Shown here piece after piece: positions 1 to 46,665 of a stretch of 46,665 bases of DNA (positions are counted from its first letter, which is position 1; every line of letters begins with the position of its first letter). Both the position numbers and the translations under genes were made by a program. Origin of the DNA: a virus. The notes beneath the pieces are model-generated. The model was given only the letters and a program-made list of their open reading frames with translations. It searched no databases and had not been told where the DNA came from. Location: positions 1-46,665 of IMG/VR virus record IMGVR_UViG_3300030685_000038; one strand, 5' to 3'.

Positions 1-1460
1 ACAGGATTCTGTTGCTCTGTAGTGGATGTGCTTACCTCCGAACCCCCAGGTTCTTTAGAGACCCCTTCCTTGATAGCCTTGTCCAAGGTTTCGGTAGCAT
101 ATCCAGCACGACGAAGGGTGTCACGGAACTCCCCCGTGGTAAGACCCTTACCTTGCCACACTGTCATCAAGGCCAAAAGATCTTGGGAACTCATCCTAGC
201 CATATCAAAATCAGTGCTTAATTCAAATTTAGCAACGTCGGTTTTTCCAGAGTAGAGGCTGCAAAATTCAAACGCAGCTTGGTAAGCTGCGGAAGTATTC
301 CTAGCGGCAGCGGCCAAGGTAGATACCTCGGTAACTTTATCATTACTCACTTCGGTAGCAGTTTTAGTGACAGTGGCCTCTTGGACCAAACGTGCCCCCA
401 AAGCAACCATCTGTAATTCCTTTTGATCCATCGCTTCCTTAGCCAGCATATTCGGAGATGCCTGTAAAAGGCCCGCCCTCCCCCCCGAAGGGAGCGGGAT
501 GCCCCCTCGGGAGCCTAGATAGATGCGGCCCTTAAAGATCGTATCCACCCAATTCTGATCTACACCAGACATCCAGGGGGTAGGTTGCCCGACCATATTG
601 ACACTTTCCTCATAATCGGCACTATTCCGAAAATGCGCGTAGTTCAAACGGCAAAGGTCATAGAGAGGCGGATCGTCAATATCCGAATCATTGTCATGAA
701 TACCAACAAAAGTAAATGGAATTTGCCGAAGGCGGTTTCCATCGGCATCCTGTGGATAAACCCAACCGCTTACATTCAATCCCTGATTGGACCGTCCATA
801 GGTATAAAGGCGGGCCATGTATTCGCCATTAGCACCCAAACGAAGTTCCCGGTAGCGATAGCCCATGTAAGCCGAATAGCCGTCATCGCTTATCACGCAT
901 CGTTCGCGAAGCATAATGAAACTGTAAATGATCTTCGCTTTTACCACTATTGTGCGCCAGTTCAAGATATCAGCAGCGTGGTAGCTTGTGATAGTGGGGC
1001 GAATATAGCCATCTGCGATATCGGCTACAGTAGCATCTCCAACCGGGGGATAATCTATCCACAATCCTGCACGACCCGTAGAGAGGACATCGCGCAGAAC
1101 TCGCTTTGCTTGCTGTTCCAAAGTGATCCCAGTACCCGAAGGATCTTTTTGGAGGTAATCCACAGTGGGCGGGAAATCCGAGACCGGTGGCTTGGAGAAC
1201 ACTTGCCCAACCATGCCATCAACAGTTCGAGCGGTCGCATTGTAAAGAACCGCTCGCATCACGTAATCCCGATACCGCTTTTCATTTTCAGATTCAGTAG
1301 GTTCCGTATTGGGTGGCGGAAGGTATTTCTTTCCACGGTAGCATCGCTCTTTTACCCGCCACTCGCCCTTTAGAATATCGTCAATCTCATCCCACTTGAA
1401 TTTGATAGCTGCGTAATCGGGATGCACCACCATAGCAGCAGAACCAGTACGATCTTGCAT
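1..1460 (-). CDS. Portal protein (DUF4055 family), C-terminus cut by window edge
   Basis: Portal proteins form the dodecameric ring at the capsid vertex through which DNA is packaged. Translating the minus strand from the ATG at 1460 gives an open frame with no stop to position 1 (486 codons). The N-terminal region has the pattern I associate with DUF4055 portals: an early HPDYAA stretch, a YLPPPNTE segment near residue 46, and RAVLYNATARTVDGMVGQ followed by FSKPP. The start codon immediately follows the TAA of the large terminase gene, as expected in a packaging operon. The C-terminal end is missing; about 486 residues is already close to the usual length, so only a short tail is probably lost. 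Assignment is from recalled family patterns, not a database search. Confidence 0.86.
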   Translation of the reverse strand, partial: MQDRTGSAAMVVHPDYAAIKFKWDEIDDILKGEWRVKERCYRGKKYLPPPNTEPTESENEKRYRDYVMRAVLYNATARTVDGMVGQVFSKPPVSDFPPTVDYLQKDPSGTGITLEQQAKRVLRDVLSTGRAGLWIDYPPVGDATVADIADGYIRPTITSYHAADILNWRTIVVKAKIIYSFIMLRERCVISDDGYSAYMGYRYRELRLGANGEYMARLYTYGRSNQGLNVSGWVYPQDADGNRLRQIPFTFVGIHDNDSDIDDPPLYDLCRLNYAHFRNSADYEESVNMVGQPTPWMSGVDQNWVDTIFKGRIYLGSRGGIPLPSGGRAGLLQASPNMLAKEAMDQKELQMVALGARLVQEATVTKTATEVSNDKVTEVSTLAAAARNTSAAYQAAFEFCSLYSGKTDVAKFELSTDFDMARMSSQDLLALMTVWQGKGLTTGEFRDTLRRAGYATETLDKAIKEGVSKEPGGSEVSTSTTEQQNP

Positions 1461-2963
1461 TTAATCACCTATCCCCGGAAAATGACAGCCAAAATTTCCA
1501 ACGTTACGGTAATTGGAGGATAGAACCTCATACCGACAATCATCGTACACGTGATCTTCGGATTCAGTATCGACATCGTCCATATCATCCTCATCCCTTG
1601 GGAGGGTCGGAAGTGTTTCTATCGCCGCTTTGCAATTCGACATGAAATAAATGCCAGGGCCTTCCCCAGTTTTCGCATTTTGGAGTCTTTGACGAATTAA
1701 CTCTAAACCCATTTTTCGGGAACCCTTCGCTTTATCAGATGGATTCCAATATACACCTTGAGTTTCCATAACATCGGCTATAGTTTTTGTTTCTCCGTCT
1801 CTAACATCTCGAATTTGATTGTCAGCAGGTCCGGCCAAAATAGAAGAACTAACCCAGTGCATGCTTTGTAAATGGTTATCCCACTTACGAATCTGTTTAG
1901 CCAATTCTAAAGGACCCATTCGGATACCTTTATTAGTTCCAATTTTCTCAGTACCATACAACTCAAAAATGCGAATCAAAGAACCGGCAACAGGGGTCCA
2001 TTTCTTCCCACCCGGAAGGGTTATTTCACATCCGTCAGTTTCAGCCCACCAGCCGATAGAGAATGGATGTGAAGAGCCCCAGTCCATAGATCGGTTAATC
2101 CTCCATGAAGAAGGGACCCGGAATCTCGGTAATAGATTCCAGTCTCCCCAAACATCATCTAGAGCACCCCCGGCAACAATATCCCAATCCCCATAGAGCC
2201 AAGCACGACGTTTATTCTTATCAGTGATCTTTTCCAAAGACGCGATGTATGCCGGGGAAAGGTATGGATTTTCTTTGTAGGAACCAAAGATATGCGCTCT
2301 GGTTTTCACAATATCTTCGCGTACTCCGGTTCTAGGATTATATACGTTTACAGTGGTTTTCATTATGACTCCGGGTGGTACCGGATCAATCCACTGGCGC
2401 TTTATCCAATTATGACCGCTTCCGAAAGGATTGGTAGTAGACAGAACTAGAAGGGGTATTTCATGCGGGCATTCTGGCGTAGGAAGAAAGGACGATCGAT
2501 TGCAAGAAAGCATTGCATCGTACAGGTCAGGGGAAGGGAATTTGCTTAACTCATTCCATCCGATGAATGGAAATTCCTGACCATGGTAATCCCAGTAATC
2601 TTGCAACCTTCTAATCCTACGAAACAACAATTCCTCGCCAGTGGGCCAAACCCACTTGTAGTCGGCTTTTGCTCCGTAGAATTTAGCATGGTCCCCAAAC
2701 TGTGGGAACCAGCGTTGAGATTTACTGACAAGGTCGTCGAGGTTTTTATAGCCACGATCAAAGATGACTCCTCGCCAAAATGGGCCAAATCCTTGCCCAA
2801 CATGACGACGAAATTTCATCAGTTGGGTATCAGTCTTTCCAGGCCCCCGAGTACCTTCGTAAAGAATCTCGTCAGCGGGGCAATTCAAAGTTAGTTCTTG
2901 GCTACCTTTGCAAGGCTTCCAAATAACCTTAGGTTTAATTGATTTCGGTTTAGTCCCGAACAT
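1461..2963 (-). CDS. terL: Terminase large subunit
   Basis: This is the motor ATPase and nuclease that packages phage DNA. The N-terminal ATPase has a Walker A-like motif GTRGPGKT near residues 37-44 and a Walker B region ending in FIGWNELSKF. The C-terminal half has SMDWGSSHPF, which fits the first acidic motif of the RNase H-like nuclease. Length (500 residues) is normal for the family. I chose the ATG at 2963; an in-frame GTG two codons upstream (2969) would add two residues. The gene overlaps the end of the small terminase gene by 14 bases and abuts the portal gene, a standard packaging order. No strong Shine-Dalgarno sequence precedes the start, suggesting translational coupling. Confidence 0.93.
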   Translation of the reverse strand: MFGTKPKSIKPKVIWKPCKGSQELTLNCPADEILYEGTRGPGKTDTQLMKFRRHVGQGFGPFWRGVIFDRGYKNLDDLVSKSQRWFPQFGDHAKFYGAKADYKWVWPTGEELLFRRIRRLQDYWDYHGQEFPFIGWNELSKFPSPDLYDAMLSCNRSSFLPTPECPHEIPLLVLSTTNPFGSGHNWIKRQWIDPVPPGVIMKTTVNVYNPRTGVREDIVKTRAHIFGSYKENPYLSPAYIASLEKITDKNKRRAWLYGDWDIVAGGALDDVWGDWNLLPRFRVPSSWRINRSMDWGSSHPFSIGWWAETDGCEITLPGGKKWTPVAGSLIRIFELYGTEKIGTNKGIRMGPLELAKQIRKWDNHLQSMHWVSSSILAGPADNQIRDVRDGETKTIADVMETQGVYWNPSDKAKGSRKMGLELIRQRLQNAKTGEGPGIYFMSNCKAAIETLPTLPRDEDDMDDVDTESEDHVYDDCRYEVLSSNYRNVGNFGCHFPGIGD

Positions 2964-3612
2964 CTGCACGTAGCTTTGCTTGCTGCTCTACCGCTTGCTT
3001 TTCCCACTCGTCCACCGTGGTAGATGCTGGGACTTCCATTACGCCACCGATATTGACGTTAACCTCCGGGCCTTCCGGTTTCGCTATTCCCAAAATCTTA
3101 GCCACTTGAGTCAATGCAGCAACTCTAGCGGAGTGAGAAGCCCCGATATCGGTCAAATGGGCTTCCCTCCAAAAAGCGGCAATCACTTCATCTTGGTTAA
3201 TATCAATCCGAGAAAGAAATTCGTGCTGACGTTCTTTGATAAGGCGCTGAACTGCCGGTTCAGCCATCAACCGGTTGGCAGCAGACCTTGCGCTGGCCCC
3301 AAGGAATCCACAACGCTTGGCAGCTTCGATAGGACGAAAGTCATACACATATTCTTGCGCAAATAATTCGCGCAAAGCCCTAGCGGAAGGGCTCATTCTT
3401 TCCAATTGTGCCCTTGATCCAAGGGTACGACAATCTACCCTTGGTGGTTCTACTGCCTCTTGCCCTTCTTCAATGGGGGGTTCTTGATGCGGGACCTCTT
3501 TCGCGCGATCCCTTTCAAACTCAATGGCGGCTTCCTGCACCTCTTTGGGTGCAGGAACTTGATTCATAACCGCTTGCCAAGGCAAAATAGTTTTAGGTTT
3601 GATGTCAGCCAT
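2950..3612 (-). CDS. terS: Terminase small subunit
   Basis: Small terminases recognise the packaging site on the DNA and load the large subunit. This 220-residue product has a charged, Pro/Glu-rich N-terminal third. A helical segment follows (FRPIEAAKRCGFLGASARS) that resembles the helix-turn-helix of Terminase_2-type proteins, then a helical central domain and a short C-terminal tail. Position directly upstream of the large terminase supports the call. I chose the ATG at 3612 (MADIKP); a TTG at 3648 would add twelve hydrophobic residues that look like untranslated leader. It is the first gene of the leftward late operon as seen in this window. Confidence 0.82.
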   Translation of the reverse strand: MADIKPKTILPWQAVMNQVPAPKEVQEAAIEFERDRAKEVPHQEPPIEEGQEAVEPPRVDCRTLGSRAQLERMSPSARALRELFAQEYVYDFRPIEAAKRCGFLGASARSAANRLMAEPAVQRLIKERQHEFLSRIDINQDEVIAAFWREAHLTDIGASHSARVAALTQVAKILGIAKPEGPEVNVNIGGVMEVPASTTVDEWEKQAVEQQAKLRADVRD

Positions 3613-3706
3613 AGCTAGAATATACAATGAATATCCGGAAATATGCAAATGATTTTGAAATACAATATAGAAGGTGCCCCCTAATTGATATTCGATTGGC
3701 TATTTT
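3613..3706. promoter_or_regulatory. Divergent intergenic region between packaging and lysis genes
   Basis: This 94-base AT-rich gap separates the leftward terminase genes from the rightward lysis cassette, so it should hold promoters for both directions. Rightward, TTGATA (3685-3690) lies ten bases before TATTTT (3701-3706), close to the spacing of the recurrent phage promoter motif described elsewhere in this window. I see no clear Shine-Dalgarno sequence for either flanking gene. Confidence 0.4.
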
Positions 3707-4012
3707 ATGGAAATGATCTCCGATGAAAAATTCCAGCAGCTTTGCACTACTGTAGAAGAGACCTCCAAAGGGGTTGCAGAACTCAAAGCGATTCTTACCG
3801 TTTCCACTCCAGATCACGGATGTATTTTAGATACAATTCGTAGTCAAAGCGAACAAATCAAAAAGTTGGCAGATGATAAATGGGTAACCTTGGTGGCAAA
3901 AACTTCGATCTCCTGTTTAGTAAAATATGGGTGGGCGGTTATTTTTCTGTTCTTAGCTAAGGGATTCCTGGTATCAGTAACGGCAGAAGCACTCAAACTT
4001 GCATCAAAATGA
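3707..4012 (+). CDS. Small membrane protein of the lysis cassette (possible holin or holin partner)
   Basis: The 101-residue product has a helical, probably coiled-coil N-terminal half. One strong hydrophobic segment near residues 68-92 (YGWAVIFLFLAKGFLVSV) follows, then a short Lys-containing tail. It sits just upstream of the endolysin, so a role in lysis timing or endolysin export is plausible. Similar coiled-coil plus single-membrane-segment proteins occur beside phage lysins, but I cannot assign a family. A second ATG at 3713 is possible. There is no Shine-Dalgarno sequence, so the transcript may be nearly leaderless. Confidence 0.6.
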   Translation: MEMISDEKFQQLCTTVEETSKGVAELKAILTVSTPDHGCILDTIRSQSEQIKKLADDKWVTLVAKTSISCLVKYGWAVIFLFLAKGFLVSVTAEALKLASK

Positions 4013-4019
4013 GGACGAA

Positions 4020-4577
4020 ATGAATCAAATTAGCACTGAGTTTCAGCACATCTTGGTGGGGCTGTTCCGGAGAGAAGGCGGATACTCCAATAAAAAGAAT
4101 GACCATGGGGGAGAAACCAACCTGGGAGTTACCGATCGGTTGGATGGCAAGATTGACGGTAAGATTGATGTCGATGGCGATGGAACAGGCGATGTTGCGG
4201 TAAAGGATCTCACTCAAGAACAAGCCGCACAAGTTTATGCTCGTGACTTTTGGAATCCAATTCGCGGAGGGCAATTGCCGCCCCCGCTTGACATGCTCAC
4301 CTTCGATGTTGCAGTCAATTCAGGGGTCAAAACAGCGATCAAAAATCTACAAAAGGCGCTTGGGGTTCTTGACGATGGTGATTTTGGAAATGATACCCTT
4401 ACAGCAGTAAAGACTTGCAATCTTGCGATGACAGTAAAGAAATTCCTATCGATTCGTGCAAATCACTACCGAGATATCGTCATCAAAGATCCCTCCCAAA
4501 AGGTGTTTCTCACAGGATGGCTGAATCGAGTGGCCATCCTGCAAACCCAAGCCGAAAAGGAGCTTCCGAATGTTTAA
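4020..4577 (+). CDS. Endolysin, GH108-type lysozyme with peptidoglycan-binding C-terminus
   Basis: This enzyme should cleave the glycan strands of peptidoglycan at lysis. The N-terminus has the GH108 signature FRREGGYSN with the putative catalytic Glu, followed by DHGGETNLGVT. The C-terminal half (from about DFWNPIRGGQLPP) matches the peptidoglycan-binding region usual in these lysozymes (DVAVNSG, LGVLDDGDFGNDTL). An insertion near residues 40-60 contains DVDGDGTGDV, which has the acidic spacing of an EF-hand-like calcium loop. The ATG at 4020 is preceded by a GAGG ribosome site overlapping the previous stop; an upstream ATG at 3999 would lack one. There is no signal peptide, so release depends on a holin. 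Confidence 0.85.
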   Translation: MNQISTEFQHILVGLFRREGGYSNKKNDHGGETNLGVTDRLDGKIDGKIDVDGDGTGDVAVKDLTQEQAAQVYARDFWNPIRGGQLPPPLDMLTFDVAVNSGVKTAIKNLQKALGVLDDGDFGNDTLTAVKTCNLAMTVKKFLSIRANHYRDIVIKDPSQKVFLTGWLNRVAILQTQAEKELPNV

Positions 4578-4815
4578 CGCAATTCGTACCATGCTTACCG
4601 CATCTGACAATAAGAGCCATGTGGCCATCAAGTGGGGGATTGCCGGCGGATCAGTGGCAATGATTGCACTGCAAGGTTATGCCATCTGCAAAGGACAATC
4701 CTTCTCCCCTGAATCCTTTGGCATCGGCCTTGGGGTTCTTTTGGGCGGCGGCGGTGCTGGAGTAGGACTTTCAGCCAAAGCAGAACCTACAAAGGCGGAT
4801 TCAGTAGAAAACTAA
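4570..4815 (+). CDS. Holin-like membrane protein
   Basis: This 81-residue protein overlaps the end of the endolysin gene. It has two hydrophobic segments, about residues 23-38 (WGIAGGSVAMIALQGYAI) and 51-67 (FGIGLGVLLGGGGAGVGL), and a charged C-terminus (KAEPTKADSVEN). Size, two membrane segments and position after the lysin fit a class II-type holin, which would permeabilise the inner membrane. The glycine run in the second segment is notable. No family-specific motif was recognised, so the holin call rests on topology and context. Confidence 0.68.
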   Translation: MFNAIRTMLTASDNKSHVAIKWGIAGGSVAMIALQGYAICKGQSFSPESFGIGLGVLLGGGGAGVGLSAKAEPTKADSVEN

Positions 4816-4825
4816 ATTCACCTTC

Positions 4826-4873
4826 CTTTCTGCGATCTTGAAAGTATATTAAAGATTCACCATTCGCAGAAAG
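4826..4873 (+). promoter_or_regulatory. Inverted repeat overlapping the ribosome site of the next gene
   Basis: A perfect 10-base inverted repeat, CTTTCTGCGA at 4826-4835 and TCGCAGAAAG at 4864-4873, encloses an AT-rich stretch containing TTGAAAGTATATT. The right arm overlaps the purine-rich AGAAAGGG that should serve as ribosome site for the GTG at 4881. The structure could be an operator around a promoter, or an RNA hairpin that hides the ribosome site. Confidence 0.5.
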
Positions 4874-4880
4874 GGCTGTT

Positions 4881-5306
4881 GTGAATAAATATCGTAAAGC
4901 AATTTTCGACATCGATGACGAGACTGCGTATAACAGTATGGAAATTGATGTCTACGAAGTGCTCGAAGCATTCCAGGTTCAATGCCCCGCAGTGCAGCAC
5001 GCTATCAAAAAGCTACTCTTTCCAGGCGCTCGTGGTAGCAAATCTGCAAGTCAAGATCTTGAAGAAGCACGCGCTTCTATCGATCGTGCTATCCAACTCG
5101 AAACTCGCCGCAACTGGCTGAAAGTTCAAAATGAAAAGCAAAATCCCACTTCTGATCGCACTGGCGATAGTGCTAGTATCCCTAGGGCTACTAATGCACC
5201 AGAGATTTTCGACGGCAAACACGTCACCCGCCCAATTGCCCCAATCCCCGCAAATCCGAGTGCAGTACGTCGTGGACAGTCTGCGCGTAAGAAGTCTGGC
5301 CGATAG
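4881..5306 (+). CDS. Hypothetical protein of the lysis cassette
   Basis: The product has 141 residues starting at GTG, preceded by AGAAAGGG. I do not recognise a family. The N-terminal half is acidic and helical (YEVLEAFQVQCPAVQHAIKK). The C-terminal third is low-complexity, proline- and arginine-rich, and ends in a basic RRGQSARKKSGR tail. It has no signal peptide or membrane segment. The last 176 bases overlap, in another frame, the membrane-anchored gene starting at 5131. That is an unusually deep overlap, and the biased C-terminal composition is what one expects when one frame is constrained by another. It is probably co-transcribed with the lysis genes; function unknown. Confidence 0.6.
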   Translation: MNKYRKAIFDIDDETAYNSMEIDVYEVLEAFQVQCPAVQHAIKKLLFPGARGSKSASQDLEEARASIDRAIQLETRRNWLKVQNEKQNPTSDRTGDSASIPRATNAPEIFDGKHVTRPIAPIPANPSAVRRGQSARKKSGR

Positions 5307-5664
5307 CCTTGGGAATCTCAAAGGCGATTCGTTACGTACTTTTTGGAAGCGGTATTGGCTGGCCCTCCCGTCTCCTGTGGCATACAAGGTGGTCAAGGAT
5401 AGCTTCGGTCGAGTGGATACGGTGGAAAGTAGCGATACTATCGTCGATACTTCGTTCGACCAAGCAGCACGAAACAGTATCTTGGTCTACGAGCAATGCA
5501 AGATATGTCTTGACTCCAACCGGTCGGAAGTTAAAGTTCTTCAAAAAGTCTACCTTTCCTGCGAAGACTCCCTACACCTTCCGCCCAAAATTCCGTGGAA
5601 AACAATCGGAATATCCACCGGAGCCGGATTAATAACCGGATACATCTTAGGTAAGATTTTCTAA
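5131..5664 (+). CDS. Membrane-anchored periplasmic protein, possible inner-membrane spanin
   Basis: This 177-residue protein begins MKSK followed by one strong hydrophobic segment (IPLLIALAIVLVSLGLLM, about residues 5-22), then a long polar region predicted to be periplasmic. A second weakly hydrophobic, glycine-rich segment lies near the C-terminus (GISTGAGLITGYILGKIF). A protein with an N-terminal membrane anchor at the end of a lysis cassette suggests an i-spanin, which links inner and outer membranes during lysis of Gram-negative hosts. I see no clear coiled coil and no embedded Rz1-type lipoprotein frame, so the role is inferred from topology and position. A terminator follows. Confidence 0.55.
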   Translation: MKSKIPLLIALAIVLVSLGLLMHQRFSTANTSPAQLPQSPQIRVQYVVDSLRVRSLADSLGNLKGDSLRTFWKRYWLALPSPVAYKVVKDSFGRVDTVESSDTIVDTSFDQAARNSILVYEQCKICLDSNRSEVKVLQKVYLSCEDSLHLPPKIPWKTIGISTGAGLITGYILGKIF

Positions 5665-5674
5665 TTCAAAAACG

Positions 5675-5710
5675 AAGCCCGATAGTAAATTATTTCTATC
5701 GGGCTTTTTC
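5675..5710 (+). terminator. Rho-independent terminator after lysis cassette
   Basis: An 11-base perfect stem (AAGCCCGATAG, 5675-5685, with CTATCGGGCTT, 5696-5706) has a 10-base loop and is followed by T residues. It lies just after the stop at 5664 and before the ribosome site of the ligase gene. Confidence 0.88.
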
Positions 5711-5727
5711 ATGTCGAAAGGAAATCA

Positions 5728-6723
5728 ATGAGAGTGATGTTAGCAACGCAAGCCGCCGATCTGGACTTCTCCGAAGGCCGGGAAAAGGGCTTAACTGCAT
5801 ATTGGGCCGAAATCGAAGCACTGCTCCAACGGGTAGGCCCTATGTATCTATCCACAAAATTAGATGGAGTACGAGGTGCAACCTCTTCTGGCAAGGTGAT
5901 GAGTCGCACTTGGAAACCCATTCGTAGTGACAAAATTCAAGAGGTCTTCGGATTTCATTTTCTTGACGGCCTAGATGGGGAATTCATCGCCAACGATGCC
6001 AACGATCCAAATGCCATGCAAGCAGCGACCAGCGCTACCTCAAAAAAAGACAGCGAGATCATTCCTACCTACCATATTTTCGACTATCACTTGGAACAGG
6101 ATCTACCGTTCAGCGAACGGTACGGCAAACTCCAAGCCTTCGATAGCTATCTAAAGAATCTACCTTCTACACCCGAGTACAATCTGATACGGAGTCATGT
6201 AAAGGTTATTCCACAGGTACTCGTTTCAAATGCAATGGAGGTCAAGCGCTATGTTGAGCGATTTATTGAAGAAGGTTACGAAGGCGGCATGTTGCGTTCT
6301 CCTGCCAGTCCTTACAAAACTGGACGGTCTACATTACGAGAGGCATACCTTCTGAAAGTGAAGATCTGGGAAGACGCCGAAGCCGAAGTGCTCTACGCTT
6401 ATGAGGCGATGCACAATACCAATGAAGCCGAATTTGACGAGCGCGGATACACCAAGCGAAGCAGTGCCAAAGCGGGAAAGGTCCCAGCGGGCTATCTTGG
6501 TGGATTTCACGTAAAGGATATCGCCACTGATGTCGAGTTTGATATTGGAATAGCTGTGAGAGGGGCTTGGAGCTTGGCCGATAGGAAGGCCCTTTGGAGC
6601 ACCGCCCCCTTGCTCATCGGAAAGATCCTGACCTATCGTCACTTCCCTACCGGGGTGGTATCGAAGCCCCGCTTCCCCAAATTTGTAGCATGGCGCGATG
6701 ATTCGGACCGAGGTGAAGCATGA
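5728..6723 (+). CDS. ATP-dependent DNA ligase
   Basis: The enzyme seals nicks in phage DNA during replication and recombination. The adenylation motif is STKLDGVRG, with the AMP-accepting Lys at about residue 44. Further motifs follow in order: LDGEFI, EGYEGGMLRSP and a LLKVKIW motif V. The C-terminal OB-fold region ends in SKPRFPKFVAWR, resembling T7-type ligases. At 331 residues it is a compact phage ligase. The ATG has an AAAGGA ribosome site. It heads a rightward operon with short overlaps (ATGA at its stop) leading to small proteins and ThyX. Confidence 0.9.
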   Translation: MRVMLATQAADLDFSEGREKGLTAYWAEIEALLQRVGPMYLSTKLDGVRGATSSGKVMSRTWKPIRSDKIQEVFGFHFLDGLDGEFIANDANDPNAMQAATSATSKKDSEIIPTYHIFDYHLEQDLPFSERYGKLQAFDSYLKNLPSTPEYNLIRSHVKVIPQVLVSNAMEVKRYVERFIEEGYEGGMLRSPASPYKTGRSTLREAYLLKVKIWEDAEAEVLYAYEAMHNTNEAEFDERGYTKRSSAKAGKVPAGYLGGFHVKDIATDVEFDIGIAVRGAWSLADRKALWSTAPLLIGKILTYRHFPTGVVSKPRFPKFVAWRDDSDRGEA

Positions 6724-6881
6724 AGGGTTTTCTAATTTTCATAGGAATCATCTTCGTGATTCTTGGCCCTCTTTTCCTCGGAGTTATTCCAATGCTCCTT
6801 GGTTTCATTCTCATTGCCATTGCTTGTTTAATCAATGAGCCACCAAAGCCACCAAGTCCACCATCGGGTACAGAGGGGTGA
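6720..6881 (+). CDS. Small membrane protein (53 residues)
   Basis: A short open frame starts at an ATG overlapping the ligase stop (ATGA). The translation is almost wholly hydrophobic for the first 38 residues (GFLIFIGIIFVILG, then GVIPMLLGFILIAIACLI), with a break that suggests two membrane passes. It ends in a proline-rich tail (NEPPKPPSPP). The tight coupling to the ligase stop and to the next ATG at 6885 supports real translation. Function unknown. Confidence 0.6.
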   Translation: MKGFLIFIGIIFVILGPLFLGVIPMLLGFILIAIACLINEPPKPPSPPSGTEG

Positions 6882-6884
6882 AGC

Positions 6885-7091
6885 ATGAGTAGCATCTTTA
6901 CTTGCGATTTAGAGCTAGGTCAGATAGTTTATCTTAAAACAGATCTAGAAGAGTTGCCAAGAATGATAACCGGCATTCAATTCTGTGCCGGAGGATCGGA
7001 GCAATATCAACTTAGTTGCGCCGGATGCTTCACTTGGCATTATAGTTGCGAAATTTCGGTCGAGAAATCTACAATGGAGGTAATAGCGTGA
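6885..7091 (+). CDS. Hypothetical small protein
   Basis: The 68-residue product contains a modest run of cysteines (CAGGS, CAGCF, YSCEIS). It may be a small beta-rich domain: the sequence LGQIVYLKTDLEELPRMITGI is typical of small proteins describing a binding or regulatory fold in phage genomes. I do not recognise a family. The gene starts three bases after the preceding stop and its own TGA overlaps the GTG start of thyX, so it is translationally coupled. Confidence 0.6.
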   Translation: MSSIFTCDLELGQIVYLKTDLEELPRMITGIQFCAGGSEQYQLSCAGCFTWHYSCEISVEKSTMEVIA

Positions 7092-7786
7092 AAATCATCA
7101 AACCAAAAGTGACCCTAGAGTGGATCACACCTAGAGCAGCTTACCGCGCAGAGACAGCCGGACGCACTTGTTATCGCACCGAAGGCAAAGCGGCATCAAA
7201 TGGATCTACCGCCAAGGCGTTCTTGAAGGCCCGACTTATCGGGGATAATCCTCATGAGTCAGTAATCGAACATGCAGTAGCATCTTTCCGGATCATCACC
7301 GACCGCGGCATCTCCCACGAACTTGTGCGTCATCGCCTAGCTTCCTTCTCACAGGAATCTACTCGTTATTGCAATTACAGCAATAATCGCTTCGGTGGGA
7401 GCCTTCAATTTCTTCGCCCGGCCAATCTCCCTCCGGAGCTAGGCCCGGCCTGGGAGCGGGCCGTGAAGGCTTCGGAAATCGCCTATCTGAGCCTTCTAGC
7501 GGGAGGGGCCAAGCCGCAAGATGCCCGATCGATCCTTCCAAACTGCTTGAAGACCGAACTGGTGATGACTTGCAATATGCGCGAGTGGCGGCACTTCCTC
7601 AAGCTCCGACTGGCCGAAGGCGCACATCCCGATATGCGAATCATCGCTCATAAGATTGCCACAATCCTTGTGGACAAAGCCCCCGAGTTCTTTCCCGAGC
7701 CGATCTACTGGTGCTTCGGAAAGCCGGTTGCCAAGGAAGTGGTAAAGAAATACCTTGCTAACTACGGCAAGCTGGAAGAACTATGA
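7088..7786 (+). CDS. thyX: Flavin-dependent thymidylate synthase
   Basis: ThyX makes dTMP from dUMP using methylenetetrahydrofolate, FAD and NADPH. The diagnostic ThyX signature is present as RHRLASFSQESTRY. Upstream is SVIEHAVASFRI, and later LPNCLKTELVMTCNMREWRHFLKLR, which fits the dUMP-binding part. I chose the GTG at 7088, overlapping the preceding stop as GTGA with a GGAGG ribosome site seven bases upstream. The longer frame from 7046 adds residues not expected in the family. At 232 residues it is full length. A phage copy would support dTMP supply during infection. Confidence 0.94.
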   Translation: MKIIKPKVTLEWITPRAAYRAETAGRTCYRTEGKAASNGSTAKAFLKARLIGDNPHESVIEHAVASFRIITDRGISHELVRHRLASFSQESTRYCNYSNNRFGGSLQFLRPANLPPELGPAWERAVKASEIAYLSLLAGGAKPQDARSILPNCLKTELVMTCNMREWRHFLKLRLAEGAHPDMRIIAHKIATILVDKAPEFFPEPIYWCFGKPVAKEVVKKYLANYGKLEEL

Positions 7787-7944
7787 ACGGCAGTATCGGG
7801 ACTCCAATGCCGCCTCCCGAGTCGTTCGCTTCCTACGAGGAAGCGAATCATCTAGCCCAGATCCATCCGACCCATTGGAAGGTTACCTATTCCTTCAAGA
7901 AGCACGCGTATGTATTAAAAGAAAGGAATCCTAGTGCCAACTGA
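7783..7944 (+). CDS. Hypothetical small protein (53 residues)
   Basis: This short frame starts at an ATG overlapping the thyX stop and ends in TGA at 7942-7944. The translation begins MNGSIGTPMPPPESF, continues with polar, mostly helical sequence (SYEEANHLAQIHPTHWK), and has no membrane segment. Coupling at both ends supports it as a gene: an ATGA at the start and an overlap with the GTG at 7934. I do not recognise a family. Confidence 0.5.
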   Translation: MNGSIGTPMPPPESFASYEEANHLAQIHPTHWKVTYSFKKHAYVLKERNPSAN

Positions 7945-8152
7945 ATTTCCACAGGCAAAGCCTAGATCGGTCCATTATGGCGGACAGGTTCATCGGGAGG
8001 TGAAAGATACTGCTTTGCGCAGTATCAAAAGTCCATGTGCACTCAAAGGCGGCGAATGCTCCTTGAAAGATCCGTGCGGAGAAGGCAAACTGGTTGAAGA
8101 GCTTCGCTGCAAGACTGGCCACCATTGGGAGCATCTTTTCGATGTGAGATAA
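7934..8152 (+). CDS. Small cysteine-containing protein
   Basis: This 72-residue product starts at GTG with AAAGGA upstream. The second half has a cysteine pattern C-x6-C-x5-C-x10-C followed by a His pair (TGHHWEHLF). That could bind a metal ion or an iron-sulfur cluster, or form disulfides. No family recognised. It is the last gene of the ligase-thyX operon and a strong terminator follows 16 bases after the stop. Confidence 0.6.
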   Translation: MPTEFPQAKPRSVHYGGQVHREVKDTALRSIKSPCALKGGECSLKDPCGEGKLVEELRCKTGHHWEHLFDVR

Positions 8153-8167
8153 CAGCATAGCTGCAAC

Positions 8168-8196
8168 GAAAGCCCGAGCAATCGGGCTTTCTTTTT
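8168..8196 (+). terminator. Rho-independent terminator
   Basis: A 10-base perfect stem (GAAAGCCCGA at 8168-8177, TCGGGCTTTC at 8182-8191) with a GCAA loop is followed by TTTTT. It ends the ligase-thyX operon. Confidence 0.9.
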
Positions 8197-8570
8197 GGCT
8201 TGTCAAAGTATTAAAAGCTATGATGTTAACTAGAGCAGATGTGAGGGCTTGCTAGTATTAAAAGGATCTGAAACTGTGGATGGAGCTGGAATAGGCCAAA
8301 ACCATATTAATCGATCTATTAAGGGGGTGTACCCTTCCTATCTATTTTATAGGAATACAATAAAGATTAAATAATCAATTAATAAATTAAATAAAAGATT
8401 AAACAATCAATCATTATAATATAATAAACAATCTATTGATCTATTAATATACTATATCAATCTATCTATTATATGAATGCAATAATAGATCATGCAATAT
8501 GATATAGAATAAGATCTAATAATCAATCAAATAAAATAATAAAAGATCAAGTAGTATTATATTATCTCAA
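8197..8570. other. AT-rich non-coding region, possible replication origin
   Basis: About 370 bases contain no credible gene. The left part has a short G/C tract (AAGGGGGTGTACCCTT near 8320). From about 8340 on, the DNA is extremely AT-rich and built from short recurring words such as AATCAAT, ATCTATTA and ATAATAAA. This composition and its position between two operons fit an unwinding element or origin, or merely neutral intergenic DNA. I see no clean iterons. Confidence 0.35.
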
Positions 8571-8601
8571 AATAAATGCTATCTAAAAGATAGCATTTAT
8601 T
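8571..8601 (-). terminator. Long AT-rich hairpin after the minus-strand gene
   Basis: A perfect 14-base stem (AATAAATGCTATCT at 8571-8584 with its complement at 8588-8601) has a three-base loop. It lies 14 bases beyond the stop of the minus-strand gene at 8616. On that strand it is followed by TTTTGAGATAAT, so it could act as a weak terminator or RNA stabiliser. Confidence 0.5.
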
Positions 8602-8615
8602 CGATTAATTATGGA

Positions 8616-8981
8616 TTAACCAACGACATCATATTCAGCAAAGATATGATTCTCTTTGCTGAATTTCTGAATGATTTCAAAATTGCAAATTGCATAAAAA
8701 GAATCAAGATCAATAATGAAATATGCTTGATTGATCTTATCATTGCTATTGCAATGAGCAGATAGAATCTTGCTTATTTCCCAAAAATTAATAAGATTGC
8801 AAGAATCTTCTCCCGAATCCTCAAATTTAGGAAAGAAGCATAATGCATCATTTTGCCAGCATTCTGCCCATTCGGCAGTATCATCGAAATCATTATTGAA
8901 TCTGATGAATTTGAGGAATCCCTCAAAGGCACCAATATATCCATCTGCCAATTTCTGCATTCTGGATTCGAGGTCTAGCAT
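8616..8981 (-). CDS. Hypothetical acidic protein in an AT-rich island
   Basis: The 121-residue product starts at 8981 with a GGAAG ribosome site. It is acidic and aromatic-rich (NNDFDDTAEWAECWQNDALCFF), with no signal peptide and no membrane segment. I do not recognise a family. The gene is clearly more AT-rich than the surrounding modules and uses many ATT/AAT/AAA codons. It is transcribed opposite to its neighbours and stands between AT-rich non-coding tracts. These are signs of a later acquisition, for instance a small accessory or host-takeover gene. That role is inference only. Confidence 0.62.
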   Translation of the reverse strand: MLDLESRMQKLADGYIGAFEGFLKFIRFNNDFDDTAEWAECWQNDALCFFPKFEDSGEDSCNLINFWEISKILSAHCNSNDKINQAYFIIDLDSFYAICNFEIIQKFSKENHIFAEYDVVG

Positions 8982-9019
8982 TTCTTCTTCCTTTTCTTAG
9001 CCGGCTGAATTGCCTTGGC

Positions 9020-9178
9020 TTATATATAATATAATGCAAAAATTGAAATTTCCTACAGAAATACAAAAGATTTTTCGCTCTCTTATTTGCAGCGATCCAT
9101 TCAAGAAAATAATAAAAGAGGAAAAAATCTTTTGTTTTTCCCTTGGATTTTGAAACTTTGGCCTTATATTATATATAA
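9020..9178. promoter_or_regulatory. Mirrored divergent promoters with nested inverted repeats
   Basis: Between the leftward gene at 8981 and the rightward small genes at 9224, the 15-base word TTATATATAATATAA (9020-9034) recurs in inverted form at 9164-9178. Inside these lies a second inverted pair, CAAAAGATTTTTC (9064-9076) and GAAAAAATCTTTTG (9121-9134, one extra A). The outer copies cover the -10-like elements of both divergent promoters. Rightward, TTGAAA (9150-9155), nine bases, then TATATT (9165-9170). Confidence 0.55.
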
Positions 9179-9223
9179 AGGAAGCGGGCATTCAGCCTGG
9201 CCCTCAAAAAAGAAAGCTATTCA

Positions 9224-9307
9224 ATGAATCCTATTTTCGCATATCCTGTCTTGACTATTTCGACCTTCGTCGCTGCAATCTCTCTCTATAAATGGGCGGT
9301 GCGCTAA
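9224..9307 (+). CDS. Tiny membrane peptide (27 residues)
   Basis: A short frame starts at the first ATG after the rightward promoter and ends in TAA overlapping the next ATG (TAATG). The translation MNPIFAYPVLTISTFVAAI is hydrophobic and closes with SLYKWAVR, giving a single membrane segment with a positively charged end. An AAGAAAG sequence upstream could serve as ribosome site. The coupling to the next frame is the main support; no family is recognised. Confidence 0.42.
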   Translation: MNPIFAYPVLTISTFVAAISLYKWAVR

Positions 9308-9471
9308 TGGATTCGCTGCTCTTGATCGCCGCCCTCGCTCTCCCTGCTCCCTCCATCCATTCGGCAAGCGCAAATCAAAGCGCCTTGCCAGGGCGAAAGC
9401 ATCGAAACCCGGGAAGCGATTTCTGCAAATGCCCCCGAGGATTCCGGCGCGAAAATCGCCTACCTCGATGA
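9307..9471 (+). CDS. Small exported protein, possibly frameshifted
   Basis: The frame starts at ATG 9307, overlapping the previous stop, and encodes 54 residues. It opens with a good signal peptide (MDSLLLIAALALPAP, then SIHSASA). After about residue 22 the sequence becomes an unlikely Arg/Gly-rich string. In the +1 frame over the same stretch, to a TAA at 9476-9478, the translation is much more protein-like (IKAPCQGESIETREA, then PEDSGAKIAYLDEQ). A one-base indel, real or from sequencing, would join the signal peptide to that acidic tail with one cysteine. Treat the annotated C-terminus as uncertain. Confidence 0.45.
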   Translation: MDSLLLIAALALPAPSIHSASANQSALPGRKHRNPGSDFCKCPRGFRRENRLPR

Positions 9472-9476
9472 GCAAT

Positions 9477-9526
9477 AATCGGCGGCAAGCATTCCTATTC
9501 CCCTGCAATGGAAGGCGCCGATTTTT
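9477..9526 (+). terminator. Terminator-like hairpin
   Basis: AATCGGCG (9477-9484) pairs with CGCCGATT (9516-9523), followed by T residues (TTTTTC to 9527). The loop is long, about 31 bases, but contains further partial pairing. It lies at the end of the small exported gene. Confidence 0.5.
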
Positions 9527-9546
9527 CTTGATATTCTAGTGCAATT

Positions 9547-9567
9547 TTCAATTCCAAAGCTTATATT
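9547..9567 (+). promoter_or_regulatory. Promoter-like motif, TTCAAT-N9-TATATT
   Basis: TTCAAT (9547-9552), nine bases, then TATATT (9562-9567), 35 bases before the ATG at 9603. It has the same hexamer type and exact 9-base spacing as four other sites in the window (9150, 11964, 17830, 22334). Confidence 0.5.
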
Positions 9568-9602
9568 TAATACATCGGAATCCCTCAAAAGAAAGATGAC
9601 AG

Positions 9603-10355
9603 ATGAAAAATATCACCACCGAAGATGCCGAAAAATTCGGCAAGACCTTGGCCGACATCCTCGCCGCCGAAGGCGAAGCATCGGCGCAAGCGGCCTTCGA
9701 CCTTTTCGCGACCGAGCATGATCTGACCAAGATTGCTCAAAATATGATCCGCAAGCAGTTCAAGCTTGCCGCTGGCATGGAGACCACCCCGCTCAAGCCA
9801 GACGGAACCCTCCGCATCGAACAGACCCTCGCAGATATCAAGCTCAAGGGCAAGGCCAGCACTCCCGAACCTGAATCCGAGGAAGCCGCCGCCTTTTCCG
9901 CGGTGGTGCATCCCGATCCCTCGGAGGATGCCTCCAAGTGCGAGCCCGCCAAGGTTCCGGAACCAAGCCTAGCTGATTCCGAAGCACTCTACGGCGCGGC
10001 CCGCATGAAAGAAATGCTCGCCGAAGGGATCGAGTCTTTTGTCTCCGAACTCAAGCTCGGATGCGAGGATGCCGTTGCCCGTGCGATCTTTTCCGCCTTG
10101 CTTGTCCATCCTGGCCGCAAGACCGGAGTCACCCGTCCGCGCATCCTCAAATCCACCTGCGAAAATCCTGTCCGCGTCGTTTGGGAAATCGCCGATGCCG
10201 CGCTCGCTCGCATCGGTGGCCTTCCGAGGCGGTGCGATATTGTCAAATATGCCGAAGAAGCAGGGGTGGCCACAGGTACTGCCCGCACCCAGCATCAAGA
10301 GTGGTTCAAGGCTCGCCGTCCGGAATTTGTCGCTAAGGGATGGATCAATGAGTAA
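9603..10355 (+). CDS. Hypothetical protein with a C-terminal helix-turn-helix-like domain
   Basis: The 250-residue product starts with a helical, acidic N-terminal region. A proline/glutamate-rich linker follows around residues 85-125. The C-terminal domain contains IGGLPRRCDIVKYAEEAG and then VATGTARTQHQEWFKARRP. The last part resembles the recognition helix of a winged or simple helix-turn-helix. The same arrangement (GEIPKRAAVIEKAMLLG, NAGTASTQFGRFCKYWG) occurs in the protein at 22396. Both genes follow the recurrent TTCAA/TTGAA-N9-TATATT motif. A DNA-binding or regulatory role is inferred. GC-rich codon use differs from the AT-rich gene to its left. Confidence 0.65.
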   Translation: MKNITTEDAEKFGKTLADILAAEGEASAQAAFDLFATEHDLTKIAQNMIRKQFKLAAGMETTPLKPDGTLRIEQTLADIKLKGKASTPEPESEEAAAFSAVVHPDPSEDASKCEPAKVPEPSLADSEALYGAARMKEMLAEGIESFVSELKLGCEDAVARAIFSALLVHPGRKTGVTRPRILKSTCENPVRVVWEIADAALARIGGLPRRCDIVKYAEEAGVATGTARTQHQEWFKARRPEFVAKGWINE

Positions 10356-10518
10356 GCCCGCCGAGGTTTCCAAACGGCGGCTTGCTGGAATCCGGGCGGG
10401 CCGTTTGGATCGCCGCAAGTGGCGAGTCCCTCGGTTCAATGTCACCAATATCTCTTTCAGCCGCATACCATTCTGGCAAGACTATCTTGAAGGATATGTG
10501 GAAGGCTATTTCCGCTAG
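10348..10518 (+). CDS. Small basic protein (56 residues)
   Basis: This frame starts at ATG 10348, overlapping the previous gene by eight bases, and ends at TAG 10516-10518. The first half is strongly basic (SKRRLAGIRAGRLDRRKWR), the second half aromatic and acidic (FWQDYLEGYVEGYFR). A small nucleic-acid-binding role is possible, but no family is recognised. The overlap, and the terminator 22 bases after its stop, support it as a real gene. A longer frame beginning at 10039 is a shadow of the upstream gene. Confidence 0.6.
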   Translation: MSKPAEVSKRRLAGIRAGRLDRRKWRVPRFNVTNISFSRIPFWQDYLEGYVEGYFR

Positions 10519-10540
10519 ACCAAACCCCGCCGTTATTCCT

Positions 10541-10573
10541 CCCTCGGAGCATAGCCGTTCCGAGGGCTTTTTC
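10541..10573 (+). terminator. Rho-independent terminator
   Basis: CCCTCGGA (10541-10548) pairs with TCCGAGGG (10559-10566), with a 10-base loop, followed by CTTTTTC. It closes the two-gene unit at 9603-10518. Confidence 0.85.
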
Positions 10574-10661
10574 ATGCTTAGTCATAAGAATTTTCTATAG
10601 CTAAGGGCATTCTGTCCAATTTTAGCCATAAGCGATTTTTATGGCTCGCATAAGGCGTTCC

Positions 10662-11261
10662 TTATGCCATATGCCTGTCCACAAGCCCCGCCTTGATGCT
10701 TTCCCATGCCCCTATATGTGCACGCAAGTCGAAACGAAACCAAGCCACAAAAGCATCCCACGAGATTTCAGAAGGGATCGTTATGTTCACAGTAGGAGTG
10801 GCCGCACTGCCTCCCACGATCGCTTTTAGGGGCACTAGCACCCTCCACGGCTGGCGATTTTGCCTCCAAAGCAAAATGGGAATTTTTCTCGATTTTCCCC
10901 CTATTCCGCTGCTCTCCAAATCCCGCTCCCACCATGTTCCCAATCGTACCTTGTTAACCGAAAACGGCCTACGGTTTTTTGAGTTTTCTAACGTAGGTAG
11001 TTGGACGTAGCTTTTATTCGCTTCCCCGACAGTCTGTAGCCACCAGCGTCCAATATCCGCTTTTTCGCATCGTTTGACCTCGATGCTATGCCAGATCATC
11101 CCGGCAATATCCTCTCCCCCGTCGGCATATTGAGCGGTATTCCTCCGCAAGGTAGGAGCTACATAACCAAATTCTTCAAAAATCTCGTCAATAATCGGCT
11201 GAAACAAATCGATTACCTCGTATTCCCCCGATTTGCCTTTAGTTCGTGCATTCAATGCCAT
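10662..11261 (-). CDS. PD-(D/E)XK nuclease, Holliday-junction-resolvase-like
   Basis: Such enzymes cleave branched DNA during phage recombination and packaging. The N-terminus reads ARTKGKSGEYEVIDLF, the pattern of phage resolvase-type nucleases (conserved KG and an early Glu). It is followed by a RRNTAQYADGGEDIAG segment with the catalytic Asp and by SIEVKRCEK, which carries the E-x-K of the PD-(D/E)XK fold. I chose the ATG at 11261 because GGAGG lies seven bases upstream; the ATG at 11273 lies within or before that site. The product is 199 residues. It is encoded opposite to its neighbours. The C-terminal half is not recognised. Resolvase versus a VRR-NUC-like nuclease cannot be settled here. 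Confidence 0.72.
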   Translation of the reverse strand: MALNARTKGKSGEYEVIDLFQPIIDEIFEEFGYVAPTLRRNTAQYADGGEDIAGMIWHSIEVKRCEKADIGRWWLQTVGEANKSYVQLPTLENSKNRRPFSVNKVRLGTWWERDLESSGIGGKSRKIPILLWRQNRQPWRVLVPLKAIVGGSAATPTVNITIPSEISWDAFVAWFRFDLRAHIGAWESIKAGLVDRHMA

Positions 11262-11703
11262 ATTATCCTCCATCCATTTCCTGTGATTTGATCCTCGCCA
11301 GCTTCTCTATCTCCTGCCTTCCCCTCGGGGCTTTCCGCCCTCCCTCTCCCATCCTAGCCCTATCCCACCGCCTCTCAAGCCATCCCTCGCCGCTGCTCTC
11401 GCCTCTCCATCCCTCGCCTTTTCCTTCCCCTCATTTCTTGCATTTGTATTCCTGCAATATACCGCTAATGATTTCCAATTGCATTCCTTTTCATGTTATT
11501 TACTAATCACTATAGCTAATCACTATAGCCAACTGTCAAATGCAATAACCAAAGCCTCGGGATATTATTGATATAATAGCATCCTAAAACTCGTTTTTCC
11601 GGCTTCACGCTCCAGAAAGATAGATATATTATAAATATAATAATATAATGATATAGCTATCTCTCTTAGGGCTTGGGGGGGGGGGGGGATTAAGAGATTT
11701 AAG

Positions 11704-11849
11704 CCTTATATCCTTATATTCTTAAATTTAGCGGCGCACTTCCAAATTTGCGGAATAACATATTCATATTAGCCATATATTTCCTCATATTCCAAAATTC
11801 CGGAAGCCTTATATATTATCATATCTCCTTATATCCTTATATTAGCGGC
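11704..11849. repeat. Direct repeat, two copies, each followed by AGCGGC
   Basis: CCTTATATCCTTATATT occurs at 11704-11720 and again at 11827-11843. AGCGGC follows at 11730-11735 and 11844-11849 respectively. Shorter CATATT/TTATAT words fill the space between. The repeats could be protein-binding sites for replication or regulation. Confidence 0.6.
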
Positions 11850-11896
11850 AACTAGAGTCCAGTTTTGGAGCGGATGCTTGGGCCTGGGGCCTTAGC

Positions 11897-11936
11897 AATT
11901 GGAGAGCGACGCGGAGCCTAGTCGCCAATTATTTTT
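11897..11936 (+). terminator. Bulged hairpin followed by T tract
   Basis: AATTG (11897-11901) and GCGAC (11906-11910) pair with GTCGC (11921-11925) and CAATT (11926-11930), leaving a four-base bulge. ATTTTT follows. It could be a terminator or part of a structured RNA in the otherwise gene-free region. Confidence 0.4.
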
Positions 11937-11963
11937 GACTGATGTCAAAAATATCTTGCATCT

Positions 11964-11984
11964 TTGACCGCTAGTGGCTATATT
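11964..11984 (+). promoter_or_regulatory. Promoter-like motif directly before a start codon
   Basis: TTGACC (11964-11969), nine bases, then TATATT (11979-11984). A conventional reading also exists: TTGCAT (11956-11961) with a 17-base spacer to the same TATATT. The ATG at 11991 lies six bases after the -10-like box, so transcription should begin at or next to the start codon. Confidence 0.55.
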
Positions 11985-11990
11985 TAGAGC

Positions 11991-12206
11991 ATGAGCAAGG
12001 CAAATTCACCCAAGATTCACCTAAGACCGAAATTTTTTGTCAGGCTAGAAGATGCTATCTTCTGGTGGCTGGCTTGCAGATATGCTTCGCGTAGTGCCTT
12101 TTATCCGGCTTTCAGTGACATCTTTGCTGCTCATCAGAATCATGGCTGTACTTGTAAACTATGCAATGCCCATCGAAGTCGAGAAGCCAGAATGAAGGCT
12201 CAGTGA
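11991..12206 (+). CDS. Hypothetical small basic protein, probably leaderless
   Basis: The 71-residue product is basic and aromatic (LRPKFFVRLEDAIFWWLACRYASRSAFYP). It has a C-terminal Cys/His cluster HGCTCKLCNAHRSREAR (C-x-C-x2-C-x2-H) that could bind zinc. No ribosome site is visible; the ATG sits at the predicted transcription start, which points to a leaderless message. I do not recognise a family. A small zinc-binding regulator is one possibility, by inference only. Confidence 0.55.
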   Translation: MSKANSPKIHLRPKFFVRLEDAIFWWLACRYASRSAFYPAFSDIFAAHQNHGCTCKLCNAHRSREARMKAQ

Positions 12207-12229
12207 TCGCTAGGTTGTATATTTAGAGC
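12203..12229 (+). promoter_or_regulatory. Second copy of the promoter-like block
   Basis: The block TATATTTAGAGC (12218-12229) is identical to 11979-11990. The preceding CGCTAG is at the same distance in both (11969-11974 and 12208-12213). The hexamer GTGATC nine bases upstream is a weaker match to TTGACC. It lies 30 bases before the gene at 12259, which unlike the gene at 11991 has a normal AAAGGAAAAAG ribosome site. Confidence 0.5.
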
Positions 12230-12258
12230 GGGAAGGCAATTCAACCGAAAGGAAAAAG

Positions 12259-12708
12259 ATGAAAAAGAGCAAGTTGGTGAACAATCAGTGCAAGATTTAC
12301 AAGGGAATATGGGAAGGGGAAAGGATTGTGGTGCGGTGCCACTGGGGCGATGAGTGCGGCAATGGCCACAACTCCCTCGGTATCACTGGATCAACCAAGG
12401 ATATGGGTGGATGCCTTCACCGGGAGATCCTGGAAGCTGAAGGAATACCTGTGGAAATCAAGGATCTGGTGCCCTTCCATCTCTGCAACCCCGAAGGGCC
12501 GATGTACTATATCGAAAATACCATTTTTCATGTGCAGGAGGGCCATTTGAATTATGCGCGGGATACTGCGATTGCCAATTGGCCGGAGGGCCACCCGCTT
12601 TGGGTCTCGGATGCCGATTTGGGGAACGAAAAGGTTCTGGAAGCTCGTCGCCCTTTGCTGGTAGCAGAGCTTCGCAAGCGCTTGGAAGCGGCGGGGTTTG
12701 CATGGTAG
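12259..12708 (+). CDS. Hypothetical phage protein with a Cys/His-rich N-terminal half
   Basis: The 149-residue product has a good ribosome site (AAAGGAAAAAG). The first half contains conserved-looking segments (VVRCHWGDECGNGHNS, GGCLHREI, FHLCNPEGPMYYIEN), with Cys and His positions that could bind a metal. The C-terminal part is helical (LEARRPLLVAELRKRLEAAGF). I have a sense of having seen the CHWGDECGNGHN pattern in other phage proteins of unknown function, but cannot name a family. Its stop overlaps the start of the lipoprotein gene at 12702. Confidence 0.65.
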   Translation: MKKSKLVNNQCKIYKGIWEGERIVVRCHWGDECGNGHNSLGITGSTKDMGGCLHREILEAEGIPVEIKDLVPFHLCNPEGPMYYIENTIFHVQEGHLNYARDTAIANWPEGHPLWVSDADLGNEKVLEARRPLLVAELRKRLEAAGFAW

Positions 12709-12908
12709 CCCTGCTCGCCGCCCTTTGGGCCGGATGCCTCACGCCGGAGATGCAGGATTCCTCCTTGGCCATCGCCGATCGTGCTTTTGCCTCTGGTGAT
12801 TCTACCACCGCTTGGAAGGCTTGGGACGCTGGCACCATGGATCGTTTTGCGTGCCAGTTGCCAGGAAGCGAATTTGAGAAAACCGCTAGAAAGGAGAGTG
12901 CAGAATGA
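12702..12908 (+). CDS. Small predicted lipoprotein
   Basis: Starting at ATG 12702, overlapping the previous stop, the 68-residue product opens with MVALLAALWAGC. This is a short signal peptide ending in a LWAGC lipobox with the acylated Cys at residue 12. The mature part is small and polar (LTPEMQDSSLAIADRAF, ending EKTARKESAE). A lipoprotein of this size could be outer-membrane anchored in a Gram-negative host, for example an exclusion or spanin-like factor; its distance from the lysis cassette makes the latter less likely. The longer frame from 12579 is a shadow. The downstream gene starts at an ATGA overlap. Confidence 0.55.
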   Translation: MVALLAALWAGCLTPEMQDSSLAIADRAFASGDSTTAWKAWDAGTMDRFACQLPGSEFEKTARKESAE

Positions 12909-13522
12909 AAAGCATACCAAAGGTCGGAGACATTGTAATCCCTCACGCTTTGAGCGTTTCAGGGAGCGAAAGTAGCAAGCGATGGATCGGAAAGAAGGGC
13001 AAAGTCGTTGCTTATCCTACTCCCGTGAGAGGGGTCCGGGTGGAATTCTTCATTCCACCAACCGAAATGGGCAATGTGGGAAACGATTTCGATCATATTC
13101 ATTTCGTCTACTGGCCGAAAGATCTGGAGTTGGTGGCAAGGGATGGTGTCGCCGGGCTGTCTCATGAAAAGAGCCTGAACCAGTTGAAAAGCGAACTTAG
13201 AGACCTCCAAATGTCGACCGATTTGGCAAACTTGAAACTTCAAGCCCTTCGCGAACAGATAGCAGAGACCGCCGACCGGATACGCAAGCCGGGCGAGGTA
13301 TGGCAGAATGAGGTTACCGGAGTGCGCTGGCTGGTGAGGGCGGCAACTCCGTTTGAGAGGCAGAAGGAAGGTGCCTCTTGGCGTCCTCTCGTTTGCCTGT
13401 CCGAAACGGGGAATTATCATGCTGGCAGTGAGCTAGATATTACCAATCTCACCGACGAGTATTTCCACGATCATTACAGGTATATCGGCAAGATCTACAA
13501 TCTGAATGGGGATGTTGCCTAG
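12905..13522 (+). CDS. Hypothetical protein with SH3-like and coiled-coil segments
   Basis: The 205-residue product has a beta-rich N-terminal region (VGDIVIPHALSVSGS, KKGKVVAYPTPVRGVRVEFF) that resembles small SH3-like or KOW-type barrels. A predicted coiled coil follows near residues 85-125 (NQLKSELRDLQMSTDLAN, then LKLQALREQIAETADRI). A second beta-rich domain comes after (PGEVWQNEVTGVRWLVRA). The modular look suggests a structural or nucleic-acid-associated protein, but I do not recognise the family. It is the last gene of the 11991-13522 group; a bidirectional terminator follows. Confidence 0.62.
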   Translation: MKSIPKVGDIVIPHALSVSGSESSKRWIGKKGKVVAYPTPVRGVRVEFFIPPTEMGNVGNDFDHIHFVYWPKDLELVARDGVAGLSHEKSLNQLKSELRDLQMSTDLANLKLQALREQIAETADRIRKPGEVWQNEVTGVRWLVRAATPFERQKEGASWRPLVCLSETGNYHAGSELDITNLTDEYFHDHYRYIGKIYNLNGDVA

Positions 13523-13571
13523 CAATTATCAGAAGGTCTCCCTAACCCGCTAGAGTGATGCCAATTTTGAC

Positions 13572-13601
13572 AAAAAAGCCCTCCAATCGGAGGGCTTTTT
13601 G
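13572..13601. terminator. Bidirectional rho-independent terminator
   Basis: GCCCTCC (13578-13584) pairs with GGAGGGC (13589-13595) around an AATC loop. Six A precede and five T follow, so it works on both strands. It separates the converging genes ending at 13522 (plus) and 13608 (minus). Confidence 0.92.
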
Positions 13602-13607
13602 CTTAGG

Positions 13608-15785
13608 TCAGGGCTTAGGGATAGCGAAGATACGGCCCGTAAATCCCAGTGAGGCACCCTGAGAGCGGGGAAGCTCTTGGAGCTCGCCGGAAGCCAAAAG
13701 GCTTTCCAAAGTCCGCTTCAAGGCAGTCGTGGCACCTTGCCGATCCCCCCGGAATGACGCGAGATTGGCCGTGCGCCGCTGAAAATAAAGGTAGGGGATC
13801 AAGCCCTTTTGCCGTAAGCCGGTGGGTAGGGCATAAGACTCTGAAAGCACCTTTTCATCGGTGGTAAAATAGCCATCAAGGGCGCGGCGAAGGTCTGCGA
13901 TTTGCTTGGAGTCCCCTTGCCCGACATCACCGGAAGTGAATTTTGCTGACATGATATTTAGGTCCTTTTTAACTAGGTTTATAGCCCAAATGGCCTGTTC
14001 TTCTGATATGATAGGCTGGTGCGGGTTATCTGCTACCGCAAGCAAAGCGCCGAGTTTTAGCGCTTTCAAATGGGCGCGATTCCACAATTGGGCTTCGGTA
14101 TCCATTTTGGCATTGTTTATCTTGGCGTCGGCTTCCTCGTTCAGGGCGTCTAAAAGGTTAGCCGCTTCCATACTTTGGGAGACGTTTACCACATCAAAAC
14201 TATTTTGCAAACCGGTGGATGCCGCCACAAGCTCTATCAAGCGACGAGCTAGTTCTTCTGGCACTGCCTGATTGGGGGATTTGTTGGAGGGAGGACGTAG
14301 GCCGGAGTAATGGATTACCAGAAATCTCGGAATCAAGCCTTCCGAGATGTTCGATTGAGAAACCCCCTCATAAAAGGTTTCTGGCGTCGACTCTCCCAGG
14401 AGGGTAAGGCTAGGACTGTGGACAGCGGCTGTTGATTTATCCGAATCGGAATAGACTGAAGCACGCAAAGTTTGATTTGCGCCGCTCTTCCCGTAGACAT
14501 CTAGTAAGACCTTTCGGAACATTCCAGATAAAACATTATGTTTATCGGTGATTGATTGGAGCACTAGTCCGAATTCACCTAGAATAGATACTACACAAGG
14601 CTTTTTCGCTAGGGTTTTCACAAGGGCTGGTCCGGACGCGAATGCAGCGGGGCCAATGAAATCGTCGATGATCGGTACAGTTTGGCGTACTTCTGCCAAG
14701 AGCTTGTCAATGCTACTTTGCATCCCCTCCTTGCCAGTTCCGGTCTTTGCCAAAAGTAAGATATATTGGTTTAGGCCCGCTCCGGAGATGTTGTAAGCGC
14801 GTCCTGTCAAACCCGCAAGCAAACCGATCGTAGCTGCTACTGAGATTTCTTGGACAGGGCGAATGGACACCGATAAGAAATAACGAGCGATTTCGCCCGC
14901 AAAGCCCGGTGGAAGGATAACTGCCCCTTCTTGTTTCTCCTTTGATTTCTTTGGTTTTTCCGGAGTTTTTGGAAGCTGAATTTTTGAAAAATCAATCGTT
15001 TCTTCCTTTTCCCCTCGGACTCTCCGCAAAGAGTAGTCGAGGTAGCGATCGTCTCGGATAGCCTTGTCGCGCTTCCCTAGGGGCGATGCGCGAAAGATGC
15101 GCCGTACTTGGGGATTGGAAGCACTATAGAACGCCAGAATGGAAAGCAATGCTAGGTCCGCTTCCGAGTGACTAGAATAGCCGGTCATATCCCCATTAGT
15201 GAGAGCTTCAAATTTGGCCCCATTTTCGGCACCAATGGCCATGTCAAATAGCTCGTCATCTGTAAGTAGTTCTTTTCCGCTTTCGTCTAACTCGGAAAGA
15301 ACTGCCTCCGGCATTTCGGAGATAAGGGCGTCTATCATGGATTGGTTTTCCACAATAGGTTTATTCCAGATCGCGTTGCCGGTGAGGATCATGAATCTAC
15401 CGGAATCGTAGATTTCGACACGACCCCGATGCCGCCCGCCGCCAGGGAGCTTCCCCCTGGCGATAATATGGTAGCCCCTCCCGCTTGTGGAGATCTCCGC
15501 ATAGCTGGCAAAAGAGGTTACAATCTTTTTGTGCACTTCCTTTTCTTCGGGTGGACAAGGATCGTATTCCTTGTCATCCAAATCAATGACCACGAATGGA
15601 TCAGTTTTAGCAAAGATAAACCCGAGAGGTTTACCCCATTTGGCAGCATCCTCGAAGGTACCCCATGTATTCGGGTCGTTGACCCTTGCCGCTTTGCCCG
15701 TTTTTGGATTGATGGGGCTACGATCCGAACCAGCGATGCACCATTGTGGCAGCACTTTTAGTTCAGGAGGGAGATTTTCAAACAT
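13608..15785 (-). CDS. Primase-polymerase (AEP family) with C-terminal ATPase/helicase-like domain
   Basis: This 725-residue protein probably primes phage DNA synthesis. The N-terminal 170 residues look like an archaeo-eukaryotic primase/prim-pol: LPQWCIAG, then INPKTGKAARVNDPNTW, FIFAKTDPFVVIDLDD with the metal-binding D-x-D near 68-70, and ISTSGRGYHI containing the S-x-G-x-G-x-H motif. A Lys-rich linker around 265-290 leads to a DUF3987-like ATPase region with a Walker A-like AKTGTGKEG. AEP-helicase fusions of this design are known from phage NrS-1 and relatives. It is transcribed alone, opposite to its neighbours, with an AAAGGA ribosome site and its own bidirectional terminator. Confidence 0.8.
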   Translation of the reverse strand: MFENLPPELKVLPQWCIAGSDRSPINPKTGKAARVNDPNTWGTFEDAAKWGKPLGFIFAKTDPFVVIDLDDKEYDPCPPEEKEVHKKIVTSFASYAEISTSGRGYHIIARGKLPGGGRHRGRVEIYDSGRFMILTGNAIWNKPIVENQSMIDALISEMPEAVLSELDESGKELLTDDELFDMAIGAENGAKFEALTNGDMTGYSSHSEADLALLSILAFYSASNPQVRRIFRASPLGKRDKAIRDDRYLDYSLRRVRGEKEETIDFSKIQLPKTPEKPKKSKEKQEGAVILPPGFAGEIARYFLSVSIRPVQEISVAATIGLLAGLTGRAYNISGAGLNQYILLLAKTGTGKEGMQSSIDKLLAEVRQTVPIIDDFIGPAAFASGPALVKTLAKKPCVVSILGEFGLVLQSITDKHNVLSGMFRKVLLDVYGKSGANQTLRASVYSDSDKSTAAVHSPSLTLLGESTPETFYEGVSQSNISEGLIPRFLVIHYSGLRPPSNKSPNQAVPEELARRLIELVAASTGLQNSFDVVNVSQSMEAANLLDALNEEADAKINNAKMDTEAQLWNRAHLKALKLGALLAVADNPHQPIISEEQAIWAINLVKKDLNIMSAKFTSGDVGQGDSKQIADLRRALDGYFTTDEKVLSESYALPTGLRQKGLIPYLYFQRRTANLASFRGDRQGATTALKRTLESLLASGELQELPRSQGASLGFTGRIFAIPKP

Positions 15786-15905
15786 GGCATCCTTTCTAGC
15801 TCCAAGAGCTTTCCTTCAATATAGGCAAAAATCTCTTGGTTTTCTCGCTATTTTTCATATCTTATATAAAGGCGAGCAATGAAGCCGCCAACTGAAAGGG
15901 AAAAG

Positions 15906-16139
15906 ATGAAAGACTTGGGAACCAAATGGGAGAAAGGCGTTTTCAGCCTTGAAATCAGTCAGACGATCGAGTCCCGACTCGATGAATTGACCAATCCCCG
16001 TGATGCGGATGAAACCGCCGAATCAGAGTTTTTGGTCGGTCTCCCTTTCAAGGCGATTCGGGTCAAGCGTACTATTCGCTGCACCGAAGCCGGAACCTTC
16101 ACGTTCATCGAACCGAATTACTCGGAGGTGGTAGCATGA
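15906..16139 (+). CDS. Hypothetical protein heading the recombination operon
   Basis: The 77-residue product starts at ATG 15906 with GGGAAAAG upstream; a longer start at 15879 is possible but lacks a ribosome site. The sequence is mixed alpha/beta and charged (VFSLEISQTIESRLDEL, FLVGLPFKAIRVKRTIRC). No family recognised. A TTATATAAA element near 15862 may be its promoter. Its TGA overlaps the next ATG, so it is coupled to the gene at 16136. Confidence 0.6.
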   Translation: MKDLGTKWEKGVFSLEISQTIESRLDELTNPRDADETAESEFLVGLPFKAIRVKRTIRCTEAGTFTFIEPNYSEVVA

Positions 16140-16609
16140 GCGATGCAACCGATACCCCGATCAATCCAGAATTAGTCGAAGGGCGCGAAGCGGCTAAAAC
16201 TCTTTCCCCGGCCTATTTGGGGTTGCTCGACGCATGGGAAAAATCTGCACAAAATTTGGCTATTGCAAAGAGCCAGGAAATTTCTCTCCGTAACGCGATC
16301 TATCAGTTTTCCTTCGAGAATCCGAAGGAAGGGACGAACTCCAAGCCGCTTCACCAAGGGTGGTTGCTGAAAGCAAAATTACCTATCGACCGGAAGGCGG
16401 ACGAAGCGCAAATTTCATCGGTGCGCGAACTCCTTGCCGAAGTGGGCGGATCTTTGGACGCAGTGGTTCGATTCGAGCCCAAATTGAATGTCGCAGTTTA
16501 CAAGGCCCTTCCGGAAAATCAACGGGAAATCGTTGATTTGATGGTTACGGCCAAGCCGGGAACTCCCCAGTTGGAAATCGTGCTTCCGAAGAAAGCGGCG
16601 AAGGTATGA
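16136..16609 (+). CDS. Phage protein, possibly DUF7173-like
   Basis: The 157-residue product has a helical N-terminal half (YLGLLDAWEKSAQNLAIAKSQEI). The C-terminal half contains VVRFEPKLNVAVYKALPENQ and ends in AKPGTPQLEIVLPKKA. That C-terminal pattern (a lysine-containing strand, then TAKPGTP-x-L) recalls a family of unknown phage proteins found near recombination genes, which I remember as DUF7173. The assignment is from memory and needs checking. It is coupled by ATGA overlaps at both ends. Confidence 0.6.
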   Translation: MSDATDTPINPELVEGREAAKTLSPAYLGLLDAWEKSAQNLAIAKSQEISLRNAIYQFSFENPKEGTNSKPLHQGWLLKAKLPIDRKADEAQISSVRELLAEVGGSLDAVVRFEPKLNVAVYKALPENQREIVDLMVTAKPGTPQLEIVLPKKAAKV

Positions 16610-16749
16610 TGCCGCTAGTGCCTATCGCCGCTGGTTTGGCAGTAGCCAAAATTGTCACCAGCGTGCAAAAATCTGCCACTGCAACCAAAATTTCAGAACC
16701 TCTTTCCAAGGCACTGAATCTTGGAAAAATTTTGGACGTAAAAGCATGA
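16606..16749 (+). CDS. Tiny hypothetical protein (47 residues)
   Basis: This frame begins ATGATG overlapping the previous stop and ends in a TGA that overlaps the next ATG (16746). The product starts with a moderately hydrophobic segment (MMPLVPIAAGLAVAKIV) followed by a polar helix (SVQKSATATKISEPLSKAL). It may be membrane-associated. Coupling at both ends is the main evidence. Confidence 0.5.
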   Translation: MMPLVPIAAGLAVAKIVTSVQKSATATKISEPLSKALNLGKILDVKA

Positions 16750-16952
16750 ACATAGAACCTATCAAAGGTGCGGTGATTCATTGCCATCACCAACCCGGAG
16801 ACCCGGACTGTGACTGCTATCCGGAATGCCCGGAATGCGGTAACTCATACGATCCCGAAGAAGGGCACTTTTGCGGGGAAGACGACCCGTGCTACGAGTG
16901 CACATCCATGAGGTGTAACATTTGCGAGTATGGCGACTCGGAGGAAATCTGA
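16746..16952 (+). CDS. Small zinc-ribbon-like protein
   Basis: The 68-residue acidic product is dense in Cys and His. It has HCHHQPGDPDCDCYPECPECG, continuing into FCGEDDPCYECTSMRCNICEYG. Several C-x2-C pairs would support one or two zinc ribbons. Small zinc proteins of this type can be nucleic-acid-binding or protein adaptors; no specific family is recognised. The gene overlaps its neighbours by four bases (ATGA) upstream and one base (TGATG) at the start of the JAMM gene. Confidence 0.65.
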   Translation: MNIEPIKGAVIHCHHQPGDPDCDCYPECPECGNSYDPEEGHFCGEDDPCYECTSMRCNICEYGDSEEI

Positions 16953-17500
16953 TGCGTCCAACCATCGGGATGACTGCGTATTCAGACAAATGCAGTGATA
17001 CGATATCATTTTCACTCGAATTGATTGATTATCTTTGGGGAAGACGCCAGCAGACATCTAGAGATCCTGAATCAGGAGGTCAACTATTCGGGATTATCAA
17101 TAACTATGGCATAATTGTTACGACTGCATCCGGCCCATATTCAAATGATATGAGGAGTTCAACGCGCTATCAATCCGATCCCCTTCAGGCTCAAAAAGAA
17201 ATTGAGCAACAGGCAAAGCGTGGACAGCTATATCTCGGAGAGTGGCATACTCATTGTCAAAATCTACCTAATCCTTCACATTATGACATTACTGCAATGA
17301 AGGCATTAGTGGCATCATCTTCATTGAACTTGCGCCATGCAATTCTTCTAATAGTTGGAAATAACCATATTCCGAACAGCTTTTATATTGAATCATTCGG
17401 CAAAACCGATTCGATCAAGTGGAATATGATCGGATTAAGTCAAAATGAGACAAGCGCCAAGCGTAAAAACTTCACTGCGGAGGAAATAGGCAATGCCTGA
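16952..17500 (+). CDS. JAB/MPN (JAMM) metalloprotease-like protein
   Basis: The 182-residue product carries a complete JAMM zinc-site pattern: Glu at residue 40 in PESGGQLFG, then EWHTH (His 99 and 101), Ser 109 and Asp 112, that is H-x-H-x7-S-x2-D. Family members cleave isopeptide or peptide bonds at ubiquitin-like tails; bacterial relatives act in desampylase-like, tail-tip (lambda gpK) and antiphage (CBASS Cap3, Bil) contexts. Here the gene stands among replication genes, far from the tail-tip NlpC/P60 gene, with no E1/E2 or ubiquitin-like partner that I can see. The start at 16952 overlaps the preceding TGA. Substrate unknown. Confidence 0.8.
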   Translation: MRPTIGMTAYSDKCSDTISFSLELIDYLWGRRQQTSRDPESGGQLFGIINNYGIIVTTASGPYSNDMRSSTRYQSDPLQAQKEIEQQAKRGQLYLGEWHTHCQNLPNPSHYDITAMKALVASSSLNLRHAILLIVGNNHIPNSFYIESFGKTDSIKWNMIGLSQNETSAKRKNFTAEEIGNA

Positions 17501-17735
17501 ATCTACTAAATTGGAGATCAAGTGCCCTTTGGATGCGATTTCGATACTGCTAGAGACCATCCAGGTGCTTAATGTTGCTGGAACTGCGTTTTTCAAAGTA
17601 GCCCCGATCGAGATCCGCAACAACCCCGATATGGTGAGAGCATTGGAGAATCACACTTCGGCTCTAAATCATGCATTGCAGGTGGCTGAATGGTACCGAG
17701 GGAATCTCAAAATACTGGAGAAACAGTTTGAATGA
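17493..17735 (+). CDS. Hypothetical helical protein
   Basis: The 80-residue product overlaps the JAMM gene by eight bases. It is mainly helical (LDAISILLETIQVLNVAG, then NPDMVRALENHTSALNHALQVAEWY). It has no membrane segment and no cysteine cluster beyond one Cys near the N-terminus. The overlap suggests joint translation with the JAMM-like protein, so it could be a partner or substrate, but nothing in its C-terminus (LKILEKQFE) looks like a Gly-Gly ubiquitin-type tail. Confidence 0.58.
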   Translation: MPESTKLEIKCPLDAISILLETIQVLNVAGTAFFKVAPIEIRNNPDMVRALENHTSALNHALQVAEWYRGNLKILEKQFE

Positions 17736-17808
17736 CTGTTTCCTTGACTATTTTACCGCTTTCTTTCTGGTAGCGGCAATGGTCTATTTCGGGGTAAGGC
17801 TACTATAA
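17728..17808 (+). CDS. Possible tiny membrane peptide (26 residues)
   Basis: A TTG at 17728, seven bases after GGAG, opens a frame ending at TAA 17806-17808. The translation ends in a clean membrane segment (FTAFFLVAAMVYFGVRLL). It overlaps the end of the previous gene by eight bases. The ribosome site and the hydrophobicity support it; the small size and TTG start make it uncertain. Confidence 0.35.
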   Translation: MNDCFLDYFTAFFLVAAMVYFGVRLL

Positions 17809-17829
17809 AACCTAAATATGGCCATCTTT

Positions 17830-17850
17830 TTCAAAGAAAAAGGCTATATT
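17830..17850 (+). promoter_or_regulatory. Promoter-like motif, TTCAAA-N9-TATATT
   Basis: TTCAAA (17830-17835), nine bases, TATATT (17845-17850), 25 bases before the ATG at 17875. It is one of the recurrent sites with exact 9-base spacing. Confidence 0.5.
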
Positions 17851-17874
17851 CTAACTATCAAAAGAAAGGGATTT

Positions 17875-18609
17875 ATGCTAACTTGGACTACGACCGATCA
17901 AGCAGCGGCTTCGCAGGGCATTGCTGCTTTGATCTATGGCGAGTCGTCGATGGGTAAAACCACTTTGGCCGCTACCCTCGACCCATCGAATACAGTCATC
18001 CTATCCGCCGAAGCGGGACTGCTTTCGCTGCGAAAGCACAAGATTACGGCGGTCGAAATTCACAACTTGGACGATCTCAACGAGGCGTTCGATTTGGTGT
18101 TCAGCGCTTCGATGGATTGGGTCAAGAATGTGGTTCTTGATTCTCTCACCGAGATCGCCGAACAGATCTTGGCGAATCGTAAAACGGTTCGTACCGATGC
18201 GCGGCAAGCATACGGGGATATGGGCGACGGAATGATCGCCATTGCCAAGAAGTTTCGTGATGCCCCCGGCAAAAATAAATTCCTTTTGTGCAAACAGGAA
18301 TTTATCCAAGATGAAACTTCCAACCTCATGCTGAGTAGTCCGGCAATGCCAGGTAAAAAGGTTGGCCCACAGCTTCCTTATCTCTTCGACGAGGTGTTCA
18401 AAATTGGAATCGGAAAAGATCCGACCACCAAAGAGACCTTTCGTTATATCCAAACACAGCCCGATGTGAATACCAGAGCAAAAGATCGGTCGGGTGCTCT
18501 TGAGATGTACGAGCCTTTTGAACTCGACCCCGCTACCGGATTTCCGGTTCCTGGAACGGGACTTGCCAACATCATCGCGAAAATCACAATCAAGGAAGGT
18601 GCACAATGA
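17875..18609 (+). CDS. RecA-like recombination ATPase (AAA_24/Sak4-like)
   Basis: The 244-residue product has Walker A GESSMGKT at about residues 22-29 and a Walker B-like hydrophobic strand ending in Asp (VKNVVLDSL). It has the general order of phage single-domain RecA-type ATPases used for single-strand annealing or strand exchange. The ATG at 17875 has an AAGAAAGGG ribosome site; the upstream start at 17818 is unlikely because the promoter motif lies between. It overlaps the DUF669 gene by four bases, a pairing common in phage recombination modules. Confidence 0.82.
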   Translation: MLTWTTTDQAAASQGIAALIYGESSMGKTTLAATLDPSNTVILSAEAGLLSLRKHKITAVEIHNLDDLNEAFDLVFSASMDWVKNVVLDSLTEIAEQILANRKTVRTDARQAYGDMGDGMIAIAKKFRDAPGKNKFLLCKQEFIQDETSNLMLSSPAMPGKKVGPQLPYLFDEVFKIGIGKDPTTKETFRYIQTQPDVNTRAKDRSGALEMYEPFELDPATGFPVPGTGLANIIAKITIKEGAQ

Positions 18610-19256
18610 GTCTTTTCCATTTTGACGCAACCCAGGTTCCGACTCTCGGGGATCGCACCCCGATCCCCGATGGAGACTACAATATCAAGGGAGTCGAGGT
18701 CGAGCGAAAGCCCACCAAGGACGATCCGCAATACAGCTTTTTGGCATTCGTGTTTGAGGTGATCGACGGCCCTCATGCAGGATACCGCATCTTCGAGAAC
18801 ATCAATCTTTGGAACAAGAATCCTACTGCGGTGGATATTGCCGCTAAGACTCTGTCTTCCATCTGCCACGCCACCGGAGTTCTTGTGGTGGAAGATCCGG
18901 CGCAGTTGCTGAATCGCCCGATGAAAGCCCATGTCAAGACCTCTCCAGCCAAGCCCCCCTACGATGCGTCGAACAAGATCACGAGCTATGGCACTTATGA
19001 GGGTCCGATCGGTGGCGCTGGGGTTGGTGCAACCGCTGCTCCCGCTCCCGCTCGCCCTGTGGCGGCCCCTGCCGCTCCCGCTCGCCCCGCTGCTCCGATG
19101 GCCCCTGCTCCGGCCCCTTCAATCCCCACCGCTCCCGCTGCTCCCATCCCGCCGCCCTTCGCGGCCTCGATGGCTCCTAGCGCTGCTCCGGCTATCCCCG
19201 ATGCCATTCCGGTCGTTTCCGAAGACGAAACCCCGATTTGGGCACGCAGCAAGTGA
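18606..19256 (+). CDS. DUF669 family protein, probable single-strand DNA-binding partner
   Basis: The 216-residue product has an N-terminal beta-rich domain with the DUF669 pattern: IPDGDYNIKGVEVERKPT, then FLAFVFEVIDGPHAGYRIFENINL. A long Ala/Pro-rich linker follows (about residues 138-200) with repeated APAPARP-type words. It ends in an acidic tip, SEDETPIWARSK. The layout resembles single-strand DNA-binding proteins, which end in acidic tips that dock partners. It is translationally coupled to the RecA-like ATPase. GC-rich linker codons produce several shadow frames on both strands. Confidence 0.8.
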   Translation: MSLFHFDATQVPTLGDRTPIPDGDYNIKGVEVERKPTKDDPQYSFLAFVFEVIDGPHAGYRIFENINLWNKNPTAVDIAAKTLSSICHATGVLVVEDPAQLLNRPMKAHVKTSPAKPPYDASNKITSYGTYEGPIGGAGVGATAAPAPARPVAAPAAPARPAAPMAPAPAPSIPTAPAAPIPPPFAASMAPSAAPAIPDAIPVVSEDETPIWARSK

Positions 19257-19492
19257 GCGAAATCAGAAGGGCCAATCTTAGCGAGTTGATAGTCGCATTG
19301 ATAGCGATCATCACCGCTTGGATCTGGCCTATTACCAAATACGAATCGCCGGCGACGGAATCCGCCCGCGAATCGCCGGCATCTGCGACGAGACCACCGA
19401 TTATTGGGGTCGGTATGGGCGTTGCAACTGCTAGTTTGCGTTTGCACGTCGATGATTTGCCACTTGCCCCAGTTCTGGTTCTGGCAAGCTAG
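19253..19492 (+). CDS. Small membrane protein, frame uncertain
   Basis: A GTG overlapping the DUF669 stop (GTGA) opens a 79-residue frame. It contains a hydrophobic segment near residues 12-27 (LIVALIAIITAWIWPI), then a Ser/Ala/Pro-rich stretch. Between 19318 and 19434 a different frame reads as an equally protein-like sequence (YYQIRIAGDGIRPRIAGI, then CDETTDYWGRYGRCNC). Either a nested second gene or a frameshift may be present. The membrane-bearing N-terminus is the better supported part. Confidence 0.4.
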   Translation: MSEIRRANLSELIVALIAIITAWIWPITKYESPATESARESPASATRPPIIGVGMGVATASLRLHVDDLPLAPVLVLAS

Positions 19493-19513
19493 TAGCGAAT
19501 TAAGATCTGGTTT

Positions 19514-19536
19514 CCCGGCTTCCACGAAAAGCCGGG
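19514..19536 (+). terminator. GC-rich hairpin, weak terminator
   Basis: CCCGGCTT (19514-19521) pairs with AAGCCGGG (19529-19536), loop CCACGAA, followed only by TTTCGGGG. It lies in the 126-base gap before the nuclease gene and could attenuate or stabilise the message. Confidence 0.45.
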
Positions 19537-19618
19537 TTTCGGGGACAAGGAATGGTATTGGTGGCTTTCTTCTCTTTCACCGCCAATACGAAAGGTTCGA
19601 TACCTTTCTCCCCGTCTT

Positions 19619-20527
19619 ATGATTTTAGCAACTAAAACCCTCGCTGCCATTAACTCCGGATTGGAACTAGACCAAGGTGCGAAATACCGAGGGCTGTTAA
19701 AAGACGCCATGTCGGATATCGGGGATGCCTTCGACTCTAAACCGGATCTCATGCCTAGATCGCATCTAGGAGCTTCGCTCATCGGAAAAGAGTGTGCCCG
19801 AGAACTTTGGTATTCTTTTCATTGGGCAGTTTATTCTAGGCATGAGGGGAGAATACTTCGGTTGTTTAATCGCGGGCATCTGGAAGAGGCTCGTTTTATT
19901 GCTCTAATGCGCACCGGTGGGATGTCCACATGGCATCAAGACAATGGCCATCAATTCCGTATCTCCGGAGTTGGGGGACATTTCGGCGGATCCTTAGACG
20001 GGGTAGGGGCCGGATGCCCAGATTTGCCCGTGGGGATCTACTGTCTTTTAGAGTTCAAGACCCATTCAAAAAAGAATTTCGATGCACTAGTAAAGACCGG
20101 GGTTGAGAAGGCGCAACCAAAACACATCATACAATGTAATCAATATATGGGCTATTACAAGCTACCTTGGACTTTGTACTGCGCCGTATGTAAAGATAAC
20201 GACGCTTTGCATTTAGAGTTGATACCTTATGACCGGATGAACCGAGAAAGCTATTTCGAGCGGGCTGGTGCAATCATAGCGGCAAAAACACCCCCGCCCA
20301 AAATTAACCATTCGATCTCTTGGTTTGAATGTAAATTTTGCGATATGAAAGACCTGTGTTATGAGAAGCGGGGATGTGAACATAATTGTAGAACATGTGA
20401 AAATGCTACTCCTATAGCTACAGGCAAAGATGCGATTTGGCATTGCCAGCGTTTTAACCGCTCTTTGAGTAAAGCAGAGCAATTTGCCGGGTGCGAAAGC
20501 TGGAAAGTAATCGAAGGTATGCAATAA
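19619..20527 (+). CDS. Cas4/RecB-like PD-(D/E)XK nuclease
   Basis: The 302-residue product has the order typical of phage Cas4-like exonucleases: GHLEEARFI (motif with His and Glu), GGHFGGSLDGV with the catalytic Asp, LLEFKTH with the E-x-K pair, and QCNQYMGYY. A C-terminal Cys cluster follows (CKFCDMKDLC, then CEHNCRTC) that could hold an iron-sulfur cluster or zinc. The role would be DNA end resection in recombination or degradation. No ribosome site precedes ATG 19619; an internal ATG at 19709 is an alternative. Its TAA overlaps the helicase ATG. Confidence 0.82.
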   Translation: MILATKTLAAINSGLELDQGAKYRGLLKDAMSDIGDAFDSKPDLMPRSHLGASLIGKECARELWYSFHWAVYSRHEGRILRLFNRGHLEEARFIALMRTGGMSTWHQDNGHQFRISGVGGHFGGSLDGVGAGCPDLPVGIYCLLEFKTHSKKNFDALVKTGVEKAQPKHIIQCNQYMGYYKLPWTLYCAVCKDNDALHLELIPYDRMNRESYFERAGAIIAAKTPPPKINHSISWFECKFCDMKDLCYEKRGCEHNCRTCENATPIATGKDAIWHCQRFNRSLSKAEQFAGCESWKVIEGMQ

Positions 20528-22113
20528 TGCAACTGAGGGATTACCAGATCGAAGCGGTGGAATCGATCTATTATTACATGCGTCACAAGCATGGAAATCC
20601 TATTGTAGCTGCTCCTACGGGTACTGGCAAGAGTTTAATTATAGCGGGGTTTATTAAGCGAGTACATTTGGAGCACCCAGAAACCAAGATTCTAATGCTC
20701 ACTCATGTACAAGAGCTTATTGAGCAGAACCTAAATAAACTAAAGGAGCTTTGGCCTTCCGCTCCGGTTGGGATATATTCCGCTGGACTTAACCAGAAAA
20801 CTTTGGGGCTTCCGATCATATTTGGAGGTATTCAAAGTTTATACGGAAAAGGCGAGGAACTAGGCAAGGTTGATATTGTGGTAATTGATGAATGCCACAT
20901 GGTTTCTCCGAGGCAAGAAACCACTTATATGAAACTGATAAATGATTTACTAATGATAAATCCTTTGCTGAAAGTTATAGGATTCACCGCTACTGCTTTT
21001 CGATTGGGCCTTGGGATGCTCACCCGAGGCGGTCTATTTGACGATATTTGCTGGAATGGATGTTCTAAAGACAAATTCAACTGGTTTATTGAAAACGGAT
21101 ACTTGAGCAGATTGGTCCCAAAATCCACCGAAACCATTTTAGATCTGCACGATGTGACTATTCGCCGGGGGGATTTTGTTGAAAAGGAATTGCAGCAAGC
21201 GGTAAACAAGCATTCGATCACGGTTGCAGCAATTGAAGAAACTTTAGAAGTTGCGGGAAATCGAAAGCATTGGCTTATTTTTTCGTCCGGACTAGACCAT
21301 GCCAAGGCCATTGCCGAAGCATTGGAAGATTACGGGGTTTCGGCAACTTGGGTGAGCGGTGACCTAAAGAAGGATGTAAGAAAAGAGCGAATCGACGGTT
21401 TTAAGTCCGGCAAATATCAGGCCATGGTAAACTATGGGGTATTGACCACCGGATTTGATTTTAGCGGCATTGATCTAATAATCATGCTTCGGCCCACAAT
21501 GAGTCCGGTGCTATGGGTACAGATGCTTGGAAGAGGGACTAGGATAGACCCTGAAAAAGAGAACTGCATGGTGCTTGACTTTGCCAGCAATACTGTGCGA
21601 TTGGGGCCTATCAACGATCCGGTGATTCCAAGGAAACGAGGGGAAGGGGGTGTAGGAATCGCCCCGGTGAAGTTATGTCCTACTTGTGGCACCTATATTC
21701 ATGCAAGTATTCGAGTATGTCCCGAATGCGGTTTTGAATTTCCTCCAAATCTCACTGATTGGAGAACTACTGCAAGTACCGCCGAATTGATAGCCTCGGT
21801 GGATGCGCCCTTAGTAGTAGATCATCCTGTGAATACAGTTACCTATTCGGTGCATCATAAAGAGGGCAAACCGCCTTCGATGAAAGTAACTTATATCTGT
21901 GGCTATCGCAGATTCGACGAATATATTTGCTTTGAGCATGGTGGTTTTCCAACAATGAAGGCCAAAGCATGGTGGAGATCCAGAATTCCCACAGGCATTA
22001 TTCCTCCAACTACTGAGATCGCTTTGCTGGCGTCAAAGTTTTTGCCAGCACCAAAAGCTATTAGGGTATGGGAAAAGAAAAAGAATCCGGAGGTGAGAGG
22101 ATATGTCTTCTAA
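20527..22113 (+). CDS. Superfamily 2 DEAD/H helicase with C-terminal zinc ribbon
   Basis: The 528-residue protein has an RDYQ Q-motif-like start, Walker A APTGTGKS, the DECH box in VVIDECHM, GFTATAFR (motif III) and QMLGRGTRID (motif VI). A zinc ribbon follows near residue 390 (CPTCGTYIHASIRVCPECG). It resembles UvsW/RadD-like helicases that remodel branched DNA. The start ATG at 20527 overlaps the preceding stop; the frame upstream of it is not needed. It is followed by an overlapping small Cys-rich gene. Confidence 0.88.
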   Translation: MQLRDYQIEAVESIYYYMRHKHGNPIVAAPTGTGKSLIIAGFIKRVHLEHPETKILMLTHVQELIEQNLNKLKELWPSAPVGIYSAGLNQKTLGLPIIFGGIQSLYGKGEELGKVDIVVIDECHMVSPRQETTYMKLINDLLMINPLLKVIGFTATAFRLGLGMLTRGGLFDDICWNGCSKDKFNWFIENGYLSRLVPKSTETILDLHDVTIRRGDFVEKELQQAVNKHSITVAAIEETLEVAGNRKHWLIFSSGLDHAKAIAEALEDYGVSATWVSGDLKKDVRKERIDGFKSGKYQAMVNYGVLTTGFDFSGIDLIIMLRPTMSPVLWVQMLGRGTRIDPEKENCMVLDFASNTVRLGPINDPVIPRKRGEGGVGIAPVKLCPTCGTYIHASIRVCPECGFEFPPNLTDWRTTASTAELIASVDAPLVVDHPVNTVTYSVHHKEGKPPSMKVTYICGYRRFDEYICFEHGGFPTMKAKAWWRSRIPTGIIPPTTEIALLASKFLPAPKAIRVWEKKKNPEVRGYVF

Positions 22114-22300
22114 AGAACGCGAACTGGAAATTTCTATTCAAGAGGATCAGATCCATTTTCAAAAATGGAAATGCTGTCTAAACTGCGATCATGGTAGAGA
22201 GTTAATAGCGGGGCATCCGTGCCTAAAATGGAACGCAATACCTCCCCTAGATGTGCTAATGGTTGGATGCAATTCTTGGGAAGGTATACTCCCTTTTTAG
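22103..22300 (+). CDS. Small cysteine-rich protein
   Basis: The 65-residue product overlaps the helicase end by 11 bases. It has a C-x2-C (CCLNCDHGREL), followed by a GHPCLKW and a VGCNSWEG segment. Four or five spaced cysteines suggest a zinc or iron-sulfur site. Small proteins of this look occur in phage replication operons but I cannot name the family. It ends the operon before the promoter at 22334. Confidence 0.6.
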   Translation: MSSKERELEISIQEDQIHFQKWKCCLNCDHGRELIAGHPCLKWNAIPPLDVLMVGCNSWEGILPF

Positions 22301-22333
22301 GAACAAGATCTTTTCTTATTTGCATAACCGCTT

Positions 22334-22354
22334 TTGAATTTTCGAGTATATTAT
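22334..22354 (+). promoter_or_regulatory. Promoter-like motif, TTGAAT-N9-TATTAT
   Basis: TTGAAT (22334-22339), nine bases, TATTAT (22349-22354), 42 bases before the ATG at 22396. It starts the operon carrying the 7-deazaguanine genes, clamp and polymerase. Confidence 0.5.
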
Positions 22355-22395
22355 AGCTCTTAGGCAAGCGCCTTCACTCAACCAAAGGAAATATC

Positions 22396-22947
22396 ATGGA
22401 ACCCATCAATCCGGCTTTCGTCCCTGACGTGACGATGAATCCCGAACCCGCCCCCATTTCGGCCCCTGCCGAAGCCGTCACCCCGGTGAAGGCTAAGAAG
22501 GAAAAGAAGGCCAAGGTGCCCAAGGAGCCGAAGCCCCCCAAGGTGCCGGTCATCCGCTTGGAGCACGACAAGAAGAACGGGGTCATCAAGCCCGGCCCTG
22601 AAACCAGCACTGGCAAGATTTGGGCCATCTGTAAGGATCTGGGTGATGCCACCGGGGAAATCCCCAAGCGTGCAGCGGTGATCGAAAAGGCGATGTTGCT
22701 CGGTTTGAATGCCGGGACAGCTTCCACCCAGTTCGGTCGGTTCTGCAAGTACTGGGGAATCAGCAATCCCCGTCCTACGGCCTTCAAGAAGAAGGAAGCT
22801 CCGGAAGGCCAGAAAGCCCCGCCCAAGGCCGAAGCCACCGGCGAGCGAGGGAGCAAGAGCGGCAAGCAGGGGCTTACTGCCGCTGCGGGCGCTGCGGCCT
22901 TGGGCGAGATCAAGGTCGAAACCCCTTCGGAAGACACTGCGGCCTAA
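22396..22947 (+). CDS. Lys/Pro/Ala-rich protein with central helix-turn-helix-like domain
   Basis: The 183-residue product has an N-terminal Pro/Lys-rich arm (KAKKEKKAKVPKEPKPP) and a central compact domain of about 70 residues. It ends with a second low-complexity basic and Ala-rich tail, like a histone-H1-type DNA compactor. The central domain (GEIPKRAAVIEKAMLLG, NAGTASTQFGRFCKYWG) matches in spacing the C-terminal domain of the protein at 9603. A good ribosome site (AAAGGAAA) precedes it. Probable DNA-binding protein; the precise role is unknown. The TAA overlaps the first possible ATG of queE. Confidence 0.65.
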   Translation: MEPINPAFVPDVTMNPEPAPISAPAEAVTPVKAKKEKKAKVPKEPKPPKVPVIRLEHDKKNGVIKPGPETSTGKIWAICKDLGDATGEIPKRAAVIEKAMLLGLNAGTASTQFGRFCKYWGISNPRPTAFKKKEAPEGQKAPPKAEATGERGSKSGKQGLTAAAGAAALGEIKVETPSEDTAA

Positions 22948-23699
22948 TGGCCAAGGAAAACGAACTCAAGGCGGGGAACCAATTGGTTCCCCGTTCTTGT
23001 TTTAACGATCAGTTACCCCAAAAGCAAGTAGACAGTCCCGTTCTAAAAGTGCATAGCATTTTTAGAAGCATTCAAGGCGAGGGGCCTTTGGTTGGAGAAC
23101 CTGCAATTTTCATTCGGTTGGCTGGCTGTAACCTGCAATGCAAAGGATGCGATACCGATTATACAAGCGAACCCACGAGTTGGGATCCGCTTGATTTGGC
23201 CGGGCATATTCGGTTAATGGCCACCATAGCAGGGTTCAACCCACTTGTGGTAATCACAGGGGGCGAGCCTTTCCGGCAAAACATTACTCGCCTAGTGGAA
23301 GGTTTGCTTTTCGCTGGACTGCGAGTTCAAATCGAAACCAACGGTACTTTGGCTCTAAAGAAATTTCCTTATGGGCAAGTAACCATTGTTTGCTCTCCCA
23401 AGACGCCGAAGATCAATCCGGTTTTGGTTCCTCACATTTCGGCCTACAAATATGTGATCCAAGCCAACGGAGTGGATCTGGAGGACGGCCTACCTTCTAA
23501 GATTCTCGGAAAGGATCAAAGAGTAGCAAGGCCGATCTACGGCGGGCCGATGAAAATCACCAAGCGAAAGGTATTCGTTCAGCCTTTCGATGACCAAAAT
23601 AATCCTGAAAATTCCAACCAAGCGGCAGCTTTGGCAGTAGCTTTGACCTATGGCTATCGCTTCGGTCTTCAAATTCACAAACTGGTGGCGCTACTATGA
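22947..23699 (+). CDS. queE: 7-carboxy-7-deazaguanine synthase (radical SAM)
   Basis: QueE converts 6-carboxytetrahydropterin to 7-carboxy-7-deazaguanine. The motif SIQGEGPLVGEPAIFIRLAG leads into the cluster-binding CNLQCKGCDTDY (C-x3-C-x2-C), and a later VVITGGEP matches the SAM-binding glycine-rich strand. At 250 residues it is slightly longer than usual because the first 35 residues are atypical. That N-terminal stretch spans a perfect 22-base palindrome with a T-rich tail at 22972, so translation may really start later, for example at the GTG at 23050. It is the first enzyme gene of the queE-queC-queD-folE-dpdA run. Confidence 0.9.
   Translation: MAKENELKAGNQLVPRSCFNDQLPQKQVDSPVLKVHSIFRSIQGEGPLVGEPAIFIRLAGCNLQCKGCDTDYTSEPTSWDPLDLAGHIRLMATIAGFNPLVVITGGEPFRQNITRLVEGLLFAGLRVQIETNGTLALKKFPYGQVTIVCSPKTPKINPVLVPHISAYKYVIQANGVDLEDGLPSKILGKDQRVARPIYGGPMKITKRKVFVQPFDDQNNPENSNQAAALAVALTYGYRFGLQIHKLVALL
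22972..23004 (+). terminator. Perfect palindrome with T-rich tail near the queE start
   Basis: CGGGGAACCAA pairs perfectly with TTGGTTCCCCG (22972-22993), followed by TTCTTGTTTTA. It lies 25 bases after the stop of the upstream gene, so it looks like a terminator or attenuator that also falls within the annotated queE frame. Confidence 0.65.
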
Positions 23700-23995
23700 G
23701 CGGAAAGATTCCGAAGAAGACCACGGGGTGTGGGGACCCAAAATTTTGCTCTTGCGCGGCGTGCAAAGCGCTTCGAGAAGGGCAAATCGAGCAGGAGCAA
23801 GAGCGATGCCCGCTCTTGCCGATCCCCGCCGTAGCGATGCCCGCTCCTGCCGATCCCCGCCGTAGCGGGCCTTTCCCGGCATCCAAATTTCCTCACGGCA
23901 CCTTGGAATTTTCGGCAAGAGGATTTAGCGGGTACTATAATTCAGCCGGGGAATGGATTTCAACATCATCGCACCGTTTTACAGGAAAGGTTTAA
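23696..23995 (+). CDS. Hypothetical protein with internal tandem repeat
   Basis: The 99-residue product starts at ATG overlapping the queE stop. The first third has a Cys cluster (TGCGDPKFCSCAACK) that could bind metal. The middle contains a Pro/Ala segment produced by two copies of a 31-base repeat read in two frames. The last third (GTLEFSARGFSGYYNSAGEW) is a normal-looking beta-rich sequence. Because 31 is not a multiple of three, gain or loss of one copy would shift the frame. Function unknown. Confidence 0.5.
   Translation: MSGKIPKKTTGCGDPKFCSCAACKALREGQIEQEQERCPLLPIPAVAMPAPADPRRSGPFPASKFPHGTLEFSARGFSGYYNSAGEWISTSSHRFTGKV
23804..23865 (+). repeat. 31-base tandem direct repeat, two copies
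   Basis: Copies at 23804-23834 and 23835-23865 begin CGATGCCCGCTC and end CCGATCCCCGCCGTAG, with a single T/C difference. They lie inside the small gene at 23696 and are GC-richer than the neighbours. Confidence 0.85.
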
Positions 23996-23997
23996 CA

Positions 23998-24672
23998 ATG
24001 AGTAAGAAAGCTGTCTTGATTGTTTCTGGTGGAATGGACTCGGTAACTTTGGCTCATTATTTTCATGCCAAAAGATACGACCTCACCTTGCTGTCTTTTG
24101 ATTATGGCCAGCGCCATGTGAAAGAGTTGCAATTTGCTAAAGCGTGCGCAGATCGCTTGGGAGGAATCCACAAGATTGTGGATTTGCATTCTGTTACTGC
24201 CCTTCTTCCCGGATCATCCCTCACTGATTCCTCGGTGGAAGTTCCGGAAGGCCACTACGCAGCGGAAAGCATGAAAGTCACAGTAGTTCCTAATCGTAAT
24301 GCGATCATGCTGGCTATTGCTTGGGCACACGCTGTGGCAATCGGGGCGGAAGCAGTCGCTTTCGGTGCTCACGCCGGGGATCACTTCATCTATCCCGATT
24401 GCCGCCCCGAGTTTTTCAACGCCATTTCCAACGCCTTTCGCAAGGGAAATGAGGGTTTCGGAAATCCCAATTTGAAGTTGTACGCCCCGTTCATCGATTT
24501 CACCAAGGCCCAAGTAGCCGATCTTGGTCGGGAGATGGGGGTGCACTTCGAGGAAACTTGGAGTTGCTACAATGGCAGAGAAAAGCATTGTGGAAAATGC
24601 GGGACCTGTGTGGAACGGAAGGAAGCGTTCGCTTTAGCAGGGATCGTAGATCCCACGGAGTATGAAGAATGA
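23998..24672 (+). CDS. queC: 7-cyano-7-deazaguanine (preQ0) synthase
   Basis: QueC uses ATP and ammonia to make preQ0 from 7-carboxy-7-deazaguanine. The PP-loop SGGMDS is at residues 10-15, followed by LLSFDYGQRHVKEL, and a PNRNAIML segment typical of the family. The zinc site near the C-terminus is CYNGREKHCGKCGTC. I chose the ATG at 23998 because it has an AGGAAAGG ribosome site and gives the normal 224-residue length; an earlier in-frame ATG at 23953 lies inside the preceding gene. The stop overlaps the queD start. Confidence 0.94.
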   Translation: MSKKAVLIVSGGMDSVTLAHYFHAKRYDLTLLSFDYGQRHVKELQFAKACADRLGGIHKIVDLHSVTALLPGSSLTDSSVEVPEGHYAAESMKVTVVPNRNAIMLAIAWAHAVAIGAEAVAFGAHAGDHFIYPDCRPEFFNAISNAFRKGNEGFGNPNLKLYAPFIDFTKAQVADLGREMGVHFEETWSCYNGREKHCGKCGTCVERKEAFALAGIVDPTEYEE

Positions 24673-25100
24673 TTTCTGCAACGCGATTCCACGACATATC
24701 GGTCGGTCATACTGTCACAGGCCATGAGTCCAAATGCGCTCATTTGCATGGGCATAACTACCGAGTTCACTTCAAGATTGCTCCTGTCGAAGGCGAAACC
24801 TTGGACTCAATCGGGAGGGTCATTGATTTTTCGGTCGTTAAAGACCGACTTTGCTCTTGGCTTGAAAGGTTTTGGGACCATAAATTTTTGATTTGGAGGG
24901 AAGATCCTAGATGCAATGCACTCGTTGCCATCGATAAGGGTGGGGTAATATGCGTACCATTTAACCCTACCGCTGAAAATATGGCTACTTATCTTCTCGA
25001 AAAGATCGGGCCTACCTTTCTTCCGCCTTCTGTGAAATTAACGGAAGTGAAGATCGAAGAAACCTACAAATGTTCCGTGGAGGCTTCCCTTGACCGATAA
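24669..25100 (+). CDS. queD: 6-carboxytetrahydropterin synthase
   Basis: QueD converts dihydroneopterin triphosphate to 6-carboxytetrahydropterin. Key features are CAHLHGHNYRV (catalytic Cys 23 and zinc-binding His 27 and 29, with His 14 upstream in VGHTVTGHE), IGRVIDFSVVK and NPTAENMATYL, then the conserved Glu in VKIEETYKC. The length of 143 residues is slightly longer than the usual 120. The ATG overlaps the queC stop (ATGA), and the gene overlaps the next frame by eleven bases. Confidence 0.92.
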   Translation: MISATRFHDISVGHTVTGHESKCAHLHGHNYRVHFKIAPVEGETLDSIGRVIDFSVVKDRLCSWLERFWDHKFLIWREDPRCNALVAIDKGGVICVPFNPTAENMATYLLEKIGPTFLPPSVKLTEVKIEETYKCSVEASLDR

Positions 25101-26028
25101 ACTTTTTCTCACCCAATACCTCACTTTGCGCGATGTAGCAGTAAGAGCCGAGAGAGTAGCAAAAACAATAACCGATGAAGCATTGCATGGGCAGCGGTTA
25201 TTCCATCCTGCCGTTTATGGGATTCCAAGGGGCGGAATCCCCGCTGCTTTCGCAGTTCTTCACGCTTTGCGTGAAGACAATCCGGCTTGGGATATGACCG
25301 ATGACCCGGAAAAGGCCACGATTTTCATCGACGATATTATCGATTCGGGAGAGACCATAGGCCGCTATCTGAAAAAATATCCACAGGCAGTCGGTGGGTA
25401 TGCCCTTGTGGACAAAGTGCGCAACCCTTGCGATGAAGGTTGGTTCGTTTTTCCTTGGGAAGCCAAGGATGGAAAAGATGATGAAGGCATCCGAGCGAAT
25501 ATCACGCGCCTTTTGCAATATATCGGTGATGATCCGAATCGAGAGGGGCTTTTAGAAACCCCTGCCAGGGTGGAAAAGGCGTATCGAGAATGGTTTAGTG
25601 GCTATGGGCATGAAGGGGCCGAAGTCCTAAAAACATTCGAGGATGGTGCAGAGAAGACCGACGAAATGATCGTTGTCGGTCCTATCTCTTTTTATAGCCA
25701 TTGTGAACATCACATGGCCCCTTTCTTTGGCTCGGTGCATATTGCTTATATCCCGGATGGGAAGATTGTTGGCCTTTCCAAGTTTGCACGATTGGTGGAG
25801 ATTTACTCCCGCCGACTGCAAGTGCAGGAAAGGCTCACTACGCAAATCGCAGAGTCTTTGCAAGAGGGCCTTTGCCCTAAAGGGGTAGCGGTATTGGTAA
25901 AGGCTCGCCATCTTTGCATGGAATCCCGAGGGGCAAAGAGCATCGGAAGTACTACCACTACCTCAAAATTGCTGGGAGCAATGAAAACTTCGGAAGCCAG
26001 ATCAGAATTTTTGAGGCTCTGTGCATGA
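25090..26028 (+). CDS. folE: Phosphoribosyltransferase-GTP cyclohydrolase I fusion
   Basis: The 312-residue protein joins two enzymes. Residues 1-130 are a type I phosphoribosyltransferase: YGIPRGGIPAA, then the PRPP loop ATIFIDDIIDSGET (about 76-89). A GWFVFPWE segment recalls xanthine/guanine phosphoribosyltransferases. Residues 138-312 are GTP cyclohydrolase I: PNREGLLETPARV, SFYSHCEHHMAPFFG, QVQERLTTQIAE and HLCMESRGAK, with zinc ligands Cys 205, His 208 and Cys 276. FolE makes dihydroneopterin triphosphate for QueD. The TTG start is well placed after GGAGG at 25079. I do not recall this fusion as standard. Confidence 0.9.
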   Translation: MTDKLFLTQYLTLRDVAVRAERVAKTITDEALHGQRLFHPAVYGIPRGGIPAAFAVLHALREDNPAWDMTDDPEKATIFIDDIIDSGETIGRYLKKYPQAVGGYALVDKVRNPCDEGWFVFPWEAKDGKDDEGIRANITRLLQYIGDDPNREGLLETPARVEKAYREWFSGYGHEGAEVLKTFEDGAEKTDEMIVVGPISFYSHCEHHMAPFFGSVHIAYIPDGKIVGLSKFARLVEIYSRRLQVQERLTTQIAESLQEGLCPKGVAVLVKARHLCMESRGAKSIGSTTTTSKLLGAMKTSEARSEFLRLCA

Positions 26029-26939
26029 AATTATACATCGCAGGATATTATACCGCAAATTTTGAAAAAAATTCTACCGCGTATAATAAACTCGATGGTG
26101 CGGAAAAAATAATGCACGACTCAGCCCCGAACCGGCTTGAGTCGTACTATTATATCAATAATCCGAAGGTTATTGAACGCATCCGAGCCAATGGGGAAAA
26201 GATCTTCCTCGACTCGGGGGCGTTTTCTGCATTCACCAAGGGGGCTAAAATCGAAGTAAAAGATTATGTGGCGTATATAACTAGAAATTTAGATGTTATC
26301 GAACGAGCGGATGGAACCATCATGGCATCCGTACTTGACAGCATCGGGGATGCTTACAAGACCTACTGCAACCAGAAAGAAATGGAAGGGATGGGACTTG
26401 CTCCGTTACCTTGCTTCCATTATGGGGAAGACGAACGCTATCTAGAATACTACGTTGCCAATTATCCATATATAACTTTGGGAGGAATGGCAGCGGTCAG
26501 TACTTCTTTAATTCAAATTTGGTTAGACCATATTTGGTCGAAATATCTTACCAATGCGGATGGCACCGCAAAATTGAAGGTGCATGGCTTCGCTATCACT
26601 ACCCCTTCGATCATGCGGCGATACCCTTGGTATTCGGTTGACTCTTCTTCCTGGGTGAGAATCGGTATGACCGGAGGTATCATCCTTCGTAGAAACCAAA
26701 AGGTTATCGCCATATCGAAAACGTCACCTAGTAGGAAATCGGCATGGCAGCATATCGACACCCTTCCTCCTATGGTGAAGGAAAACGCACTAGCGGAAAT
26801 AAGGCAATACGGGGTAGATCCTGAACGCTTGAAGGAAATCCAATATGCCCGATGGGCTTTCAATGCTGGTATATTTTCATTGATCGAAAAAGATTGTACT
26901 GTGGATAAATTCTCTCAGTATGAAGTGGGGTTCTTCTAA
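26025..26939 (+). CDS. dpdA: DpdA-like DNA guanine transglycosylase
   Basis: Phage DpdA proteins, relatives of tRNA-guanine transglycosylase, exchange guanine in DNA for a 7-deazaguanine base. This 304-residue product has FLDSGAFSAFTKG (residues 61-73), matching the conserved Asp-Ser-Gly substrate motif. Further features are a VLDSIGD segment with a second Asp, a TLGGMA strand, and SVDSSSWVRIGMTGG, which I associate with phage DpdA2-type proteins. It directly follows the four preQ0 synthesis genes with an ATGA overlap, which strongly supports the role. I see no QueF-like or other tailoring enzyme nearby, so the base inserted may be preQ0 itself. Confidence 0.82.
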   Translation: MKLYIAGYYTANFEKNSTAYNKLDGAEKIMHDSAPNRLESYYYINNPKVIERIRANGEKIFLDSGAFSAFTKGAKIEVKDYVAYITRNLDVIERADGTIMASVLDSIGDAYKTYCNQKEMEGMGLAPLPCFHYGEDERYLEYYVANYPYITLGGMAAVSTSLIQIWLDHIWSKYLTNADGTAKLKVHGFAITTPSIMRRYPWYSVDSSSWVRIGMTGGIILRRNQKVIAISKTSPSRKSAWQHIDTLPPMVKENALAEIRQYGVDPERLKEIQYARWAFNAGIFSLIEKDCTVDKFSQYEVGFF

Positions 26940-27892
26940 TGCTGCAAGCTCTAAAATTCGTTAAAGGTGCCATAGCAAAACGAGATTTTGCACCAATCTT
27001 GACCCACTTTGGTATCAGTGAAGGCCGAATCGTCGGCTATAATGGACTACTCGCTCTGTCTTCTCCAATCAATTTAGATCTGGTAGTGAATCCAAAGGCC
27101 GATGTTTTCATAAACGCTATCTCGAATTGCTCAAATCAAGTCCAAATAACCCAACTCCCTTCCGGGAATATCTCGGTGAGATCCGGTTCTTTCAGGGCCA
27201 CGATTCCATGCGATCCAAGCCCATTTCCTGAAATAAGAATCGGTGGAACAACTCTCACAGTGGAAGCACCTATTCTTCCGGCCTTGCGAGCCGTAGAACC
27301 TTTCATTTCCGAAGACGCCAGTCGCCCTTGGAGCCGAGGGGTGCTATTTCGGGGGAAGAGTGCATTTGCAACTAATAACGTTTGCATTGTAGAGTATTGG
27401 ATCGGTTGCCATTCCCCAGTCGAATTCTGCATTCCATCGGATGCAGTGGCCGAAATGCTTCGTATCGGAGAAGAGCCGCAAACAATGGAGATCACCGAGT
27501 GTAGTTTAACCATTCGATATTCAAAGGATCGCTGGCTATTTACGTCCACAGTTGAAGGCAAGTGGCCGGATGTATCTGGTATTTTGGACCGCTATGATCT
27601 ACATCCGACTTCTATCCCGGCCACCTTCTTCGATGCACTTCGGATGTTGAAAAACTTTGTTCCGAAAGACGGCACCTGTCGATTGGAAGATGGCAAAGTC
27701 GCAGCGGGAGCGGATGATAATACCGAAGGCGAGGTTGAGATTCCGGATCTTCGTGGCTCTGGAAAATACGCTTGGCGCTATCTTACCCTTTTAGAAGGAA
27801 TGGCTACCAAGATTGATTTTACTTCCCCTCCTTGCGGATTTGTAGGAAAAAATCTTCGAGGATTAATTTCTGGTTGGTCTAATGAGAACTGA
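26939..27892 (+). CDS. DNA polymerase sliding clamp (beta-subunit-like)
   Basis: The 317-residue product resembles the bacterial beta clamp: an N-terminal LQALKFVKGAIAKRDFAPILTHF similar to the first clamp domain. Internal strand patterns follow (GNISVRSGSFRATIPCDPSPFPEI, in two parts; FCIPSDAVAEMLRIG), then TSTVEGKWPDVSGIL, like the family's VEGKFPDY segment. It would tether the adjacent family B polymerase to DNA. It starts at TAATG with dpdA and overlaps the polymerase start. I see no clamp loader gene in the window, so the host loader is probably used. Confidence 0.8.
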   Translation: MLQALKFVKGAIAKRDFAPILTHFGISEGRIVGYNGLLALSSPINLDLVVNPKADVFINAISNCSNQVQITQLPSGNISVRSGSFRATIPCDPSPFPEIRIGGTTLTVEAPILPALRAVEPFISEDASRPWSRGVLFRGKSAFATNNVCIVEYWIGCHSPVEFCIPSDAVAEMLRIGEEPQTMEITECSLTIRYSKDRWLFTSTVEGKWPDVSGILDRYDLHPTSIPATFFDALRMLKNFVPKDGTCRLEDGKVAAGADDNTEGEVEIPDLRGSGKYAWRYLTLLEGMATKIDFTSPPCGFVGKNLRGLISGWSNEN

Positions 27893-29888
27893 TAATGTTG
27901 GTTTCTTTTGGGCTGACGCCTTTGAAATAAAGGTCAAAAAAGAAGCCAAACCGGTAAAAGTTATTCCTGAAAAAGTATGGCTAAACGATGATTATTTGCC
28001 CGGCTTGGCCCAGGCAAAAGCAATGCCCGGAATGAAGTTCTTAAATAATGAGGAACTTATCCAACTGCGAGCATCCGGTGATCGAATGCTTTTTGACATT
28101 GAGTGCTACCCAAATTATTTTTTAGCGTCTTTTAGATCGTATTTGACCGGAAAAGCAATTTACTTTGAACTTGGAGGGAGCAAAGAGTTTGAGCCGGAAA
28201 TGGTCAGATGGATATTAACTAACTTTACTATTATCGGATTTAATTCTTTGAACTACGATTTGCCGATCGTTTCTTTGGCAATAGCTGGCAAATCAATGGA
28301 GAAACTAAAGCAGGCTACTGATGATATTATTTTGCGAGGTATGCGTCAACATGAAATAATGCGAAATTACAAAACTAAGTTAATTCAGTGCGATATGATA
28401 GACCTTATGGGGCTTACCCCGCTGGCCCCGAGTCTAAAGACCTGCTCTGGCAGATTGCATACCCCTAAGATGCAAGACCTTCCATTCGAGCCGTCCAAAA
28501 TTTTGAACGATGACCAAAAAGCAATTGTCAGATGGTATAATCTAAACGGAGATCTCACCGCCACCGGATTTCTTTACCACAGGCTCAAATCTCATATCGA
28601 ACTGCGCGAAGCGATGTCCGCAGATTATGGAATGGATCTTCGGAGTAAATCGGATCCCCAAATTGCAGAAACCATAATTGGAGCCGAGTATACCAAGATC
28701 ACTGGCGAGCGACCTACTAGATCGGAGGTATCTATAGGGGCTGTCCACAGGTATGCCCCACCCGCATTTATCCAATTCCAAAGCCCCCTTTTGCAATGGG
28801 CATTCAAGGCCATCACTGAGGCCGAATATATCGTCGATGATAAGGGCAGGATAGGCTTGCCAAAGGCCGTGAAGGCTCTTAAACTGGAAATAAATGGCAG
28901 CATCTATCGAATGGGCATCGGCGGCTTGCATTCAAGCGAAAAATCCTCCTGCCATGTAGCTACGGATTTGGTCGAATATCACGATCTCGATGTGACTTCT
29001 TATTATCCTAGAACCATTCTGAATAGTGGATTATTTCCTCTAAATCTAGGGCCACTATTTCTTCGGATCTATGATGGGATTGTAGTAAAACGAGTCCATG
29101 CAAAGGAAGTGCATATTAAGGTTACTGCCAATGGCCTAAAAATCGTAATTAATGGCACTTTTGGCAAAATGGGTAGCAAATACTCCATTATTTATGCACC
29201 AGCCCTTTTGATTTATGTAACCCTTACGGGGCAATTGTCTTTGCTCATGCTCATTGAAGCATACGAGTTAGCTGGACTTCATGTGATAAGTGCAAATACC
29301 GATGGTATTATCATCGAATGCGCCAAATCTCAGGTAGCCTTGATGAATGAAATCAAGGCTCGGTGGGAAAGTATAACTGGTTATGAAACCGAAGAAACCA
29401 GCTATAAAGCAGTCTATTCCAGAGATGTTAATAATTACATAGCCATCAAAACCAACGGCGAAGCAAAATGCAAAGGGGTGTTCTACAACCCTTTTCTTGA
29501 CGAAGATCCACGAAAGGCACTAGAGCATAACCCAAGCAATACGATATGTTCAGATGCGGTGGTAAATTATTTAACTAAGGGAATCCCGCTAAAAGATACT
29601 ATTGAAGGGTGCAAAGATATAACCGCTTTTCTCACAGTACGTAGGGCTAAAGGCGGGGCGGTAAAGATCTGGGAAGACGGGCGAATCGAATATCTGGGAA
29701 AGGCGGTTCGCTGGTATTATTCTACCGAAGCGAAAGGCGCTATAATCGGCGCCGAAAGCGGCGACAGAGTTGCCAATACCGAAGATTCAAGGCCGGTGAT
29801 GGAGCTTCCACAATGCTTCCCGGAAGATGTGGATATTGCCCGCTACATCCAGGAGTCTTCCGAAATGCTGACCGATTTAGGATTGTGA
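27882..29888 (+). CDS. Family B DNA polymerase with 3'-5' exonuclease domain
   Basis: The 668-residue enzyme replicates phage DNA. Exonuclease motifs are MLFDIECYPNYF (Exo I, D-x-E) and GFNSLNYDLPI (Exo II). Polymerase motif A is DLDVTSYYPRTIL, motif B KIVINGTFGKMGSKYS, and motif C ISANTDGIIIE. In motif C the usual D-T-D reads N-T-D, keeping the second Asp; this variant is, as I recall, common in siphophage polymerases. The gene overlaps the clamp gene by eleven bases. Its stop overlaps the stop of the converging tail-tip gene by 12 bases, leaving no room for a terminator between them. Confidence 0.9.
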   Translation: MRTDNVGFFWADAFEIKVKKEAKPVKVIPEKVWLNDDYLPGLAQAKAMPGMKFLNNEELIQLRASGDRMLFDIECYPNYFLASFRSYLTGKAIYFELGGSKEFEPEMVRWILTNFTIIGFNSLNYDLPIVSLAIAGKSMEKLKQATDDIILRGMRQHEIMRNYKTKLIQCDMIDLMGLTPLAPSLKTCSGRLHTPKMQDLPFEPSKILNDDQKAIVRWYNLNGDLTATGFLYHRLKSHIELREAMSADYGMDLRSKSDPQIAETIIGAEYTKITGERPTRSEVSIGAVHRYAPPAFIQFQSPLLQWAFKAITEAEYIVDDKGRIGLPKAVKALKLEINGSIYRMGIGGLHSSEKSSCHVATDLVEYHDLDVTSYYPRTILNSGLFPLNLGPLFLRIYDGIVVKRVHAKEVHIKVTANGLKIVINGTFGKMGSKYSIIYAPALLIYVTLTGQLSLLMLIEAYELAGLHVISANTDGIIIECAKSQVALMNEIKARWESITGYETEETSYKAVYSRDVNNYIAIKTNGEAKCKGVFYNPFLDEDPRKALEHNPSNTICSDAVVNYLTKGIPLKDTIEGCKDITAFLTVRRAKGGAVKIWEDGRIEYLGKAVRWYYSTEAKGAIIGAESGDRVANTEDSRPVMELPQCFPEDVDIARYIQESSEMLTDLGL

Positions 29889-32800
29889 AGTTATATCTAG
29901 CTCCGCACTAGTGCCAGATACTCCAAATGCGGATATCGGAGTAGCGACCATTCTTATCGTTGTAAGATCGGCCTGATTGTAGAATGCCTCATCTATTCGT
30001 TTATCCAAACGATACACCTTAAAAGCGTTTGCCAAATTGGTTCGATCAGTAGCGGTAAGATCGTAAGGGGTATCATCAGAAGATTTGGTCCAGATAAACA
30101 AATGATGCTTAGAATTGTTTTCAGTTCCAGAAAAGTATTTACCTATAAAGCAACGCCCGGCTGTACTGGGAATAATGCTATTGCCAAGCGCGTTAAGGAA
30201 TCCGATTGGCACATAGGTTAATGCGTTTTCTTCATCCACGCTAACTAGCCTAGTAAGACATCCAATAAGATTGCCATTCAATGCATCGCTAATAGTTGAA
30301 GTAGCCTTTTGCATGAATCCAACTATTAAGGTTCTGTCAGAAAGCAAAACCGAATCTCCCGGAGCGTGGCTATCAGAAGCATCCCCCACTATGGCCCAAC
30401 CGCGTTCATCCAAACCGGCTTCCATAAAGCCCCAGTTAATTTTTGCGTCTGGATAATCTAGTATGACCGCCGTCAAAGTTATGTATTTCTTTATCGAAGT
30501 TAAACCGTATAGAGAGGTCCAATAATCAGACAATCCCGGGTTAAACCCTTCGGAGGTTGAAGTAATTGAAATGGGAGTAGTTGCCGTTGGGGAATCGTGG
30601 ACCAATAGCATAAGATTAAAAGCATAGCTGTCTGTGCTTTTCAAAATCAAAGCGGGTTTATCATGACCTTCAATTGATGGATTAGGATCTTGGTTTAGGT
30701 ATGGAAAAATAGATCCCCCCGTTAAAAGGGATTTCCACAATACCCCGGCGGCGATAAGATCGGCTTTTGTGAATGTGAGAAATCCTTTATCATCGGTAAT
30801 TTTAGTTATAGTTACTGATGAGGCATCCGCCATAGCGGCTACCAATTGCAGAGTGGTTGGACCTGAAATAGCAGCATCTATCCTAATCTGGATTTGGGAT
30901 GATGTTTTAGAAGTGATATTGTGCAAAAAGGTTTTAGTTCCGGTATTATCGGCGACCGCAGCGGCGATAGGGTATACGGATTCTCTATCTCCGGAAATGT
31001 TGGTAGATCCGTATATTTCCACAATGTCGGTAACTTCCGCTTCTAATTCGGGGCCAACTATAGAGAGCACTAACGCGGTACTGGTTTCCTTAGAAGAATT
31101 CACTATTCCTCTCCAAAAAGAAAGCGAACTGGTGGCATTTCCTTCTACTTTTATTTCCAAAATTCCAGTGCTGGTCGGAATATAGACTGACCCGGTGTAA
31201 TTAGGAATAGAGATCCAATCCGGATTAGCCGGAGTATCGACGATAGATGGATCTAAATTGATGGAAGCGGTCAAAGCGAGGTATCGGTAATAGGTAGTGA
31301 CTAGGGAAGAGGTGGGATAGTACGCACGCATGGAATTTGACGAGTCTGATTCTAACTTTATCCAGGGGATTTCAGAAAGAAGCACGTACGCGATTCGATC
31401 TTCTCCCGGGTCAGGAGCAGTTGCCATATCGTACGCGAATACGTTGGAATCGTAAGCAATGGCTTCTACCGATATTTTTCCATCGTTCAGTTGAGAAGAA
31501 GTAACTGTGAAAGTTTTTGAAAATTCCGACTCTGGACCAATCGCATAAATTATTGGCAACTCGGTCATACTAGAAAAATCGATAGGGCAAGAAGAAGGGA
31601 TAACTATCACACTATTGGAACTGGAGTATAAAAATGTGCATTTTACAGGACCATAAACGTCGCCATTTGATTTCCGAAGAACTACCCAGAGAGATTCGTT
31701 TATATCAGAAGGAATAACGCTATCCGGGACTTCATCTGACAATGTTAGTTGTAGATCTTGCCCTATCCTAGTTGCTGAAATGATTACTCCAGATGATACC
31801 CAGGCCGGAAACGGCCATTGTACCATTATTACATCTCCGAGCAAAGGGATTAATCCATCTAGTCCACAAGTAAAAGTTACCGAATCTCGTTGAAGCACCA
31901 ATTTTTGGTATTGATACGCTGCCAATCTCCAAGCGAGTTGCCGATCTGAAACCCCTGAAAGAGTAACTTCTTTTGTATTTACCGCTTGAGATCCGGGTGG
32001 GGTAAACTGAATGGTGGCCTGTAGCCCAGTATCCGGGTCTATGTAGGCAGCGGATACGCTATCGTATTCCAAATTGGTGGTAAAAGAACTAGATAGGCTT
32101 AAATCAGAAGCATTATCTGGAGTAAATAAGGTGACTGGAATTATATTAGGTTTATCTATAGCAACTCTAAAATCGGAACCTACCACAAACAGAGAACCTT
32201 TGAAAACCGAAGCAGCGGAATTACACGCTTCAAATACATTGGTTTTATTGGTAAATACCGCATCGAAGTTCTCTGAAATTTCAGAAGCTAGTTTTTCCCA
32301 GTAAGAAAGGTCTAAAGAATCCCAAGTAAGGTTCCCCCCTTGCGGAGAAGTGAGCATGTCCACAATAGCCCAAATCGGAGATCTTGTTTCTATTACAGCA
32401 GTGGACTTTATCCCGTTAGTGCTCTGAAACAAAAGCCTTTGGCTAATAATGTTTATTTTGGAAGCAGAATCAGTCCCAATGCTATTTGATCCGGTTAAAG
32501 TTACCTTCAATAAAGATACTTCGGTTTCTTTATTGGAAAATGCTTTTCCATATACCGCACTTAAAGAAACTGCATCCGATCCAGTAGTTCCCGCTTTATT
32601 AGTTCTTCGGACACTGACTTCATATCTTCCAGAAGGTACTGATAGAATCTCGGTAAACCGTTGCGGGGTTACCTGATTTGAAGTATAACTTACCGAAGAG
32701 ATAACCCAATCTTCACGAGGATTGCCATATCGGTCTATTAGCCTATATCCGATTCTGATTACTACGGTAGCATTTATCGCATCCCCAGTAGCAGAGTCAA

Positions 32801-33578
32801 CCCCATACAGCCCTCCACCAAAAGAAAAATTTATTTGGATGGTATCTATAGAACAATCGGCTGGTGCAATTACAGTCGAAATAGTTTCGTATTTAGTCGA
32901 ATCAGAAGCGGCCAAATCGACGTCGGTTTTATCTCCTAGATAAACGATATCTTGAAAATCGCCTTCCGAAGCGCTGGGATTGTGTCGATAAGGAGGGAAT
33001 ACATGATAGGAACAACCTGGAATCGTAGAGATATCAGTATCTCCGACCATTACCTTTTTAATCGAAAGTTCCCCATAGCCCAGCGAAAGCCAGCAATGCA
33101 AAATCGACACATTGCTCACATATTCTACTGTGGGAAGAGCGAAGAACGATGGATACCATCGGTTTAGCCCATAGGATGCTTCAATAGGTTCGTTCAACTT
33201 CTTAGTATTAGATCGCCCTTGAAATGAAAATACATCGGATGCAGTAGGAAGTCCTCCAGTAACACTAGGGATATCCGACGCCTTCTTTGAGGTTAAAATA
33301 AAATAAGCACTTACTCCAATGGACAAGAGACTTATTGCCAAAGTAGCAATAAGCAGACCGGCCATTCCCGGAAAGACTCTGACTTCGATAGTTTTAGCCG
33401 AAGAATTCCAGTCTTTTCTTAGCAGCGGTATCCCATTTAGGGTGACTATAAAAGGGATGTCAATTAAATCTACTTCTCTTTTCAGCCATTCTACGGCCTC
33501 TTCTACGGTTTTTGCTTCTGGGAATCCGTAGATTCTAGAACTTTTGGCGATGGCGTCAGGATGAAAGATTACTTGCAT
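29877..33578 (-). CDS. Tail tip / central hub protein (gpJ-like)
   Basis: At 1233 residues, this large protein should form the distal end of the tail. Its N-terminal region resembles lambda-type tail-tip proteins. A membrane-insertion-like hydrophobic helix (GLLIATLAISLLSIGVSAYF, about residues 75-95) is followed by GGLPTASDVFSFQGRSN and EASYGLNRWYPSF. The long middle contains beta-sandwich repeats (fibronectin-like strands, TVTSSQLNDGKISVEAIAYD), and the C-terminus is a set of probable receptor-facing domains. It is the last gene of the leftward tail operon. I chose ATG 33578; TTG 33590 is possible. Confidence 0.82.
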   Translation of the reverse strand: MQVIFHPDAIAKSSRIYGFPEAKTVEEAVEWLKREVDLIDIPFIVTLNGIPLLRKDWNSSAKTIEVRVFPGMAGLLIATLAISLLSIGVSAYFILTSKKASDIPSVTGGLPTASDVFSFQGRSNTKKLNEPIEASYGLNRWYPSFFALPTVEYVSNVSILHCWLSLGYGELSIKKVMVGDTDISTIPGCSYHVFPPYRHNPSASEGDFQDIVYLGDKTDVDLAASDSTKYETISTVIAPADCSIDTIQINFSFGGGLYGVDSATGDAINATVVIRIGYRLIDRYGNPREDWVISSVSYTSNQVTPQRFTEILSVPSGRYEVSVRRTNKAGTTGSDAVSLSAVYGKAFSNKETEVSLLKVTLTGSNSIGTDSASKINIISQRLLFQSTNGIKSTAVIETRSPIWAIVDMLTSPQGGNLTWDSLDLSYWEKLASEISENFDAVFTNKTNVFEACNSAASVFKGSLFVVGSDFRVAIDKPNIIPVTLFTPDNASDLSLSSSFTTNLEYDSVSAAYIDPDTGLQATIQFTPPGSQAVNTKEVTLSGVSDRQLAWRLAAYQYQKLVLQRDSVTFTCGLDGLIPLLGDVIMVQWPFPAWVSSGVIISATRIGQDLQLTLSDEVPDSVIPSDINESLWVVLRKSNGDVYGPVKCTFLYSSSNSVIVIPSSCPIDFSSMTELPIIYAIGPESEFSKTFTVTSSQLNDGKISVEAIAYDSNVFAYDMATAPDPGEDRIAYVLLSEIPWIKLESDSSNSMRAYYPTSSLVTTYYRYLALTASINLDPSIVDTPANPDWISIPNYTGSVYIPTSTGILEIKVEGNATSSLSFWRGIVNSSKETSTALVLSIVGPELEAEVTDIVEIYGSTNISGDRESVYPIAAAVADNTGTKTFLHNITSKTSSQIQIRIDAAISGPTTLQLVAAMADASSVTITKITDDKGFLTFTKADLIAAGVLWKSLLTGGSIFPYLNQDPNPSIEGHDKPALILKSTDSYAFNLMLLVHDSPTATTPISITSTSEGFNPGLSDYWTSLYGLTSIKKYITLTAVILDYPDAKINWGFMEAGLDERGWAIVGDASDSHAPGDSVLLSDRTLIVGFMQKATSTISDALNGNLIGCLTRLVSVDEENALTYVPIGFLNALGNSIIPSTAGRCFIGKYFSGTENNSKHHLFIWTKSSDDTPYDLTATDRTNLANAFKVYRLDKRIDEAFYNQADLTTIRMVATPISAFGVSGTSAELDITSQS

Positions 33579-33997
33579 TGTGGATACCAATAGGCAAAAG
33601 TTTGAAATCGTTGATGCAATACGCTTTCGGATTGTCCCACTACCCCTAGTCCGAGCAATGTGTGATAGTATACATCATTTGCATATATTGCCACATGAGT
33701 TACCGACCCCTTAATTGCTAGGGTGACAATTGAAAAAGGGGCCTTGTCTCTAGCCCTTTGAAAATCTATCGAAGCGGACTCCTTTATCCCCTCTTCAAAG
33801 AGCGTGGCAGGGCGATCATTAATCGAGTAAAGCCAATCAGGAAGAGCTATGCCCCCGGCTGAATAGGCCCAAGTGATAAGCCCCCAACAATCAAATGCAA
33901 GAGGCCCTCTTGCTCCGACTTTCCAAGGCTTTCCGATAGCTAAGGTCAAAGCTCTAGCTACGCAATCCCGGAAATACGGAGTAGCTATAAATGCCAT
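33569..33997 (-). CDS. NlpC/P60-family tail-tip peptidase
   Basis: The 142-residue product has the NlpC/P60 catalytic Cys in LAFDCWGLITWAY and the His in VTHVAIYANDVYYH. Such enzymes sit in the tail tip and cut peptidoglycan stems during DNA injection. Order fits lambda-type tail tips: DUF1833 protein, NlpC/P60, then the hub. The lambda homologue gpK carries an additional JAB domain that is absent here. I chose ATG 33997; a TTG at 34018 would add seven residues. It overlaps the upstream gene by 44 bases and has no ribosome site, suggesting coupling. Confidence 0.85.
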   Translation of the reverse strand: MAFIATPYFRDCVARALTLAIGKPWKVGARGPLAFDCWGLITWAYSAGGIALPDWLYSINDRPATLFEEGIKESASIDFQRARDKAPFSIVTLAIKGSVTHVAIYANDVYYHTLLGLGVVGQSESVLHQRFQTFAYWYPQCK

Positions 33998-34451
33998 GAG
34001 GAAACCTTTGGTTAACAATATCAGGTACTGTAGCTTGAAAACTTACCGAGCTAAGAGTGGCCGTTGCGGACGATAGCTCTAATTTAATAGGTCTTGGATT
34101 CTGTGGCGCTGAGTATGTTTCAATATAAGTTCTATAATACAAATAGGTAGGAGTGGTTTTTGCTTTGATTAGATTTATAGTTTTTATAGCCAGACCATCG
34201 ATGTTGCTTATTGAAATAGTCATTGCTGAGTACCCGTCAGCCGACTGCTTTGGAAACTGTATTTTGAATGGGGCCGGTGTCCAAATCACAGAAGTGGTGC
34301 CATCTTCTAGCAAAGTGGTTCTTTTCTTTAACCCAGAACAATAGCACAACCTAGGATTGATGTCAATCATTATGGTTTCAAAAATTTCCAAGGCATCGTC
34401 ACAAGAGGCGTAGGCTTCTTGCAGGGCATCAGTAAGTATCGGGTTACTCAT
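33954..34451 (-). CDS. DUF1833 family tail protein
   Basis: The 165-residue product shows the DUF1833 pattern: an early EIFETIMIDINPRLCYCSG strand, then a APFKIQFPKQSADGYSAM segment. Next are SNIDGLAIKTI and a C-terminal RFPHGIYSYSVFPGL, where FP...Y...FPGL is characteristic. These proteins connect the distal tail to the tip complex. Position between the FISUMP-bearing tail protein and the NlpC/P60 gene is as expected. It starts at an ATGA overlap. Confidence 0.82.
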   Translation of the reverse strand: MSNPILTDALQEAYASCDDALEIFETIMIDINPRLCYCSGLKKRTTLLEDGTTSVIWTPAPFKIQFPKQSADGYSAMTISISNIDGLAIKTINLIKAKTTPTYLYYRTYIETYSAPQNPRPIKLELSSATATLSSVSFQATVPDIVNQRFPHGIYSYSVFPGLRS

Positions 34452-36202
34452 TGGTTATCCACAATCTTGATTGTATTCCAGTTGCTTATCTTCCCCCCGC
34501 CATAAACGCACCAAGTATAGGTGTCATTTGGCAGATTTTCGCCCATATAAATTGTACCAGTAGTAGAAGAGGCGAAATTAAAATGCCAATCGCTTTGTGC
34601 GACTAAAACTCCATCCGAAGAGAAAGCCACTGAAACCGAATTTGAAGAAAAAATTCCACTAATAGGTTGGCTATGACCTTTCCATCCTGATACTTGAGAT
34701 ACGCTAGTGATTCGTTGAAGATCGACTATCAATCCTGATAATTTTATTTGGCCTAGACAATTAGTTACCGAAAATTCTATTTTCCCAGTTAGGTTAAGAG
34801 AGCAACCTTGAATATCAAAAATAGATGTGATAAATTTCTTTCTCCCGCAGTCAGTTACTTTCCACCACCAAGCGATGAACTGGGATAGCATATCCAAACT
34901 CATAGAAGCGGTTAGCGAAATTGTAGTTCCTATGCTGCGTTCTATCAGTTGTGCGAAATACGGATCGTCTATGGAAAGGATGGTATCGGTAGATACCTTA
35001 GACAGGTCTGAATTTGCAGCGATTGGGAAAGGGCAAACCGGCAACTCTCCGGATGATAAAACTATTTCGGGAAGTTTAGAAGTAGGAAGTTCTAATACCG
35101 CTTTGACCGGAAAGGTCAAAGTAGCACCCCTTTCCAAGGGAGCGATTTTATATTGCCCGGTTATATAGGCGTCTATTTTGGATAACCCAATCGGAAATAC
35201 CGGATATTCAAAATAGCCAGTAGGTCTATCCATATACATTCGCAGCACCTTGGACAGTTCTTCGGCAGTATAGGTATATGCAAATGAAGAAGAAAATACT
35301 GGGTCTCCTATTGCAAGATTCCTACGGATACGCCCGGTGGTAGGAGAAAACGACTTGGATTCCAAAATCATTTGAAGCGATACCCCGTCATCCGGAAACC
35401 GGCTTTCGCCCGATTCTGATCCCGGATCGGGGTTAATCCAAGGGACAATGCTGTACTCAAAGATGGCTATTTCGCTAGACTGCCCGTCTTTTATTGCAAT
35501 TGCCTTCAAGGTAAATGCTTTTAGTAGCAATATCGGGCCAGTGGAACTGCTTGCAGAAGGGGTGGATCCATCGGTGGTATAATAAAGTACTGCACCCTCA
35601 GTTACACTTTCCAAAGAGATGACTTGATATTTGTCATACATACCGGACGAAGGGGTAGCGGTCGGAGAAGCTATCGGGGGCGGGGCCGTATCTACAATAC
35701 ACCGAAGCGACATGCCGTTCGACTTGTCGAAGTCGCTGCGGAACATGAGGGGGTCGCCGTCGTCGACGGCCCGGCTCCAGGCGTTGAACGCAATATACTC
35801 GGAAGACGACCAGAAGAAGGCGACGTAGCTGAGGTTGCCGAACGTCCCGTCGCTGAAGCGGAGGCCCGCCGGCAGAGCAGAGAAACCATAGTCGTCCGTA
35901 CCAGTATTCGTAAGCCAAAGGGAAGAATTTGCTTTTAGTTTCGTGCCGGCTACATCTTCTCCGATAGCCGTGGTTAAAGCGGTCCACTCAGCATCGGTAG
36001 GAATATGGCACCCGGGAGGGCAAGCGCTTGCAAGATCATCCCAAGGGTATAAACGCCCATAGATAGCTTCATTGATAGGATCATCGTTATAGGTGTGACT
36101 ATTTGCAGAAGCGTAGGATAGATTCTTAGTGAACCACCACTTACCATCGAGCATTTGGACGCATGGATATATTTTACCATCGCGGGGATCAGTGAAGTCC
36201 AT
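34448..36202 (-). CDS. Distal tail protein with N-terminal FISUMP domain and a putative hypervariable segment
   Basis: The 584-residue protein has three parts. Residues 1-171 form a FISUMP domain (FTDPRDGKIYPCVQ, GRLYPWDDLASACPPGCHIP, DAEWTALTTAIG, GTDDYGFSALPAGLRFSDG, FFWSSSEY), a C-type-lectin-like fold named from Fibrobacter. Residues about 176-255 match a chitobiase/HEX C-terminal repeat (GAVLYYTTDGSTPSASSS). The rest (from about 260) looks like a distal tail protein (ERGATLTFPVKAVLELP). Residues about 109-168 are encoded by a sharply GC-richer segment whose codons nearly all end in C or G. The domain is likely displayed at the tail tip for receptor binding. It follows the tape measure gene. 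Confidence 0.85.
   Translation of the reverse strand: MDFTDPRDGKIYPCVQMLDGKWWFTKNLSYASANSHTYNDDPINEAIYGRLYPWDDLASACPPGCHIPTDAEWTALTTAIGEDVAGTKLKANSSLWLTNTGTDDYGFSALPAGLRFSDGTFGNLSYVAFFWSSSEYIAFNAWSRAVDDGDPLMFRSDFDKSNGMSLRCIVDTAPPPIASPTATPSSGMYDKYQVISLESVTEGAVLYYTTDGSTPSASSSTGPILLLKAFTLKAIAIKDGQSSEIAIFEYSIVPWINPDPGSESGESRFPDDGVSLQMILESKSFSPTTGRIRRNLAIGDPVFSSSFAYTYTAEELSKVLRMYMDRPTGYFEYPVFPIGLSKIDAYITGQYKIAPLERGATLTFPVKAVLELPTSKLPEIVLSSGELPVCPFPIAANSDLSKVSTDTILSIDDPYFAQLIERSIGTTISLTASMSLDMLSQFIAWWWKVTDCGRKKFITSIFDIQGCSLNLTGKIEFSVTNCLGQIKLSGLIVDLQRITSVSQVSGWKGHSQPISGIFSSNSVSVAFSSDGVLVAQSDWHFNFASSTTGTIYMGENLPNDTYTWCVYGGGKISNWNTIKIVDNQ
35701..35880 (-). other. Putative diversity-generating variable region (VR-like)
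   Basis: By hand count 115 of these 180 bases are G or C (about 64%), against 35-40% in the 60 bases on each side. On the coding strand, most residues between about 124 and 159 use NNC codons with unrelated first two bases (for example CTC AGC TAC GTC GCC TTC; GTC GAC GAC GGC GAC CCC CTC). This is what AAC codons in a template repeat become after adenine mutagenesis. Fixed words remain between them (SSSEY, AW, KSNGMSLRC). The position at the C-terminal end of a C-type-lectin-like domain matches known DGR targets. Confidence 0.65.
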
Positions 36203-36203
36203 A

Positions 36204-39131
36204 TTAGCCCCTTTTTACTCCATATGTGCGTCTAAAAGTGGTATCCAGGGCGGATCCTCCGGCGATTATACCAGCAGAAAGTTTTTTCTCAACCGCATCA
36301 ATGATGACCTGAATAGAGCCATCTTGCCCTTGCGAAGTAGATACCGAAGCTCCTGCGTAATTATGAATGTTTACCACAGGGGCTTTGCTTCCTAGCAGAT
36401 CCGCGGTATCTTTTACCGAAGTTACATGGGCTGGCCCTTGGATGATTTCGGGTTGGCCTGTCTCACCCGCGATACCATAACTACCGGCTGGAATATCGCC
36501 GCCATCCTTGAACACCCCGCTATACGCCAAGGAATTGATATTGGAAACGATTGCAGCACCGCTGGTCATAACTGCGGCAACATTGGCGAAGTTACCAGGC
36601 CAAGGGGTGTTCCAAGCCTTTGCAGCAGCGTCAGCAAGCTGCAAACTGGCATCGGCAATAGCAAATGCCTTGGATGTGGCAAACAGGGTTTTGTAAGCAG
36701 CACTCCCCTTACCTTGGACATTTCCTACCAAATCCGCTATTGAATTGGTAAGAGTCTCGGCAGCAGATGCAACGGTATGGGTGACCTCTTTCCAAAACTC
36801 GATCTGTGCATTTTTGCGTTTAGCTAAGATATTTGCTTCGTATTGTCTAGTTTGCTCTAAGATCTCTCGCTCTTTGGCGGCAGCTTCTTCTTGAGCATTC
36901 AAAGTTTCTTGACCGCCTTGATCGCCGCTTATTTCTCCGGTGGCGGTACGCTTATCTATACTTGCTTCGGTAGCGGTTAATTGCTTTTTATTTGTTCCAA
37001 GCTGGATAGTTTTCGATTGTTCTGCAACGCTCTGTTGCTCATCATAAGTCCTATTTATTTCAGTAGGACTCTTAAAGCTCTTCTGCGACCAATCTTCATC
37101 ATTTAGTTTAGCTTTATTAACAATCCTTTCATTCGATTCCGTTATTTTGGTTTCAATCTCTGCAATTTTGGAATTAACCTTATCCAGTCTGTCTTGCAAA
37201 GACTTATCGGCGAGCTGGTCGGCCTTTACTTGCGCCTTTGCTTGTTTCAAATAGATAGCGTCGATCTTTTCGTTAGCAGAATCCCAGATCTGCACTTCCT
37301 TTTGGGCCTCTTGCTGTGCAGCTTCTTCCCGGAGCCTGTGGTTACCATGGGCATCTTCTAACTGTCTTGCGTATTTATCTTTTGCAAGACTGATTTCCTT
37401 TTCAGCGGTAGCCTGTATTTTAGCTACCTCATCCTGCTCTTCTACTGTGAGTCTATCGTTATTATCTTGAGTTCCTAGTTTCCGATAAGCGGTCAAGCTA
37501 TCTTGGTATTGCTTTTCGGCTTTCAAAGAAGCGTTATTGGTTTCTAGTTCCTTGGCAAGCCTTTCTTGGTCGGCTTTGGCTTTTCTGGCAGCTTCTTTAG
37601 CGGCTTTGTCCGCTGCTTCTTTAGCCGCTAGCTCATCGGCAGCTTTCTTCCTAGCTGCTTCCCTGGCAGCGTCAGCAGCATTGTCCGCTGCTTCTTTGGC
37701 TTTGTTTTCTGGTGTATTTGATACTCGATAATCATAATTAGCCATAGCCGTTTTTAGCTTTTTGGCTTGGTCTGCATCGGTATATCCGCTGGTTTGCGTT
37801 CCGACAAGACCGGCGCTAGCGGTATATACTACCGAGGTCTTGGAAAGCTGGTCATTGGTTAAGTTTTTCTTGACCTTGTCCTCATAAGTATCTCTAGCAA
37901 TTGCCTCTTTGTTTTTGGTCAACCGATGTTCAAGTCGCTCTAAACTTTCGGTTATCCCATTCAAGAACCCTTTAGTCCATTCTGTATCCACAAGTGCAGC
38001 TTTGAATCTGCTCCATGCAGTTTCAGTATTCTCTAAATCAGAGCGAAGTGTTTCCCCTGCTTTAGGTAGTAGCTCCATCTGCTTTTCCATGTCGGAGATG
38101 AACTGAGTTGCCCCGATATGCATTTTACGGATGGCTTCAACGCTAGAAGTGCCATAAGCATTTTCCATCAATTGAGCAAGTTGTGGCATGGAATCTTTCA
38201 TCCAGCGCACATCCTGTTGCATTACCTTTCCGTTAGCGATCATTTGAACGGTCTGTTCTAGGACCCGATCAAATTGGGTCGATCCTCCACCACTCAAGGC
38301 CACTGTGTTTGAAAAATCTACGATCACCCTTTTAGCAGCAGTAGCACTTTCTCCAACTGCTCTTAGTTTAAGATATGCCTTTTCCGCCCCTTCCATTTCA
38401 ATACCGGGAGCTTTAGCAATCACGTAAAGGTCTTCTATCGCTTTGGAAGCATTTTTGGCAGATCCTTCCATATTGATCAAACCGATGGATAGCTGTTCCC
38501 ACTTGGCAGCTTGTTCTATGCAATCTGCGTAGGCATTGCCAATTGCACGTACTGTTTGGGCTACCTGTTGAAAAATATAGATCGACGCAGAAGCTTGAGT
38601 CAAACTGGCGGTTCTAGCAGCTGTAGCGGCTTTTTCAGCATCTATGACGGCTTGGGCGGCTTCTTTTTCGGCAGTTTCTTTTTCTTTTAATGTACTTTTC
38701 CACCAGCTTACATAATTGGAATTGGCCTCTTTTTTGGCAGCGGCTTCTTCCTGAGCAGCTTGTTTAGCAGCGGCGATCTGTTCTCGTGCGGCTTGCTTTG
38801 CTACAGCCGCTTCTTCCTGTGAGGCGGCTTTTGCGGAAGCCACATCCGCCTTGGCTTGGATAGCGGCCCAATCAGATTCTTCCTTCGTAGCGGCTTTCTT
38901 TTCAGCTAGTAACTGATTTGTAAGCGCTCTCTCTTGGGCCAATCGCTCTGCTCCGGCGCGGGATTCGATCCTTTGGATATCATCAAGTGTTTTTTGGCGA
39001 GTATCTTTGGCAGAAAGCCAAGCCTGTAGAACTTCGCTATTAGCTTCCAGAGCCGAAGACTTAAACGAAGAAAGGTCACTCTTAGTATCAGAGAGGCCTT
39101 GTGTTTTGAAATTTAGGATTAGGTCAGCCAT
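36204..39131 (-). CDS. Tape measure protein
   Basis: The 975-residue protein sets tail length and occupies the tail lumen. It is rich in Ala, Lys and Glu with long coiled-coil stretches (QEEAAVAKQAAREQIAAAKQ; AADKAAKEAARKAKADQERL). It has a tape-measure N-terminal core near residues 190-360 (LSGGGSTQFDRVLEQTVQMI, MKDSMPQLAQLMENAYG) and a hydrophobic region near 850-880. The C-terminal segment (AGETGQPEIIQG) matches the end of many tape measure proteins. It follows the frameshifted tail chaperones and overlaps them by eight bases. From its length, a tail of roughly 140-150 nm is expected, by the usual rule of thumb. Confidence 0.92.
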   Translation of the reverse strand: MADLILNFKTQGLSDTKSDLSSFKSSALEANSEVLQAWLSAKDTRQKTLDDIQRIESRAGAERLAQERALTNQLLAEKKAATKEESDWAAIQAKADVASAKAASQEEAAVAKQAAREQIAAAKQAAQEEAAAKKEANSNYVSWWKSTLKEKETAEKEAAQAVIDAEKAATAARTASLTQASASIYIFQQVAQTVRAIGNAYADCIEQAAKWEQLSIGLINMEGSAKNASKAIEDLYVIAKAPGIEMEGAEKAYLKLRAVGESATAAKRVIVDFSNTVALSGGGSTQFDRVLEQTVQMIANGKVMQQDVRWMKDSMPQLAQLMENAYGTSSVEAIRKMHIGATQFISDMEKQMELLPKAGETLRSDLENTETAWSRFKAALVDTEWTKGFLNGITESLERLEHRLTKNKEAIARDTYEDKVKKNLTNDQLSKTSVVYTASAGLVGTQTSGYTDADQAKKLKTAMANYDYRVSNTPENKAKEAADNAADAAREAARKKAADELAAKEAADKAAKEAARKAKADQERLAKELETNNASLKAEKQYQDSLTAYRKLGTQDNNDRLTVEEQDEVAKIQATAEKEISLAKDKYARQLEDAHGNHRLREEAAQQEAQKEVQIWDSANEKIDAIYLKQAKAQVKADQLADKSLQDRLDKVNSKIAEIETKITESNERIVNKAKLNDEDWSQKSFKSPTEINRTYDEQQSVAEQSKTIQLGTNKKQLTATEASIDKRTATGEISGDQGGQETLNAQEEAAAKEREILEQTRQYEANILAKRKNAQIEFWKEVTHTVASAAETLTNSIADLVGNVQGKGSAAYKTLFATSKAFAIADASLQLADAAAKAWNTPWPGNFANVAAVMTSGAAIVSNINSLAYSGVFKDGGDIPAGSYGIAGETGQPEIIQGPAHVTSVKDTADLLGSKAPVVNIHNYAGASVSTSQGQDGSIQVIIDAVEKKLSAGIIAGGSALDTTFRRTYGVKRG

Positions 39132-39465
39132 TATAGCACTCCGTCCTCAAGCTCTGGTAGATATAATCAAGATGTCTTAGAACTTCTACTTCCCAAGGCG
39201 AAACGGATTCGTTCATAAGAATAACCCAATTTCTTATCTCGGTGAAAGTTAATGGTTCTGAACCGATTAAATCTCTACTCCATCGAAACAGATATTCTAG
39301 TTTGGGCGGGCACTTCGGCAGTTCTAAATCGGGAGGAATTTTTCCAGTAGTTTTTTGAACTTGCTGGTATTGTTTCCTCCTTGACAATTTTGATCCCTTG
39401 GGAGGGAAGTCTAACCAATACACCTTCTTGGCGAAGGTGTATAACTCGGTTAGACCGCAGCGTCC
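39124..39465 (-). CDS. Tail assembly chaperone extension (T part), made by -1 frameshift
   Basis: This frame has no need of its own start: reading -1 from the slippery site at 39465-39471, it continues GRCGLTELYTFAKKVYWLDF and ends after ECYNG at 39124. The fusion product would be about 241 residues, like lambda gpGT, which binds the tape measure protein during tail assembly. The C-terminal part has a conserved-looking LFRWSRDLIGSEPLTFTEIR. An independent start at 39423 gives 99 residues but has no good ribosome site. It lies immediately upstream of the tape measure gene, as expected. Confidence 0.75.
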   Translation of the reverse strand, partial: GRCGLTELYTFAKKVYWLDFPPKGSKLSRRKQYQQVQKTTGKIPPDLELPKCPPKLEYLFRWSRDLIGSEPLTFTEIRNWVILMNESVSPWEVEVLRHLDYIYQSLRTECYNG

Positions 39466-39471
39466 AAAAAA
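39418..39471 (-). promoter_or_regulatory. Programmed -1 ribosomal frameshift site with downstream hairpin
   Basis: On the coding strand the heptamer T TTT TTG (39471-39465) is in the correct phase for a -1 slip (X XXY YYZ). The zero-frame stop (TAA) lies four codons further. A perfect 10-base-pair hairpin with a five-base loop (ATACACCTTC at 39418-39427 with GAAGGTGTAT at 39433-39442) begins about 22 bases downstream of the slip and could stimulate pausing. Confidence 0.8.
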
Positions 39472-39854
39472 CCTTTCCGATCGTAAACGAAACGATCCAG
39501 ATCATCGGCCACATGTGGGCAATCATGTAGCCATGCCTTGAAGGTAGCGGTATCGAAAGGAACCGGGATTTTGGTGTCGCTGGATCCATCCGAAACAGGG
39601 GCATCTTGGACAAAAGACCAGCCGACCACCGTTTCTCCAAGAAAATCAAGACGAGCTTCGGCATCCTTAGCCGGATCTTCCTTGTCGGTTTCCACAAGCG
39701 CTCTGCGATACTTGGCGCGAGCGGTCATAACCGCGGGATGATAGTAGCCCAGAACCGAGAGGGTTTCGGTAGAGATGGTACCATCCGGAAGAGCCAAGGG
39801 CATCTTGTGCGGAGTTGAAAACTTCTCGGCAGAATTGAAATCAGAAAGGTTCAT
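39450..39854 (-). CDS. Tail assembly chaperone (G part)
   Basis: The 134-residue zero-frame product starts at ATG 39854 (MNLSDFNSAEKFSTPH) and ends in KGFLDAAV just after the slippery heptamer. It contains a mixed alpha/beta middle (GTISTETLSVLGYYHPAVMT) and an acidic C-terminal half. Its place between the tail tube and tape measure genes, plus the frameshift, identifies it as the short tail chaperone. The start lies beside the tail tube stop; a longer start at 39896 would run into the tail tube gene. Confidence 0.82.
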   Translation of the reverse strand: MNLSDFNSAEKFSTPHKMPLALPDGTISTETLSVLGYYHPAVMTARAKYRRALVETDKEDPAKDAEARLDFLGETVVGWSFVQDAPVSDGSSDTKIPVPFDTATFKAWLHDCPHVADDLDRFVYDRKGFLDAAV

Positions 39855-39855
39855 G

Positions 39856-40776
39856 TTAAACTCCGGTGGCGCGAGTGATAGACAATTGAGTGCCATCCGT
39901 AGGAGAAAGCACCGCTTGGAAATTCATGGTTGCCAGAACTGCACCAGCGCTCGACACATCGGGCTGACCAGACGTGTATTTCAGGTTGGGGAGCGAGAAG
40001 GTGTAGGAGGAAGAACCGTTTGAAAGCTGGAAAGAAAGCGAGGTTGACGATTCGGCCAAGAATTTCTCGAAGAGAGCGGTACTCTCGAAATAGGCCGAAA
40101 TGGAACCGGACACATCGCTCACCCCCTGCTGAGGATGCAAAGTATCCTTGGAACCCAGAACGAACTTGCGATCCATTCCGTTATCCAATTTCATTTGCAC
40201 TTCGGTGACAACCGCGATAGCAGAGCCACCTTCACTGATAGTTCCGGTGAAAGCGTCCATGACTGGAACCGAAGACGCAGCATCGAACGTTGCTCCTGTC
40301 GGTGCCGCGGTGGCAATGGCAAAACCTTTGCCGATTACATCCGCACTGTAGGTGGCAATTTTTCCAGCGCTTGCGGTGATGCTAAGAGTGCTGAACTCTC
40401 CACCGTTCAAAAGCATCCATGCCTTTTCGGTGTTTGCCATATCCTCGAAGTGGCGAAGGAAAGAAAAAGATCGACGGGTAGTTCCAACTTTCAGAACATT
40501 CTCGGTCCAGGTGCCACCCAAAGTGGCTTCGAGAAAGGTCTGGAGTTCCGGATCCATTGAAAGCTCACCGGTGATGGCCCCGCCCACCTTGTTTTGGCCC
40601 AAGCGAAAATCGGCGATCTGGCGATCCGACCGAAGTTCCGAAGACTTCAAAGAATCTTTGGTGATGCCAAGAGTGCAGGTGACGTACCTGCATTTCTTGA
40701 ACTCTGGGGTGGTGGGAGTCACCGCATAAGCGGCTTCCGGGATGTGGAATAGGGAATGCCGACTACCATCTGCCAT
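39856..40776 (-). CDS. Major tail tube protein
   Basis: The 306-residue product begins MADGSRHSLFHIPEAAYA with PTTPEFKKCRYVTCTLG soon after, typical of the Phage_tube_2 type. It has alternating beta strands (GAITGELSMDPELQTFLEA, DVSGSISAYFESTALFEKFL). The C-terminus ends in a strand-rich FQAVLSPTDGTQLSI, as in other tube proteins. Regular GC-rich codons suggest high expression. The ATG at 40776 overlaps the preceding stop as TAATG; the frame upstream to 40836 is not needed. Hexamers of this protein should stack to form the tail. Confidence 0.85.
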   Translation of the reverse strand: MADGSRHSLFHIPEAAYAVTPTTPEFKKCRYVTCTLGITKDSLKSSELRSDRQIADFRLGQNKVGGAITGELSMDPELQTFLEATLGGTWTENVLKVGTTRRSFSFLRHFEDMANTEKAWMLLNGGEFSTLSITASAGKIATYSADVIGKGFAIATAAPTGATFDAASSVPVMDAFTGTISEGGSAIAVVTEVQMKLDNGMDRKFVLGSKDTLHPQQGVSDVSGSISAYFESTALFEKFLAESSTSLSFQLSNGSSSYTFSLPNLKYTSGQPDVSSAGAVLATMNFQAVLSPTDGTQLSITRATGV

Positions 40777-41204
40777 TATACTGCCCCTCGCGTTAGATAT
40801 GCTTTCCAGTAAATCGAAATATCCGCACGGTACCAAGTATCGACAATGCGGCCTAAATTCGCATCACACTCAACAATATGCGTTTCTTGCTCTTCAAAGA
40901 TAAGTCTTTTTCCAGCAATAAAGGACTTTCTAAATGTATCGACAGCTTTAACGCCAACAGAATTTCCAGTATCTAAAGGCAAGTGGATATTTACTAGGAA
41001 TACTCCAGAAAGCAAATCCAGTCCCCCGCTTCCCAAAGTGAATACTTGAGCTTTTCCAGGTTTGAACCATAGTTGTGCCCATGCCGAATTTGAGGTCGGC
41101 CTAGCGGCGTTCTCTGAAATAATTTGAGAATCGACGAATCCAATTTCGACAGATCTCAAAGTCGAAACCGCTGCCTCTCCTAAAGCCTCTCGTATTTTCA
41201 TCAT
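40776..41204 (-). CDS. Tail terminator-like protein
   Basis: The 142-residue product lies directly before the tail tube gene. It has the mixed alpha/beta pattern of tail terminators of the DUF4128 type: an N-terminal helix (MMKIREALGEAAVSTL), strands (FLVNIHLPLDTGNSV) and a C-terminal YRADISIYWKAYL. Such proteins cap the tail tube and join it to the connector. Assignment rests mainly on position and size. It overlaps the previous gene by four bases. Confidence 0.68.
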   Translation of the reverse strand: MMKIREALGEAAVSTLRSVEIGFVDSQIISENAARPTSNSAWAQLWFKPGKAQVFTLGSGGLDLLSGVFLVNIHLPLDTGNSVGVKAVDTFRKSFIAGKRLIFEEQETHIVECDANLGRIVDTWYRADISIYWKAYLTRGAV

Positions 41205-41605
41205 ACTTCACCCCGAGAGCTTGAGAATTTCATTACTAGCCCAGGCCAAGAAGGAAGATTTCTGCGCACCATACCTTCGGGAGCTTTCTTACTGTGGCCA
41301 TCGAACTCAATAGATTCGGAATACGGGAGGGCATTCGAGAAAACGAAATCCTCTGTGCCATCATTTTGAGCAACAATATCAGAAAGCTCTTCTTTCGGCT
41401 CGGCCCCGGATGGATCTATTCTCGGGGTGCTATCCAGGTTCGCTACTCCATTGGAAGACCTCCAAGATCCACGAAGCGCACCGGTAAGGACTGGCGAGTC
41501 ATCGATGATTTGGCCGCAAAGCGCCTTGATAGATGCCCGCTCTATGCCCATCATCATTGATATAGCAGCGTCGCCTTCGTTGGTCAAATCATTTTCCAGA
41601 CTCAT
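41201..41605 (-). CDS. Tail completion / neck protein (HK97 gp10-like)
   Basis: The 134-residue product contains DDSPVLTGALRGSWRSS, the S-P-V-x-T-G-x-L-R-x-S motif typical of HK97 gp10-like proteins that complete the tail-to-head joint. A later NALPYSESIEFDGHSKKAPEG matches the usual N-x-x-x-Y-A/S motif. ATG 41605 overlaps the stop of the upstream gene as ATGA; a longer start at 41617 is less likely. Confidence 0.8.
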   Translation of the reverse strand: MSLENDLTNEGDAAISMMMGIERASIKALCGQIIDDSPVLTGALRGSWRSSNGVANLDSTPRIDPSGAEPKEELSDIVAQNDGTEDFVFSNALPYSESIEFDGHSKKAPEGMVRRNLPSWPGLVMKFSSSRGEV

Positions 41606-41976
41606 CGACGCACCCAAACATCAGTGTAAATAACCAGTCCGCCCGGATTGATCGGAGAACGTTTGAGAATCGCCCAAGTATAACCATCAAATTCCAATTT
41701 ATCAGAATCGGCAATAGTAATCGTTCCGGGGATTAAAACTTCGCGATCCGAGGTCATAATGGAGGAGTTACCAACCATCCGAACATCGGACATTAGTTTG
41801 GCGCTTTGACTAGAAACCACTCCGGAAATTAATTCGGTAGTTTCAACTCCGCTCGGAGCACCTGTTGCGGGATTAATTGGTGGGCAATGATGTAGGATTA
41901 TTCCTACTTTACGGCCAAATTCTTCGATAAGGTCGGTTGCAATCCCTTGGAGATCCGAGTAGAGATCATTACTCAT
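41602..41976 (-). CDS. Head-closure-like connector protein
   Basis: The 124-residue product is strand-rich (VGIILHHCPPINPATGAP, LISGVVSSQSAKLMSDVRMV, GYTWAILKRSPINPGGLVIY). The pattern of a C-terminal WAILKRSPINPGG-like strand is common in head-closure or minor head-tail joining proteins. It sits between the DnaT-like adaptor gene and the gp10-like gene, which is the usual place for the stopper. No catalytic motif. The ATG overlaps the upstream stop by four bases. Confidence 0.62.
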   Translation of the reverse strand: MSNDLYSDLQGIATDLIEEFGRKVGIILHHCPPINPATGAPSGVETTELISGVVSSQSAKLMSDVRMVGNSSIMTSDREVLIPGTITIADSDKLEFDGYTWAILKRSPINPGGLVIYTDVWVRR

Positions 41977-42473
41977 GCTCGTACCGTTTTCAAAGGTCTA
42001 AATCCGCCATCTGCCAAAAGAGGATTTACCAAGCTATCCACAGCCGACATGCGGGTGGCCGCTGCTCGGTTTGCATCGGTGGCATAAGAAACCGAGATAG
42101 AACCTATTTTAGTACTTATGTATTTTCCGGGCCGAATTGTAGGTAGCAACTCCCCGTTTTGAACTTCGATAGCCACCATTGCCTGAGCGATCTTCAAAGC
42201 GGGCGGAATCGTATAAGAATAAACTCCATCAGTTACAGAGAAATATCCTTCTGCCTTTCTAGGCCAAGCTAGGCCCTGACTGCTAGTGGCTTTTGTTCCG
42301 ATATAGTCTTTCAAATCCAGATAGTCTGTTGCTTTCACTAATAGTGGAATACACAAACTATCCTCGGTAGGGATGCTTATAGCCCGATCCGCTGCGAAGG
42401 CACGCAACTCCGCAACAGTGATATAGCTATTTGCACCGGCTATACCGGTACCGTCTTCAACAGTCAGGGCCAT
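41973..42473 (-). CDS. Head-tail adaptor, DnaT-like family
   Basis: The 166-residue product begins MALTVEDGTGIAGANSYITV and has AELRAFAADRAISIP, then LLVKATDYLD and GLAWPRKAEG. This order matches the phage family annotated as DnaT-like single-strand DNA-binding protein, which in head-tail clusters is generally the head completion adaptor. The name reflects weak fold similarity, so a connector role is preferred here from context. It is followed by an ATGA-coupled connector gene. Confidence 0.75.
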   Translation of the reverse strand: MALTVEDGTGIAGANSYITVAELRAFAADRAISIPTEDSLCIPLLVKATDYLDLKDYIGTKATSSQGLAWPRKAEGYFSVTDGVYSYTIPPALKIAQAMVAIEVQNGELLPTIRPGKYISTKIGSISVSYATDANRAAATRMSAVDSLVNPLLADGGFRPLKTVRA

Positions 42474-42475
42474 GA

Positions 42476-42790
42476 TTACTCCTCAGTTGCGGCAATGCCC
42501 AAGGAAGGCGCTTCTTCGGATTTGGTCGTCCAGGGGAGCTTCGCGGCTTCGGCCTTTTGCTCGGGCGTAGAAGCCTCTTCACTGGCGGCTTCCTCTTCGC
42601 CTTCGCGCTTATAGCCGCTCGGGATCAAATCCTCGGAGACAGCCACCGCAAAGCGGTGAGGCTCGGAATTTCCTTCCGAGCGCGCGGAAGCATTCCGGAA
42701 GCATCGGGTGGAGTACTTTTTGGCCAGAGTAGCTTCGGCTTTGGTAGGCGAAGGTCCAGCAATGAAAACTAAAATTTGGTGACTACTCAT
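42476..42790 (-). CDS. Hypothetical small head protein
   Basis: The 104-residue product has an AGGAG ribosome site before ATG 42790. The N-terminus is basic (TKAEATLAKKYSTRCFRNASA) and the C-terminal half strongly acidic and Ala-rich (KREGEEEAASEEASTPEQK). It lies between the collagen-like protein and the adaptor gene, so it is probably virion-associated or an assembly factor. No family recognised. Confidence 0.6.
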   Translation of the reverse strand: MSSHQILVFIAGPSPTKAEATLAKKYSTRCFRNASARSEGNSEPHRFAVAVSEDLIPSGYKREGEEEAASEEASTPEQKAEAAKLPWTTKSEEAPSLGIAATEE

Positions 42791-42802
42791 CTTGTACTCC
42801 TG

Positions 42803-43801
42803 TTAAAGATTATCATCCCATCCTCTAACGCCTAACGAAACTAAAACTGACCCGGCAGTGCATCTACCTAACACATAGATCGAAGAAGCTACTATAGGAA
42901 TTTCCAAATAGAACGCTACAGTTGCGTTATGCTCAACATCCCAAAATGTATTGTGCAACGCTCCGGTAGCAGAATACGCCCATTGCATGATAACAAAAGT
43001 AGCCGCAGAAGTGGTTGCATTGACTTGCAAATTTACTGATTTAGCGGTTGAAGGAATCTTGAGAGAATGCTGAGACAGAGCGGCGGTGATAGAGGTCATA
43101 CCTTCTGAGGTAGCTGAGTTAAGCCATTCGGGGTCGGTTGCATCTCCAATAAAGGTACAAACTGATCCTTGCTGAATGGTAGATAAAAGTTGTATAGGAG
43201 AAGTGGATAAATTTGTGCATACCCAACCGATTCGTACCGCATAGGTATACCCGGTCGGTAAGGTCGGAGAATTGGCAGATAGAGACAGAAGTGCCGATAG
43301 CAAAGTTCCGTTTGAGATTAACCATAATGAATAAAAAGTCCCAGAAGTAGAAGTTCCAGTATCCAAACCGCCAGCACCGGAAGACAATAAATTTGCAGTT
43401 AATGAGCCGTTTCTAAAAAATAGCGCGTTCCCTACGGTATTTGTCAAAAGGGCTTGGTCAAAGGTAATCGAAATAGAGCCGCTTTTAGCGGCTTGGATTC
43501 GTTGACCCTTTACACCAGGTAAGCCAATGGGGACAACCGATGGCCCAGTTGCACCGGTATCGCCCTTATCGCCCTTATCGCCTTTTTGCAAAACAAAATC
43601 CAAAATGGCAGCGGTAGGAGTTCCGGAATTAGTTACCTGTGGCGATGATCCTTGAGAAACAGTTCCTATTGCAATGGTTGCGGCTGCACCTTTGTCGCCT
43701 TTGGGTCCACCTGCAACCGTAATCACTTGGGCGGCTTGCGGTTCTTCTATTACCACACTAGCAGGGGAGTCTTCGGATACTATCACTTGAGTGTCACTCA
43801 T
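42803..43801 (-). CDS. Collagen-like virion fibre or decoration protein
   Basis: The 332-residue product has an acidic N-terminus (SDTQVIVSEDSPASVVIEEP) and two short Gly-x-y stretches (GGPKGDKGAA; KGDKGDKGDTGATGP) separated by about 40 residues. A beta-rich C-terminal domain follows, with repeated GNALFFRNGSLTANLL-like strands and a final SVLVSLGVRGWDD. Collagen-like segments trimerise fibres in phages. Position in the head module suggests a head fibre or neck fibre. I chose ATG 43801, which overlaps the upstream stop; the longer start at 43822 lies within that gene. Confidence 0.7.
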   Translation of the reverse strand: MSDTQVIVSEDSPASVVIEEPQAAQVITVAGGPKGDKGAAATIAIGTVSQGSSPQVTNSGTPTAAILDFVLQKGDKGDKGDTGATGPSVVPIGLPGVKGQRIQAAKSGSISITFDQALLTNTVGNALFFRNGSLTANLLSSGAGGLDTGTSTSGTFYSLWLISNGTLLSALLSLSANSPTLPTGYTYAVRIGWVCTNLSTSPIQLLSTIQQGSVCTFIGDATDPEWLNSATSEGMTSITAALSQHSLKIPSTAKSVNLQVNATTSAATFVIMQWAYSATGALHNTFWDVEHNATVAFYLEIPIVASSIYVLGRCTAGSVLVSLGVRGWDDNL

Positions 43802-44141
43802 GAGTAACCCCAGGGGATACATAAAAGATTCCGTTCAAAAGACGATCATCGTCGATTTTTATATCGTATACCAATGATACAGTGTCCGACCATACCTCGC
43901 CGGAGGATATGAGTGCTCCAGTTTGATCGGAAGTAAGACTTATTGTAAATTCTCCGATAGTTTCGCTTTTAGTAACTAAAAAAGATACTAATACCGGAGA
44001 TTGAGCAGTTTTTCGTATTTGCCCAGATATAACCGAAGCGGTCAAATCTTTAAGCGTTGCAGAATCTTTAGTCGATACGGTTATGGTTCGGAAAAATTCC
44101 GCCCATTGTTCGCATCGAAGATTCAGTATACCGGCGCTCAT
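43794..44141 (-). CDS. Hypothetical beta-rich virion protein
   Basis: The 115-residue product (ATG 44141, preceded by GGGAG) contains SAGILNLRCEQWAEFFRTI and KTAQSPVLVSFLVTKSETIG. These resemble the small N-terminal beta domain that attaches fibre proteins to the virion. It could be the anchor for the collagen-like protein encoded next, with which it overlaps by eight bases. No firm family. Confidence 0.58.
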   Translation of the reverse strand: MSAGILNLRCEQWAEFFRTITVSTKDSATLKDLTASVISGQIRKTAQSPVLVSFLVTKSETIGEFTISLTSDQTGALISSGEVWSDTVSLVYDIKIDDDRLLNGIFYVSPGVTHE

Positions 44142-44590
44142 ACTTCTCCCGAAATCGCATCTAATCCTACCAATTTGGACGCAACTGTTGGACTTACGGT
44201 TAAAGACAACTTGTGAGAAGCATTCCAATCCGAGTATGCCACAGTGGACACTAGAGCGGTCGACGAAGAATCAGTTACTATTCGTCGCAGCAAGTAGATC
44301 TTGTTTTCGGAAACGCTACCGTAAAATTCTAGGTATCTGGAAAGGCTTTGCCCTGTGACGGTTGCCGTAAAAAGGGTTACCTCTCCTAGAAGCAATGCCA
44401 TGGTAAAGGTTGCATTTCCAGTAGGGCAAAATAAGTGGTAGTCAATAGCATACTTCGTAGGACGCGCCATAGGCTTAACAAGATTATCGCCGATTGTGGT
44501 CAGCAATGCGAAAAGATCAGTTGCGGTATTTGCTGGAAGATCGATGATAGAATAGTTTTTGATGGCAGAAGGCCAGGTAAGTCCCCACAT
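44138..44590 (-). CDS. Hypothetical virion protein
   Basis: The 150-residue product starts at ATG 44590, overlapping the previous stop (TAATG). It is strand-rich (NATFTMALLLGEVTLFTATV, HKLSLTVSPTVASKLVGLD) with no signal peptide or membrane segment. Order in the module (after the small decoration-like gene, before the fibre genes) suggests a head-associated beta-sandwich protein. I do not recognise the family. An alternative longer start at 44641 lies inside the upstream gene. Confidence 0.58.
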   Translation of the reverse strand: MWGLTWPSAIKNYSIIDLPANTATDLFALLTTIGDNLVKPMARPTKYAIDYHLFCPTGNATFTMALLLGEVTLFTATVTGQSLSRYLEFYGSVSENKIYLLRRIVTDSSSTALVSTVAYSDWNASHKLSLTVSPTVASKLVGLDAISGEV

Positions 44591-44889
44591 TATCCAGCCA
44601 CCGTTCCAACCGCATTTGCAGTTCCGGTAATAGTCCACCATCCGATAAAGGAATGAACTCCGATTTCCAATTCTTGATCCAACTTCGGAGAAGAATTGGA
44701 AATCGAAAAAGTTCTGGGATTTCCAATATCGCCATTTTCGGTGATAGCAGCGATATTGAATATCGCAGTCCAGGTTCCAGTGCCAGTAGCTTGAGCATTC
44801 ACATAGACGATGCCCTTGTGATCTACATGGACCTTAAAGGCATTCGTCGGTTGAGATTGGGTAGCAGATGCTTTGACTAATAGACCCAT
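44590..44889 (-). CDS. Hypothetical small beta-rich protein, possible head decoration
   Basis: The 99-residue product (MGLLVKASATQSQPTN) has beta-strand patterns typical of an immunoglobulin-like or jelly-roll domain (HVDHKGIVYVNAQATGTGTW, GVHSFIGWWTITGTA). It is the first gene after the major capsid gene and its terminator, a common place for decoration proteins. No family motif; assignment from position and composition. Confidence 0.58.
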   Translation of the reverse strand: MGLLVKASATQSQPTNAFKVHVDHKGIVYVNAQATGTGTWTAIFNIAAITENGDIGNPRTFSISNSSPKLDQELEIGVHSFIGWWTITGTANAVGTVAG

Positions 44890-44903
44890 TTTGGACCCCT
44901 ATG

Positions 44904-44933
44904 AAAAATCCCCTCTTGCGCGGGCAAGAGGGG
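44904..44933 (-). terminator. Terminator after the major capsid gene
   Basis: CCCCTCTTGC (44910-44919) pairs perfectly with GCAAGAGGGG (44924-44933), loop GCGG. On the minus strand the stem is followed by ATTTTT (complement of 44904-44909). It lies seven bases beyond the capsid gene stop at 44940. Partial read-through would set the ratio of capsid to downstream proteins. Confidence 0.88.
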
Positions 44934-44939
44934 AACTCG

Positions 44940-45908
44940 TTACTTGAACTCGGCCAAGACACCACCAAGGTCGCGATAGGAAAGCGCGACCTTATCCCAG
45001 TTGGTGGCCGTGGCAAGGGCGGCATCCGTAGGAGATGGCCCGCCATTGGCCTTATCCCAACTGAACCCCTTGAGGCTCAAATTGTAGGTCCACTCGGCCT
45101 GATACGTACGAGCGATATTCTCGTTCCCATTGATCGTACTGGTGTTGCCCAGGAAATCCGGGTTCTGCTCCACTACGGCAGCACCGGCGGTAAGGCCAAG
45201 CGCGTGGTAGGTGGTCACAGCGGGAGTCCCGGCAGTGGTGTACAAGGAAGGATGGTCGGCGATAATGAACGGCCGACCGAAGCCGTCCTGCATGACCTTG
45301 ACCGAACCGAAGGTGAACAACTTGGCATCGTTTGCCAAAGCCCCGTGGAACAGATCGAAATTCGGTTTGCTATGCATGAGCCAGCAAACGATTTCCGAAG
45401 CACGATCGCCGTACAACTGGGAGGCAGTCAGCAAACCGTCGAGACTGCAAGTGCCGGCGGTACCATCGTACTTATTGGTCGTCTGCGCACCGAGGGCAAC
45501 CTTGAGACTCGACATGGCGACATTGACCATATCGTTCATGGTATCCTGAGCAAGTTGCCGACCAAAAACCGCAGCGGCTTCTTCGGGGGCCTTCTGAATC
45601 CAGGTGAACATGGAAGGGCTGATGTCGATGGGAAACGAGCCAGCGGCAACCTTGACCTTGGAGCGTTCCTTCATCGACAGGGCCTGATTTGCCAGAGTGC
45701 CGGTTCCAAAGACATTACGGCGCTTCACGGTACCGGCGGCAATGCGTGCCCAGAATGCTTCGGTCGAGAACGATCCTAGCATACTGCCAGAGGTCAGAAC
45801 CAATCCTCCCTGGGTGGCTTCATTGAAAAGATTGACATTGTAGTCGAGCAGTTCCTGATAGGCAGTATAGGTCTGCTGTTCAAAGATCTTGAGATCGGCG
45901 AGGGCCAT
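44940..45908 (-). CDS. Major capsid protein
   Basis: The 322-residue product begins MALADLKIFEQQTYTAYQEL and has VKVAAGSFPIDISPSMFTWI, then EIVCWLMHSKPNFDLFHGAL, and GRPFIIADHPSLYT. This order matches HK97-fold major capsid proteins of phages with DUF4055 portals and separate scaffolds (a SDLYYLLH-like helix in the middle, a conserved P-x-I-x-x-D-x-P segment after it). Codon use is the most GC-rich of the late genes, as expected for high expression. A good GGAG ribosome site precedes it and a terminator follows. It is immediately downstream of the scaffold gene. Confidence 0.88.
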   Translation of the reverse strand: MALADLKIFEQQTYTAYQELLDYNVNLFNEATQGGLVLTSGSMLGSFSTEAFWARIAAGTVKRRNVFGTGTLANQALSMKERSKVKVAAGSFPIDISPSMFTWIQKAPEEAAAVFGRQLAQDTMNDMVNVAMSSLKVALGAQTTNKYDGTAGTCSLDGLLTASQLYGDRASEIVCWLMHSKPNFDLFHGALANDAKLFTFGSVKVMQDGFGRPFIIADHPSLYTTAGTPAVTTYHALGLTAGAAVVEQNPDFLGNTSTINGNENIARTYQAEWTYNLSLKGFSWDKANGGPSPTDAALATATNWDKVALSYRDLGGVLAEFK

Positions 45909-45911
45909 TTG

Positions 45912-46613
45912 TTACTCCTTGTTCTGGGCGCGTTGAGCAACCCAAGCTGCCAAAGCACCGGGGGTCGCTTTGTTGGGATTGAAATTGCTGGTTTCGCCGG
46001 TATCCAAGGCACCGCCCGGAATCTTCGCAGGAGGGCCACCGACCCCCGAACCGCGACTGCCGACGATAGCAGTCGCAAAAATCGGATCTTCTCGAAACTC
46101 CTTTTCCAAATCGGTCAAAGAGGAAGCCGACATCTTTCCGGTCTTGTCAAGAACTCGGACGATGGCGTTTTCTCCATCAAGTTCAACCTTGAGTCGTTTT
46201 TCGATATGGGGCTTGAGAAGCACCCACCCTTTTTCGCCGCCTAGCTTCAAAGCCAACTGCGCAGCAGTCTGACCGAAGGTGGCATTGGTAAGAGCCGATT
46301 GGAGCGATTTGAGGGCGGTCGTTTCGTGCTGGGAAGCGCTTTCCAGTTTCCCCTTGTAAGAGGCTTCCAACGCCGTGATATCTTCGCCCTTCTGCTTTGC
46401 AAGAGCTACCGCAGCATCTCGTTCGGCTTTGGCGGCGGCTCGTTCAGCTTTGGCATTCTCCAAAGCGTTCTTGAGCGGGGTGACATCATCATCCTTATCG
46501 ACTTCGAGATCAAGAACGAAATGTTTGACTCCAGCCTCTTCGACCTCTTTGTACAAAGGGCGGAATTTTTCGTCCACCTCTTCGAGGGTTGCTACTTTGC
46601 GTTTCAAGCTCAT
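45912..46613 (-). CDS. Scaffold protein
   Basis: The 233-residue product is helical with a long coiled coil near residues 50-105 (NALENAKAERAAAKAERDAA, VALAKQKGEDITALEASY). A small domain follows (QTAAQLALKLGGEKGWVLLK), then a disordered Gly/Pro-rich tail (GSGVGGPPAKIPGG). This matches capsid scaffolds that sit between the portal and major capsid genes. The ATG at 46613 has a GGAG ribosome site ten bases upstream. Confidence 0.84.
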   Translation of the reverse strand: MSLKRKVATLEEVDEKFRPLYKEVEEAGVKHFVLDLEVDKDDDVTPLKNALENAKAERAAAKAERDAAVALAKQKGEDITALEASYKGKLESASQHETTALKSLQSALTNATFGQTAAQLALKLGGEKGWVLLKPHIEKRLKVELDGENAIVRVLDKTGKMSASSLTDLEKEFREDPIFATAIVGSRGSGVGGPPAKIPGGALDTGETSNFNPNKATPGALAAWVAQRAQNKE

Positions 46614-46665
46614 GGTGCGTACTCCTTTATTGAATAAAATACTCAGTTCTTCGCAGGGGCGGCTC
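46614..46665 (-). other. Short leader of scaffold gene, probably the end of the portal gene
   Basis: This 52-base edge contains the scaffold ribosome site. In one minus-strand frame it reads AAPAKN followed by TGA, a plausible portal C-terminus. If positions 46665 and 1 were directly joined, the portal frame would instead run without stop into the scaffold frame, so a base or two may be missing at the window joint. Confidence 0.4.

Follow-up and report, generated by a model that had tools for sequence, protein, structure and literature searches.

The tail gene at 34448-36202 of IMG/VR virus record IMGVR_UViG_3300030685_000038 carries a short GC-rich run of NNC codons, and it raises the question of whether this block was written by a diversity-generating retroelement (DGR) and, if so, from which genome. 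The window analyzed was the whole stretch of 46,665 nucleotides of that record. The parts of the gene were as follows.

34448..36202, minus strand: open reading frame of a 584-aa tail-module gene, with an N-terminal FISUMP domain, a beta-hexosaminidase-C/Fn3-like linker, and then the C-terminal part
35696..36145, minus strand: FISUMP (Fib_succ_major) domain, residues 20-169 (Pfam PF09603, E 3.5e-23)
35708..35875, minus strand: putative DGR variable repeat, codons 110-165, marked by an abrupt change of codon use (segmentation and alignment to two template repeats)
35471..35653, minus strand: CHB_HEX_C_1/Fn3_assoc linker after the block, residues 184-244 and extending to about 250 (Pfam PF13290 for 184-244, and PF13287)

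The gene product scored 83.3 bits with PF09603 against a gathering cut-off of 33.9, which places it in the FISUMP family. Its gene lies between those of the tape measure (36204-39131) and a minor tail protein, phrog_396 (33954-34451), and the FISUMP domain is most likely at the tail tip, as a putative binder of a host surface receptor. The predicted C-type-lectin-like nature of the domain carrying the block rests on PF09603 and on the match of its segment to two genuine cassettes described below. A sequence search of the PDB gave no match, and AlphaFold models, with a mean pLDDT of 44 for the domain and 33 for the full protein, were too poor and were left aside. No relatives of the C-terminal part of the 584-aa protein were detected.

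The limits of the block were determined by segmentation of the gene. The best two-break segmentation gave a third-position GC of 0.946 in codons 110-165 in comparison with 0.400 in the remaining gene, and the gain in log-likelihood was 35.1, as against at most 10.9 among 60 permutations. When third-position C was considered, the block covered codons 113-163 (0.73 vs 0.22 outside). Among 26 other phage genes checked, none contained a comparable block, and the highest third-position GC of any 55 codons was 0.76. About 72% of the codons in the block were NNC, including 26 of the 36 codons for residues 124-159, which bears out the NNC coding reported for these residues in the preliminary description. 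The sharp GC-rich block that it had placed in this tail gene was also confirmed, with a GC content of 0.622 in 35710-35889, but the 35-40% GC given there for the flanks was too low, the measured values being about 0.43-0.51.

FISUMP is an established target domain of DGRs (PMC4159848, PMC8143477), as had been stated in the preliminary description. A search with a FISUMP template pattern led to a genome of the Bacteroidota (G158), which contained two genuine FISUMP cassettes, each with target, avd, template, and reverse transcriptase stub in this order.

Cassette L056 of G158: target 203-2482, avd 2549-2899, template 3067-3244, reverse transcriptase stub 3278-3415
Cassette L082 of G158: target 8015-8770, avd 7575-7946, template 7246-7423, reverse transcriptase stub 6857-7207

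In both cassettes the reverse transcriptase was cut down to an N-terminal stub, and the G158 assembly held no intact RVT_1. In the first (C5) cassette, 26 of the 39 differences between template and variable repeat were at template A, and the remaining differences are probably the result of decay. The reverse transcriptases of two other genomes (G533 and G597) had a group II intron-type look, with QGSPLSP or QGGVISP motifs and no template nearby, and were rejected. Similar NNC/NNT variable repeats occurred in genomes of the class to which G158 belongs (16/391 with a match to the template).

The variable repeats of G158 covered the same FISUMP segment as the block, with about equal start and end residues, and the homologous segment here was codons 113-171 (35690-35866). 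Codons 113-168 were aligned with 56 template columns, of which 22 were AAC or AAT in both templates. At these columns 20 of the 22 codons of the phage gene ended in C, in comparison with 17 of 34 elsewhere (Fisher p = 0.0014), and the difference remained when the test was limited to residues able to end in C (p = 0.0033); the templates in this test were those of the related G158 cassettes, not the cognate template of the block. Only 3 of the 22 codons were unchanged AAC, while positions 1 and 2 carried mixed bases. The AGC serines 117, 125, 143, and 156 all lay within the block, three of them at AAC/AAT template columns, whereas the serines in its fixed words were encoded by TCN. The DGR origin proposed in the preliminary description was thus supported, in that genuine FISUMP cassettes vary the same segment and have AAC/AAT template codons at the NNC sites. 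However, the codon evidence for such an origin, which comes from overlapping tests on sequence with p values of about 0.001-0.03, is moderate in strength, because ordinary GC-rich FISUMP genes favour C too.

The codon use of the fixed part of the block differed from that of the phage. The fixed codons, that is, those not at template A, had G or C in third position in 29 of 34 cases, in comparison with 210 of 525 in the gene remainder (binomial p = 7e-8). No 34-codon window of the other phage genes attained this value, and the phage overall had a third-position GC of 0.46. The template would therefore be foreign. Phage codon use (46/109) was seen in the N-terminal portion of this FISUMP domain, so the segment, rather than the whole domain, appears to be foreign. 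Both ends of the block coincided with ends of known FISUMP variable repeats. The ends and the foreign codons together fit either cDNA of a template outside the genome or recombination limited to the repeat, while the foreign codon use is hard to reconcile with the loss of a cassette that once belonged to the phage.

The preliminary description had taken the window for an almost whole genome, and a near-twin contig showed that it is complete. The contig IMGVR_UViG_3300028856_000008 (26,794 bases) consisted of window 29392-46665 followed by 8 bases (TTTTATCT) and window 1-9512; reading across these 8 bases closed the portal open reading frame with a normal stop. Because the twin bridges the window ends and completes the portal gene, the window can be described in one line.

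1..46665, no strand: whole phage genome, lacking 8 bases at the join (bridged by the twin contig; total about 46,673 bp)

The order of the backbone was terminase, portal, scaffold, capsid, tail, queuosine genes, and polymerase. The hosts of backbone relatives were mainly proteobacteria, with a cyanobacterium, whereas the FISUMP DGRs found here were from Bacteroidota. Within the backbone, genes for QueE, QueC, QueD, and FolE and a DpdA/TGT-like gene stood in a row (22947-26939); by analogy with BcepGomr and Me-ZS1, they are likely to serve 7-deazaguanine modification of the phage DNA. A 31-base tandem duplication, 97% identical, was present in a short open reading frame between queE and queC (23802-23863). 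At 8200-9200 there was a region of about 1 kb that was AT-rich, laden with repeats, and poor in genes, with a 68-base inverted repeat (9020-9087 and 9111-9178, 79%); this region is perhaps a replication origin.

Apart from the putative variable repeat, no component of a DGR was detected in this genome. A search of the whole phage in six frames with PF00078 gave no match at E<=10, and the N-terminus of the G158 DGR reverse transcriptase gave none in the window. PF05635, used for avd, likewise had no match in the phage at E<=10, and the avd of G158 was not found in the window. No template copy was found in the window, even when template A was allowed to match any base, and BLAST returned the block alone. 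These searches agreed with the earlier observation that neither a reverse transcriptase nor a second copy of the block was visible in the window. Since the genome is complete, the reverse transcriptase, avd, and template are missing from the genome itself and not merely from a fragment.

We also looked for the template outside the phage, in 2.9 million viral contigs of IMG/VR and in 84,980 genome representatives of GTDB, using patterns in which a template A was permitted wherever the block carries another base. In IMG/VR, exact searches with the 3' end of the block and with the template-compatible patterns matched the twin contig alone. A search of IMG/VR with AACAACGCNTGGAACCGG gave one unrelated DGR template and chance matches; that template repeat was common to two viral contigs, 3300036546_000226 and 3300036466_000088 (L005 and L009), both with avd-like and reverse transcriptase genes. 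The exact template-compatible patterns found no template in the 84,980 genome representatives, where the lone match, in Moheibacter, was due to chance and encoded no FISUMP. BLAST of the block against about 385 Bacteroidota genomes gave short chance matches, the best of which lay outside any FISUMP gene, and no cognate template was found in phage or plasmid records. Thus the near-identical segment that the preliminary description had proposed to seek in host and related phage genomes had no match in the viral, genome, phage, and plasmid sets, and its suggestion that the host, a prophage, or a co-infecting phage may provide template and enzyme in trans was not backed by a matching template in IMG/VR or the GTDB representatives; such searches are blind to a somewhat different fixed sequence and to an unsampled host.

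Whether the block is being diversified now was examined with the twin contig, which was the only close relative in the collections and the only one found by either the tail gene or the tail tube protein. The block was 100% identical in the twin, while elsewhere, over about 26.8 kb, there were differences at 9 single sites and across a 77-base stretch. The comparison between relatives that had been suggested earlier therefore showed no variation in the block in a pair that differs elsewhere, and differences were not concentrated in the repeat of this single pair, which is possibly one population. Because the block is identical despite the other differences, current diversification is not supported, and there is some evidence against it. 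In the Bacuni phages, which have a live FISUMP DGR, 18 of the 24 differences between two phages were in the variable repeat (PMC8143477). BPP-1-type DGR targets need a hairpin 3' of the variable repeat (PMC3240598), and no stem of >=5 with a loop of 3-7 was present in 35600-35730, although such a hairpin is not known as a requirement for all DGR groups. The 77-base stretch (7788-7864, within 7784-7866) was at the start of a small open reading frame after thyX, where about 30 bases differed from the twin, with equal length and identical flanks in both. An inversion was tested there and ruled out, and the difference is probably an allelic exchange in a small protein.

We consider it likely that codons about 110-168 are an orphan DGR variable repeat whose template came from outside the phage. 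AAC/AAT template codons would have been rewritten to NNC across a surface patch of the FISUMP (C-type-lectin-like) domain by a retroelement outside the phage, with a GC-rich foreign genome as the source of the template. The patch may have entered by retrohoming in trans when the phage infected, or resided with, a cell or prophage that carried a DGR, or else through recombination with a target gene already diversified; we infer both the manufacture by a DGR and the route of arrival. Since the retroelement machinery is missing here, the patch probably owes its origin to another genome, which either made it or served as the source of the copy. A counterpoint to a DGR origin is that the repeat is at codons 110-168 of 584, and not at the 3' end of the gene, where DGR variable repeats usually lie. 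The alternative to a DGR origin, which the preliminary description had also raised and which we hold to be somewhat unlikely, is that ordinary recombination with a GC-rich FISUMP gene supplied the patch, with NNC as a mere effect of GC-rich codon use. In its favour, GC-richness extends to the fixed codons of the block, as noted above, and Bacteroidota commonly have FISUMP genes, which also occur in phage contigs with no visible DGR. As a separate observation, one viral contig of IMG/VR (3300012920_000072) had three large genes in succession, each containing FISUMP domains at its end or close to it. GC-rich control FISUMP genes reached 60-70% C-ending codons at the variable columns (21/30 in L046 and 20/30 in L040), but this is only part-way to the 26 of 31 of the block, which was the highest share among 38 FISUMP sequences. 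Codon use by itself would also leave unexplained the clustering of C-ending codons at real AAC/AAT template columns (p 0.0014-0.003), the use of AGC for all template-column serines and TCN for fixed ones, and the match of both patch ends to known variable-repeat ends.

The DGR origin has two branches, which overlap with it as a whole and differ in whether writing continues. That the block is a frozen relic has somewhat less than an even chance: the phage would have captured an already diversified FISUMP segment when recombining with a target gene of a bacterium or prophage, or would have lost its own cassette, with plain inheritance since. That the twin has an identical block speaks for this, as do the broken reverse transcriptases beside the FISUMP targets of G158, which show that cassettes decay, and the conserved flanking words GFSALP and RC, which could permit homologous exchange. 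However, recombination must then have ended by chance at both limits of the variable repeat, and loss of its own cassette leaves the third-position GC of the fixed codons (29/34, against 0.40-0.46 for the phage) unexplained. Active diversification in trans, in which the tail gene would now be undergoing rewriting by a DGR located in the host chromosome, in a resident prophage, or in a co-infecting phage, appears unlikely. It would be in keeping with a complete genome that lacks the machinery, with fixed block codons foreign to the phage, and with an NNC pattern so nearly undecayed (20/22) as to suggest recent writing; moreover, DGR action between loci inside one genome has been reported in Thiohalocapsa PB-PSB1 (PMC10907252), and the BPP-1 DGR was functional when supplied on a plasmid (PMC3240598). 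Against it are the same block in two assemblies differing elsewhere, the contrary pattern of the live Bacuni DGR, the lack of a matching template or enzyme in any collection searched, and the absent downstream hairpin. Action in trans is no more likely than a captured relic. We regard as quite doubtful the further proposal that a lytic phage has the DGR landing site alone and that, in the course of infection, host or prophage DGRs act in trans to rewrite the tail domain with which it binds its receptor; if true, a bacterium's own hypermutation system would feed diversity to its predator.

DGRs are usually described as self-contained cassettes, and surveys begin from the reverse transcriptase, so that targets without one are invisible to them. 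A large DGR survey states that remote targets would escape it (PMC8144416). A complete phage that lacks the machinery and yet carries a tail segment that is foreign-coded and template-patterned is a candidate for the use of a DGR across replicons, or else for the recombinational spread of diversified binding patches. A search for NNY blocks in phage tail genes, instead of for reverse transcriptases, would reveal how frequent such cases are.

In comparison with known systems, the backbone and gene order were those of siphophages like BcepGomr and Me-ZS1, which have 7-deazaguanine genes and a Gp13-like capsid; in BcepGomr the scaffold and capsid genes directly follow the portal, in agreement with the order here. 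However, tblastn of the tail gene against the phage collection found no relative in BcepGomr or Me-ZS1, while three other phages matched. The Bacteroidota FISUMP DGRs, both the G158 cassettes and the human-microbiome examples (PMC4159848), have the target domain and the domain segment in common with the block. The AAC/AAT template columns of the G158 cassettes match the NNC codons here, and their repeats are 178 bases long in comparison with about 170. Cassettes of the G158 type have avd, template, and reverse transcriptase (as a stub) beside the target and a C-terminal variable repeat, whereas this phage lacks all three and its block is in the N-terminal third of the tail protein. The Bacuni phages of Bacteroides uniformis are siphophages with DUF1566/Fib_succ_major targets and a variable segment in a putative adhesion protein, as here, but they have a complete live cassette, variation between isolates, and a repeat at the 3' end of the gene (PMC8143477). 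Thiohalocapsa PB-PSB1 has remote targets with no reverse transcriptase or template at the locus, as in this phage; its own genome also contains the matching template, and the variation was measured (PMC10907252), whereas here the template would be on another replicon. A DGR variable repeat in a FISUMP domain is thus known, and what is unusual is a complete siphophage without the machinery that has a foreign-coded repeat in the N-terminal third of its tail protein.
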